A model generated the notes under the pieces. The model searched no databases and was not told the origin of the DNA. It saw only the letters and a program-made list of their open reading frames with translations. A DNA stretch of 64,000 nt, taken from assembly GCF_011397635.1 (NCBI RefSeq), contig NC_064758.1, positions 17,328,513-17,392,512 on the forward strand. The letters are read 5' to 3'. Below are positions 1 through 64,000 of this stretch, piece after piece. The stretch is from Epinephelus fuscoguttatus (Eukaryota; Chordata; Actinopteri; Perciformes; Serranidae). How positions within the stretch are numbered: the stretch's first letter is position 1; every line of letters starts with the position of its first letter. A program made the position numbers and the translations under genes.

Positions 1-502
1 TTTGAGCAAGAACTTAGCTCCAATTGTTTACATAAACTCAAATGTAATATCATCACAAATCCTACGATGACCCTTTTTATTTTCAGCTTGGCACACATTG
101 TAAAAACTGAGCCCGTTTCTGACCCAATCTTTGAGCCACAAAATTCATATTAGAAGTGGACCGAATTTCAGCTTTGTTGTGCATCGTTTGCCGTGCAGTG
201 TACAGAGAGGAGCAAGGACGAATCATGACCCGATAAAATGCTGCTCAATAAACTAATCCAAAGGCATTGCAGAGGTGAATTTAATATGTGGGATTTTTCC
301 TTTGTCTTCTACAGGTTAACAACAACAAAACCAAGTAAAAATGTGGTCGAGTCCATGACAAGACCGAAACCTTCGAAAAAGACACTTAGACACTGCTATC
401 CACAACTTTTGCCAAATGGAAAACTAAAAAGGAGCAAGTGAGTTGAGCTGTACCATGCAGTGGAAAAGAGACAAGACATCCAGCCTAACAAAAATGTCCT
501 AC

Positions 503-607
503 TGTGGTTCCTCTTCTCTGAAGCTGGGAGTTTCACCCTTGGACCTGTCACTTTTCATGGAAGCATTGCTGGGTGCAGGAGAACCTTGTCTATCATCCTC
601 ACGTGGC
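503..607 (-). CDS. Gene B N-terminal repeat exon 3
   Basis: 105-bp phase-2 exon with core [18 protein letters not shown]; the KRPVSP motif is altered and the donor is GTAGGA. Confidence 0.6.
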
Positions 608-1605
608 CTTTAAAACACAGTTAATATGCTTTTGCATTGCCAAACAATAACACTTGCAATATCTTCACAATATTCTTGAACAAGATGACATTTGCAGTGT
701 ATTTTGTCCTTGTCTCTGAATGAACATAATGAAAATGTCTTACCCCAGTTCTCCTGTACTGAAGCTGGGAGGATCACACTTGGACCTGTCACTTTTCATG
801 GAAACATCACTGGGTGCAGGAGAAACTGGTCTTTTGGGCTCAAGCCATCTTTAACACAGATTACAGTTACACACTTTAAAACTTTTAACTTCTTTAAAAT
901 CTCAATCTTTAACATTATTATTGAGCTTTGGTTGTAACTCCCAGTATTTGTCTTTCTGTGTCAGTCATTCTCTTCAATTTACTGTCTCTCTCTGAAACCA
1001 TGAACATATCCAAAATATCTTACCGTGGTTCCTCTTCTCTGAAGCTGGGAGGCTCACCCTTGGACCAGTCACTTCTCATGGAAACATCACTGGGTGCAGG
1101 AGAAACTGGTCTTTTGGGCTCAAGCCATCTTTAATAAGGATTACAAAAACAAAGTTTATCACTGTCACATTCTGTCCCTCTGGCCCCATCTTCAGTCACA
1201 TTCCCACCATTAAAACATTGTGTCAGACATCAACTATTCTGTGTTATCCTGTTTGGTTAAGGAGATGTGATGCAAAATACATCTTTCAGTATGGCAGATA
1301 GTAAAATGGCCACCATTGCCACTAGGACACAATCTTGTGAAGATTCAGTTTCTGTAAGTACTCAGGGCCCCAAACTGTATCAGTGTACCAAGTTTAATGC
1401 TTTTATGAAAAAGAGAGCATGATTTTCACATATGCATGTATAACTTTCTCAACAATACTAAATTTAGCTTGAAGAGGTAGATGAATGCACTACGTAACTC
1501 ACTTGATTTGACTGTGACATCCTGTGTGAGGTGAGACTGAGCAGATTGAAGCAAAAGTTTAACTTACTTGCCAGTTGATGTGGCCTCGACCAGTTCCTGA
1601 GACAT
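503..1605 (-). CDS. NLRC3-like gene B, 5' part (runs off the left edge)
   Basis: Start exon 1568-1605 (ATG at 1603-1605, MSQELVEATSTG, GTAAGT donor) and three 105-bp phase-2 repeat exons at 1024-1128, 744-848 and 503-607. All match the gene A exons in length, phase and sequence. The exon at 503-607 has a GTAGGA donor. The NACHT, LRR and B30.2 exons would lie to the left of the window. Gene B is the next member of the tandem array, in the same orientation as gene A, and its upstream flank abuts the 3' end of gene A. Whether it is intact cannot be judged here. Confidence 0.65.
744..848 (-). CDS. Gene B N-terminal repeat exon 2
   Basis: 105-bp phase-2 exon with core [20 protein letters not shown] and GTAAGA donor. 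Confidence 0.65.
1024..1128 (-). CDS. Gene B N-terminal repeat exon 1
   Basis: 105-bp phase-2 exon with core [20 protein letters not shown] and GTAAGA donor. First repeat after the start exon. Confidence 0.65.
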
Positions 1606-2442
1606 GATGGTTTTAGAGGCAGATTGATCTGTTTTCTGCTCTCCACTGAGGCTGAAGACAGTAGTTCTATCTTCCTTTTTTGTTACATAATTGCATTATT
1701 TCCAGCTACTTGTCTTTCTTTTTAGATAGGTTTGCCTTTGAAACAAAAGCTCTCCATCACCACGAGGCTTTAAGGCAGTCTCCCTCTGCACTGACTCTTG
1801 TCAAGGTCCTCTCAGTTCCCAAAACCATGTGTTACTTTCCATCAACCAGAGCAGAATTTCCTTCAAAAATATAAAAAACTCATTCAGTTCTGACTTACAG
1901 ATAACAACAACACCAGATAAAAGTCTATGAGTATGATTTTATGACATCATCAGGCAATTATCAGCCATCCAGTATGTATAGATATGTGCAATTTGTATGC
2001 AAGCACGAGGCCATGTAGGCCATAAAGGCTGACAGCTTGTCCAATCTAAAGAAACAAGCAGGCCAATATGATAGCAAGATACCAGATTGTACACACATTA
2101 AAGTACACAATTAAGTACACAAGTTGCATCAGTCTTACCAGTGCAGGTGCAGTTAAAATCCTTCAGCTGTTTGTAATTCACACAGCTCTCCCCTCTAATG
2201 CAGGCTTTTCCCTTGTAACGGTGCTCTCTTCACTCTTGGCAGAGCTAACACCTGCATTTTTACTTTCGTTTTCAGCAGGAAATGGCTCTCCCCCCTCAGA
2301 GCTACTGAGCTTCCTCGATGATAATATAAGGAAATAAGTCATTAATGCATATGAGATATACAGGTGTATGAGCATGTAGCTGGTGCTAAATTTATTAGGG
2401 TCCGGACAGCTAAGCTGCCAGGACACTATTGTAATCCTAGGT

Positions 2443-2480
2443 ATTCTTCTTCTTCTTCTTCTTCTTCTTCTTTCTTTCTT
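2443..2480. repeat. TTC microsatellite
   Basis: About ten TTC units near the 5' end of the left-copy insertion. Confidence 0.9.
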
Positions 2481-2945
2481 CTTACTTCTTTCGAGGAAAT
2501 CATACTTCCCATGGGTGAAAACTCACCAAACTTTGCACAAAGGTCCAGTCTCATGCCAGATATCCTCAGCTGTAAACTCAAGCCAATAGTCCTGATGGTG
2601 GCGCTACAGCAAGCGTCTAAAGTTCAAAACTTTGAAAATTCATAACAAATCAACCATACGTGTTACAACTTTGCAGCTTTAATCAAACTGTAGCCCCAAT
2701 ACTGAATAATACCCAATCAGAAACTTTTGTACATTTAAACTTATTAAAAATTATCAAGTCAATCTGTTTTTTTCAAAAACTGTAAAACTTCTTAAACCTA
2801 TCTCCTCCCACAATTTTTGCTCAATTGACACCAAACTTGCTACAGAGCATCTTCAGACTGTCCTACCAAAACTACGTTTCTCAGATTTATCAAAAATTGA
2901 GCCTACAGTGCATCAAAATGTTTGACTGTAAATGGTACTGTAAAC

Positions 2946-4074
2946 TAGGGGTGTCAATTATCGCGTTAATTGCATAGGTTAATTGCGAATAATTAATTAC
3001 AGCCATATTTAACACGCTATGTTTTTTGATCGCATTAATCTCATTTTTAATCTCTAATTTTACTGTTTCTGTATGCCACAGAGTTGCCTTTTATAAAATC
3101 CGTCTGTAGGCGTATGATTGGGCTTCTTTGTGCTTGAGTTGTGGGAGAGCTGCAGCTACAGAGCAGAGCCCAGCATCAGCACTGATGACTGTCCCCTGCA
3201 GTGGCGGTCTGCTCACTCAGAATGAAAAGATGTCTGCCCCAGCAGGCAAGTATCTGACCTCCCCGGCAACCTCCGTGTAATTTTCGGGACAATCAGGGCA
3301 GGATTCAGGATTCAGGACAACTGCTTGGATTTCGGGAATCCAAGCAGTTGTCCTGAATCCTGAATCCTGCCCTGATTGTCCCGAAAATTACACTAGAGCA
3401 GAGTCTGGAGTAGTTATTGCCCGATAAAACATTAAAAACTGATCATGATGGTTGAGTTGTCATGCAGCTCCCACCGGCCGCACACTGGCTGCAGCAATTC
3501 CTACATGAATTATGGGTGTTGTAGTTTGAAGAAGAGAAGACAGCGCAAATTGTTTAAAGGACAAGTGCACTTACATTGATCACTTCCATGAAATAAAACG
3601 AGAAATTGGAAAAGAGGAAAATAATTTAGAAAACTGTTAAAATAAAATTAGGGAACTGATCACAGATGTGTTGTTTCTGTGTGTTTTTACATCTATTGTT
3701 GCGTTAATCTGCAGCTATGCTTTTAATGAAGCTGACATGTCATGACAGTCAAGCACCCCCCTGGTGGTCGAGACTGAAGGTTGCAGCACTCTTTATTTGG
3801 ACTAATCTCAAACGGCTAGGTGTACTGCATCTGTGTTCAAGTGTGTTATTGTTGAAAACAATAATTAAGACTTTATAAAAACCACTTATTGTAATATATA
3901 TCAATCTTTTGATCATCTGTCACAATAATGTAATGAATTTAAATGAAAATACCTCAAGTTGAGGGCTTTTCTCAGCAATTTTGAGATGAGATTAAAAAAG
4001 AGATTAACTAGATCAATTAATTACAAATCATAATTAATTAAGCTCTCCATTTTTTTAATCTCTTGACAGCACTA
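2946..4074. mobile_element. Non-autonomous hAT-type element (nested)
   Basis: Exact 8-bp target duplication CTGTAAAC at 2938-2945 and 4075-4082. Terminal inverted repeats start TAGGGGTGTCAA and (reverse complement of the right end) TAGTGCTGTCAA. 1,129 bp, no transposase frame. An 8-bp TSD with TAG-type ends is diagnostic for hAT. Confidence 0.85.
3275..3393. repeat. Perfect 57-bp inverted repeat with 5-bp loop
   Basis: Left arm 3275-3331, loop TCGGG 3332-3336, right arm 3337-3393; the arms are perfect reverse complements. Lies inside the hAT element. Could form a long hairpin in single-stranded DNA or RNA. Confidence 0.95.
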
Positions 4075-4469
4075 CTGTAAACATATACATGCAAATTCTT
4101 GCTAAATAAATCTTCAATGTTCATGAAAAAATGACAAAATTCTAGAGTCATGGTAGATGATGTGTGGCAAATTTTATCTCAAAAACTGAATTTTTGACAG
4201 CATTTTGAATTTTGCTCTAATGTGAACAATTGGAGTCAATGTAAAAATTTTAAACATCAGTTTTTCACTTATGGAGCAAATCAGTCATTGTTACAAACAA
4301 ATTACCAACATCTCCATGCTGTCTAGATGCAATATGTGTATTTTCAGGTTTTTGTTTCGATAACTGAATTTTTTACAGTGGTTTGAAATCTGCTTTTCCA
4401 TGCATGGATGGCTGCTAAACCTGCACGTCTGGCTCAGTCAATTTGTGAAGCTACACATGAGTTGTCACT

Positions 4470-4545
4470 GACTAATTAGCTCAGTGAGATAGAAACTGAT
4501 TCTTAGTCTCAGAGATTGTGAGTTCAAGCCTCACCTGATGCAAAA
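4470..4545 (+). other. tRNA-like segment in the insertion
   Basis: TTAGCTCAGTGAGATAGA resembles a tRNA A box with D arm. GTGAG-TTCAAGC-CTCAC is a perfect T arm with B box. The anticodon arm is poor (4-bp stem, 9-base loop) and no clear acceptor stem was found. Reads as the pol III head of a SINE-like element or a tRNA pseudogene. Confidence 0.45.
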
Positions 4546-5505
4546 GGCAGATTGTGTTGATAAATTCCTAAATGTCTTCCAATTCTTCTGCTTGTTGCTC
4601 AGAATTGCCTAAAAATGCCCGGACCCGACCCATCGCTGCGCAGCAGCTGTAATTATTTATTATTTCCTTATATGTGTCATTGTTTACACCCTGTTAAGTA
4701 ACTTTGTAACTTCTATTTTAAGGCTTCTGGAATCCCTTGACCAATCACAAGTTGTGTAACAAAACACACCCAAAACACAAATTAAACAGGGCTTAATAGA
4801 GACAATTTTAAACACAAGTACACAAATCAACTTCACTATAACTCAGCATTCACAGACAGAGCATTTGTCTTTTGTTGGACACGTTTTCCCCACAAATACA
4901 GCATGCTTATGTTTTTAGCACAGGCCTATGGCATTTTACATTGTATAAATTAGCCTAGTGGCTACATTGCAAAATTCAGCTCCATCACAACTCACAAGGT
5001 TCACCAACAAAACAATTGTCTCATACTAAACATGTTTTCCGAGCAAATACAGTACAACGTGCTAACGTTATTAGCACAAGCCTATGGCATTTTGCATTGT
5101 ATAAATTAGCCTAGCGACAAGTGGAGATTTCCTCTACTGATATGAAACCAGGACAAAAAAAAAAAAAGGATAAATCCCCAAAGGATAAATCACACACAAG
5201 ACTTAAATGCTATTTCTGTGGAGGCTTTATTGTCTTCACAATTTATCGTTTGTTATCTGTGAAATGTAAGTAAATAAAAAGCTTTGTTTCCACTGAGGGG
5301 AATGGTTTACAGCTTACAAAAAATAGACAGGAGGTCTGCCTCCCAGTAACGCGTAGTTACATTTCTGGGGAGGTGCGCATCAGGCGTCAGCGCAGGTACG
5401 GCGTCACTTCCACACAGAAGTATAAATTCTGCCTTACAATGAAGTTGCCAGTGTTGATTGTCAAGTGATTAAAAAAAAGAACTTGTTTATCTAGTTTCAA
5501 CACAT

Positions 5506-6926
5506 TGAATTCAACACATTCATCACATGTATGTTAGTTTCAGTAGAAAAAGCTTTATTTTTTAAAGGCATAACAACATGAATGAGAGAAACGTTTCTAT
5601 ATCTTTACATCACAATCTCATTAGTCAACATATTTCAGTCTTAAGAATATCATGGATTTGATAGATTCTTTATCACTGTGCACATAAAAAAATCAAAAAT
5701 TAACATCTGTGCTCTAAACTAAATTTAAAAAAGAAAAATGTGTTAACATATTATGTCAGTAGTACAATGGATCTTTACTAATAAACAGCAGGTTAGACAT
5801 GTCACTTCCATTTTATCACAGTCTAATAGTCACATTGACACATTCTAACATGAAATACATCAAATCCTAAAAGTTTCATTATAATATCTTTGGAACTCTA
5901 GTGGAACAAAAGTACTGCAGCAGACAGGAGTAAGGCTGGTTAAATGCTGTACATTTGCTTCAGTCTGTATATACACTCGTACTTCCACCGAGTTTAGAAG
6001 TACACTATGCAGGATTGTCCATTACTGTTTATATACACACCAGCACAGTTAAAGTAAAAGCCAAAAGCCACATTCACTCTCATTTCACCTTGCTATATTT
6101 GCATTTTTTCGGCACTGTGTCTCTGTCTGGCAGCTGGTTGCTACCTTTTTTTAAAGCCCTTACCTCACCTGAGTGCTGTGGGGGGTACACAGCCATAATA
6201 GTACCAAACATGGAAAATAAAAAGAATATAAGATACTACAGGTAGAGGGCAGAATATGTGCAAAAAAAACACAGCACCACACATTTCTAGAAGACTTAAG
6301 TAATGACTGAGAGGGTTTTTAAAGAAAGTCCTGGATAGTAAATCTTTAAGGAGCTCCCTCATACTTTTGTCAATTCAAGCAAGGAGGAATGAACAGTACA
6401 CGTATTAAAAATCTTACAGCAATTTTCATTGTTGTCCTCTGTAGTGTCAGAATGATCATTTACACACAATCTACAATGCATTATAAGAAAACATATTTGC
6501 AGTGCCAGGCACATTTGGCACCCTAAGCAAGTTTCCTCTTTAGAAATGAACTCAAATAAACAGCAACTGCCTATGTTGCCTACAGAAGGCTCCGCTGCTG
6601 CATATTTATGAAAAAGATGACAAGGAGGTAAATGTTTTGTATGCAAAGATGATTTGACTACAGATTGAAAAAAACTGGTAAAATGTATATTTCAAAGTTT
6701 TACAAAAAGCTGTATTTGTTTTCTTCATCACATCATTTAATTAACGACTTCACTTCTTTCATAATGTATGAGTATGAGTACAGTATGAACAGGTAAAGGA
6801 AAAACGGCACAAAATAGTTGTATATTATGGTACTGAAATCATGCAGATGAGCTTTTGCTAATGTACTGAAATGTGGAGATGAGCATCAAGGGATCACTAC
6901 AGTACTTTTCCCCATCTCAGAGGGGT
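5506..6926 (-). other. Gene A 3' UTR and intergenic
   Basis: No coding exon recognised. On the minus strand an AATAAA signal lies near 5554-5559, a plausible gene A poly(A) signal about 1.37 kb after the stop codon. Confidence 0.4.
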
Positions 6927-7471
6927 TCAGTCTGTCTCACACAAAGTGGCAGAGCCCTTCTTAAACCAGAAGCCTGGGAAGACTGGCTCTTTGAATTCAG
7001 CACGGAAGGTGTGTATGTGGCTCAGCTTTCCTGATGCGACACCGTAATAAGTCAGAGTACCACCTTCCCAGTCCAGAAACACTGCTATTTTGTGACGAAG
7101 GGGCACTTTGGGCTTTTCCTTAGTATCAATAGTTTTGGATTCCTTCCCATGTAATGGAATGTATCCAGACTTCGAGCAGAGCAGGCTCCATGACACCTCA
7201 TTGCATCCCAGGCCACCACTGCTGTCACATCCCCTACCCACTGCTTCATACGTCACTGCAATGCCGACTGTCCCTTCCCACTCCACCTCCCAGTAGCAGA
7301 GGCCTTTCAGGCCCTCCTCACAAATCACCTGCGACCTCTTAAACCTTTCAGTGTTTTCAGGTTGGGGCACCTTCTCCTCCACCTTCTCTACAGTTTTTAC
7401 TTTTCTGTTCCCTTCAAACACAGAAAGCCTTTTGCCTGCTGTGTTTTCATCAAGCTTCAGGTGTACACCAT
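6927..7471 (-). CDS. Gene A terminal PRY/SPRY (B30.2) exon
   Basis: Last coding exon, from the ATCAG acceptor to a TGA at 6927-6929. PRY part: [24 protein letters not shown] hallmarks: [32 protein letters not shown] and [10 protein letters not shown]. The B30.2 domain is a protein- or ligand-binding module shared by fish NLRC3-like proteins and TRIM family members. About 180 residues, normal size, no break. A duplicated TRIM was considered, but the upstream LRR and linker exons fix it to the NLR. Confidence 0.9.
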
Positions 7472-10400
7472 CTGATAGAGAAACAAAACACACAGTTTAG
7501 TGGGGTGTGCAGTTACAAGGCAAGGCAACATTTTAAAACAATTCATTTAAGAACTAGAGAATAGAAAATATAAAGTTACAGTATACTAAAACAGGTATAA
7601 AATACAAGAATTTAACTTGTAGCGCAATGTAAGGAATGTATAAATATTTGATTTAAGAAAAGGCAGTGGCAAACATAAAAGTCTTCAGCCTTGATTTAAA
7701 AGAAAATTTGGCAGAACACTGTTCCAACAAGAAGAACAAAACCAGGTGGCAGCCATGACAGCCAACTGTGACCCAGTCTGTCAGCTGTGCCATGAGCTGT
7801 CCTTGGTGATATTGTCCTTCCCAGCTTCCGTACAATCAAGATGGCATAGAAAATAACAAAAATTGTGTCTAATTCATCTCATATCATGCCTAACTTTAGG
7901 TAATCATAACATATCAGATATGGATCAGATGATCCGGTTCAAAATAAGACCAAATATTTCTACGTCAGTTTTTTAGGCATGACGAAGGCCAAATTGTAGC
8001 CTGCAATAGACAGTAAGGCTTTATGTATTTAGCAGAGCTGATTTCCAGAAGACGTGACCCCCTCCAGCCAGTTGAGAGCAGCGAGGAGTCAGTAGTCGAT
8101 GATATAAAACAATCAATAAAACTGTTTTTTCAACAACTGTGAATCACCGCAACCATGACAGATCCTTGATTATACAGTCATGCATGTGCACACAAAATAT
8201 TTGATTGGTCCAGTGAGATTTGCTGCAGACAGACACATGCATGCACACACAATACCAAACACATGATCCCAACTGAAATAATACTGACAATAATAGAAGA
8301 AGAAGAAGAAGAAGAAGAAGAAGAAGAAGAAGAAGAAGAAGAAGAAAAAGAAGAAGAAGAAGAAGAAAGTTAAAAATAATAAAGACTTACACTTGTTCAT
8401 CCCTGGCTTTAACCGATGCGCTCCATCATGCTCCAAACTGAAAAAATGAAGATCACAAAAAGAAATGTTCAACTTCAATAGAATACAAATTAATAACTGC
8501 TATTTGGTGGAACAAACCACCTCAAAGCAACATCTGTATTTATTTATTCTTTTAATCACTTTTTGTGAGGGAAATTTGCTAGTGATTTGTAGCTTCTGCC
8601 GGGCTTGCATATGTTAGCATTAAGAGGTGGAGTAAAGTGATTTTTCAGCTTGTTGGACAGATTGTTTTTGTAAGAATTTGGTCACATTGTATGGAGTGTC
8701 ACAATGTGTAACTCTGCCTCAACATGTGCTTTCTTTATCCTGATAGTATATCCAAATACATGTCAATGCCAAGTGTGATGGGGACATTTTCTCTTCATAA
8801 GAAGGTAATTGAGTGTTTTGGTGACTAGCTTGCTACCTAATAAGATAAAAGACTTGGATTACATTTTGCCTTTGTGTAGATGTAGTCAACTATTTCACTA
8901 TAAGAGTACATATATAACTACACACCCTGACATCTTAACATACCAGAGAGTCTCCAGACTCATATTTGGATCCGCAGCTATATCAGAGAGCATCTTCTTC
9001 CCATCAGCTCCTGGGTGATTGTAACTGAGATCCAACTGTTTCAGTGTGGAGGCATTTTTGGACCTGAGAGCTGAGGCCAGGGATGAGCATCCTTTCTCTG
9101 TCACCTGACAACCTGACAACCTGCAGATCACACATACACTCCTTACTTCAAGAAATGATTTTGCAAGTTTCACTTTATAGTTATCATGTTTTTAATGGTT
9201 ATAATATTTGAGGAAAATGTTTCTACAAATTCAAAATACAGTAAAGGTAAAGTACAAAAGTACTGATGTTGGAAAATAAAGGATATACCAAGTTCATGGC
9301 AGTGTAAAGGACAGATTTTCCAAAGTCCATTAGTATCTATATCAGGACACCTCAGATTTATAGCACATATATGGCCATCTATCACAGAAAATCATGTTTA
9401 ATCATCATTTGCTAAAGTTTCTTTGTTGTCATTTAATTTCATAATAATGTGTTTCCTCAGCGAGAGTTACGTGGTAACATAGCTTCAGGTAGCGTTGCTA
9501 TGGTTCCTTGTAGTTTAACTGTTTTAGAAGGGTCATTTAATCTTTTTTAAAGTGTTCTGTTAAAGGTATAATATGTAGTTTTTCCACATAAAAATGTCTA
9601 AAAATGACAAAATCAATATTATATATTTTGTTTAGTTGTGTACTTTGATTATCAGAAATGTTTCCAACAATTTTTCAAACCCAGATAAATATGAAATATT
9701 AATAAAAGTTACGGACCGTGTCATTAGGTCGCATGTCAATGGCGACGTAACTCCAGTTACCATAGCCATTAATTGAAGGAGAAGAAGAAGCAGCAGACCG
9801 GATGAGACGTCAGAGAATGAACGTTACTGTTGCTAGGCTAAGCTAACTCGTCATGGATCATGATTATGCACTGACGGTTGCTGCACCTTCTGACACCGAA
9901 GCTGTCCCGGTAAACAAGCCGGTAAAACGGAAACGTACGGGTCAACCAAGCAATCCCAGAAGAATCTGGGATAAGAAGAGAGCTAAATCAAGGATAAATA
10001 TTGGTGTGGCCTTTCCGAGATGGAGAGAGCTTCGTAAAAATTTAGGACTACAATTCGACGCCGACCTCGCGTGTGTTCTACTAGACAGGTAAGCAAACAT
10101 CTGGCTGATGTTATCGAAATATTAATCATTTCCACCAGTGTATTGCAAGCACTGCTGCCCGCCGGGGCACCAGCGCTCCGGCCAGCGGTTATATGACTAC
10201 AACTCCCATGATCCCACGCTACTTTGTGACATCATTCAACTCTGTCTTCTGTTAATGCTTTGAGACCCCTAGCGGCAGAAAATTACATATTGTATAGTTT
10301 ACATATAGTTTAAACTGAGAAAGTTTGCTCTGGCCGGTGGGCGGTGCTTGGTTTTTGCTCGACTGTTTTCAGTATGACAGCCAGGTCACAAGCTTGTCAT

Positions 10401-13400
10401 TTTACAGCTAAACAGTACACTAAAATATGTTGAAACATGTTGATAAAAACATCTGAGGAGATAAAAGGCAATGCAGTAACAGAATCTTGATTCATATTTG
10501 ATCAGCACTGTCTAGTTTGAGAGTTTGACTGCAGTTCATGAGCAGTGACTGACATGATTGACAGCTGCATTGGTGACTCTTCAGCTCTGACCTATTTTTT
10601 TGTTCAGCTGTGGTGAATTTTAACAAATGCCATAAGAAGCACTATGAGGAGGCAAAGGAACATGATTTTTTTTTTTCCACAGATTATCTGTCTCATGTAC
10701 ATACCGTCTGGATATAATGGCTGTTTTGACAAAATCCAACAAAAAGTTATTAATGTAAAAGTTACAAACTTTAGCTTTAATGGGCACATTTACAAGGACA
10801 TAGATATTGTGGATATAAGCTTTATCTTAGCTATGGTCTTAGTAAGGACACATGATTTCTATAATTTTCTGTCCAAGCATTTTAAAAATCAATCTAGATA
10901 CAATCTGTATCTGCCAAAAAACTGATTTGGGCTGGCAGCATGAACAAGGACAGAGAGAGCTCAACTGTGTACACATCTTTAAACAGCTAGAATTGATTTT
11001 TAATAAGAAATAATTATTTGTAAAGAAAGCAACACTGTTTACCTTTGTCAAAATTTCAAATTCAGCTTCTAAATTGTCCTTACTGCCTTACTTCCTTACT
11101 TCCTTACTTTGGAGTCATTATTCTACACCAAAACTTCTGCCGCACTACACAATGGACTTTTTTGACTCTAGAATAACTTTACTTAGAAATGCACTTAACA
11201 ATCTCCCATTCTTGTTAATGACTGTTAGTTGGTTGGTCATTATAAAATGCACAGTTAATGTATTGTAAACTTACTTGAGAATCTCCAGTTTACAGTGTAT
11301 ACTCTGGAGGCCATCAGCAAGCATCTGCACACCTGAATCCAGCAGGTCGTTGTGACTCAGGTTCAGCTCTGTGAGATTACAGGATGCGGAGCTGAGGACT
11401 GAGGATGACAGACCGCTACAGGATTTCTCAGAGAGCTCACACCAACTCAGCCTGTAAAAACATTTGTAGGCATCTTTAATAAAGCTCCACTGAAGTCTCA
11501 CCAAATAAAAAAGTGGTCTTTTGGCAAATATTTAGACATCATGGACACTATGTTGTTCTCATGATAAGACAAACTCAATCACTAATACTAGTATTATCAC
11601 AGCACTAATTACTAAGACACCAACAGTATCATGTCATCCCACTGCAAAAAAGTGGATCCACTGATAGCATCAATTATTCCCCAATTTCTGAAATCTCCCT
11701 CTTTAAAAGATCCTGGAAACTCTGCTTGACAGGCAACCATGTGCCAATCCAGAATATAACAGTGCTCTCTAGCCAGAGAGAGTTTTTGACCTTCAGGGAT
11801 AAATAAGGGGGTACCTCAAGGATCTGTGTTGGGTCCTTACTTATTAACAGTCTACATAAACAATATCACTCCAACACAGACTTATAATACCCATTTTCAT
11901 GCAGACTAATAGTCTGCATAATAGAATAGTCTTGTATACATTTGGCTTTTCCTCAGCTCAAGTTACATCATGATTATGTTCTACATTAAACATTTGTCAA
12001 ACATCTGTTTAATCTCAAACGTTTACTGAGTGTCGGTAAGGCAAAATCTGTTTTATTATGACAATGTCATTCATCTTCCTGCCACCCATATATTTATGGT
12101 AATGAAATTAAATTTTTTCAATCGTATAAATACCTGGGATTTTGGCAACAAACCAATCTCACTTTCAAACAGCACATCAAGCAATTGGCATAAAAACTAA
12201 AGATAAAAATGGGTTTGGAAAATGACTGTAAACAGATTCAGCGCCAACTAAGTCATTATTTAACAACTGAGCTTCCACTGGAAGGCTCACCCAACTTATG
12301 ACAAGTTTCACCATGTATATGGATAAAACATGGGCCCAACTTGTAGTCCCGTTAACCACATGACCAGACACACAAGGGGCCTAAATTAAGCAGATTTTTA
12401 GAGTTTGCAGTTACTAAAACAGGACTTATTACAGCCCATTGTTAGCCTACTTCAGGCCCTCTTGGAAATGGTAACCCGCTTTTAGTTTGGAAATAAATAG
12501 ATATACTTTGTATGTAGTGCACTGCAAGATAACAATCATATTTGCAAGAGCATTTATAAGAGAGCATTTAAAAGTACTTACAAAGCAGTTTTGGAGACTT
12601 TGACCACAGGCAACATTCCTAGAAGAACTTCGTCTGATTTCCGGTACTTTTTCAAATCAAACACATCAAACTTCTCATCTGATGTCAGCAGCACAAAAGT
12701 CAGAGCTGACCACTGGGAGGGAGAGAAATTTTCAAATGTGACTGTTTCTGATCGCAGATACGTTTTCACTTCCTCAACAAGAGAGTGGTCATTCAGCTCA
12801 TTCAGACAGTGGAAAAGATTGCAATTCTTATCAGCATCACTGTTCTCTTCTCTGATCTTTCCTTTGATGTACTGAATGGTGTCATCGTTGGTTTCTTTGT
12901 TGTTTTCTGTTTTCTTCAGCAACTCTTGCAGTAGATTCTGATTTGTCTCCAGGGAGAGACCTAGCAGGAAGCGGAGAAACAGATCCCAGTCTCCATTTTG
13001 GCTACCCAAAGCCTTATCCACCGCTATCTTGTAGAAGTCTGCAGCAGGCAAGGCTTCAACTGTTGAAGCAGGCACGGTCAGCAGATTTTCACCTGTGTTG
13101 TTGAATGTGTGAAAGACATAAAAAGCTGCCAGGAACTCATGGATGCTCAAATGGACAAAGCAGAACAATTTTTGTTGGCACGGCCCAGGGCCCTCTCGTG
13201 TGATCTGAGTGAATAATCCAGAGAAGACTGCAGCTTTTGTGATGTCAACACTGCACTCAGTCAAGTTTTCCTCAGTGAAGACAAAGTTTCCTTCCTGTAG
13301 CCCTTCAAATGCCAGTTTCCCCAGAGACATGATCGTTTCCTTGTTCCTGGTATTCCAGCACGAACCTCTCTCAGAGCCTTCGCCTGTTTCATCCTCACCA

Positions 13401-16400
13401 TACTTCACATTAGCCTGTCTGCATTGCAAGACAAGAAAGTAAATGTACATGTCAGTGAGAGTCTTGGGCATTCTTTCTTCTTGGTTTCTGTTCACAAAGT
13501 CCTCCAGAACGTTTGCTGTGATCCAGCAGAAGACAGGGATGTGACACATGATGTAAAGGCTCCTTGATTTCCTGACATGGGACAAGATTTTCTCAGCCAT
13601 AACTTTATCACTGAATCTCCTCCTGAAGTACTCCTCCTTCTGCTCATCATTAAATCCTCGCACCTCTGTCACCCGGTCAACTTTATCAGCAGGAATATTG
13701 TTGGATGCTGCAGGTCGGGAGGTGATCCAGATTTGAGCTTCCGAAAGCAGATTTCCTTGAATGAGGTTTGTCAGCAGTACATTCACTGAGGTTGGCTTTC
13801 TCACTTCTGTCCACTTGTTACTTTCATTGAAGTCAAGCGTGAGGCGACATTCATCGAGACCATCAAGGACAATCAGAATTCTGTACTTGTTATAGTCCGT
13901 TATTTCGGATGTCATCATAGCTGGACAAAACTGGTGAATGAGATCCTCCAAGCTGTGCTCTTGCTCTTTTCTCAAATTCAGCTCCCGGAAAGAAAGTGGA
14001 AACATATAAAATACATCCCCGTGGTCCTCATCCTCAGCCCAGTCCAGCATGTACTTCTTTGTAGCAAATGTTTTTCCAATGCCTGCCACTCCCAACGTTA
14101 GCACTGTTCTAATTTTTGGTTTATTTTCCCCGGACTGTTTGAAGATGTTATTATATTTTATTGATGTTTCTTGTCCCTCTGGTTTGAACTTTGCACCTTG
14201 AACTTGTCTGATCTCATGCTGAACATTGACCTCTCCTCTCTCTCCCTCTATGATGTAGAGGTCTGTGTAGATTTCGTTTAGAAGAGCAGAGGTTTTCTGC
14301 GTATCCATCCCCTCAGGAACATGGGTAAATTGCTCCTTCAGCTGAGATTTGAGCGTGTGTTGACTTTCAACATCAGGCTTACCTGTAAGAAAATATGATT
14401 TTTAAGTTATGTTGGACAGAAATTAGACAATAGTTCAGATAAATTGCTTGAGGTGCAATCATAGTGCAGATCATCAAATGGAAACCATAACATCAAGAAT
14501 TAAGTTGTTGTTTTGTATTTGCTTTGATTAGGTGCACACTGGCCAACTAAAAGTGAAGCAGGGCTTGAAACACTTGAGAAACAGCCTAAAAGAGGCTGAA
14601 TATGAGCAATGTGGTTTTATATTTTATTTTATTATTTTTTATTTTATCCTTGGTTACATTATAGGTGCTTGCTCCAATGACTGGAGGCAACTGGATGAAT
14701 ATGTAATAAAAAAAATGTGTTATTAAAAACAGCTATGTCCCAAACCAATCCTAAGGATTGGAACTGAGGCTGTTCCGTAAATATTTAATGGACTTTTGTC
14801 AATCAACTTCCAAACATTTCTTTACTGTACTCTTCTTTATGGCAGCCTACAGTGCCAGAATTAGCTACATACCCAAAGAAAAAATTACAGTGTGTGAATG
14901 TGAAAATTTCTTCAGCTACACCACTGTGAGTTTGACAGTGAGGTTGGCAAAATACGTATAATCGTTAAGGATCAGGGTCTCAGTTTTCATTCCATGGTAG
15001 TTTTGAGCCGTTTTGATGCTACATAGCCACTGTTTTATTTTGACTAAGACATTTCAGATGTGTTAGGTTTGACTGCACCCCTATTTGTTCAGTTTCCATT
15101 AACAGCCTTCATCCCCACCCATTAGCTTACATCGTATTTCTGTCATCCTGTCGACAGGTGCATCAGGCAGCTTCTTCCGGGAGGTCATCCAGAGCCGGGC
15201 AGAAGGAAGCAGGTCTCCTCTGATGAGGTTTGTCAGTAGCACATCCACTGAAGCTGGCTCTCTGACATCAGTCAAGGTCTTGTTGTTGTCAAAGTCAAGA
15301 GGAGGCTGATAAGCTTCCAATCCATCCAAAACAAATAAAACTTTCAGATGTTCAAAGTTAGAGATCACAAATTCTTTGGTTTCCTTGAAGAAATGATTAA
15401 GAAGTCCCATCAAACTGACTTTTTCTTCTTTTATCAAATTAAGCTTAGAGATGTGAAGTGGAAATACAGCTGCCTCTTCTTTTCCATATATCCTTGCCTT
15501 TGCTGCATCTATCAACCAAGTTAAAATTGACTTATTGTCATTTCTGGCCCACTCTTTTATGAATTTCTGCACATGGAAAGATTTCCCAATCCCAGCTTCT
15601 CCAGTGGTCAGCACAGTTCTGATCTTTTGTCCTTTTCCGTCTTTGAAGATATCAGATACTGAGTTCACTTGGATCACTGACTTTGCCGCAGGACATCCAT
15701 TTTTCTCTTCATCATTGACCTCACCACTTCTGTCTTCTCTAATGATGTGTTCTGTGTGTTTCTGGTTAGGATGATTTAAGTCTTCATCTTGAGTGATTTC
15801 TTTCAGAAACCTTTCTCTCAATGCTGACGCCAGCTTCTGCCGTCGCTTTGAGGTCTCTGAAACAACAATAAAGTCACTGATGATGGACAGAAGCAGCATG
15901 AATCAGTTATCTTTCAGTATCATAACAGTGATTGTTTTGAACATAGATCACTATAAATCATTTATATTACAACACAGTTGTAACAGATAGTCACACATTT
16001 TAAGGTAAGCTATCTTTTAAAAAAATCAGTTTTGTTGTGACACATTGGTTCTCAATGAGAGGAAGTCAATAAAGTTTATAAAATATTTTCTTGTTTGCAG
16101 CTTTGCTGTATTATCTGACCAAATTTCCCAGTATAAGAAAAACATTAAGACATGAAGCAGATTAATATAGTATGAGCTATGAAAATCTGATTCATACCTC
16201 GACATTCTGTCACTTTGTCAATATATTCAGGAGGAATCTTATCAACTCCTGAGGGTTGAGAGATGATCCAGAGATGAGCAGTGGGAAGCAGTTTCCCCTT
16301 GATGAGGTTTGTTAGCAACACATCCATCGTGGCTGGCTTTTCCATATCGGTCATCTCCTCGTTGTTTGCAAAATCCAGAGGAAGTTCATATTTTTCCAGG

Positions 16401-16846
16401 CCATCAAGGACAAAAGCTACTTTACATTTGTCGTACTTGTAAACTCCTTGTTTATCATTGATGGAATGACGAATCAGATCTTTCATGGTTTGAACTTTGT
16501 CTCTTTTTGAATTCAGCTCACTGAAGTTCAATGACACTATCAAATCTATCTCTGTGTTGGAGTTTCCTTTTGCCCAGTCCACCACAAACAAACTTGTTTG
16601 AAATGTTTTACCAATGCCAGCCACTCCTTTCATTAGTACTGTTCTTACTTTCTTTTTCTTCACACCAGAAAAGAATTCCTTAAAGGTTTGTGCTTTAGCT
16701 TTCTCGATTTTGTCAGCTTGTATCTCGTAGATTTCTGTGTCAGTGTCCAGTTTAAGTTTCTCTTCATGCTGAGTGAGGATTTTCTTCTTCAGGTCTGCTG
16801 TGAGTTTGTCTTTGACTTCTTTGTCTAAAGAAATGATTAATGATAA

Positions 16847-16880
<34 letters not shown>

Positions 16881-19800
16881 TGGATGGATGGATGGGTAGG
16901 TAGGTAGGTAGGTAGGTAGGTAGGTGTGTATGTGTGTGTGTGTGTGTTCCTTGTTCAAGTACCTTTGCTGTGTTTGGGCACAGTTTTCTTGGAGGCACTG
17001 CTTGGATAGAAAAAAGACACATTTACTGTGACAAATAATAATGTTTTGTATACTACACACTACTATATACACTTGTGTTTGAGATGAAATGCATCTCTCG
17101 GGCTTCACCTTTACACTGCATAATTTTGGCATATCATTGCTTTGTCTTTTTATCTGTTATAGGTGTAACAATATTTATGCACATGTTTTCCTACTTTGAC
17201 TCAGGCATGAAGTTGAGAGGATCATCCTCAGAATTGTTGTTGGGTGCAGGAGAGACAGGATCATTTTAGTGATTTCACAAAAACAAACATTTTAAATGTG
17301 TGACATTATTGTTGAGCTTCAAGGTGGGAAGTAATTATCTTACTACTCTGACTTGTCGTTCTCTTTAATAGAGTTTCTCTCTGTCTTTGACTCACTCAAG
17401 CCTCATTCCCACCGTATGGTACAGCTCAGCTCGACCCTGTTCTACTAGCTTTCGGTATCAAGCGGTGTTGTAACCAAGACCACTTGAATTGAGAGTCATG
17501 ACCAAGACAAGTAGTACTAACTGCGGTGAGACAGCCACTCAACCTGGCAGCAAATATTTTCCAGTGGTCACTCATGGTACTTCAGCGAAAAAATCCCCTG
17601 CGGCCCATGGAAGTAAACCCAAAAGCTAGAAAACTTTTTTGGCGTGTGCTGCAGGTGAGCTACTCCATTGGAATGAATAGGCACCATTGTGGCACCCAGT
17701 ATCTAAATTAGTTTTTATTAAAATGTATGGCTGCGGCCTGCAGTAAGGCAAAGCTGAACAATCCAGCCCCGCCCACATCCAGTGGGTCACTAATACTGCA
17801 TTTATAATAAATGGGAATTTCAAAAGCTTGTCAATGTCTTATGTATTTAACTTGCTGCATTCGTGACAATCCCAAAGTGTAAGATTTCATTATGTTCTTT
17901 ATAACTTACACAAATGATATATACATTTCTCAACTGTCAGAAAATATACATACCATTTTCACTGCTTTGTCAGTCTTTCCAATATAGTATGTCTGGTTGT
18001 GTAATATGAGTTTTGCATCAGCGTGATGAAGTAATTTAATCTATAAAGTATTTCATTTTTTGGAGTAGCCAAAAACAGACATGCACATCTGGTTGCTCTG
18101 GGTTTTCTTTTTTTTTTCATAAAATGTATTATATCACAAATGTAAAAGTATATTGATAAAGTCCTTAAAATGCTCAGGACAGTTGCTGTGCAGCACTTGC
18201 AGGACACACAATGTAAACAAAAAACCCACTGAATGCTAAATAAGTTGTTTACATCTGGGAACCATTTGTCGTGAGGAGGAAAAAATAGAATAGCAGTAGA
18301 AGAATCTGGTTTGATTTACCTTCAAAATGCAATTCCATATTTCAGTTTTGGAGTGACAGGGTCACAAATATGTTCATGCATGTTGCATGTTTTATTTGAA
18401 TTTCAATTTCTTATGTGAATGAATTATTTTGTTATTGTTTAATCCTTTGGTTTGCTTTTAATGTACTTATTGAGGTGTCGGTTTTAAATATTGGACTCTG
18501 CATGGATAAACTGAACTGTGCAATGTATTATTGATGAACTTTTGAAGACCTGTGTAAGTTGTGGGTTAGTTATAATCAAGTAGGCTCCTGTATACACCAC
18601 TATTTTAAAATGATCATCTTTGATAACTGAGAGTTTTATATTTCATGTAAATATTTTAGGTATAACAGCTAAATGCACTTGACTGAACTTTGAACTAATG
18701 TTTGGTGTGATATTGATGATCTTATTGAAGTCCTGTGAAAGTTATTGGTTAGTTATAGTAAAGTAGACAAGTTAGACAGTTTTTTTTTGTTGTTGTTTTT
18801 GTTTTTGTTTTTGAATAACCCATATAATGTGAGAATCTGCTGGCGCCCAGATATTTAACATGATTTATTCTGGCCCCTATTCAAAAAAGTTTGGACCTTG
18901 TTTATATATATTATACCATGAATAATATATATAATATGTAGTATTTTTATATTATACCTCACTGTTTCGATGTTTTCCCTATAAGCTCAATTCATGTGAA
19001 TGTCTTCGAGCAAGAACTGAGCTCCACTTGTTTACATAAACTCAAATGTCAATATCACCATGATCCTACAATAAACCTCTTTATCTTAGGCTTGGCATAC
19101 ATGGTAAAAACTGAGCCCATTTCTGATCATAATTAGAAGTGGACCAAATTTCAGCGTTGTTGTGCATTGTTTGCCGTGATACAAATCATGACCCAATAAA
19201 ATGCTGATTGATAAACTAATCCAAAGGCATTGCAGAGGTGAATTCAATATTTGGGATTTTTCCTTTGTCTTCTACAAGTTAACAAAAACTTGAAATACAA
19301 TTCCAAGTCCTCTTTCCCTGAGACAGACAAGACCAAGTAAAAATGTGGTCAAATCCTGGACAAGACTAACCTGGAAATCCAGACCCAAATCTAGAAAGAT
19401 TTAGGCTCTGGCTATGAGTACTGAAAATGGCCCAACTCGAGGGGCGGCACCAAGCATACATTTGAAAATATCACTGCACTCAATTAGATAACACTACGAC
19501 CAATCAGAACAATACGTATGACGTATTGAGGGGTGACATATACGCTTAGCTACCAGAGGAGCTAACTGGTAGATTAGACTCTTGCCGTATCCGTCTAACT
19601 CATTCACTGTAGCGGCCAAAGCCGTTTCAAACAACTGGTGTTTATCCGTAGCCATCTTGCAATGTTTACTGACTGATTCCAGACTTCGTCGTCGCAGCGC
19701 TGTCGTCATATGTTTAGCTCACCTCTGGCCTATATCAGATACACTGATGTGATTGTTGCAGTTTGGCTCCAATGGCATGGTTATGAGCATCATTACTGAT

Positions 19801-22800
19801 TCCCAGAGTGACTCGCTGAGCAAATTCAAATTGTGCTCTCGCGAGAACTCTGAATTTCCAGGGTAGGACAAGACTGAAACCTTTGAAAAATGGCCTCAGA
19901 TACTTCAACGCTGCTATCCATAACTTTTGCCAAATGGAAAACTAAAAAGGAGCAAGTCAAGAACTAGTGAGTAGAGCTGTACCATGCAGAGGAAAAGAGG
20001 CAAAACATCCAACATAACCAAAATGTCCTACCCCAGTTCTCCTTCACTTTCCATTGAAACATTGCTGGATACTGGGGAAACTGGTCTCTTTTCCTCAAGC
20101 GGCCTTTAAAACACATTTAATATTCTTTTGCATTGCCAAACAATAAAACTTGTAATAAGTTCACAATATTTTTTAACTTCAAGATGACATTTGCAGTGTA
20201 TTTTCTCCTTGTCTCTGAATCTCTCTTTATGAAAACACAAACATAACCAAAATGTCTTACCCCAGTTCTCCTTTACTGAGGCTGGGAGAATCACCCTTGG
20301 ACCTGTCACTTCTCATGGAAACATCGCTGAGTGCAGGAGATACTGGTCTTTTTGGCTCAAGCAGTCTTTAATACAGATTACAGTTACACACTTAAACATT
20401 TATTAGATCTTTAACAACTGTATCTTTACATTACTATTGGGCTTCAAGTTGTAATTTACAGTATATGTCATTCTACGTCAGTCTCTCTTTTCAGTTATTT
20501 CATCAGTGTTAGACAACACCAACATAACCAAAATATCTTACCCCAGTTCTCCTTTACTGAAGCTGGGAGGTTCACCCTTGGACCAGTCACTTTTCATTGA
20601 AGCATTGCTGGATACTGGGGAAACTGGTCTCTTTTCCTCAAGCGGCCTTTAAAACACATTTAATATCTTTTTGCATTGCCAAACAATAAAACTTGTAATA
20701 AGTTCACAATATTTTTTAACTTCAAGATGACATTTGCAGTGTATTTTCTCCTTGTCTCTGAATCTCTCTTTATGAAAACACCAACACAGACTCAGGCGGC
20801 GTCCCTACAGACCTCCACTACCTTCCATCATTCTCGCCAATGTCCGCTCTTTGAGAAACAAAATGGACTTGCTACACGCTAAGTGCCTTATGGGCTCCTC
20901 TTTTAGGAGGCGTGTGTCCTTGCTCTGTGCGAGACATGGCTGGACGGCTCTTTCCCAGACAGTGAGGTTAGCCTTGATGGCTTCAGGATCATACGGGCCA
21001 ACAGATCTGAACATTCGGGGAAAGTTAGGGGTGGGGGCATGTGTATGTTTGTCAACTCTTGCTGGTGTACTAACATCAAGATACACAGTACGATCTGCAA
21101 CCCGGACCTGGAGTTGCTCACCCTGTCAGCCCGAGCTTTCTATCTCCCCAGTGAGTTCTCGACTGTTCTGTTTAGTTGTGTGTATGTTCCACCAAGCGCC
21201 AACGTGAAGGCAGCAGCCGAGCAAATAGCGCAAAACGCATACGCTATGCTTAGCATTTATCTACTTCCTGTTTACAAGCAGCAGCTGAAACAACACAGAC
21301 AACTGACGCGCAGCACACCCCAGTGGACAGAGGACACCATTGCACATCTCCAAGGCTGCTTTGCATGTACCGACTGGGAAGTCTTTGAGGGAGAGCTGGA
21401 GGAGCAAACTTAAGTCATCACAAGCTACATCAAATTCTGTATAGATACCCTGATACCAGTAAAGACTATAAGAACTGATCCCAATTCAAAACCTTGGATC
21501 ACTCCAAAAATCCAACACCTGTTGAAAAAGAAGAATGATGCCTTCAGACAACAGAACTCCACAGCACTTAAGATTATTAACCGGGACATTAAAAATGAGA
21601 TAATCAAGGCTAAGTTAAATTATAAACTCAAACTGGAACAGGAATTTGCAAAATGAACACAAAACAGGCCTTTCAGGGAGTCAGAACTCTCACAGGACAA
21701 GCCACCAAGCAGACCACCTGCGCATCAAAACCCATAACCTTTGCTAACGACCTTAATCATTTTTATGCCAGATTTGACACATCTGATTTTTCAGCAGAGT
21801 GTGCCAGCCCCACCAGGAGTTGGACTACGAGACCCTCCTGACAGACCGGGATGTCCATCTCCAGCTCACCAAGTACAAACCAAACAAGGCTCCTGGGCTG
21901 GATGGCATTCCAGGTCGGGTTCTGGAATTAACCTCCGTCCTCCACTCCCTCTTCATCCGATCCCTCTGTACCTCCACAGTCTCAGGTATATGGAAAACAT
22001 CAACCGTCATCCGTGTTCCAAAGAAGTCCCACCCATCAGAGCCAAATCACTACAGGCCTGTGTGTCTCACCTCCATCATAATGAAATGTTTTGAGAAATT
22101 AGTTCAAATTATCATCCTGCCATATGTTGTCTCCACTGCTAGACCCCCACCAGTTAGCATGCAAACAAAGGAGAGGTACAGACGATGCGGTGGCCACTCG
22201 CCTGCACTATCTGCTTCAACACCTGGACTCCCCCCGTAACTACGCCAGACTACTCCTCGTTGATTTGAGTTGTGCCTTTAATACAATACAACGCCAACAG
22301 ATGATCCAGAAACTACAGTGCCTCCACGTTCCATCTCCACTAATACACTGGATCCACAGCTTCCTCTCCGGCAGACCCCAGGCAGTGAGGGTCGACCAGT
22401 CCCTGTCCTCCACCATCACGCTCAATACTGGTGCTCCGCAGGGGTGTGTGCTCTGCCCGTTCCTCTACACCCTCTACACGAATGACTGTCAGAGTCCTTC
22501 CCCCACCACACTTTATTTTAAATATGCAGATGACACGGCCATTCTTGCATTGCTGAACAATAACAACTCCTTCGCTGCCTACCAACATTCCATTTCCCAT
22601 TTCAGCACATGGTGCGACAATAACTATCTCCCCCTCAACATCTCCAAAACCAAAGAACTGACTATCAGCCCTCCCAAAACCCTGGCCCCCCTCCCCAGTC
22701 TCTTCACCATCGGGGAGAAGGTGGAGGAGGTGGAGTCTTCCAAATATCTCGGCATCACACTGGACAATAATCTCAGCTTCAATCAACGCACCACGGACAT

Positions 22801-24700
22801 TTATAAACACTGCCAACAGAGACTCACAGCTATACGCAAACTCTGACACCTGTCTGTTCAACCCCAACTCCTCCTTCTGTACTGCAGCACTGTTGAGCCG
22901 GTTCTGTTGTATGGTGCCATCTGCTTCTTCCCCATGCTCATGGTTGTTAATAGAAACAAACTCTTGAAAGTGACCAATCTGGCAAGCAAAATCATTGGCT
23001 TAACTACTCCTAACCTATCTGACAGTGTCACCTCATCTCTGACACGTAAAGCACTTAGAATCACACAGGACCCTGACCATCCACCATCCACTCCACCAAT
23101 ACTTCATTCCCCTCCCCTCCGGCCGTAGGCACAGGCTACCTCTGTGCAAAAAAGCCAAGTTCAATAAGAGTTTCATTCCTACATCTATACGTGCCCTAAA
23201 TGTATGAATAGCATCTGTCTGACAATGTTCCAGCCTGTGGTGTGTTTGTATGTCTATGTAATTGTTAACGTCATGTAACCCCCATTTGTCTGTTGACTTT
23301 TTGCAGGAATAACAAAACAGGCACTTTGCAGGCTCCAGCTTCTTCAGAATGCTGCAGCTAGAGTGATAACCAGGACCAAAAAATACTGTATGAGCACATC
23401 ACTCCCATCTTAATTTCTCTTCACTGGCTTCCCGTGAAGCAAAGAATTGATTTTAAGATTTTGCTTATTGTTTTTAAAGCTATGAATGGTGTAGCTCCAC
23501 CTTATATCAAGGACATGCTGGCTGAGTACACACGCCAGATAGATTCCTGAGATCTGGAAGTAGAGGCCTTTTCACTATTCCAAGAATATATTCTAGATGA
23601 GCTCATGGTGCTTTTAGTAACTATGGTCCGATTCTTTGGAATTCCTTACCACAAGGCCACAGGTCTATTACATCAACATCCACTTTTAAACGCAGGTTAA
23701 AAACATATCTTTTTTCACAAGCTTTTACTTAGACGTGTGTGTGGTACAAACCAGCTGTACCATTATTTTTGTATTATTGTTAATATCATGTTTCTACTCT
23801 TGTACTATGCCATGTCATTGTTGTTATGTGTTTGTTTTTATATGTATGTTGTGTTTATTTTAAGCACATTGAGCTATGCTTGTCATATGAAATGTGCTAT
23901 ACAAATAAATTTGACTTGACTTGACTATGTCAGTCTCTCTTTTAAATTATTTTATCTGCGTATGAAAGCACCAACATAACCAGAATGTCTTACCCCAGTT
24001 CTCCTTTATTGAAGCTGGGAGGTTCACCCTTGGACCAGTCACTTTTCATGGAAGCATTGCTGGGTGCAGGAGATACTGGTCTTTTTGGCTCAAGCCATCT
24101 TTAACAAGGATTACAAATACAAACTTTAACACTGTCACATTCATCCCCTCTGTCCACATCTTCAGTCACATTCCCACATCAAGACCATTAACTGCCATGC
24201 CCTACCTGTCCACTAACTGTTACCACCTGTATCTGCCTGTTACCTACAGCCTAATTTGGTTTTCTTGATGCCTGGAAGTTTCGCTATAAATCACTGAAAT
24301 GCCCTGGCTGTCTGCATTTGGGTCCTTCCCTTGCTGCCTCTCTCCCTTACTGCACCATAACAGAACGACCTGACCAGCCATGCAGCAGATGAGCAATTTA
24401 ATGTGGTGGAATGAGCATGCAACAGCCAAGATATTATAAAGTGCAGTCTAGGCTTTTAGATAATGTGATTTCTTTCTCATGACACTGAAATCACTATACT
24501 TCCCTAGATAGGATGATATTTCGCAAAATACATTATTCAGTTATGGCAGATAGTAAAATGGCATTTTTGTGAGCGCTCCATTTCTGAAAATGATCAGGGC
24601 CAAACACTGTACAGGTGTACAAAGTTTCATGCTTTTAAGAAAGAAACAAAACATTTACTTACTTGCCAGTTGATGTGGCCTCAACCTGTTCCTGAGACAT
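6927..24700 (-). CDS. NLRC3-like NLR with three tandem NACHT modules (gene A, 13 exons)
   Basis: Predicted cytosolic pattern-recognition receptor of the fish NLRC3-like family. Exons (high to low coordinate): 24663-24700, 23994-24098, 20542-20646, 20261-20365, 20032-20103, 16963-16997, 16198-16824, 15131-15856, 12582-14382, 11275-11451, 8944-9120, 8391-8437, 6927-7471. Every junction has an AG acceptor and GT donor and the phases match; the total is 4,560 nt including the TGA. Domain order: 12-residue start, N-terminal repeats (about 13-141), NACHT-1 (154-362), NACHT-2 (363-604), FISNA-NACHT-3 (605-1204), two LRRs (1205-1322), linker, PRY/SPRY (1339-1519). Family members normally have one NACHT, so the extra two are unusual. 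The alternative is that NACHT-1 and NACHT-2 are relics skipped in the mature mRNA. The single modules are secure; the full chain is inferred from splice sites. Confidence 0.72.
8295..8367. repeat. GAA microsatellite in a gene A intron
   Basis: About 23 GAA units with one AAA interruption, 24 bp from the donor of the 47-bp linker exon. On the transcribed strand it reads TTC, a long polypyrimidine run. Confidence 0.95.
8391..8437 (-). CDS. Gene A linker exon before B30.2
   Basis: 47-bp exon (TTTCAG acceptor, GTAAGT donor) encoding [15 protein letters not shown], the short basic linker that normally precedes PRY/SPRY in this family. Phase 2 in, phase 1 out, as needed. It lies 24 bp from a long GAA microsatellite in the next intron. 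Confidence 0.78.
8944..9120 (-). CDS. Gene A LRR exon 2
   Basis: 177-bp exon, phase 2 in and out, CTGCAG acceptor and GTATGT donor. Encodes [18 protein letters not shown] and [19 protein letters not shown]. Only two LRR exons could be found between the NACHT and B30.2 exons. Confidence 0.88.
9562..10301. mobile_element. DNA transposon or MITE-like element with a short open frame
   Basis: Imperfect TIRs: the left end AAAGGTATAATATGTAGTTT matches the reverse complement of the right end AAACTATACAATATGTAATT. It holds a 79-codon frame at 9853-10092 (+), rich in basic residues ([15 protein letters not shown]) and containing [18 protein letters not shown]. That frame runs into a GTAAGC donor. The frame may be a captured exon or part of the element; family not assigned. 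Confidence 0.55.
9853..10092 (+). CDS. Short basic ORF inside the element at 9.6-10.3 kb
   Basis: Starts ATGGATCATGATTATGC and encodes [16 protein letters not shown], a KRKR-type basic patch, then [16 protein letters not shown] and [11 protein letters not shown]. The last codons overlap a GTAAGC donor, so the frame may continue by splicing; no partner exon was found. Not recognised as a known domain. Confidence 0.3.
   Translation: MDHDYALTVAAPSDTEAVPVNKPVKRKRTGQPSNPRRIWDKKRAKSRINIGVAFPRWRELRKNLGLQFDADLACVLLDR
11275..11451 (-). CDS. Gene A LRR exon 1
   Basis: 177-bp exon, phase 2 in and out. Ribonuclease-inhibitor type leucine-rich repeats: [17 protein letters not shown] and [11 protein letters not shown]. 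The length is typical of the one-exon LRR units of NLRC3-like genes. LRRs are the presumed ligand-sensing or autoinhibitory part. Confidence 0.88.
11640..12480 (+). pseudogene. Decayed LINE reverse transcriptase fragment
   Basis: Between the gene A NACHT-3 and LRR-1 exons, opposite strand. [20 protein letters not shown] is the reverse-transcriptase motif around [10 protein letters not shown]. Further on, [20 protein letters not shown] matches the usual C-terminal RT region. Several stops and frameshifts break it. Confidence 0.75.
12582..14382 (-). CDS. Gene A FISNA-NACHT module 3 (full length)
   Basis: 1,801-bp exon from CTTACAG acceptor to GTAAGT donor. A canonical FISNA ([27 protein letters not shown]) precedes [15 protein letters not shown] (P-loop near residue 702), [17 protein letters not shown], Walker [18 protein letters not shown], sensor ITSRPAA, then [16 protein letters not shown] and the helical and winged-helix part with [18 protein letters not shown]. 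This is the usual size and content of the large exon of fish NLRC3-like genes. It drives ATP-dependent oligomerisation in the NLR family. The internal ATG at 14306-14308 is not the start; the exon is open upstream to the acceptor. Confidence 0.93.
14383..15130 (-). other. Intron between NACHT modules 2 and 3
   Basis: About 750 bp of AT-rich sequence with no recognised repeat or coding exon. Its minus-strand ends are GTAAGC and CTTACAG. Confidence 0.6.
15131..15856 (-). CDS. Gene A NACHT module 2 (truncated type)
   Basis: 726-bp exon, phase 1 at both ends (TTTCAG acceptor, GTAAGC donor). A FISNA-like region ([17 protein letters not shown], then [13 protein letters not shown]) leads into [15 protein letters not shown] (P-loop about 448-455). 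Walker B reads [14 protein letters not shown], so the second acidic residue of DGLDE is A. Sensor 1 keeps the arginine (MTSRKK). An extra stretch of about 20 residues ([18 protein letters not shown]) sits after the WAR motif, where the other modules have none. Like module 1 it stops after MTEIR. It has an open frame and a length close to module 1, so the two may be sister duplicates of a shortened module. Confidence 0.72.
16198..16824 (-). CDS. Gene A NACHT module 1 (truncated type)
   Basis: 627-bp exon, phase 1 at both ends (TTTAG acceptor, GTATGA donor). It encodes a diverged FISNA-like lead ([17 protein letters not shown]), an intact P-loop GVAGIGKT (about residues 220-227), a Walker B-like [13 protein letters not shown], the conserved [19 protein letters not shown] segment and a sensor-1 region reading ISQPS, where module 3 has TSRPA. 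It ends right after VTECR, so the rest of the NACHT (winged-helix part) is absent. The usual DGLDE is DGLEK here. ATP binding is plausible; hydrolysis is doubtful. No stop or frameshift is present. Confidence 0.72.
16846..16948. repeat. Compound microsatellite filling a gene A intron
   Basis: CA repeats, then GGAT repeats, then seven TAGG units and TG repeats. Together they occupy most of the 138-bp intron (16,825-16,962) that precedes the NACHT-1 exon. Confidence 0.92.
16963..16997 (-). CDS. Gene A 35-bp linker exon
   Basis: Small exon with a CAG acceptor and a non-canonical-looking GTACTT donor. It carries [11 protein letters not shown] and changes the phase from 2 to 1, exactly what is needed to join the repeat exons to the NACHT-1 exon. 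The intron that follows is only 138 bp and mostly microsatellite. The exon is called mainly because it reconciles the phases. Confidence 0.45.
17195..17264 (-). pseudogene. Degenerate N-terminal repeat exon
   Basis: The minus strand retains [18 protein letters not shown] and a phase-2 GTAGGA donor, recognisable as the same repeat. The place where the other copies have their AAAG acceptor reads AAAAT, so no acceptor is visible, and several codons at the exon start are missing. Probably a dead repeat exon. It was left out of the gene A model. Confidence 0.5.
17265..19357. other. Long intron segment with repeat fragments
   Basis: No coding exon recognised. About 17,400-17,830 looks like a dispersed teleost repeat (CCACCGTATGGTACAGCTC). 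About 18,500-18,780 holds two imperfect copies of a block of about 195 bp ending TTAGTTATA-TAAAGTAG. 18,850-18,905 resembles one end of the hAT-like family seen at 39.4 kb (CTATTCAAAAAAGTTTGGAC). Confidence 0.45.
19368..19865. mobile_element. 498-bp insertion with 10-bp TSD
   Basis: Flanked by GGACAAGACT at 19358-19367 and 19866-19875. Its ends carry inverted repeats (CCTGGAAATCCAGA and, reverse complement, CCTGGAAATTCAGA). The duplicated left copy near 355-370 has one similar site and no insert. A TSD of 9-10 bp is usual for Mutator-like elements, but no transposase is present. Confidence 0.7.
20032..20103 (-). CDS. Gene A N-terminal repeat exon 4, shortened (24 aa)
   Basis: Only 72 bp: an internal 33-bp deletion removes the middle of the repeat but keeps the frame and both ends ([13 protein letters not shown] then EGELG). 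The donor is GTAGGA rather than GTAAGA, so splicing may be weaker. Exon start and flank match the 20542-20646 copy closely. Confidence 0.55.
20261..20365 (-). CDS. Gene A N-terminal repeat exon 3 (35 aa)
   Basis: 105-bp phase-2 exon, AAAG acceptor and GTAAGA donor; core [20 protein letters not shown]. Same repeat family as its neighbours. Being symmetric, such exons can be gained or lost without disturbing the reading frame. Confidence 0.68.
20542..20646 (-). CDS. Gene A N-terminal repeat exon 2 (35 aa)
   Basis: 105-bp phase-2 exon with AAAG acceptor and GTAAGA donor; core [20 protein letters not shown]. The exon start and its upstream flank are almost identical to those of the shortened exon at 20032-20103, showing a recent local block duplication of about 540 bp. 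Confidence 0.68.
20790..23290 (+). pseudogene. L2/jockey-type LINE, broken ORF2
   Basis: Remnants of the AP endonuclease ([18 protein letters not shown]) with an internal deletion after [12 protein letters not shown], then RT motifs in changing frames: [81 protein letters not shown] and [16 protein letters not shown]. The YADD core is intact, but at least three frameshifts separate the blocks, so it is inactive. It sits between gene A repeat exons 1 and 2, opposite in strand. Confidence 0.88.
23291..23930 (+). mobile_element. Second LINE 3' end (L2-like)
   Basis: [20 protein letters not shown] is the typical end of ORF2 in fish L2-type LINEs. It is followed by the 3' tail GCTATACAAATAAATTTGAC and TTGACT repeats at 23,906-23,925. 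It joins directly to the first LINE, so the two inserted as separate events or recombined. Confidence 0.7.
23994..24098 (-). CDS. Gene A N-terminal repeat exon 1 (35 aa)
   Basis: Symmetric phase-2 exon of exactly 105 bp, AAAG acceptor and GTAAGA donor. It encodes one copy of the serine/proline-rich repeat (core [20 protein letters not shown]). Short repeat exons of this type precede the FISNA-NACHT exon in several groups of fish NLRC3-like genes. Their function is not established. The exon is separated from the other repeats by a LINE insertion of about 3.1 kb. Confidence 0.7.
24663..24700 (-). CDS. Gene A start exon
   Basis: Short first coding exon: the ATG (24698-24700) opens a peptide [12 protein letters not shown], and a GTAAGT donor follows after two bases of the next codon (phase 2). 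The gene B exon at 1568-1605 has the same length, donor and almost the same peptide, which supports this start. The spliced reading continues straight into the first N-terminal repeat exon. Confidence 0.7.
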
Positions 24701-27447
24701 GTTGATTTTAGAGGCAGATTGATCTGTTTTCTGCTCTCCACTGAGGCTGAAGACAGTAGCTCTATCTTCTTCCTTTGTTACAGAATTGCATTATTTCCAG
24801 CTACTTGTCTTTCTTTAGCAGAGTTTCCCAGCTGTAGTCCCATATGGTTTTTAGATAGGTTAGGTTTTAAGGCAGTCTCCCCTCGCACTGACTCTTGTTC
24901 CATCAACCAGAGCAGAATTTCCTTCAAAAATATAAAAACTCATTCAGTTCTGACTTACAGATAACAGCAACACCACCACCTCTCAAGTTACTGCCGTAGG
25001 GCAAAGTCAGTGGTTAATGATTAATAACATCAACAATATGACTGTAAAATGTGGACATTCCCCTTGATATGCAAGTACACAGCAAATATGGTGTGATAAT
25101 GATCACAATGAAATGCCGGACCCACAATACCGCAAAGTTTTTTAATTTTCATTTCTCTTTGTGAATAATACAGTAATTATTCTTCTTCTTTCTTCATAGA
25201 GAGTAATTTAGGCACATGACACCTGCCAAAACATCTAGCCCTTCCTACAGCTAAATTCAATGCTATGTACATGTAAATGATAGGCATGTGACTATAAATA
25301 CAAGTACAAAAGAAATAAGCACCACAAAGGTAAACACAAAGGAATGTGAGCACATCCTCAGACATCATCAGGTAATTATCACTAATCCAAAATGTATAGA
25401 TATGAATGAATGAATAATCTTTATTTTGGTTACATACACCTGGAAAAACAAATATTATTTCCCATAAATTTTCTCCCTGAATCCTCAGGCTTATTATTAT
25501 GGGCAATTTGTATGCAAGCACGAGGCCATGTAGGCCATAAAGGCTGACAGCTTGTCCAATCTAAAGAAACAAGCAGGCCAATATGATAGCAAGATACCAG
25601 ATTGTACACACATTAAAGTACACAATTAAGTACACAAGTTGCATCAGTCTTACCAGTGCAGGTGCAGTTAAAATCCTTCAGCTGCTTGTAATTCACACAT
25701 TTGTTTTCCTCAGTGCAGGCTGCACTCTTGTAAAGGCAGGGCAGACAGCTACACCTTTACTTTCGTTTTCAGTCAGCAGTAAATGCCTCTCCCCCCTCAG
25801 AGCTACTGAGCTTACCTGATGATAATATACGGAAATAAGTCATTAATGCATATGAGATATACAGGGTTAGAAGCATGCAGCTTGTGCTTTATTTATTATT
25901 TTTTATTTCCTTATATGTGTCATTGTTTACACCCTGTGAAGTATTTTGTAACTTCTGTTTTAAGACTCCTTGACCAATCACAAGTTGTGTTACTGGGAGG
26001 TGACCATGCAGCTAAACCATGGGGGATAGCAATGTCACTCTGTTGGGCGGACAGATGGTTTACCACTGTACTCCAAACTGAAGTAACCACGAGATGATTT
26101 GTGGGTCTGAGTGAAATTTCAAGCCAACTACTGGATAAACTGACATGTAATTTTGACATTCATGGGCCCCCTCAGGATGGATTATGATAACCCTGGTCAT
26201 CTTTTGACCTTTCTTCCAACACTAACATCACTAATTTGCCCAGTACTTTGGTTTAAAAGCAAATGCATGTAAAACTGATGACATTCCCATCAACCTCAGC
26301 TGTACTTCTTCTTTTGCTGTTTAGTGCTAATTAATACGCCAACATGCTTAAATAAATGGCGAACATGGTCAACATTAGGCTGCACCTACACCATGTTGTT
26401 AGCATGTTAGTATTGTCATTGTGGGCAGGTTAGCATGATGACGTTTACAAGTATAGCCTCACAGAGCCACTACTCCTTATGACTGTTAGGCCTCGTTTCC
26501 ACTTACCTACGTGTATGAAGACAAGGCAACCCGAAGTCCATTGTGCCCGCGGAACTCCTCCCCTTCATAATATTTCTGTATTGAATTTGCCGCGAGTACA
26601 TAAAAAAATCTAACTCTTGCAGTGAATTTCAAAGAGATAGTGTGTTACCTTTGCTATCTGGCTGGTTACTAGCTAACAGGCTATATCTTAAGGGGGATAC
26701 TTATGCGGCAGACCCTCCGCCATAGCCCACGCACATCGCCTACACCGTTGTGAGCATTTATACTCATGCAGTGGTGTGTCCGTGTCACTCTGCAGTTACA
26801 CCTCCAAGACACGAGTTGGCGGCGGGGTTTCTGTGAACTGTAGTCGATTCAAAACACACCCAAAACACACTTTAAACATGGCTTAATAGAGACAATTTCA
26901 AACACAAGTACACAAATCGGCTTCACTATAACTCACAGCATTCACAGACAAAGCATTTGTCTTTTACTGAACACGAATACAACATGCTAATGTTTTTAGC
27001 ACAAGCCTATTGAATATTGCATTGCATAAATTAGCCTAGTGACAAGTGGAGATTTCCTCTACTCATATGAAACCAGGATAAATCCCTAAGCATAAATCCC
27101 CAAAGGATAAATCACACACAAGACATAAAATGCTATCGTATGGGGACTCTATTGTCTTCAAAATTTATAGTTTCTTATCTGTGAAATAAAAAAAAATAAA
27201 AGCTTTGTTTCCACTGAGGGAAATGGTTTCAGCTTACAAAAGTAGACAGGAGGTCTGCATTGCCACTACACATAATTATTTCTGGGGAGATGCACGTCAG
27301 GCTATGATGTAGGGTACGGCAAAGGCTCTACACCCACGCAGAGCCTACGGCATAGCTATGGCATTGATTTGATGCAGAAGTATAAATTCCGCCTTACAAT
27401 TAATTTGCCAGTATTGATTGTCAACTTGTTTAGTTTCAACACATTGT

Positions 27448-29640
27448 GAATCTGAGTAATTTTATTCTGTTAAAATATGGTTATACATTATATATAGTCA
27501 GATTGTCATTATGACTCGGTCAGCCGGTCATACATCTTTTTAATTAAATATTTCACAAAATGTGCCACGTATCTGGCAGGTCCTGTTTTTGTCCTGGTCA
27601 TTACTAATGGATGGCAAAAAATGGATAAAATTAGCCTCTCCCCCACAGCTACAGGTAGTTTGTATCAGGTTTCTATCCATGTGTAAAGAAATGCACTTCC
27701 TTGCATTGGACACTAGAGGCATCATCCGTGTATTTACGGGTCTACAGACACCAGTCTCTTTCTCTCCATCGTGTCTCCTGCCTTTTTCTTCTCAGACTAA
27801 ATTTGATTTTTTTAAGGTTGCCACTTCTCTCAAATGTCACCTTTTAAAGAGCAGATTGCTTTGGAAGACATGCAGCAGTTCAGAAATCGAACTCTTCTGG
27901 TATTACCAGGAAAGGTGCATTATACTGTACGTGTGCAAGCACTACGATCCATAGTGTTTCCACATCAATAATACAGCCAAATACTTCCTGAAACCAGGTT
28001 GGTTTATTTTTGACTATGACATACTGACCTTGAAAGCTCTCTGGTACTCACTCTGTGCATTAATAATCTAATATGGCCCAACCAATGTTGTGGTAGTTTA
28101 TGGGCTGCACATATTCACAGACGCATAAACACAAATCATGTACTTGCACATAAAGGGACACACACTTTTTACACAGTATTTTGGGATGAAAGCATTTGAC
28201 TGTTCCGCTTCATCAATATCCAGTGATTTGATTGAACTGCCTCTGGGCCACACACAATATTTTAAAATATTTCTTACATATTTTTTAAATAAATAAAAAA
28301 ATGAGAGTGAAGTGAAAGAAGCACACATACAAGTTCATGCAGAGAGATTTTAAAGGAGTTTCAGCACAGTAATAGTGACACTGTTCAGTTAAATGTAAGG
28401 TGCTTTATGCTTTATGAGGACCAGTTTGAGTTTCAGTGCCCAGACAGACCATAAAGCAGTTATTGATTGATGGTAAGGTAACACAGCACTGCAACCCAGT
28501 TGTGCCATCCACTTCTGAGTCCTGTCTCATGCAAACCATAGGTGGTGTATAATTCAACAGATCACTGATATTTAAAATTGGATGGTATGATACAGCTAAA
28601 AAGAAGTACTGGGGATAACATGATACAAAAGTGACGCGTTACAGTTATATTATGTTTTAGCAGTAATAAAATAATATAACGTATTATCAGCGGGATTTTG
28701 GGTAATATTATTCGATTTAAAGTGAAATAAACTGTATATTGTTTTCATTGTTCATTAATCCACACTGATCCACTTCCACCTGTGTGCTACCAGGAAAAAA
28801 AGGGTTGTTGTGTGTTGTCATGTCATTTTACACTACATTATAGGAGGGTGCTGGTGATCGGCCCATCTGGGTCATGCCTACTGTGCGTTATCATGTTCAC
28901 TGTGTTTCCATTAATATACCTGCAACATCTAGGCTGTTTGAATGCAGCGGGGATAAAAAACTGGCCTGCGGTTTGTTTTTTCCTCATCCCAGTGATCAGC
29001 ACTTCTGGGTGATGTTAGTATATATTGGATGTGTTTCCATTCACAGCCCCTATAACTGCAGAGCAACACCGTCCTGTCCTTATGCATAACTCTCTGTTTG
29101 TTGCTGCTGTAGCTGTCCAGCACACCGGGAACCAGCAGGTGTGTCTTTCAGCTCTTAATCGCACAACATTCTGTTTGTTGTGCTAGCCTAAATATTTGCT
29201 TATTGTGTTTCATATCAGAGGCCTTGACTGGCTTTGTTATATTATGACCGCACACAGAGAATAATATTGTAAAGTAAAGTAACTTATTACTTTCAGATGA
29301 AGGTAACTAATATATAATAACTAATAAATGAAGGTATTACTACATTTTGAGAGTAACTTGCCCAACACTGCTAAAAACGTATCCTCCTCCATTTTGGGCT
29401 CCCTGGTTTTCTCAGTTTCCTCAAAGATCAGCATCTTTAAAGCAGTTTGCAACTGGTCAAACTAACCTGCCAAAGATCCTCAAAACTGAACTGACCATGA
29501 AAGCAGCACAACATTTCCTCAAGATCCACAAGCAGTTCTAATGAGTTGATTTGGTTCATATTTTGTTTCTTCAAAAGGCTGTTTGAGGGTTAAGACTTGG
29601 TTTTGGTTTAAGGTTGCCATTATGTTCGGATCAAACTTAG
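27448..29640. other. No gene recognised
   Basis: AT-rich unique-looking sequence. Short open frames on both strands have no family motif and no consistent splice sites. Confidence 0.5.
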
Positions 29641-29743
29641 GCTAAACGCTGGTAATGGGTGTGCAGTGATGGTTCAGGATGTGCATAGGGGCTAAGGGAA
29701 TGGTGTCAGCAAAGGTCCTCACATGTATTGGCATACAAACATG

Positions 29744-29744
29744 G

Positions 29745-29831
<87 letters not shown>
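29744..29831. repeat. GT microsatellite
   Basis: About 44 uninterrupted GT units. Confidence 0.97.
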
Positions 29832-29833
<2 letters not shown>

Positions 29834-29925
29834 GGGTGCAGTCTTAGTGATGATTCCTAGTGTCCTTTTCCTAAAGGTGGGATACATCCTGACTGACCCT
29901 AAAGTTAAGACCCATCCATTACAGG

Positions 29926-29939
29926 CACACACACACACA

Positions 29940-29988
<49 letters not shown>
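29926..29988. repeat. AC microsatellite
   Basis: About 30 AC units with one GT interruption, 95 bp after the GT array and complementary to it. Confidence 0.97.
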
Positions 29989-29990
<2 letters not shown>

Positions 29991-30274
29991 CTGTAGGTGT
30001 CCAGACCTCAAGTTGAAGAGTGTTTTTGTGCATGTGTTTTGAGAGCCTGTGTGTGTTTATCAGAATAAAAGCATGGGGCAAGGAAGGTAAATAATTGAGA
30101 AGACTCCCCATAGAAATGCAGGAATTTCGAACCTCTTCAATCTCACTCTGTCATGCATCGGCAGCCACGAGGTCCACATACACACAATGCAAACATACAA
30201 AATGACAGACACACACGACCCTGCAGACCTGCACTTTGTTTTGTCCTACAGCGTGTATGTGTGGGCAGAGATTC

Positions 30275-30275
<1 letters not shown>

Positions 30276-30337
<62 letters not shown>

Positions 30338-30342
30338 GTGTG
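30276..30342. repeat. TG microsatellite
   Basis: About 30 TG units with one CG interruption. Confidence 0.95.
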
Positions 30343-30719
30343 ATTGCACTGCCTTTAACTTGTGCACACATGGTCAGCACCTGTTCACTGCTCCCCTCTA
30401 TGTCTTTTTATTACCCATGCAGGTCATTGAACCTTGAACCCTTATTACCCATCCACCCTGACTCACCCCTTCCTGACTCCACCTCTCGCCTCATCTCATC
30501 TGCTAACTATCCTCAACCTTCTGCCTACCACCCATGTAAGAGTAACTTTGTTTTGCACTTCCATGATGTTGACTCACGAGTGAGACATTAAAAGAAGAAT
30601 GTGATGCAGAGGAGGCTGTGATATATTGACTTTTAGTTCCTATAATTGGGTCAAGCTCCAAATGCTCACACATCCCATAATAACAAGAACAAGACAGTGA
30701 TTACAGTATATATCCATCT

Positions 30720-31650
30720 ACTGGAATCTGCAGGTGGAGACGGCACCTGCAGGTTGGTGGCAGAGGCTGTAGGCGGAGGTTTTCAGATGGCACGTCATTC
30801 TTCAGAACTTTGAGGCAGCAAAACATTGGAAAATTGCTGGTGGGGGTTGTTGTTTGAGCATTTCTCTTCAGCCGTCTGCTGTCTGCAGGTGGAGGCTCAG
30901 GTAGCAGATGGTTGTTGTACTTTAAAAGTAGAGTTTAAATATGAAAGGAGCAGTGATAGGCTATTGTTGTAGGGTAGAGCAGGACATTTAAGAGGCAATA
31001 GATGGACGTTTTGCTGCAGCTGTCTGCCAGAATCTACAGGTGGAGGTGGTAGCTGCAGATTGCTGGCAGAGGCTGTAGTTGGCAGGGTTAAAATCCAAAG
31101 ATGACAGTGAGAGGCTTTTGGCATAGGGTGGGCCAGGACACTTCAGATCCTGCTTGTGGAGCATGGGACAACAATTGGGTGGTAGCCACTGCTGGTAGAG
31201 GATGGAGGCAGCAGATGGCTACAGCAGGTTGGAAGCAGAGATTGGATAAAAAGTCAAATGTCTGACCTGGTTGTCCCTGCAGCATGGGCACTGTCTGCCT
31301 CGGTCTCTCTCTAGCCTGCATGCAGACACTCTGCAGTAGTTGTGGTCTTGCAGGAAATAAGTACAGTAATGCAACACAGCACTGAATGATTCACATTTCA
31401 TGTCATAATTTTCTGCAAGAAAAAAATTCAACATTACTCTTCATGAGCATGTGGGCCTGTTAGTCCTTTTCACACACAGTTCTTTTAATCCCTAAAATTT
31501 TCCCATTAAAGGGTCAGATTAACCTGCCAAGGGTGAAAATGTGCTGCTGGGTCCCTACTAACACTCGTTCCTCACACACTCTGTGCAGTATGCACAGTTT
31601 TCTGTGCTGAAATATTACTTGGCCTTAAATTTGCAGTGGCAACCCCAATA
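30720..31650 (-). pseudogene. Inverted, internally deleted copy of the 48-51 kb gene region
   Basis: Read on the minus strand the order is: the dispersed block also found at 48,180-48,430; an exon-2-like stretch (31267-31353) encoding DHNYCRVSACRLERD and RQCPCCRDNQ; a matching GTCAGACATTTGACTT donor and intron start; then minisatellite-like CTGCAG sequence. Exons 3 and 4 of the source gene are missing. The exon-like part keeps its frame although four codons are lost. Probably a partial duplicate, not a working gene. Confidence 0.65.
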
Positions 31651-31732
31651 AATATTTTCATGGAATGTGCAACATGTAAGCAAAGACATGTAAATGATGA
31701 CGATCTGAATATGTTAACACTGTGGCCTTCTC

Positions 31733-32268
31733 AAAGGGGAACTAATGTTTTTTTTCAACCTGGGCCCTATTTTCCGATCTACTTTTGTCTAAATGAGTGA
31801 TAGGATGTTCAATATCTGACATTTCACCAGTACGAAGCTGGGGCTGCCTGCATATTAAATAATAGGGCACTGGGACAGCATCAAACAACGTGAAAAATAC
31901 GTCCACTAATAGTGCATTTTTTTCCACACAGATCGGCTCGGATTGTTAGTATAATTATCCGACAACATAAAGGAGAAATGAACGTCTGTGTTTACCTTTA
32001 GCTGGATTCGGACATGTTCCTCTGCTCGTTGCTGCTCCCTTTCTCTCTTCGTCTGCTCTTTAGTTTCAATGAGCTCTGCGTCCATGTACTCTGTGTTCAA
32101 ATAAATACGGACGGAATTATTTAATATAGCACACGCTCAGAGGCTGCAAGCAGGTCAGCCCTAGCTTTGTACTGGAGAAATGTCATATATTGAACATCCT
32201 ATCACTCATTTAGACAAAAGCAGATCGGAAAATAGGGTCCAGGTTGGAAAAAACATTAGTTCCCCTTT
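31733..32268. mobile_element. DNA element with inverted repeats of about 120 bp
   Basis: The left arm (31733-31852) and right arm (about 32150-32268) are near-identical inverted repeats beginning AAAGGGGAACTAATG. The centre carries a minus-strand frame with EQTKREREQQRAEEHVRIQ that ends at a GTAAAC donor. No transposase. Confidence 0.75.
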
Positions 32269-34130
32269 AAAGACAGGACATCAAGGTCAGGTAATAAAGC
32301 AGGATCCAGCCTAAGGTCCTTATAATGTTAGTTAGTATTATGTTTCAGTGCTGCATGTTACTACAAAACAATCTATTAAAATACCACAAAGTTCACATAT
32401 CTGCTGGGAAACACTAAGTTCATGTACTTCAGAGTTGCACTAATGGTTACACTTAAATTCATGTATGGTGTTATACATTATTTTATGAGATACATAACAA
32501 AGATTAAATTATGTTCATCAGCAAGCCAGTCATTTTGATTGTTTTTGCACATTTTATCATTATATTCATTTTTTTAAAAATAAATAGATGAATTGATCCA
32601 ATACTGTTTTGCCTGCAATGAATAAACAATATTGTAAAGTAAATTTTGATTCCTACTTAATATATTTTGTGTACCATGTGACCCCCAAATAGGTGTAGGA
32701 AAGCAAATAAGAGGGAAAAAAGTAGGCTATTTTAATTTTAACAGCCATTGAATATATTCAGTTGTAAACACCACTGAACTCTTAGCACTGAAATATTTTA
32801 CTTTGTAAACCATGTATCTGAATTTATTTGGTCTAAATGTACATCTTTTAAATTAAAATATGCAATTTCTTGATTTGCAATTTCAAAAGTGCTACTGCTC
32901 TGTCTGTCTCTGTGTCTGAACCTATTATCGTGACTGTGTACCGGGACACAGGACATTCATTGTTACTGTTAACTGGCAAAATGTGTCATCTTCAAAGACG
33001 CAAACCTGCCCACACAGACAGAGGTAACCGCAATCGTCTACAAAGAGAGGATTTGATACAGTAGATATATGTGTCCATGAGGGAAATCACGTCTCTATAA
33101 TCCCCTTGATCTGTTTTCACTCTCTGCTCTCCTCTTTCACTATGTCTTTATTTCTTTTTCCATCTCTGTGACTTCCTCCTCTGCCCATCTTCCTTTATTT
33201 TCTTCATTCTTTTGTCAGATTCTCCTTCCTGTGGGTAAAGTTTGGTTAATGAGTTGGTTGGGGGTCACAGCCTGTGGCACAAAGAAACATAAAATGCACA
33301 CATATGTATGAATGCAGCTCCCTGCTGACTGACACATGGGATGCTAAATCACAAATGCACACACACATACAAAGGCCAAAATCTTCCAGTAGACGAGCTC
33401 TGCTCAGCAGAGTGTGACAAAAACACCAAAAACTCAAGCTCATACACTTACTGAATCTTTAAAAACATCAATCATCATATCACATATACCTGAGAGGGTT
33501 GATTGCCCACATTCATTTACCTTTGGTGGAATCAAACCACACAGGTAATTTCAGTTTTATTTGACGAGACAGGCGACTCATTTCTTAGGTCTCTGCCTTT
33601 ATCTCATTACAGTGGGATTGGTATCGGGATTTGGGGATTGGGATTGATTTTATTAGATCAATAGTATGTAGAGGAATGATGTCCTGGTTCTTAACTATCA
33701 GCGATGTTTTGGGGATGGTTTCTTTTTTCTAAAAAAGTAGATCCAATGGAAACTGTTGAAACTGGCATATTGTTAATAAAAAGAGTCTGACACAGCACAC
33801 ATTGTTTTATTTGAGTTTTGTTCTTAAGACAACATCAGAAAAATATGTGGTTATTTAGAGTTTATAAACAGGCATTGATTTCCCAAGGATGCTAATGAAA
33901 AAACTGAGCTCAGCAAATGTCATAGCCAACTGCAGATGAAGCTCAGGTAAAGAGACAGCAGATACAGATTGTCAGATATACACTCAGACTGAGATGCCTG
34001 AACAGGAACTCATTGCAGAAATAGTGACAGAGAGAGAGACGGTTTTGGCATCAACATCTCTTCTGACTGACTGACCAACTGAGTCAGTCTGTAGAGAGGC
34101 AAAAATAGACATTTACACAGGTGCTGTATT
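32269..34130. other. No gene recognised
   Basis: AT-rich to 32,880, then pyrimidine-rich stretches around 33,110-33,240. No supported exon or complete repeat was seen. Confidence 0.45.
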
Positions 34131-35096
34131 TGAAAATAAAAAATGAGATACTTGTACTTTACTTGACTCTTTACTTTTCGTGCCACTTCACACATCTTAC
34201 TCTACTACATCTATCTGATAGCTTAAGACTGCAGATTTTATATTTAGTAGGGCTGCCAAAATAATCTGTTATTTTCAGTTAATTAATCACAGAAAAAATA
34301 ACCCATGAAAATATTAACACTGATTAATCGTTCCATGGCGCCATTTGACCCTGTACATCATTGAAGGCCACAGTAGCTTTGTCATGATAGAAGCAGACGA
34401 GGCGATGCTGCTTGGCCCTGTGAATGGAACACAAAAATCACCCAGAGGGAACTGTTATATATATGATAGAAGCACTATTCTCTGCAATTTCTGTAGTAAG
34501 GAATGTACATATATCATTGGAGTACTTAAAGCCTGAAATATCACCTCAACACAAAGCATTTCGCAGCAAACCCAGGGGTCCGAGCTAGCACAGCCTCTGA
34601 TGCTAGTCTACCAGTGACCAACTGACTAACTGCCTTGCAAAAAGGATTGCGATGGATTGCAGGCCGATATCAGTGGTAGAGGACAGGGGGACAATTGTGT
34701 CCAAAATCCAGCAGCTTTACAACGACACATTTGCCAAAATTCATTTGAATTGAATTTTTTTTAAATACTTCACAGCAAAAATTGATGTATGTGATTATTT
34801 TAGATTCATTAATCACAAAGCATTTAATTAATTTATTTCTTTTTTTTTTTTAATTGCTTGACAACCCTAATTTTAAGGTGATTTTGTACAATTCACTGGT
34901 CAAAAACAAGCACTGACAGCATGATTTTAATATTTTGTGTACTTTTTTTCCTGATTATACCTTCATACTTTTACAGTATCTATGTAACAATCTCAATGCA
35001 GGCCTTTTAATTGTAACACAGAAAATATGCCATATATGATATGGTGCATCTTACAATTGCGTACAAAGAAAAGGATCTGAATACTCCACCACTGAA
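34131..35096 (-). repeat. Dispersed teleost repeat interrupted by a hAT-like element
   Basis: The 5' part (ATACTTGTACTTTACTTGA) and 3' part (AGGATCTGAATACTCCACCA) belong to the widespread AGTAAAAGTCCTGCATT-type repeat also present at 41.1-42.5 kb and 61.2-61.4 kb. A hAT-like element occupies 34,248-34,871. Confidence 0.6.
34248..34871. mobile_element. hAT-like non-autonomous element
   Basis: Left end TAGGGCTGCCAAAATAAT and reverse complement of the right end TTAGGGTTGTCAAGC. Same general type as 2946-4074. Flanking 8-mers (ATATTTAG and ATTTTAAG) are only partly alike, so the TSD is not proven. Confidence 0.5.
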
Positions 35097-35750
35097 AAAC
35101 AGTAACTGTCAAATTTACACTCTTAACATTTGACAGTTAATTTATCTACAACATTTCAACTTTACTTTTAAATCTCGATCTCTTACCAGATTATGTCCTA
35201 CACATCTGCTGCTTAAAAAAAAGTAACTTTATTAATAAAATGAGCAAACATGAGTTTCAGATCATCTGCTGAACAAACTAACTGGACAGTTTCACAGCCA
35301 CGATGCTGACAGCACTGAGCTTATCAGAGAGCTCAACTCCATGTTGTGCTGTGAAATATGGTATTTTTCTGCTCTTGCCCTGACTCTGAGGTGAGAGAGG
35401 GGTTTAAAGGATTAAGAATGATGAATGACCATGGATTTAAGAGGGGAAGACTCAACTTTAGCCAGACTTGTTTTTATCGTGTTTGAACTGTTCAGTCCAG
35501 ATTGATCAGCGTGAGGTGCAGCCCACACTCACCAGAGAGGAAACGAGTGAGTGATTTGTTTTCATTGATGTGTACAGGTTTCTAGAAATCACACGTGAGT
35601 AACTGGGAATGAAGCATTTCCAAAAATTTAGCAAGCATACAAACATGATTTAAATTTGAGTTTTACGCAGCTATCAAAGTAATACACTTCAACTGGCAAG
35701 CAGCAACATGAATGAAAAAACAGTGCATCTTAAGATCTTAAGATTAAGAA

Positions 35751-35834
<84 letters not shown>

Positions 35835-37429
35835 AATTTTGGAGGCTGCAGTTTGGGATAAATTGCCAGAGTGTGTGAGAGAGACAGGTGAGCGGGCAGA
35901 ATGAGGCCAGTCAGACTGTGGGTGACTGACAAGATAAGTTTATTTTAGCCAGGAGGTCTATCACATGATATCTCTGCTTCCATCACTCACTCTCTCGATC
36001 TCTCTTCCTCTCCGTCAGGCCTTTCTACCTTTTTTTTTATCTTATGCCATTCATGTCTGTATCTGTTTTTTTTCCTCCTCATGCTTGTTAATAATCCTGT
36101 TCTTGTCTGCCTTTCATCGCCAGTTAGCAACACCCACCCCTCCAGCAGTGACGGATGACCTGGGGGCCACGGGAGTGATAGGCCTGCTGTTATCTTCTCC
36201 TAGGTGACTACTGGTATGGTGTGTGCGTGTGCGTGTGTGTGTGCTGGCAGACTGATGGAGATGATATTGAGTATTTAGGAACAAAGAAGCCCTTCACTGT
36301 GGGATTAGGGAATCAGACGGCACATCAGCCTGACATTCCACAGAGATTCATGGACTTTGCGTGGAGACATCTACCTGATCTGTTTAACCGCTGTGCATCA
36401 AATATCACCTAAAGGAATTCCACGCTATAGGTTTTCCATGTTTTTTTGGTGTGTTTCTTTAGTCTATTCTATTCTGCTCTCATTTTGCACAGCTGAGTGC
36501 CTTCCTTCTTGGTGAAAATGGAGTTTTATTATGTTTTTCTTCTTTTTAAATTGTATTAATTGTTACTTTCTTTGTGTTGTTTTCACTGTTTATTGTATGA
36601 GCTACTGTTACTGATGTTAGTGTGATTTTCCTTTTGAAGTTCTGAGGGTTCTGTGAAGGCTTGGGGGGATCTAAGGATGCTGGGTGGGCATAAGGGAAAT
36701 CTGGGTTTTGGGTGAGATGTATGTGGGTTTTTGTTGTTGAATGTTCATGTATGTTGTGAGTTGGTGTTGTGTTTTGTGTGAGGACACCGGGAAGAATAGT
36801 TGCTCCAGGGTAGCAACTCATGGGGATCCAAGGTAATGAATAAACAAATAAACTTAGGCTATTGAAACACAGAGAATGCCTTTAAATCAGGTGTTAACAC
36901 GCATCCAAGTGAACATGTAGCTCAAGGTTTGAAATGCCATCATGACGCCAGCATTATGTTACAAAGCACACACTGATCCACATTTTGCTCTGCAGATGTG
37001 TTGTACATCTTTGAAAATATAACATATAATATAATATCTATGTAAACTGCGGGAGACATGGCAGAGCTGAAAGTGACGAAGAAGGAAGTGAAAGTGAGAG
37101 ACACGAGGGAGGTGAGACCTGCCCCAGTTAAGTTGGTCAATAGCTGTTAGAGACGCTTCACTCCTCACCTGTCACATGCTGTTAAAGGAGAGAACGTTAT
37201 TAGCTGGCAGTGACCTGGAAACTGGAAACACAGCCTGTACTGTCCTTAAGTTTTAACCCCGAAAGAAGTCAATCAAATGTACAACGTCTTTTTATCTATA
37301 CACTGAAGTACTTCACTGCACCAAAGGAATTAGGAATTAGTATTATTATTGTTATTATCTCCCCTTATTTAAGAATAATGATAATAATAGTAATACTATC
37401 TTATTTTGCTTGTTTCATTGTGTCCTGCT
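35097..37429. other. No gene recognised; one long TG array
   Basis: A TG microsatellite lies at 35,754-35,827. Around 36,121-36,204 a stretch has an acceptor-like CGCCAG and a CTAG|GTGACT donor with an open frame between, but no partner exons were found. Confidence 0.4.
35754..35827. repeat. TG microsatellite
   Basis: About 37 TG units. Confidence 0.97.
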
Positions 37430-37566
37430 TATTTTTGTATTTGCAATACTTTATCACCTTATATGATATTTTATGTTTGTCCTGTATGATGTATCGTAAG
37501 CACATTAAGTTTATGCTTGGCATATGAAAAATGTGCTATATAAATAAAGCTGGCTTGACTTGACTA
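37430..37566 (+). mobile_element. L2-like LINE 3' tail fragment
   Basis: AAAAATGTGCTATATAAATA followed by AAGCTGGCTTGACTTGACT closely matches the tail at 23,880-23,925. Confidence 0.65.
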
Positions 37567-38655
37567 AATTACAGACACAAAAAAATAGCAGTGTCCTGCA
37601 AATAAGGAAAAAAGAGAAGATGACCAATTATAAAATAATAGCAAAAATAGTAAAAATAAATTTAAATTATCCTGGCAAATCAAGTGCAATTTGAAATACA
37701 GACACGGCCAGTAAGTTGTTAAAATTCCCTTTGAAGCAGTTTATCATCGCCTATATGAAATGGTTCATACGATATTTGCGTTGCTCCATATTTAGCGCTT
37801 TTGAAATAAATACTTTTATTGATATTTTTAAGCTTTCTATATACAGAAATTCAAAGTAATCTGAGTGTATTTATGATTCACATACTCAGTATTATGAGTG
37901 ACACAGCTCCCATTTGTTTGCATTTTAGAGTATCCGTGTCAGCTAGGGTGTGTGTGTATAATAAGGTTTGGGTGATAAGGTGTCAGAGGCGCCAGTAGCT
38001 TCAGATAAAGAGGTTTTAAGGGAACCAGTAGGCGGTTTGTATTGTTTTCTTAAAGATGGGTAGGGGAAGAGGGTAAACCGTGAGATAAATCCTGTTTTCT
38101 TTAAAGGACGTTTCACAAGCCGGAGTAAAGCCGTCTCTGTTTGTGAGCATTCAACTCCACTCCAAGAATGTGCTCCTGCAGAGTTCGAGTGTAGCGTGAA
38201 CCTGGTTGTGCATAAAGTTTGATCAGGAGGAGCAGGAAAAATCTACTGGAAAAGAAATCACAGCTTTATGGGCACAGAATGTTTGCTGATGCAGAGCAGG
38301 TTGTAGTTTTGATAGTTTAAAATACAATTCTGCTCTTTTTTCTCTGACAGTGTGGTCAGGGCTATTTCCTTTGCCCCTGGAGATATTCATGTTAATAAGC
38401 ACACTATGCACTTGCATGAAAGGAGCTGCAAGACAGGTGCATCTGCATCTGCTCTGCCAGTCAAAGTCAAAGCAACAACAAATAAATATCTTCATACTCT
38501 ACCCTCAGTTTTATCATTTTATTTCTTTGGCTGACATGTTTGGTCTTCAGTCTTCATCAGAGCAACACAAGGGTGATATGCTTACATAGTGAAACCATAC
38601 TGTCAGTTCAAATGCATTGAAGCTCACAGAGACTGAGGCTGTAGTCAAAAAAATA
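37567..38655. other. No gene recognised
   Basis: AT-rich sequence without recognisable repeats or supported exons. Confidence 0.4.
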
Positions 38656-38930
38656 TATATATAAGTAACTTCTCTGGGGGCACTCCAGCTTCCTCCCGCA
38701 GTCCAAAGACATGCAGGTTAACTGGGGACTCTAAACTGTCTGTAGGTGTGAATGTGAGTGTGAATGGTTGTTTGTCTCTATGTGTCAGTCCTGTGATAGT
38801 CTGGCGACCTGTCCAGGGTGTACCCTGCCTCTCACCCAATGTCAGCTGGGATAGGCTCCAGCAGTCTGCAACCCCCAACAGGATAAGCACTTACAGAAAT
38901 GAATGAATGAATAAATAAATTACTGCTCAA
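38656..38930 (+). repeat. Dispersed teleost repeat, LINE-tail type
   Basis: CCGCAGTCCAAAGACATGCA, GATAGTCTGGCGACCTGTCC and GATAGGCTCCAGC, ending in GAAT repeats, match a very common fish 3'-end repeat. I suspect an RTE/Rex3-like tail; the family was not verified. A shorter piece lies at 54,638-54,715. Confidence 0.6.
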
Positions 38931-39092
38931 ATTGAATTTTCTGGAGGATAATTCATCTTCTCACTGCCAACTGGTTTGTTTATTGTTTGTTTTTTTCTTT
39001 GGTTTTTTAAAGGTAGTGCTATTTTTGGTCTGAATGCCTCTTAACCACTGTGTAATCAGCTCTTCACAGCAGCCCTAAATATATCACCTTAA

Positions 39093-39397
39093 GGGAGTGA
39101 TCACACCGAGATGAAACACTAGAAACGCGACGCCAATAAAACCATTGTTTTCCTATGATATGGCACATCTGACCGGCGTTCAAGCGTCTTTTTAGACGCG
39201 TTTTTGTAGATGCACGTTTTTGTAGAGGCGCGTTTTTAGACGCGCATTTTTAGACGCGCATAGACGCTTAAAAGTTAAAATATTTTCAACTTTTTGAGCG
39301 TCAGATGCCAGTAGCTAGCGCGCATTGAATAAGCGCTTCCAGCGTTTCAAGCGTCTTTGAAGCGTCTGCGTCTCTAGCCTCTCATGTGATCACTGCC
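39093..39397. mobile_element. MITE with AGTGATCACA ends
   Basis: Inverted ends GGGAGTGATCACACC and (reverse complement) GGCAGTGATCACATG. The interior has several TTTTTAGACGCG units. About 305 bp, non-coding. Confidence 0.6.
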
Positions 39398-39402
39398 TAA
39401 AG

Positions 39403-39890
39403 CTGGCATGTCCAAAGTCCAGCCCAGGGGCCATTCGTGGCCCGTGGCCCAATTTTAAGTGACCCACAGCTTTACCTTTAAAATATACTTTATGTGGCTC
39501 TTCACATAATATCGGTTAATCAAGCAAGATAACTCTGCACGACGGCAGGACTGTCATAGTTTGTAGACATGCATCAAGTGTGAACTAAGTGGAGCTAATG
39601 TGTCTTCATAACCCAAAAGTAAACAAGCAAACGGAATGGTTACCTAACAGCGAACTTTTCCTGCTAGGTAGCAGACATAGCAACAGCGAAGAAGTGACAA
39701 CCGTCGCTTTCTCAGGAATGGTGGGAAGTTTGATACGTTTTCACTGAAACATAAAACACTTACGTTTGTCACATTTGTCACAGGTGATTTTTTTTTCTTC
39801 TTTTAACAAACCCATTTGATGTAAGGAGCAGCTGACCCCTAAGTCACATTATGTGATCTGGCCCTCATTCAAAAAAGTTTCAACACCCCT
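39403..39890. mobile_element. hAT-like non-autonomous element
   Basis: Left end CTGGCATGTCCAAAGTCC; reverse complement of the right end CAGGGGTGTTGAAACTTTTT. Flanks GCCTAAAG (39395-39402) and GCCTTAAG (39891-39898) agree at 7 of 8 bases, consistent with a hAT 8-bp TSD. Confidence 0.65.
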
Positions 39891-39898
39891 GCCTTAAG

Positions 39899-41109
39899 GC
39901 ATAGCTGCTGATACCTTTTCCTTATATTCAATAAACGAAGATGAGTCCTTTCTGGGTTTCACAACCAGGGAATCTCCACTTGTGTGGTGTAAAAAGCCAC
40001 CTCCAGATCAACAGATACTGTAAATACAGCAATATACTGTAGAAGGCAGGTTTTTTACATGCAGTGCATCTTTCCCCAGAGAGAAATGTCTGTGAAACTA
40101 CTTTGCTTTTTTCCTATTGTATTGTCAGGAAATTACACAAAATCAAGTGGAACCAGGTAGCTAAGAGACAAAAGCTGCAGCACTGAAAGATACTTTTCTG
40201 AGGCTGTGTATCATCAGGTATAAGGTTTGGGTATAAAGCCTGACAGTTCCTGATTTTTCATCTGCACTTCCAGCTTTTTTAATTTCCTGATCACATCTCT
40301 GGAACAACATACCTTTAAGATTCAGTATGTGTCTCCTGACAGTTATTCTGGCAAACTGCGCAGTGATAAGTGGATCATTGGCCCCTGAAGTCTGCTGTGT
40401 CAGGTGGAGCGGCTCTAAATGGACACTTGTAGAAGCCGGTCTTGATTTACTCACATCCAGGGCTTGTTTGCGTGTGTGTTCCCAGGTGTGCCTGAAAGAG
40501 GTTTGAGTGTCTAAATGTTTCCAGTAGAAGAATTTAATCTCCGAACTCTAAAGGAAAGTGCTTTTCATTCATCAATGAGAAACTGGACACACACTCATAC
40601 ACACATACAGTCATGGACAAACACACAAATATGTGCATATGGGAATACTACACACACATACACTCAGTTATAAGCTGCCATAATGATTCATGAAGACACG
40701 GTGCGTGATCTTTTCCCTAAAGGCCGCACTCTGAACTTTGACCCCTCCAGTGGTAAAAAGCAGTTTGCTTCTCCCCTTCAGAGAGGTCACATCCGCACAC
40801 TCGTCTGTCCTCTTCTTCTTTCACCTCAGTTTGTCCCATCCATCGCTGCTCACCTCCTCCTCACCTTTACTCTTTGCCTTCTCCAAGTTTCATCATGACG
40901 TTTTCTTCCCAGCCACTACACCTACTCAGAGAGGGACGCATACCAAACAGAGAGCTGATAAGAATTATGAGCTCCTGAAGTGATCTTCAGTTTGTCGTAT
41001 TGAAACTCACAACTACTCATTAAGTTAACGCAATTTCCTGCATCTAATTGTTTTATTGTTAGCACAAGACATTCATGACAGAATAACTAAACTTATGAGC
41101 TTCCTGCCA
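39899..41109. other. No gene recognised
   Basis: Mixed AT-rich and pyrimidine-rich sequence (40,780-40,900). Short open frames lack motifs or paired splice sites. Confidence 0.4.
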
Positions 41110-42530
41110 GTGGTGACATGTGAACATTTACTCAGTTGCTGTAATTGCTTACAGTTCTGAAGTGTTTTTACTTGAGAATGTTTCCATTTGATGCCACATT
41201 GTACTTTCACTTCATAACATTTCATAAAGAAATATTGTACTTTTTATTAAACTACATGTTTACAGCTCTAGTTACTAGTTACTTTACAGATAGACTTTTT
41301 CATACAAAACATTTTAACATTATAAAATATGAAACACTATATAACGTGGTTAAACTTGACCTTGACCAGCAACATTAAAATGCTACTTGTGAATGTGCTT
41401 GCCTATTTTATTTGATAACTTAAGATCCAGACATTCAGGAGCTTTCACCAGGAGACGAATTATCCAACACATTCTCACTGCAACCTCATCACATATTGAT
41501 GTTTTGGTCATGGACTTTCCACGTCCACATAGGATGCGCAAGGTACCCTGGGCGCATTGGCTGTTGACAGGCACCATGTCAAGTTCTCTTCTTTCAAGAT
41601 ACACTTCCATTTTCACAGAAAATTAACCTTTACATACTGTGTCTTTTAGAATAAATGCACTACGTCGGTACAACACCACAAACTGAAGTTTTTTTTGTTT
41701 CTTCAACAACAAACATACATGGTTGGGTTTAGACAACAGAGCATGTGCTTAGGTATAAGAAAAAGAACAGGGTTTGGCTTTAGAATCTTACGGGACGTGT
41801 ACACTGCTCTCTTGGGTGAAAGTTGGTGTTTGTTGGACCCATCCACCACCCCTCCCACCTGCCCCAATCAATCTTTCGTCCTTGTTTCCCTCTGATGTCG
41901 CCGAGTGCCGTTAAACTATAACGGCAACACCTTTTTCAGTTGGTTTCTGACGCAGCAAGTGACTGCCCAAGCGTCGGATTTCAACGACTTCAGAGTGAGA
42001 TCATGCTCAATTATCAGCAGAGGTCTCTTACTTTCTAAAACAAACCAAACAGGTGATTTAAACCGGTAAAAACACTCAAATAAAGCAGTTTCATGTTAAA
42101 AAATTAATGTTTTTCCAATGCTGTTTGGCTCGTTATGGGGGCAAATGGTGCTATCTACAGCTAGGGTTTGGTTTGTCGGTCTGGACTACTGTAGAAACAT
42201 GGTGGTGCAACAAGATGATCATAGACGAGGACTCGAGGAAACTCCATCCTACAAGATATGATGTGAAAGTAACCCTAAGATATAAATGGCTAATTCTAAG
42301 TTAACAAAAACAAAATTCTTATTTTTAGAGTATTATACACCAAAGAAAGCATATTTAAATTATATTCTATTTATGCCACTATCCTCCCAAAATCCTACAC
42401 ACTGTACTTTTTACTACGTAGAATTTTGAGGGCAGGACCTGAACTTGTAATGGAGTGTTTTCACATTGTAGTACAGCTGATTTCACCTGAGTAAAAGGTC
42501 TGAGCACTTCTTCCACCATCCTTCTCCTCA
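41110..42530. repeat. Dispersed teleost repeat split by a second repeat
   Basis: The outer parts (about 41,110-41,385 and 42,405-42,530, ending GAGCACTTCTTCCACCA) are the same family as 34.1-35.1 kb. The inner part (about 41,390-42,400) is another family, with ACACATTCTCACTGCAACCT and CATGGTTGGGTTTAGACAAC, seen again at 44.4-45.0 and 52.7-53.4 kb. Confidence 0.5.
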
Positions 42531-43800
42531 TGTCTATGTTTCTCTACAACTACAACTCAGAACTTTATTTTAAAAATGTAGGCAGTGTGTATGTAAGATT
42601 TTTTTAAGGCATTAACAAGATTTACAGCAAAACACTATACCTGCCTTTCTGCAGAATACATGAATGTACTACTTCAGCATGTTCCCATGTTTCCAATAAA
42701 CTTTTTTCTTCCTTCCTTCTCGTTTCTCCTTCTTTTCCCTCTGTTTCTGTCTTTTCTCCTTCTAATATCCTCCAAATTTGTACTGAAGTAATTTGCCCAC
42801 TGTTTCCTATAGGCTATCATTATCCACCCTTATATATACACACAGAGACCAATCCCAATCCCTCCTGGCAATTTCCTTTCTTTTCCCTTATCAGCTGGAG
42901 CCAAATATTAAGTCTACACACACAGATCACCAGCCCAGCACCGTCTCATATCTAATCTCCAATAACCATTAACAGCTGAAACCCACTTAGCTGCAGTAAT
43001 TAGGGAGGGGAGATGGGGAAGTGGAAAGGGTGACAGAAAGAAAGAAGGAAAGCTCAGCAGCCTGCTGACATTCCTCCATCCTCCTCATCATTTTCTCCTC
43101 GTCGCTAATTTTTCCATCCTAATTCCTCCTCTCCCTTCTCTCTGTCCATTTCCTCATATCCTAAACCCTGTCCATATGTCTGCAGCAGGCCTGAAAGACC
43201 GTTAATGAAATGTAGACTACACAAATAATCTCATCTGTCCGTGCTTATGCTCAGCCCTTCTAAAGAAAGCCCCAAATATACAAGCTCCCACCTACACATA
43301 CTCACACACACATTTCTGGACACATGATTAGGTTACAGGTAGATGTGCCAACGCTAACTCATGCACACTCTCATACACTCAATATATGTTCTTTCTATTA
43401 CGTTCTCAGACTGGACTTGCCTCACTGTCAACACCTACTCTTACTTAGCACTTGGATCTTGAAAGAAAATGTCATTTGTCTCTGTGTTGGAAAAATATTT
43501 CCACTTATTTTCCTACGGAGTAGATTTTAACATCTCACAGTTGACTTGTGTTGCCTCTTTAAAATTAAAAATTAAAGTGAAAGAGTGAAATAATGAGATG
43601 GGAAAGTAGAAAACAGACAGTGTGTGTGAGATTGTTTCCATGTATTTCATCATGTAAAGTGATGACTGTGTTAAAGCTCCTCTTGTTGTGAGAGGGCTGG
43701 CACATTTTTGACCAAGTGAGGGTGTTAGACATATTCAACACTGATGGACTCATCCATTATGGTCTTGTGAAAATACAGTCTAAGTGGAGGGACATTAGCA
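42531..43800. other. No gene recognised
   Basis: Includes pyrimidine-rich stretches (42,700-42,780 and 43,070-43,150). The part at 42,880-43,030 looks less repetitive and could be conserved noncoding sequence, but that cannot be judged from one genome. Confidence 0.35.
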
Positions 43801-43804
43801 ACAG

Positions 43805-43806
<2 letters not shown>

Positions 43807-43849
<43 letters not shown>
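43807..43849. repeat. TG microsatellite
   Basis: About 21 TG units. Confidence 0.95.
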
Positions 43850-43930
43850 CCAGCACTTAATTGTCAGAATGACGGATGAGTGTCTCCATGCACACCTGCA
43901 TGTATGTTAAGTGTGTATATGCATATATCC

Positions 43931-43932
<2 letters not shown>

Positions 43933-43993
<61 letters not shown>
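43933..43993. repeat. TG microsatellite
   Basis: About 30 TG units. Confidence 0.95.
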
Positions 43994-43994
<1 letters not shown>

Positions 43995-44369
43995 CAGCAA
44001 CCTCCAGGGTGGAAAAATAAGGCCAACATGAACCTTGCTAAAACCTGCAGTTCTTTGAGTTGGAGGCAGGCTCCAGAGGCGAGCCAATCCCCACAGACTC
44101 CTATGTCAAAATGACCAACTTTACAGCAGAAATAAACATGTTTACAGCCTGGTACAAAAAAATTGTTTTGGTCTCTATATCTACTTTCCCCATTCATGAC
44201 AACTGTGCATGTGGGTCGCTTTGAGTGACAGACTGTCTGCTGATAGTGCGCTTGGCACAAGATGGCAACAACCGAAATGCCAAACTCAAGGCTCCAGAGC
44301 TTGAGTCCACAAACCAGTGGGTGAAGTCATGGTAGCTACATCTATCATGTTTACTGTCTATGGAAAAAC

Positions 44370-44995
44370 ACAATTCCCCGTAATCAGCACATTCTCACTC
44401 ATAACTCTTCACACATCACCACTTGGTCAGTGGACTTTTAAAAATAAACTTACAACACTGGTTTAACACCTTGTATTCACCTTTATTTCCTTGCAACAAA
44501 AACATGTGGTTAGGTTTAGAAAAAGAAACCATTATGGTTTACTATTGTTGGTGCTGTTTTCAAAATAACTGCACTGACCTTTGGTTTCACACAGGAAACA
44601 AACAGTGGGCTCCTGGGTAAAAGTCCAGTGTTTGGGGACTATCTTGATCATTATACTGCAGTAGTTGCCGGAGGTGTTACAAACTGCCACTGGTGTAATA
44701 ATGCCAGGAAAGGTGCCTTTGCACACAATGACATCCACTGACATAGCACTAGGATTTGAGGACTTGTTAGCCACTGCATCAACAATTGCCACCTCCCGGT
44801 ACATATTGTACAAAGGTGCCTTTTTGCGTGGATATTAACGCCCAGATCACTGACAAAGCGGCAGCATTTGATGACTTGAAAATAAGAACGGGCTGGGCAA
44901 AAGTCTCCCAAACAATGACCAATGAAGGAATTCTAACTGGGAGAAGTTTCAGTTGGTTGCAATCTGCATTCCTCATCCCTAGACTACACTAAATC
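44370..44995. repeat. Dispersed repeat (TTAGGTTTAGA family)
   Basis: Shares CACATTCTCACT and ATGTGGTTAGGTTTAGAAAA with the copies at 41.4-42.4 and 52.7-53.4 kb. No coding capacity recognised. Confidence 0.45.
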
Positions 44996-45839
44996 CCACA
45001 AAATATTACACACACTGCTCATTGAAAATAATCAAAATACACAAATCTAACAAGAAAAGCAGTTTGATATTGAGCTTTTATTTTCATATGTAAAAGGATC
45101 CACATGTCACTACAGAAAACAGAGAACAGAAAAATACAGTGCTTTCACTCACATGACTATTTGAAGATAACATAGATTTGAAGATAGATAGAAAGATTTA
45201 TAAAGGATCTCGCAAAGGGCCTTGTGATAATAAAGAATGTTTCTTTTGTGTATCAGTTCCAGACCGTTTTTGAGCGTGGACTGTGTTCGCACTGGAAAAC
45301 AACAAAATAAAGTACATTTAAAGCAGTAATGAAACAACCTAAAAACCTGAGTGCTTGATGGACACTACTGTCCCACAGTGTATTGGAAGGTGCTTCTGAC
45401 TCATCAAAGCAAATCAACTTTTAACCAAGTGACTGAGAGGGTCAGACTGACTCCTGCTGTTAAAGACTGGTAACTGCAGTGCAGAGGGCAGCAGGGTTTA
45501 TGCTTTTCAACTAGGACACATTATAATAATTGTTTATATATACATTTATATTTCTAATTACATTTGTTCATTAATTGTACTGATATAAGCCCTTTGAAAG
45601 ACTCAGCAAAGCTTTAACATTTCCTTATATATATTCTATCCTTCGAGAGTTTCACTGCTCCATCATTTCAGGCGTTATACTGGTACTGGTACCCAGCCTG
45701 CGTCTCCATGAACTGCCAGTATGTGAGCAATATGTAGCAGTATGTGAACCCCAAGAAAATGTCAGATAGATACTATAAAGCATCAAGTTCAATATTTAAC
45801 ACTGTTTGCAAAAAACTTAAAAATGCATGGACGTTGGCA

Positions 45840-46145
45840 TGGAGGAGCAAAGGGACAGTGAGTTGTTGTCCTGTCCTGAAGAGGGCCCCTGTGTTAAAAT
45901 TTAATGACTTTCATTATTTAATTATTTTTGTCTTATTACATGTTGCATTTTCATATACGAAAATATTCATTCAGGTTGCCACAGTAAATCTAAGGCCAGG
46001 TGATATTTCAGCACAGAGAAACTGTGCACACTGCACAGAGTGTGAGGAACAAAGGTTAACAGGGGCCCAGCAGTGCATTTTGGCCTGAGGCCCTCGGGCA
46101 GGTTGATCTGACCCTTTACTGGGGAAATTTTAGGGAACAAAAAAA
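45840..46145 (+). repeat. Dispersed block, first copy
   Basis: GTCCTGTCCTGAAGAGGGCC through GGTTGATCTGACCCTTTACT is repeated almost identically at 48,180-48,425 and, inverted, at about 31,440-31,650. The first copy carries about 40 bp more in the middle than the second. Confidence 0.8.
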
Positions 46146-46904
46146 ACCCCTCATCTTTGGAAAGGCTGCTCTGTTCCAGATGTTTTCACTAAATAAAGCT
46201 GGAATATGAGTGTATCAGTATAGAAAGCTCTGAAGGTCACTTACCGTCAGATCCTCACTCATCCTTTAGTTGATTTGAACAGGTCTAAAAGTTAGCGGTG
46301 CTGCGCCACGTGCGTAAAATGCGCACACCGCCTCCTTTAATGTGGAGACGCACATATCGACCCAGCTGCTGTGTAATAACAGCAAATATTTATAAACTGA
46401 GAAAGACAATAAAAAGAAAAACTGAATACAAACAGTCGCAGTGAAACAACAACTAACGCACAATGATGACTTTGGTAAAACTTCGCAATTTAACCCATTA
46501 TATAATCTGCCTCAGTCATATTAAAATATAATGTTGATGCGCATTTAAAAGTGTAATAGAGTAAGTCAGGTGTGGAGGCTACATTTTTACATAGCCTAGT
46601 TAGATATGGACTGTATCTCACAGGTGTTTTGCAGACTGATTAAACAAACCTGACTGTAAAAAACGCACGTGTATGAAATGGACGTGAAGGATTCCATGGT
46701 TGCTATGGGTTGTCTCCAGGTGCATCACTTAGAAAAGATCTTCATTTAAACACAAACCAAACAGACTGCGGTCAGAAAGTTTTTCATAAGTTCAACTCGA
46801 CGCCTTCATCCAAACTAATCGCTTGTACTGAGGACTTCTTGCATCCTGAAAAGGACAAAAGACTCTCACACACTCACTGAAAAGCGACGCAACTGACTTC
46901 CATC

Positions 46905-49709
46905 ATGGAAACTGTAAGATTTGAACACTTTGACTCTCTTGTGATTTTTCTGTGTTTTACCCTGGAGACTTTCAGAGCTCTCACAGTTCACTGACACATT
47001 GTTAACTGCCATTAGCACAAAATTAAATAGCCTACTGTCATTTTAACTACCACTAAATACCTGATTTTGAAATCTAAATGCTTCTGAATTCATAGCGTTT
47101 GAATATTTTTACACCAACAACGTACAAACATGTATCTGAATTTATTTGATATGAACTCACCTCTTGATTTGCAATTTAAAAACCTGAATTTCAGTATATT
47201 TTTTTATGTGTTCACAAATTTTAGATTTTAATTTCAAAGAGGTGAATTCAGAACAAATAAATTCAGATACATCGAAGTCAAAGTAAAATACTGTGACACT
47301 TTATTTTGATAGTTCACCTACAGATAGTTTATACAGTATCTGTAACATTTCAACAGCTTCTTAGTTGAGACTGAACAACTCAACTGTTTGGCTTTGTCAG
47401 TCGATATTTATCTATAAAGTATATGGGACGGTTTACCATATATTGTAGGAATAATTTCATTCACCTTAAACTATTTACTTAACCTGTGCTGCATAGGTTG
47501 AATGGATAGTTCAAGTTCGACTAAATTATTCTGAGAATATGTAGGTATGTTCATGTGATGTCAGATAATCTGTTAAACATCTACAGAATAAAAAGCCAAA
47601 CAAACCATGCTGAATTGTTGAATCTTAACTAATAAGCTGTTGAAATGTTACACGTACTCTATAAGCTATCTGTAGGTGGACTATCCAATGCAAGTGTTAC
47701 CAAAATATTTCAGTGCTGTAAACTCAGTGGTGTTTGAATTGACTTTCACACAGTCCCCCACTCTGGGGGTCACATGGTACATCAAGGTAACTTTTATTAA
47801 TATTTATCAATTACAGGGGAAACTGTGGTGGATAAAAACATCTCTTTATTTGAAGAATACCAAAAAACCTATAGAAAATCAAAATGGCTGCCTTAATGAT
47901 TATAATAATTTAATCATTTTATGTGTCTCATAAAATAATTTCTATCACAAATGTGCAGTGATACTGTGTATCTAAGTGTAGCCTTGAGTACAGATCTGAA
48001 GTACTTGAACTTAATATTCAATTCCCAGCAGATATGTGACCTTAGTGGTGTGTGAGAATAAAAAGATTCTTTTATTTATTTGTTTATTTATTTTTTGTAG
48101 TAGTTGTGGTAATATGCAGCACTGAAATTGAAACACGATACCAGCTAACATTAAAGGTCCTTAATGAGTCCTGCTTTATTACCAGACCTTGTTGTCCTGT
48201 CCTGAAGAGGGCCCCTGTGTCAAATTTAAAGACCTTCATTATTTAATTCTTTTTGTCTTATTACATGTTGCATTTTCATATATGAAAATATTCATTCAGG
48301 TTGCCACAGTAAATCTAAGGCCAGGTGATATTTCAGCACACAGGGGCCCAGCAGCACATTTTGGCCTGAGGCCCTCGGGCAGGTTGATCTGACCCTTTAC
48401 TGTGGAAATTTTAGGGAACAAAAAACTCTGAAACTTTTTTTCAGATAATTTTGACTGAACCTGGTATCATTCAGTGCTGTTTGGTGCATTAGTTGCTCCT
48501 TTATTCTAACATGAGTGTGTCTTGTAGCTTTGTGATGTGCTGTTCCACCTGGGAGACCACAACTACTGCAGAGTGTCTGCACGCAGGCCAGAAAGATCCA
48601 GGCGGTCTGCCTCCTGCAGACAGTGTCCGTGCTGCAGGGACGTCCAGGTCAGACATTTGACTTTATATTTTGGATATTGCTTTTTGGGCTCTTTTACATC
48701 ACATTAACTTTCTTGTTAAGTCATTTTTATTGTTTTTTAATTTAAAGGTCCCACGTTGTAAAAAGACTGATTGACATGATCTACTTTATTAAGATTTATA
48801 TCATAAATACTGTGAAAATATCAAAAGTCCTTAAAGACTTCTGTAAAGTTGTGATGTCACAACTATACAATGGACCGAGTTAAGTGACAGACGCTGAAAT
48901 GGAGCATTTGTCTCTTGTGAGATGATAAAAGTATGTTGCTAAATAAAATGTTCATTGGTGCCTAACGTTCTCCCATGTGTTGCTGGACTTTTCCAGGTGC
49001 CAGCTTCAGAGCCGAAGCACCAGCCCTCTGTTTCAGCTGCCAACACTCCCCAGAAGCGGAAGCGGGCCTCCGTGGCTCGTCCCGCTGAAGCTCCACAGGT
49101 GGTCAATTCTGTTCCCACTCCTGAGCCCTCTACCTCAGCTGATAACATGCTGTCTTTGTTAAATCTAGTCCCCAGGCCTTCTGCCATCATCTCACCAGCC
49201 GACCTGCCGGTGTGCTCTGATGTGGCCCCCAGCCCCCAGCCCTCTACTGTTCCACTGTGTGACGACGGCCCTCTGATGATCCACAACCGCTCCATGGAAG
49301 AGTACCAGAGGATCTACCACGAGGTCGTGGATGACATGCTGAGGTGAGTTTGAGTCCAAATCATGACCAATCAGATCATCATGACAGTCTTTATTCTTTC
49401 ATGCATTTTTTTCCATATTGAAGTTTTCTTAATCACATGCATCATTAGGATTTAATTTCTGTTTCTTCTGCTCCTCACAGGTACAACGATGGCCAGCTGC
49501 GTCCTTACAGTCTGGCGCTGGGACGTCGCATTAAGCAGCGGCTCTGGAAGCGACTAGACCGTCCCACGTTCACAGAATCAGTCAATGAGGACGGACTGGT
49601 GCATGTGAACGCATCATACGGGGTTGGAGCCCATCCTCCCCAGTATGATGTGGACACTTCGGGGGAACCAGAGCCATGGACACCCCCACAGAAAAGAGCT
49701 AAGCACTAA
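46905..49709 (+). CDS. Uncharacterised four-exon gene, 234-aa protein
   Basis: Exons 46905-46913 (ATG GAA ACT, GTAAGA donor), 48528-48647, 48997-49343 and 49481-49709; phases agree and the TAA is at 49707-49709. Total 705 nt. The N-terminus (about 4-43) is basic and cysteine-rich (HNYCRVSARR, then SCRQCPCCRD), which could bind zinc. Residues 44-130 are Pro/Ser-rich and probably disordered, with a basic PQKRKRASVARP patch like a nuclear signal. The C-terminus begins SMEEYQRIYHEVVDDMLR and contains LALGRRIKQRLWKRLDRP, a likely helical region. I do not recognise the family. A partial inverted copy exists at 30.7-31.65 kb. Confidence 0.7.
47305..47690. mobile_element. MITE with TIRs of about 60 bp (intron 1)
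   Basis: The left end ATAGTTCACCTACAGATAG and the reverse complement of the right end ATAGTCCACCTACAGATAG continue matching through AACATTTCAACAGCTT. Non-coding. Confidence 0.7.
48180..48425 (+). repeat. Dispersed block, second copy
   Basis: Same sequence as 45,840-46,145, located in intron 1 of the uncharacterised gene about 100 bp before exon 2. Confidence 0.8.
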
Positions 49710-49859
49710 ATAATACTTACATTAGCTCAAAAAGTAGTTTAAGTATTGCATGTTCTAAGTTTAAGTGTAGTTTAATTTAAGTGTTGTAGCTGTGTGTTGC
49801 ATCAGAAAAGCCTCACTCCACTTCTGTCACTGTGCTGCACTGTACCTCTGCTTCCAGCC

Positions 49860-51250
49860 TGCAGGAGACATCTGCTGCCTCCACCCTCTGCTTGCAGCTT
49901 TCACCACCTATCTGCTGCCCCATGCTCCTCCTCCACATTTTGTGAGACATCTATAGAAACATCTCCAGCAGCCTTAGAAATGTCCCGCTCCATCTTCCAC
50001 ATAGAGCCTCATAGCCACCTCCAGATTTAAACCCTGACACCTACAGCCTCTGCCAACAACCTGCAGCTGCCGCCTCCACCTGCAGATTCTGGCAGACAGC
50101 TGTGTCCACACCGCCATCTATGGTCTCTAAAGTGTCCTGCTCCACATTACACCAATGGCCTCTCACAGCCACCTTCAGATAGCAGCTGTCTGCTGCCCAA
50201 GCCTCCACCTTCAGACAGCAGACAGCTGCAGAGAAATGCTCAAACTACCTCCACCAGCGACATTCCATCAGCTCCACCACCACAAAGTTCTAAAGAATGA
50301 TGTGCCATCTGAAACTTTGGTAAACCTCCATCTACAGCCTCTGTCAGCGACCTGCAGGTCCTGCCTCCACCTGCAGATCCTGACAGACAGCTGTGGCCAA
50401 ATTTTCACGTACAGCCAACTGAAGCCGAACCTCCACCAACAGCGTCTGTCAGCAATCTGCAGCGTTCGCCTCCACCTGCAGATTCTGACAGACAGCTGAA
50501 GTCGAACCTCCACCAACAGCGTCTGTCAGCAATCTGCAGCGTTTGCCTCCACCTGCAGATTCTGACAGACAGCTGAAGTCGAACCTCCACCAACAGCGTC
50601 TGTGAACCACGTGCAGCTGTCGCCTCCACCTGCAGATTCTGCTAGACAGCTGAAGTCAAACCTCCATCAACAGCCTCTGTCAGTAACCTGCAGCCATCGC
50701 CTCCACCTGCAGATTCTGGCAGACAGCTGTGGTGTAATCTCCATCTACTGCCTCTGTAAGAAACCTGCAGCCGCCTCCACCTGCAGATTTTTGCAGGCAG
50801 TTGTGGCCACACTGAACCTCTACCAACAGCCTCTGTCAGCAACCTGCAGCTGTCACCTCCACCTGCAGATTCCGGCAGACAGTTGAAGACAAACCTCCAA
50901 CTACAGCCTCTGCCAGTAACCTGCAGCTGCTGCCTTCAACTGCAGATTCTAGCAGACAGCTGTGGCCATAGCTTTATCTATGGTCTCTAAAGTGTCCTGC
51001 TCCACCTTCCACCAATGGCCTCTCACAGCCACCTTCAGATAGCAGCTGTCTGCTGCCCAAGCCTCCACCTTCAGACAGCAGACAGCTGCAGAGAAATGCT
51101 CAATCTACCTCCACCAGCAACAGTCCATCAACTCCACCACCACAAAGTTCTTTAGAATGATCTACAGCCTCCATCTACAGTTGTCTGTCAGAATCTGCAG
51201 GTGCCACCTCCACCTGCAGATTCTGACAGACAGCTGTGGCCATAGCTCCA
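49860..51250 (+). repeat. 77-bp minisatellite with higher-order duplication
   Basis: Units run from one CTGCAGC box to the next: starts near 50457, 50534, 50611, 50688, 50765, 50844 and 50921. The period is mostly 77 bp. Each has CCTCCACCTGCAGATTCTG and CAGACAGCTG. A block of about 185 bp at 50,115 recurs at 50,977 (period 862 bp). Because 77 is not a multiple of 3, the open frames across it shift and are not taken as coding. Confidence 0.9.
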
Positions 51251-51464
51251 TTGATGGTCTCTTCCAGCAACCTGCACAGCGGACTCCTATCCTGTTGTCA
51301 AGTGAAGACCTGCGTGGAACGGCAGGGACCAGAGATTCACCCGTAAATATAATTTTCAGATAACATGCAAAAACAGAGCTGTGTAATAATAGCATGCCCG
51401 GGCTGACAAATGCAAGCCTCCTGTCTGTTGAGATTTTATTTACATCATCTTCTTTTTCTCACAG

Positions 51465-51586
51465 GTTTTTCCCATACCTTGTGTCGAAGAAGAGCACACA
51501 CCCATCGACATGAACCTGACTTTCTGTGATTCCCAACGTCATCAGCCAGAGAGGGCTCTTCTTCCACCCACTCATGTGAACTCAAG
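51465..51586 (+). other. Possible orphan exon
   Basis: A strong polypyrimidine tract and CTCACAG acceptor (to 51464), 40 open codons (VFPIPCVEEEHTPIDMNL) and AAG|GTAGTG donor. It may be a 3' or alternative exon of the uncharacterised gene upstream, but no in-frame partner was identified. Confidence 0.25.
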
Positions 51587-51894
51587 GTAGTGTGGCTGGG
51601 TAGTGTGTCTTGCCATGCGTTTTCACCTTATCTGATTTCTAAATGCATGTTAGAAATGATGAAGCCTGTGAAAACCACTGCGTGGGAACAGTGATGTTAT
51701 ATATCTGTGTAATAGAAAATCTTGACAAATATTTGAGGTGGAAACTCTCTGTGCTTTTTGCAGACTTGTTGGACTTCACAGACTTCAACTTGCTGTGCAT
51801 CCCCCTCTCTCCTTCCATCCCACTCTATCCCTATTTTTACCTTCCCTCCCTCCCCCTCCCTCCATTCCTCTCTCTCTTTCCCTCCCTTCCCCTA

Positions 51895-52110
51895 ACCCAA
51901 CCGGTCAAGGCAGATGGCCGCCCACCACAGAGCCTGGCTCTGCTCGAGGTTTCTGCCTGTTAAAAGGCAGTTTTTCCTCGCCACCGTCGCCAAAGTGCTT
52001 GCTCGTGGTGGGAATTGTGGAAATGTGTTGGGTCTCTCTAAATCTATATGACATATATATATATTGTTATGATTTGGTGCTAAACAAATAAATTTCACTT
52101 GAATCGCCTT
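51895..52110 (+). repeat. Dispersed teleost repeat 3' end
   Basis: AACCGGTCAAGGCAGATGGC, GAGGTTTCTGCCTGTTAAAA and GTCGCCAAAGTGCTTGCTCG are a very common fish repeat. It ends with GTGCTAAACAAATAAATTTC, the kind of tail used by L2-type LINEs and the SINEs they mobilise. Confidence 0.65.
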
Positions 52111-52430
52111 AAAAATGCTTGTGTGTCTCTGGCGTTCCTTTAAGTCATCATGTCTACAGTTAGAAATGTTTGAATGTCATTAAAAAAGAGTCTTATCATT
52201 TTCATTTTCCAATAAGCCATCAACAAAAGCTCATAAGCCAACTGCAATTATTTGCAGTCTATACAAAAGATTGTTAATAAACCATGAAAAAGGATTCATT
52301 GAGTAATCTATTCATTTTGCAGGTGTAAATGTTAATAAGTTGTTTATGAATTTTATCTTGACGCCCTGCAGCTCTTTTCCAGAAGCTACGTGGTCAAACA
52401 GTCATCTTCTGATGAGTTTAAGAGCTAGCT

Positions 52431-52468
52431 GATGATGATGATGATGATGACGATGATGATGATGATGA
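52431..52468. repeat. GAT microsatellite
   Basis: About 12 GAT units with one GAC variant. Confidence 0.9.
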
Positions 52469-52679
52469 AAATAGAGGCATTTCAAAACATATTATTAGTA
52501 GCATATAAATGACCTATAACACAAACATAAATGACTTATTGACCTTTAATAAAGTCATTAATGAATACCTATAAAGCCTTTACAGAGGCTTACTCATCAG
52601 AAAGTGGTACCTAAAAATTGAAGCCATCAGTATCACTTGAAAGATGCTACACAATATTTACCATATAAAACAGCAGAAA

Positions 52680-53460
52680 ACCAACACGTTCTCACTCCAA
52701 CTTTGTCACATATTGATGCTCGGTCATGGATTTGAACATAGGTCATGAACACGAGCATGAAAGAACATGAAAGTCATGAACATATGACTTGCAAGGTATC
52801 CCAGGTGTGTTGGTCGTTGACGTTATGGTTCCATGTGAACTTTAGCCTGTTGCATGCATTGTGTGTTTTCAAGATACACTTCTGTTTTACAGGTTTTACA
52901 GTTTCATTACAGTCTCTTTCAATATAAATGTACTACATTGGTACAACACAGCGGATTGATTTTTTTTTCCTTCAACAGCAAATGTACAAGGTCATGTTTA
53001 GCCAACACACACACGTGGTTAGGTTTAGAAAGACTTAACAGAGTTTGGATTCACATTCATACAGGAAGTGAATATGGGCCTCCCATGTCAAAGTCAGTGG
53101 TTGTTGGACCCATCCATCACTCCTCCCACCCCCCGTTCTCGGACTTTTCATGCCCTTAACTTTTGCTGTTTTCAGCCATGTTTCCCTGACGCTGCCAGAC
53201 GCCATTACACAATATCAATGACCAGCCATATCATGCCGACATAAATGGATGGCTTTTTTCTGTCAGCGTCTGACAGTGGAAGGTTAAGAAAACCTGTTTG
53301 AGATGAAACAGTTGTGGTTGATTCATTATTAACCAGGAAAAACACTGTTTGATTTCAGACCCTATCTTTTAGTCAACAGCCAAAATAAATAGTTTTTAAA
53401 ATGGCCACATGGTGGTGCCACACGATTATGATTAGGGTAAAGAGGTCGTGGTGTGGGTGA
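52680..53460. repeat. Dispersed repeat (TTAGGTTTAGA family)
   Basis: ACACGTTCTCACTCCAACTT, CACGTGGTTAGGTTTAGAAA and TTGTTGGACCCATCCATCAC parallel the copy at 41.4-42.4 kb. Confidence 0.5.
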
Positions 53461-53821
53461 GTACTAGCCAATCACAGCGCAGTAGTGTAGGCATAGGTGA
53501 AATGAAATAAATAAATTATAATAACGCGGTCTAGCACGACCCCCAATATTCTCTGTTTGGCCATTTGACGTGTATTTGAGTCTGAACAATAACCATGAAA
53601 AGGAATAGTGACATTTGGCTTTTTTTGGAAAAGTTACTGTCTCCATTGCTGTATTTTTATGGAGTTTCTTATAGGAACCAAAAATCTGATTCTTATGGCA
53701 TGTTTCCATTGTTGTAATGAGGCAAAAGAAAGGGAGAAAGGAGAAGAGATGCATGGCAACAGAGGAGGCATGGAAAAGAGAAAGGATCAATGTAAAGCTT
53801 TAGAAGAGTCTGTGCACACGC

Positions 53822-53882
<61 letters not shown>

Positions 53883-56100
53883 TGCGTGCGTGTGTGTGTG
53901 TGTGTTAACGAGATGTGCATTGCAAACGGATGAATGTGACCGGAGTTGTTCAGTTGTTTCCCCTGATAATAAACCAGAAAAAGTAAAGGAGGTCCTGCTA
54001 GCACAAAACACACACACACACACCTTTGCATTTGCTCAAGAAATAGTATGCAGTAAGTATCCGTGTGACAGTGAAGCAGATCAGTGCTGGGAGAAAAAAA
54101 TGTGAATTGTGCAGAAAACCTGCAAAAATTACAGTGGAAAAGTTTAAAACCTTTTAAAAACTTCATTTATTTAGAGAGGTGAAATGATTCACACCCAGTT
54201 TATAATCTGAGAGGAAACTCCATCATCAAAGACGATGATGTGAAAGTGAACTTTACACCTGTTCTCTGTGAGTCGTTGAGACTCATTTTGAAATAAATAT
54301 AATAGTTTGAGAAATAGTGTGTGAACTGCAATACAACATTCACAAAATAACTCATGGAAACCACAGTTAAACAGGTCACAGTCAGTTTTCATTTTCATTT
54401 TCAGCATTTTGTTTTTTATTACCACTATGACTGTCAAAAACTATTCACTAATAGGTCCACTGTTTTCAGAGCCCCTTGATGATCCACTGACATCAAAAAG
54501 CCCCCCAAAAAATGGCAAATTTAGACAAACTTTAAGTTTAGCCGGCAAAATGACTTGTTGCTTTTAGAGGAAATTCCTTTGTTTTGTTGGTACTTTTTTT
54601 TATTTATTTACAGAAATCATTTTTGTATTCTCTTAGCCACAGTCAGCTGGGATCAGCTCCAGCCCCCGCCTCTGTAAAAGGATAAGCGGTGACAGATAAT
54701 GGATGGATGGATGTTTGTACAACGTATGTGGTTTTGTCGTTAACTTACAGTGTTTGTTTCTATAATTGCGAATGAACATGTTTCTTATATTTATCTCGCT
54801 CAGCATAAAAAAGTATCCTGTTGATGACCCAAAGGTGTTACAATTCGTAAGATGTTCGAAAGGAAACCAAAATGTGGGCACTTGTGTTTACAGCATTAAG
54901 AGTCCCTGCACCCTTATTTATCCAGCTGCAGGCCACAGTTTCATCTCACCATGTGTGCTTTGGATGAATCACATAACAAATGCATATAAATTCACATTTT
55001 AATGAGGAAAAATCCACTTGATTAAAACTCTCCTTGCCATCTCTCTTACCCCTCCTGTCACTGTGTGGGATCACTGTTCTCTTCACCTGACTGTTATGTA
55101 TGAACTTTGACCCTCCCTGCATGGGTCAGCCCTCAGAAGCACAGCCTTATTTCGTCTGAGCGTTTGACCTTTGACCTTCAGTCTGGGGTCATGGCCATCA
55201 GAAGCAGCAACATAGGAACACCAGTGTGAGGGCAAGCTGCTTCAAAGATGCACAGCCTTCAAAGTTGTGGAGCTGTTTCTTTTTAATTCATTAGCCCTTC
55301 ACCAAAGAGACGTGTGGGAACCTGAAGGGCTCCTTGTGGAGTCAGAAAGGTCCCTATCAAAATAATGACAGTGTATTATATGTGTTGGTTTGTTAATGGG
55401 AAGGCAGCGCAGCTAGACACACTGTAATACCTCATTTTAGCCTTCTTTTTAGTTATTCTACTGTCTCTGATGCCCTCTGGTGGATCTAACATGGAAGCAA
55501 CTTTACTGAATATAAGGGAATCTTAAAACAGCAATGGTTCATTTATCAAGGGACATTATTATCCTCAGAGCACAACATTTTGTTATGTCATGACTGATAT
55601 TTGAGATCATTCTAATGGCTTACAGATCCTGCAGGTCTTTCCTCTGTCCTTTTCCTGTTTTGGATCACTGTTCTGACCACCAGTTGTGGATACACTGTCT
55701 GTGTCTTGACCATTAAAAGCAGCAGCAGAAAAGAACAGAGCAGCTGCTCAGTGCTACAAAGCCTCAACAAAGTTGTAGAGCCATTGCATTATAATCCTAC
55801 ATAGCTTAATCCCAATAAAAACATCCTTAGTTGAGACCCTAATTGGGTTGCTTGAGAATTGGTCATCTAGAATTTACATCATATTGTCTACCTGTGCACC
55901 TTAGCATATTTGAATTCATTTGAGTGTTGTGGGCTGTGTAACAGTATGACGCTTTTATTATGAAATACTTGTGTAACAGGTAAGAACAAGTGAGACAATG
56001 GATGCGAGGAGGTCTCATGAAGGCTGCAATTCAGACTTAACATAAAAACATAATGAACATGTCAAATGGAGCAAACAGTGCATTTTATTTTCTCAGAGAA
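53461..56100. other. No gene recognised
   Basis: A TG array lies at 53,821-53,906 and a LINE-tail fragment at 54,638-54,715 (ends GGATGGATGGATG). About 55,000-55,800 contains two loosely similar stretches around GGATCACTGTTCT. No supported coding exon. Confidence 0.4.
53821..53906. repeat. TG microsatellite
   Basis: More than 35 TG units with a few TT and CG interruptions. Confidence 0.95.
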
Positions 56101-56247
56101 ACAGCAATGCATGGGATCTAATCTCAGAGCTACACTCCGAAGCACAGGGCGGCGCTAATGCTCCTAATACACTGATTGACTACTGCCGTTCAAAACCCAC
56201 AAAAGAAGAAATGCTGCCTCCGTGGAAAGACCAGCTGTGGACGAGCT
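56100..56247 (+). other. Likely 5' untranslated exon of the short Tc1-derived gene
   Basis: Ends GACGAGCT|GTAAGT. Spliced to 56927 it would carry an upstream frame beginning ATGCTGCCTCCGTGG at 56211, which stops before the main ATG. The transcript start was not determined. Confidence 0.4.
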
Positions 56248-57097
56248 GTAAGTACAACATACATGCATACTGTACGCTTATTTCATTTGTCCTTAAATTG
56301 TATTAATGGTAACATATTTTGTTAATGTAAGCGCATCTAGTAACTAGAGAATACAAATTCTGAAGAAACTGTGGTGTGAATGCTGAATGTTGAAAACCTG
56401 ACCTGACACTGCACTGCTGTCTTGGAAAACGCTGTCTGTGTGATCAGGAACTAACATGTATGAGGCTATATGAGGAAGGTAAAGTAGCAGGAATAGTTTA
56501 GGGTTTAAAAGCTGAATAAATAATAAGTTGTAAAGTAAACTATGAACAATAGTCAAAAGTCAGAACATGTAAGTCGTGTGTGTGAGTGTGAGGAGAGAGA
56601 CTGCACTGCATTAACTAGTTAATCTCAGTCACCTGTGTGTGCAGCTGCAGTCAGGGTTGCCATGGTGATGGTTACCTGCTAAGTGGTCCCTGGGTTTTTA
56701 GTGGAATTTGAAAGGTAAAATACACCTGTAATGTATGAAAGATGTGGACCATTTTAAAATTTAAATTGAGTTTCTAGGAGAAAGTTAACGATAAGAGAAG
56801 ATAATCCTTAAGAAAAAATAAAACATGTTAGTTCCTCTTTTAGCTACTGCTAGATGATTGTTTTGTGCTGTAAAGTGCTTTATTGATTTTATTACTTTTT
56901 CTTATCCCTTTTTCATCCATTTATAGATGGACAAGTGATCTCCCCCTACACTTTTAACCCCAGTGAACTCCACATGAAAATCAGCTTCAGCTTTAAAGTA
57001 TCTCAGCTACAGAGGCACCTGCTCAGTTATTAGCTTGACTGACAGTTGGGATTGTCTGCCAGCATAAGAGGAGACACTCGACACCTTCACTTCCAGT

Positions 57098-57418
57098 ATG
57101 AGTGAGTTAACAGACTTTGACAGAGGCCAGATAGTTGGAGCCCAACTTGCAGGTCTGTCAGTCAAAAAGACTGCTCAGTTATGTGGTGTATCGAGTCAAA
57201 CTGTCCTCAAAGTCATGAGCGGCTATAACAAACACGGACAGACTTCATCAGCGAATAACAGTCGGCACAAGCCACAGATGAAAAGGACAAGGCCGCCAAA
57301 AGCTGCTGCAAATGGAAAAGCTGCCAGTAGGAAACCAGTATCTGACTCTAAGGCTGATGCACAAAACACTGATCAAGAGAGCAAAAGATCTGAATGTCAG
57401 ACCAAAGACCAGGAGTGA
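57098..57418 (+). CDS. Tc1-transposase-derived DNA-binding protein, short paralogue
   Basis: 106-aa single-exon frame. [20 protein letters not shown] and [19 protein letters not shown] are the first helix-turn-helix of a Tc1-type transposase. The second HTH and the whole DDE catalytic region are absent. After a basic stretch ([12 protein letters not shown]) it goes to GKAASRKP and a polar tail, the same junction as in the longer paralogue at 59.2 kb. A 5' exon ending at 56247 (GTAAGT donor) and an acceptor at 56926 give it a spliced leader. No Tc1 terminal repeats are visible. Likely a domesticated nuclear DNA-binding factor; possible pseudogene. Confidence 0.7.
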
Positions 57419-58446
57419 CTTATGTTTGATGATAAAATTGAAAATTGAATTGAATTGAATGTGATGTAGTCAAGTATTCTGTCAGCTAAGGTACATTTCC
57501 AGGGTTTTCCCCTAAGCTTTTTTTAATTCTGTTTTGTAAGAATGAGTAACTTAAGTTCACGTTAAACCAGTGGCATCTGCCTGTGTTTGGGTGCAGCACT
57601 CAATGTTTTTTGTTTTATGTTTTTTTCCACAAGCAATTCATTCTATGCTGTGTGCTGGCAAGACCCAGTGTTTTAAGTTGATTGTTGTGTACTGGCTGCA
57701 GTACACCAAGGTCCATGTACTGGTCCTCCTGAGACTGATAAAAAATGTTTTAACTTTTTTTTTTTTTTTTTTTTACATAATTTAAGTGATTAGGATGTAA
57801 GAAATGTGGCACAGAGATTTTTTTCTTCTCAAACTGGTTATTTATTTCTGTTTTATAACATGTATTTTGTACTGTAAATCAGGTCAATCGTTTCCACAAA
57901 ATGTACATAACAATACAGTACATTTAGATTATATGATTAAATTCACTTTTAAGAAGTGTAATATTTAGATCAATAATAGAAATATTATAATAATAATGTC
58001 GTGTATTGTTTCTTTGTCACTTTTAATCCAAAATGGGCACTGGGTGTCAATAATTTCTTCCTCAGCTCGTCCTCCTCTGTGCATTGAACATCCTACTTTA
58101 CTGTCTAGCTTGTCCCTCACAGAGCACACATACGGATCACCTGATCTCAGGAGGATATGTATACAGGTTTCTCAATGATAATCAAGATTTTGTTGAGAAG
58201 GAATTCTGAGAAGAAAAAAAATGAAAGGGGATAACAAGAATTTAGACAAGTGAATGTGTTTAAGTGGACCTGTTTTGTTCATTCAAATTCACAAGAATGT
58301 GCTGTATTTTCTCTGTGGAACAATATGAGAAGTGCATGTATACTGTTATATTATGTCAATAAGAGAAAATACATCAGTGTTCTCCTGCCTGGTCTTTTTC
58401 CCGTGTTGAATCACTGTTAAAGTAAAGTAGAATAAAATAATTAAAA

Positions 58447-58486
<40 letters not shown>

Positions 58487-58524
58487 GTAGTAGTAGTAAA
58501 ATAATAATAATAATAATAATAATA
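58447..58524. repeat. AAT microsatellite
   Basis: AAT units with a short AGT block in the middle, directly upstream of the Tc1-derived gene promoter. Confidence 0.92.
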
Positions 58525-58599
58525 GAAAATTTAAAAGATTTTAAAAGTAGTTATGTGAGCAGCTGTTATGACCCCTTTATTCTGAAATCCTCTGACCGG

Positions 58600-58692
58600 A
58601 AGTAGCAGTTCCTCTCCTCCCCGGTGAAACACAAACACAGCTCGGTGATAAAGTAGCGGTGGACGGAGCGCCTACCTTGTCCAATTATAGTT
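58600..58692 (+). promoter_or_regulatory. Promoter region and 5' UTR exon of the long Tc1-derived gene
   Basis: CCGGAAGTAGC (an ETS-type motif) lies just before 58,610 and a GTAAGT donor follows at 58693. No TATA box was seen. The arrangement resembles a housekeeping-type vertebrate promoter. Confidence 0.4.
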
Positions 58693-59244
58693 GTAAGTAA
58701 AACACTATAGTCAATGAAACGCTTATGTATTTAATTTGGCATTGAAACTGTGACACTATATTCTGAGAACGTACTTTGTTGAGGGAAGCTAATCTTGCCA
58801 ACTGGCTAGCATCGAAAATTAAACATCGAGTTGATTGAAAACCTTTGACTGTCAACAAAAACTGAACAAACGCTAATAACCGTCTCTGTTTATTTAAACT
58901 GTATCGTAAAGTGTTTGGTTTATTTTGTCCAGCCCCTGTCAAACGAACGTTTCAGGTAATGTTAGCTTGTACACGGTGGTTGTGTGAACCTTTATACAGG
59001 ATTCAGTTGAACACACACATGGTTTGAAATGTTAGCTTTTGGTATCTCTTATTTCTTTTTTCATCCATTTATAGACACAGTGGTGGATGTTTCCAAGTGT
59101 ACCACATGATGGAAGCACCATATAACAGAGGGCTTCGGTGCACCTAAGCAGCAATTACAGGCCCTGCCACCTGCTTGTCACTTGGGATTTCCTGCTGGCT
59201 CCAAAAGAGACAGTCAGCACTTCAAAAGCAGTGATCAAAGCAAT

Positions 59245-59919
59245 ATGAGTGACTTAACAGAATTTGAACGATGCCAGATAGTCGCTGCGCGGCTTTCGGG
59301 GGCGTCTGTCACAAAAACTGCACAGCTGTTTAACGTGGCAAGGGGAACAGTCTCCAGAGTCATGACCGTGTACATCAAACATGGACGAACAGCATCAGCA
59401 AAAAAGAACAGTGGGCGCAAGTCAAAGCTCACTGAAAAGGACAGACAGACACTGCTCAGGATAGTCGACGAACACCCTGAGTACACAGCCTCAAAAATAA
59501 CCACAGAGTTGAATAGACACCTTTCTCACACTGTCTCAGTAAAGACTATACGACGTGAGCTTCACAAAGCTGGTATTTTCAGAGGAGCAGCCAGTCGGAA
59601 ACCAGAGACTGAGAGTGACACACAGGAGCCACATGGAAAGAACAATAAACCTGAACTGGACAAAGAGTGTGACACACCAAGACATGGTGAAGAGAGCACA
59701 AGGCCTCAAGTGCAAACAAGTGACAATGAGTGTGGCACACAAACGCCTGTGGGAGACAAAACATTATCTGAAGCCCAGGCTCATTTTGAAGACTACAACA
59801 CAGAAAAATCTGAGGAGACAATACAACCTGGATTCCAAGTAAGTGGAGAAGAATATTGCACTCACAAGCCTGGTGAAGAGACCACAGGACTTGAACCTCA
59901 GACCAGTGGAAAGGAATAA
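59245..59919 (+). CDS. Tc1-transposase-derived DNA-binding protein with novel tail
   Basis: 224 aa from the ATG at 59245, which aligns with the usual Tc1 start ([19 protein letters not shown]); an in-frame ATG at 59182 would add 21 residues. HTH-1 is about residues 8-45 ([19 protein letters not shown]), then a GRKSKL linker, then HTH-2 about 60-112 ([27 protein letters not shown]). The homology stops at RGAASRKP. The catalytic DDE region is replaced by about 100 residues of acidic, Thr/Gln-rich degenerate repeats (such as [13 protein letters not shown]). A 5' exon ends at 58692 and joins the acceptor at 59074. Both neighbours share TTTCATCCATTTATAG at the acceptor, so they are tandem paralogues. 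Confidence 0.78.
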
Positions 59920-61230
59920 TGTGTTGTATTTCAGCCTTTGTCATATATCCAGATTTATCACAATAATGTAAAACCACAGAATGCCTTCATCCCTTTGTGT
60001 CATCAGCTGTTATATGTCACCAGGAATCTGAAATAACATTTCACTTTCTATATTATATTATTTATTTTGCATGAATTTAAATGGTGCAATATTCAGTCAC
60101 TTCCTAAGCTTTTTCATTTTCCTAGTTTACCAGCAAACATAACTTAAATGTAGACTGTTGAGAATTAGCCTAAATATTTGAAAATATCCATATCGTAGAT
60201 GTTTAACAGAAATATTATGATATTGTTATGATAAAGGAAAACACTCAGCTTAAAACAGTTAATGAATTAAAAAATTGAGTTTGTCCCTGATATGTTGACC
60301 CAAGTCATGCTGAGATGATACCTGCTGTTTTACACCATATCTTGTACTGTAAAGTGTGGCCTTCTTGAGGTTATATCTATCAAGAAAAAACTTTTGTGGA
60401 TAAGATGTGAAACCAAGTAGCAACTACAATCCCCTAGGAGTATATAATTCCAGCACTGTCTCAAAAAGTCATACTGTATTGAAGTCACAGTTGCAACATA
60501 CTTTATGAAATATGAAGTTGTGTTTTATTCCATAAGATGTTAGATTCTTAGCAGTAAAGCTCCATAATATGTGTCTCATATGATGTCTTGATGGGGGTTT
60601 TATAAAATATGTTTTGATGTATCATGAGGGCATTAAGGCTAACAGAGAAGTACTGTATGTTTTGGGGCTTGGTTGACAGGTTCTCAAACTATCATGCTCA
60701 ACTGCAGTGGTTGCTGCTTGCTCCTCTCATCTCAGCTTCACTTAGGCCCTAAACAAAACCAAACTCCAGATTTCAGAATGTCACTTCAGCAACCTAGGGG
60801 ATGGTGCAGATGAAGCACTTTCGTCTACTTTTACAAAATGTAAAAATGACCTCATGAAATGAAACTTTGGAAATGTTCACAGGCACCACTTAATCTTTGC
60901 TACAAATGTATTGATTGACCCAACTCTAAGGTATTGAATCTGAATCATCACATCCCTTCCATGCCACCTTTGCTTTTGTACACATAATGTCGTGTTTGAA
61001 GCATGTGCGTAGCTTTGGCAGGGATGGGAGTGGGACACAAAGCATCAGGCAACGTAATGTTTTTACTGCATATTAAAACATTACACTTAAAAAAAAAACA
61101 AAGCCTGTGTTCTATTGTTTGAGTAGAAATATACTCAGCTCTGATGTTGTAATAATGTTTCTATATTGTATCCACCCAATTTAGATCAGTGAGGCTAGAC
61201 AATATATTAGAAACACCTCTCAGGACAAGA
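59920..61230. other. No gene recognised
   Basis: Probable 3' UTR of the Tc1-derived gene followed by AT-rich sequence. No supported exon. Confidence 0.4.
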
Positions 61231-61234
61231 CATT

Positions 61235-61430
61235 ACAATAAAATAGTGGTGGAATGAGGATTCAGATCCTTTAGTTAAGTAAAAGCGTCAGCACCACTGA
61301 AAATACTCCAATACAAGTAAAAGTCCTGCATTCACTCAAAAGTAAAAGTATGTAAGCATCAGTAAAGTATCAAGAGTAAAATCACTCAGAAAAAATATCC
61401 CTGTTAGTGTTTAACTATATAGCAGTATGA
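61235..61430 (+). repeat. Dispersed teleost repeat fragment
   Basis: AGTGGTGGAATGAGGATTCA and CAAGTAAAAGTCCTGCATTC, the same family as at 34.1 and 41.1 kb. Confidence 0.6.
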
Positions 61431-61879
61431 TGTTTTTTTTATTAATATTACTGGTGCATTTATGTGTGTGCTGCACCTTACTGTTGTAGATGTTTAGATT
61501 GTTTTTGGTAGTTTAATCTGCAGCAATGCATCATAATCTATAAAATCAAAGTATTTGTAATTTGTAGCATCACTGTACTGTGAGAATCACTTACTTTTAA
61601 AAAGTAAATTTCTCATGAGCTCAGTCAAACAGTATTAATACATGTTTTTCACCGGACAGGAAGGATATGAAAAAAAAAGTCTCCAAAAAGATCGCACATT
61701 TGAAATCACACGTTTCAACAAACATAAACATAAACAATTCTGTTTGAATGGTATCGTAATTATTATAAACTCTATAGGAAATGTGAGAGAAATATATTGT
61801 TTACATTAAAAAGCGCCGACATACATAAAGTATTCATGGTTTTTTTCCCCCCACATGCGCGTTTGAGAATGACGCAACA

Positions 61880-61948
61880 ACGAACCCGGAAGTGCATTTC
61901 CAGTAGTAAACACACAGCTGTGGTAGCTGTGTTGTTACTTTCAGAAAG
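61880..61948 (+). promoter_or_regulatory. selenok: SELENOK promoter and 5' UTR
   Basis: ACCCGGAAGTGC (ETS-type motif) lies about 60 bp upstream of the ATG. No TATA box was seen. The exact start site is unknown. Confidence 0.45.
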
Positions 61949-64000
61949 ATGGTGTACGTGTCCAACGGTGAGTGGTTTGTCCTGTGTCTTAAACCGTTTT
62001 CTCATCTCTTCTGTAGGAAAATGTAGCTTTGTTGTTGATATAATTTTCTGTGCCGAACTTTTTCAAATAACTTTATACTTTAATCTGAAATGCGTAGCTT
62101 TAGCAGGTCGTTGGTCTAAATTCAGCTAACTAACAGCTAGCTTAGACTGGCTGGGTCTGCGTAGTAGGAATAAGTGAATTAATCCAGCGAGTCTTCTACA
62201 AAAAGGTGTCTACTGGTGTTTAATCCACTGTTCAGTTTAACATTTTAGTGTTATTGCTGTAGTTCGTTGAGTGAGGACCGTGCTGTGTTGTGTCTCGCTT
62301 TCAAAATCGGATTAGCTGTTAGCCAAAGTGTACTGAAAGCTAGGTTAAAGAGGTACAGCTGGTTAAACCATTAACACATAAACGGAGGAGGAATGCGTAC
62401 ACACACCCCTGGCTTTCAGTGTGAATAACCTCACAAGCTATTCCGTCTATCATCACCCGATCCTTGTTGTCTCACCCATTTCTCAGGTCAGGTCCTGGAC
62501 AGCAGGTCCCAGTCACCATGGAGACTGTCCTTACTGGTCGATCTGTTCTGGGGAGCAGTGGAGTTCATCGGCCTGTTGTAAGTGTTACAAATTTGTCTAA
62601 TGTCGTTGCCCTGTTGCGAGTAAAACTGATGTGAAGTGGTGGAATAGTAAGATAGCTACAGGAGTCTAAAGCCACAACAGTAGCTCTGTGAGGCTGTACA
62701 TACTTAGGCTACATGTTAATGTTAGCATCCTAACATACTCACAGTGACAATGCTGACATGTTGATGTGTAGCAGATACACCGTTTACCATGCTCAACATT
62801 TTAATATATGGCTTTAGGGAAGCTAGAAGACCTTATTAACACATATTATAAACAAAGAAAAATGTATGAAAACCGCCCTTTTTGATGCTTTTTGTAGTAA
62901 ATTCTGCCTCCTTAGTAATCTCTAGAAATCTGCAAAACACCTGCAGAGAGAGATGTAAGATTGCACAAATTAATGATCAAGACAATTTTAAATTATGAAT
63001 TCTATTTTTTTGTTTTGGTTATTTACAATTTATGCAATTAAATGTATTATCTTTTTTAGATATTTTATTTTTACTCCTCAGAAACATAAGGGTTTTAATA
63101 CTGTGTTCAACCTGCCTTGTCAGTGAATTTATTATTTGATAAAGAGAAGAATTTGGGCATCAGCATGCTAACATTTGCTAATGAGGTGGATGAGAATGGC
63201 AGGTGGTTTTTTTCAGGTATTTAGTCATGTACCAAAGAATTAAGTAAAACAATGATATTTTTGTATCACCACTTAACACTGCTGTCCGCTCTGATCTTGT
63301 TTGTCCTCTACCAGTTTTAAGACATTGATTCACCCTGACATGACAAAAGATGGAAACTCTGCCACGTCACGCTTCACTGATAACAGAGGGTAGGTCTCCG
63401 GGGTGCACTCATGTCTCCATATTCACACACACACTGGGGACAGGCCCTCATTTCCCTATATCGTTACATTGATGGTTACCTAATCTGATGGTGAGAGTGT
63501 AGTCCGTGTGGTAGCATGTTTTTGTCATATGTAGGAACTAGTTTAGAATTTTATTTGGAATACATTGGTGTAAAATCTTTAACTGCCCTTTTGGATCAAT
63601 GTAGAACACCCACTGGTTATGAGACTTTAATTTAAAATGTTTTATAATTCAAAGAGAGTTCTGACATGAGAGCTACTCTACAGAGTTTAAACATGATGTT
63701 ATGCTGTTGCCCACTACAGCAGTTTTGAGTGAACTGTTGCATCGTTAGTTAAGTGTATTTCAGGAAGAGATTGTGTTTTTCATTTATGTTGCCTATCCCT
63801 TGCACTTTAGTTTGAAATATCTAAGATAGACTAGAAAATGACAAACAGTACTCAAGAGCTTATTATGACCCTTTTAAGACATTCATCCTCATTTTAAAAT
63901 ATTGTTCCCTCTCCTCTGTTGCTTACTTTTTCAGTCCCCCAGGTCCCCCTGGTGGCAGAAGACGGATTGGAAGAATAAACCACGGTGCAGGTCCCACCCC
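61949..64000 (+). CDS. selenok: Selenoprotein K, 5' part (cut by window end)
   Basis: Exons 61949-61967, 62487-62577, 63315-63389 and 63935 to the edge; all phases agree. Reads MVYVSNGQVLDSRSQSPWRL, then a hydrophobic segment around LLVDLFWGAVEFIGLFFKTL, then a Gly/Pro/Arg-rich tail (GPPGPPGGRRRIGRINH). This is the known layout of SELENOK: a single-pass endoplasmic reticulum membrane protein with an SH3-binding-type tail, acting in ER-associated degradation and, with DHHC6, in protein palmitoylation. The window ends before the expected selenocysteine TGA and the SECIS element, so neither can be confirmed. Exon lengths and the start motif leave little doubt. Confidence 0.95.

What the first reader, a model, noticed from the sequence alone, without database searches (positions are those of the whole stretch)
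12582..16824. Three NACHT modules in one continuous NLR reading frame
The exons at 16198-16824, 15131-15856 and 12582-14382 are each open, each contain a P-loop and an LDGL(E/D)-type Walker B, and join in matching phase (1 to 1 to 2). With all other exons the model totals 4,560 nt with no stop. NLRs of the NLRC3-like family are known with one NACHT. A receptor with two extra truncated NACHT modules could pre-form an oligomer, act as an internal regulator, or titrate nucleotide.
Basis: partly seen in the sequence, partly recalled or inferred. Interest (0 to 1): 0.88.

Follow-up and report, generated by a model that had tools for sequence, protein, structure and literature searches.

The report
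Fish immune receptor with extra NACHT cores
A fish immune sensor carries two extra, cut-down copies of its own ATP-binding core in front of the complete one, and the same layout recurs in many other spiny-finned fishes, which suggests that the extra cores have a job, perhaps in controlling how the receptor assembles.

Summary
On the minus strand, exons alpha (16824-16198) and beta (15856-15131), both phase 1-1, precede the complete FISNA-NACHT exon. The joined model is 1,520 aa without internal stop, and Pfam finds NACHT in all three exons. The layout recurs: among the 120 best hits plus the window, 74 of 93 species have alpha (or a partial core)-beta-full NACHT, some with up to seven cores (hits ranked by likeness, so no frequency). 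Position and tree class agree for 345 of 375 cores. The extra modules end with the last strand of the RecA core, without HD1, winged helix or HD2. Alpha keeps P-loop Lys and Mg Asp in 94 of 94, but has lost sensor-1 Arg in 83 and three hydrolysis-patch residues in 59 to 89 of 94. Best reading: ATP-binding, hydrolysis-impaired cores, spliced in or out, that tune assembly of the full NACHT in cis. The function is inferred: comparable changes overactivate NOD2, but one silences NOD1. No transcript was seen. Ten literature searches showed no description of this layout in animals; rice Pib is a plant analogue.

The parts
24663..24700 (-). exon N1, proposed start codon and first 38 nt
   Evidence: open, donor GTAAGT; P0013 starts with the same 13 residues
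23994..24098 (-). exon N2, 35-aa N-terminal repeat, phase 2-2
20542..20646 (-). exon N3, N-terminal repeat
20261..20365 (-). exon N4, N-terminal repeat
20032..20103 (-). exon N5, N-terminal repeat with internal deletion
   Evidence: same short form in P0013
16963..17000 (-). exon N7, 38 nt, phase 2 to 1; least certain exon
   Evidence: SASKK supported by P0013, end differs
16198..16824 (-). alpha exon (module 1): helix plus complete nucleotide-binding core, no HD1/WH/HD2; phase 1-1
   Evidence: NACHT 68.1 bits; AlphaFold2 mean pLDDT 89.1, five-stranded core ends at the exon end
15131..15856 (-). beta exon (module 2): second truncated nucleotide-binding core; phase 1-1
   Evidence: NACHT 63.5 bits; the Perca ortholog region was folded, the window's own beta exon was not
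12582..14382 (-). main exon: FISNA, complete NACHT, winged helix, HD2; phase 1-2
   Evidence: FISNA 85.8, NACHT 114.7, NOD2_WH 54.1, NLRC4_HD2 116.7 bits
11275..11451 (-). LRR exon 1, phase 2-2
   Evidence: LRR_6 27.9 bits on the enclosing frame
8944..9120 (-). LRR exon 2, phase 2-2
   Evidence: LRR_6 20.4 bits on the enclosing frame, below the cut-off of 23.4
8391..8437 (-). short bridging exon before B30.2, phase 2-1
   Evidence: sequence kept in P0013
6927..7471 (-). B30.2 (PRY-SPRY) exon with stop codon
   Evidence: SPRY 35.0 and PRY 28.4 bits

Best explanation
Shown by sequence: this is an NLRC3-like fish NLR gene in which two extra exons, alpha and beta, each encode a complete nucleotide-binding core cut just before HD1, in front of one complete FISNA-NACHT-WH-HD2-LRR-B30.2 receptor, and the alpha-beta-main layout recurs across acanthomorph fishes. 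Inferred: alpha and beta are folded regulatory pseudo-NACHT cores. Alpha should bind Mg-ATP but hydrolyse it poorly, and without HD1 and the winged helix it cannot be locked in the closed ADP form, so it would act as a permanently open partner held next to the main NACHT. When the main NACHT opens, the tethered cores would offer or block its lateral oligomerisation surface and so set when and how far a NACHT ring grows. Because alpha and beta exons are phase 1-1, splicing can change the number of cores without breaking the frame. I rate the structural and evolutionary part at about 0.95 and the assembly-control role (seed or brake) at about 0.45; the figure below is for the whole.
For: Exons, phases, domains. 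Recurrence: 74 of 93 species (window included) among 120 best hits plus the window have alpha or partial-beta-main, 63 strictly alpha-beta-main. Pfam: three NACHT stretches but one FISNA, WH and HD2 in Epinephelus, Perca and Gadus, seven NACHT stretches in Xiphophorus. Classes: position in the protein and tree class agree for 113 of 131 upstream, 98 of 107 penultimate and 134 of 137 last cores. In a second tree the classed cores stay together: alpha 32 of 32, support 100; beta 27 of 27, 98; main cores of these genes 26 of 26, 100. Identity to the window over 72 proteins: medians 67.9 alpha, 65.1 beta, 74.5 main. Residues: alpha P-loop Lys 94/94, Mg Asp 94/94, sensor-1 Arg only 11/94; beta Lys 89/91, Arg 71/91; main intact for these in 82/82. 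Residues aligned with NOD2 R334, D382, E383: main R 82/82, D 81/82, E 82/82; alpha R 5/94, D to E 83/94, E kept 35/94 and K 45/94. In PMC4158908 (passages and section 7) NOD2 R334Q/W and E383K are listed as autoactive, NOD1 R237Q and D287E are hyperactive, and impaired hydrolysis is proposed to trap the active state of NOD2. Structure: alpha exon alone pLDDT 89.1, pTM 0.88, ends with the fifth core strand; best matches NLRP3 and NOD2. Predicted isoforms: Lates X10 and X50 are identical over 1,714 residues except for a 661-residue module block and a 48-residue N-terminal block.
Against: No RNA or protein evidence was seen; as far as their names show, the database proteins are predictions. The hit list was ranked by likeness to alpha-beta, so it gives no frequency. 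NOD1 E288K, the counterpart of NOD2 E383K, severely lowers NOD1 signalling, so the lysine of alpha need not mean 'on'. Alpha keeps an acidic second Walker-B residue in 36 of 94, and beta has a strict P-loop in only 44 of 91, so hydrolysis loss is not uniform and ATP binding by beta is doubtful. Between the two tandem copies in this genome alpha shows dN/dS of 1.1 on 15 changes, against 0.23 for beta and 0.26 for main; the copies are too young for this to decide. Some species differ (alpha-alpha-main in Symphorus; beta-main, alpha-main or partial-main in 12 proteins), and the close relative E. coioides is listed only with ordinary joined NACHTs. A few models outside the classes also place an ordinary FISNA-NACHT shortly before a complete one (P0126 catfish gap 151, P0105 gap 164), so short-range NACHT pairs can arise, or be mispredicted, independently. 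The relative placing of modules in the AlphaFold2 model is not reliable (pTM 0.61), so no contact between cores was shown.
Confidence: 0.6

Rival explanations
1. Decoy or trap: the extra cores resemble the NACHT core of other NLRs and serve as bait for pathogen factors that target NACHT domains, or bind other NLRs in trans and damp them.
For: Alpha and beta diverge faster than main (median identity to the window 67.9 and 65.1 against 74.5; mean entropy 1.17 and 1.21 against 0.81 bits), and copy number varies.
Against: P-loop Lys and Mg Asp are kept in 94 of 94 alpha modules and the order is steady (98 of 107 penultimate cores are of beta class), which a mere bait does not need.
Confidence: 0.15
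2. Separate short product: transcripts end in the beta-main intron and give a free alpha-beta protein acting in trans.
For: Five AATAAA/ATTAAA hexamers in the 748-nt beta-main intron, 1.9 expected; three database proteins hold only alpha and beta modules (P0009, P0017, P0084).
Against: Most listed models run through to main; the alpha-beta intron has no such hexamer; the three short proteins may be incomplete gene models.
Confidence: 0.1
3. Degenerate exon relics that are rarely or never translated, joined by gene predictors.
For: No transcript was seen; some species lack one of the modules; alpha dN/dS near 1 in the young tandem pair.
Against: Open frames and class-specific residues kept from cod to perch, for example at the fourth residue of the module-end motif VTExR: Cys in 61 of 61 alpha, Ile in 61 of 61 beta, Val in 98% of 61 main cores; a compact predicted fold.
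Confidence: 0.05
4. Dominant brake, one form of assembly control: the degenerate cores cap the main NACHT and keep the receptor as a negative regulator.
For: No PYD or CARD hit in ortholog P0013; the review PMC12436146 (passages) says that piscine NLRC3 binds RIP2 through its NACHT domains and suppresses NOD1 signalling; the lysine found in many alpha modules silences NOD1 (E288K).
Against: Two other alpha changes match positions where substitutions activate NOD1 and NOD2 (R334/R237 and D382/D287).
Confidence: 0.25

Closest known systems
Fish NLR-C / NLRC3-like (NLR-B30.2) family, as described for zebrafish (PMC4852459, passages read)
   Same: N-terminal repeat exons, FISNA-NACHT-WH-HD2 in one large exon, LRR exons, B30.2 exon
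   Different: That paper says all its genes share one exon-intron structure with one large NACHT exon; here extra nucleotide-binding core exons precede it
Goby NLR-C group 5 (PMC6988351, passages read)
   Same: Walker [10 protein letters not shown]30.2 present, main-exon end [11 protein letters not shown] close to the listed (L/M)PV(V/I)KASxK(A/V)
   Different: One residue of the end motif differs; no extra cores are mentioned in the passages read, although the mudskipper protein P0062 has alpha-beta-alpha-beta-main
NLRP3 and NOD2 (solved structures)
   Same: Best fold matches for the alpha exon and the ortholog model
   Different: One NACHT (recalled); alpha lacks HD1, WH and HD2
Rice Pib, an NLR with two NB-ARC domains (PMC4917536, one passage read)
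   Same: Two nucleotide-binding domains in one receptor, with introns 87 nt after the kinase-3a motif in both, close to the cut seen here
   Different: NB-ARC not NACHT, a plant gene, presumably an independent origin
NAIP-NLRC4 and APAF1 wheels (recalled)
   Same: NBD-to-NBD side contacts build the ring
   Different: Subunits are separate chains, not several cores in one chain

Membership tests
Fish NLRC3-like / NLR-C | FISNA domain before NACHT | tested here: met
   PF14484 85.8 bits in the main exon, no hit in alpha or beta
Fish NLRC3-like / NLR-C | NACHT with winged helix and HD2 | tested here: met
   main exon
Fish NLRC3-like / NLR-C | C-terminal LRRs | tested here: met
   LRR exon 1 above the cut-off, LRR exon 2 below it
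Fish NLRC3-like / NLR-C | B30.2 exon (some groups) | tested here: met
   SPRY and PRY above cut-off
Fish NLRC3-like / NLR-C | one large NACHT exon per gene, as described in PMC4852459 | tested here: not met
   two further NACHT exons; so it is filed as a variant, not as a standard member
Inflammasome sensor NLR with PYD or CARD | N-terminal PYD or CARD | tested here: not met
   no PYD/CARD hit in ortholog P0013; the window's own N-terminal exons were not scanned alone
[quoted passage not shown]
   main core: WH hit; P-loop, Mg Asp and sensor-1 Arg intact in 82 of 82 main cores
STAND ATPase with ATP-driven oligomerisation | oligomerisation and ATP hydrolysis in vitro | not testable with these tools
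   needs protein
Plant tandem NB-ARC NLR (Pib type) | NB-ARC domain | tested here: not met
   NACHT hits and no NB-ARC hit in the Pfam scans

The most novel reading that the evidence does not exclude
Alpha modules are naturally ATP-locked NACHT cores: they have fixed, as normal sequence, substitutions like those that overactivate human NOD1/NOD2, and have shed the inhibitory HD1 and winged helix. Fused in front of a normal NACHT they form part of a covalent ring that seeds assembly, and splicing sets how many such cores (one to six) each receptor carries. This would be an NLR whose assembly step is encoded in one chain.
Probability: 0.25. Interest if true: 0.9.

Novelty: new variant of a known kind. 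Interest (0 to 1): 0.74.

Why it matters
Animal NLRs are treated as one-NACHT proteins that must find each other to build a ring. A recurring lineage with one to six extra nucleotide-binding cores in the same chain, cut at the core boundary and with coordinated change of catalytic residues, gives a natural experiment on what the core alone does, separate from HD1, winged helix and LRRs. It also makes the question of how nucleotide state controls ring growth directly testable, by exon removal in fish with sequenced genomes. It affects gene counts too: each such gene can count as several NACHTs in domain surveys of fish genomes.

Tried and rejected
Chance open frames: rejected by Pfam scores and conservation. 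Gene-predictor fusion of neighbouring genes: such fusions are in the lists as main//main models (14 of 121 proteins). In the 245 short gaps of alpha/beta arrays the distance between cores is 49-157 residues and the four proteins scanned have one FISNA-WH-HD2 set each, so fusion does not explain them. An ancestral layout of all teleosts: a second search with the cod protein brought 20 new proteins (17 from catfishes, salmonid, characin, loach, eels and mormyrid, by their names; 3 from acanthomorphs). All 40 of their cores fall outside the alpha+beta clade (240 cores, support 0.95) and show FDGLDE with ITSRP or ITTRP. Two of the 20 have short gaps: P0126 (catfish, 151 residues; two FISNA, two NACHT, one WH, one HD2) and P0132 (211 residues; two WH); P0110 and P0105 of the first list are similar. 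So a truncated ordinary FISNA-NACHT before a complete one exists as an occasional model elsewhere, but not of alpha/beta type. Only the best 120 hits were visible in each search, so absence of alpha and beta outside acanthomorphs is not proven. Tree labels: the classes come from a first tree, so their unity in the second tree is partly by construction; the agreement with position (345 of 375) is the independent check. dN/dS between the tandem copies: too few changes to use. Foldseek with the whole ortholog model: uninformative about the extra modules because the main NACHT dominates. Searching the own genome with the beta exon did not complete, so the claim that alpha is confined to this locus rests on the alpha search alone: two alpha copies, all other listed matches at most 53% identical (not all matches were listed). 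The small exon at 17263-17195 was left out of the model because I found no AG acceptor in the right frame. Literature: searches are all ten searches. Papers were seen as passages, one section was read whole (PMC4158908 section 7), and the other listed papers were judged by title and start of abstract.
Full report
WHAT IS THERE. The window is fish DNA (own assembly 1.047 Gb in 26 contigs, window at C7:17328513-17392512). The closest named relative in the list is the giant grouper, so a grouper is likely (inference). On the minus strand from 24.7 to 6.9 kb lies one NLR gene. I rebuilt 13 exons with AG/GT borders and matching phases: 4,563 nt, 1,520 aa, one terminal stop. Pfam finds NACHT in each (68.1, 63.5, 114.7 bits), and FISNA, winged helix and HD2 only in the third. 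LRR and PRY-SPRY exons follow. Two points of the model are weak: the 38-nt exon N7, and a small exon at 17263-17195 that the giant grouper protein uses but for which I found no AG acceptor in the right frame here.

INDEPENDENT SUPPORT. A search with the alpha-beta part of the model returned 7,964 proteins, of which the 120 best were listed. The model of Epinephelus lanceolatus (P0013) is 93% identical over that part and has the same alpha-beta and beta-main junctions. I found nucleotide-binding cores in the 120 proteins plus the window with a profile built here and assigned each complete core to a class by a tree. Of 121 proteins, 58 are alpha-beta-main or partial-beta-main; 29 have four to seven closely spaced cores (some partial) ending in main; 1 is alpha-alpha-main; 12 have two close cores; 3 join such a set to a second gene model; 4 lack a complete main core; and 14 are joined ordinary NACHTs (counted; cores over 60 bits). 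By species, 74 of 93 (window included; one label truncated) have alpha or partial-beta-main. The list was ranked by likeness to alpha-beta, so these are not frequencies. Pfam alone confirms three NACHT stretches in P0013, Perca (P0026) and cod (P0091) and seven in Xiphophorus (P0005), each with one FISNA, WH and HD2 stretch.

AGE AND DESCENT. Position and tree class agree for 113 of 131 upstream cores (alpha), 98 of 107 penultimate cores (beta) and 134 of 137 last cores (main). In a second, 114-sequence maximum-likelihood tree the 32 alpha, the 27 beta and the 26 main cores of these genes form three clades with ultrafast bootstrap 100, 98 and 100; alpha and beta group together against main and ordinary NACHTs (98). 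The class labels came from the first tree, so this unity is partly by construction. Cod is in Gadiformes and Centroberyx in Beryciformes, both within Acanthomorphata. A second search with the cod protein brought 20 new proteins, 17 of them from non-acanthomorph fishes by their names. All 40 of their cores are of ordinary type and lie outside the alpha+beta clade. Two of the 20 (P0126, P0132), and P0110 and P0105 of the first list, nevertheless have an ordinary NACHT 151-211 residues before a second one. So alpha and beta probably arose at or before the base of acanthomorphs and are not seen outside them within two lists of 120, while short-range pairs of ordinary NACHTs turn up sporadically. 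In the own genome the alpha search found one other copy, a tandem neighbour (L021) with alpha and beta exons and a main exon whose frame is broken between P-loop and Walker B.

ANATOMY. AlphaFold2 on the Perca ortholog (1,145 aa, 41 sequences) gives three core folds, each preceded by a helix; the fifth core strand of alpha (217-223) and beta (457-463) is followed at once by the next module's helix. The window's alpha exon, folded on its own with an alignment, has mean pLDDT 89.1 and pTM 0.88, and its fifth strand ends at residue 207 of 208. The exon therefore ends at the border between the nucleotide-binding core and HD1. Best solved matches are NLRP3 and NOD2. How the cores sit relative to one another is not reliable (pTM 0.61).

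CATALYTIC RESIDUES. One protein per species, classes by tree. Main (n=82): P-loop, Mg Asp, FRELN arginine, last Walker-B Glu and sensor-1 Arg in 82 each, the Asp before that Glu in 81. Alpha (n=94, 65 species): P-loop Lys 94, Mg Asp 94, strict P-loop 81, sensor-1 Arg 11 (Gln 83), FRELN Arg 5, D to E 83, last residue K 45 and E 35; at least three of the four positions changed in 81. Beta (n=91, 78 species): Lys 89, Mg Asp 89, strict P-loop 44, sensor-1 Arg 71, last residue Ala 48. An alignment of the main exon with NLRP3 places FRELN and LDGLDE on the NLRP3 CREVS and MDGFDE segments. PMC4158908 (passages; section 7) equates NLRP3 R260 and D303 with NOD2 R334 and D382, lists NOD2 R334Q/W and E383K as autoactive, and finds NOD1 R237Q and D287E hyperactive; it explains NOD2 overactivity by blocked ATP hydrolysis. 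The same section reports that NOD1 E288K, the counterpart of E383K, severely lowers signalling. So alpha carries as its normal sequence changes at two positions where substitutions overactivate human receptors, and at the third often a change that is activating in NOD2 and silencing in NOD1. The transfer of either effect to an isolated core is my inference. PMC2323615 (passages) gives the roles of the second acidic residue and the sensor-1 arginine, and notes that a few human NLRs also lack that arginine.

SPLICING. Alpha and beta are phase 1-1, so they can be skipped in frame. Two predicted isoforms of one Lates gene are identical over 1,714 residues and differ by a 661-residue block of three modules and a 48-residue N-terminal block. 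Two of one Toxotes gene, 97.8% identical where aligned, differ by 210- and 202-residue blocks, each about one module, and a 35-residue N-terminal block. These are database predictions, not reads that I saw.

SELECTION. Median identity to the window over 72 proteins is 67.9 for alpha, 65.1 for beta and 74.5 for main; mean entropy over 61 species is 1.17, 1.21 and 0.81 bits. The extra cores change faster but keep class-defining residues, such as the fourth residue of the VTExR end: Cys in alpha (61 of 61), Ile in beta (61 of 61), Val in main (98%). Between the two tandem copies dN/dS is 1.1 (alpha, 3 synonymous and 12 other changes), 0.23 (beta) and 0.26 (main); on so few changes the alpha value decides nothing.

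HOW IT LIKELY WORKS. Alpha should hold ATP without the domains that close an NLR around ADP. Tethered beside the main NACHT it would be a standing open partner that either seeds or caps ring growth. I put assembly control in cis at about 0.45, seed and brake about even. Shown are sequence, conservation and predicted fold; binding, assembly and signalling are inferred. Rivals are a decoy, a separate alpha-beta product (AATAAA-like hexamers in the beta-main intron, 5 against 1.9 expected), and a relic.

NOVELTY. In all ten literature searches no listing and no passage that I opened described an animal NLR with several NACHTs; many listed papers were not opened. The zebrafish family paper says that all its genes share one exon-intron structure with one large NACHT exon (PMC4852459, passages). 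Rice Pib, with two NB-ARC domains split by introns at a similar place (PMC4917536, passage), is a plant analogue, so I call this a new variant of a known kind. Subscription journals are mostly outside the library, and public databases already hold such proteins, mostly named uncharacterized.

Noticed in passing
window 552-1073 (-) and L021: N-terminal repeat exons at the left edge of the window probably belong to a tandem copy of the same gene; that copy has alpha and beta exons but a frame break in its main NACHT exon between P-loop and Walker B.
   Followed up: partly
window 17195-17263 (-): A small exon used in the giant grouper protein ([14 protein letters not shown]) is present, but I found no AG acceptor in the right frame for it here, so it is probably skipped.
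   Followed up: partly
window 59110-59916 (+) and 57068-57415 (+): Two open frames with transposase-type helix-turn-helix domains (the first matches HTH_Tnp_Tc3_2 at 35.9 bits; the second only sub-threshold HTH models), no catalytic domain hit and long hydrophilic tails; possibly transposase DNA-binding domains put to other use.
   Followed up: no
window 20776-23125 (+): Non-LTR retrotransposon remnant with a reverse transcriptase domain (85.7 bits at 22103-22843) inside the intron between N2 and N3.
   Followed up: no
P0001, P0005, P0006: Proteins of Notolabrus, Xiphophorus and Cololabis with six truncated cores before the complete NACHT, seven in all (one partial in Cololabis).
   Followed up: partly
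alpha and beta classes across species: Partly complementary decay: alpha mostly keeps the strict P-loop (81 of 94) and loses sensor-1 Arg (kept in 11 of 94), beta often loses the strict P-loop (kept in 44 of 91) and mostly keeps sensor-1 Arg (71 of 91).
   Followed up: partly
P0126, P0105, P0110, P0132: Database models with an ordinary NACHT 151-211 residues before a second one, not of alpha/beta type; independent cases or prediction errors.
   Followed up: partly
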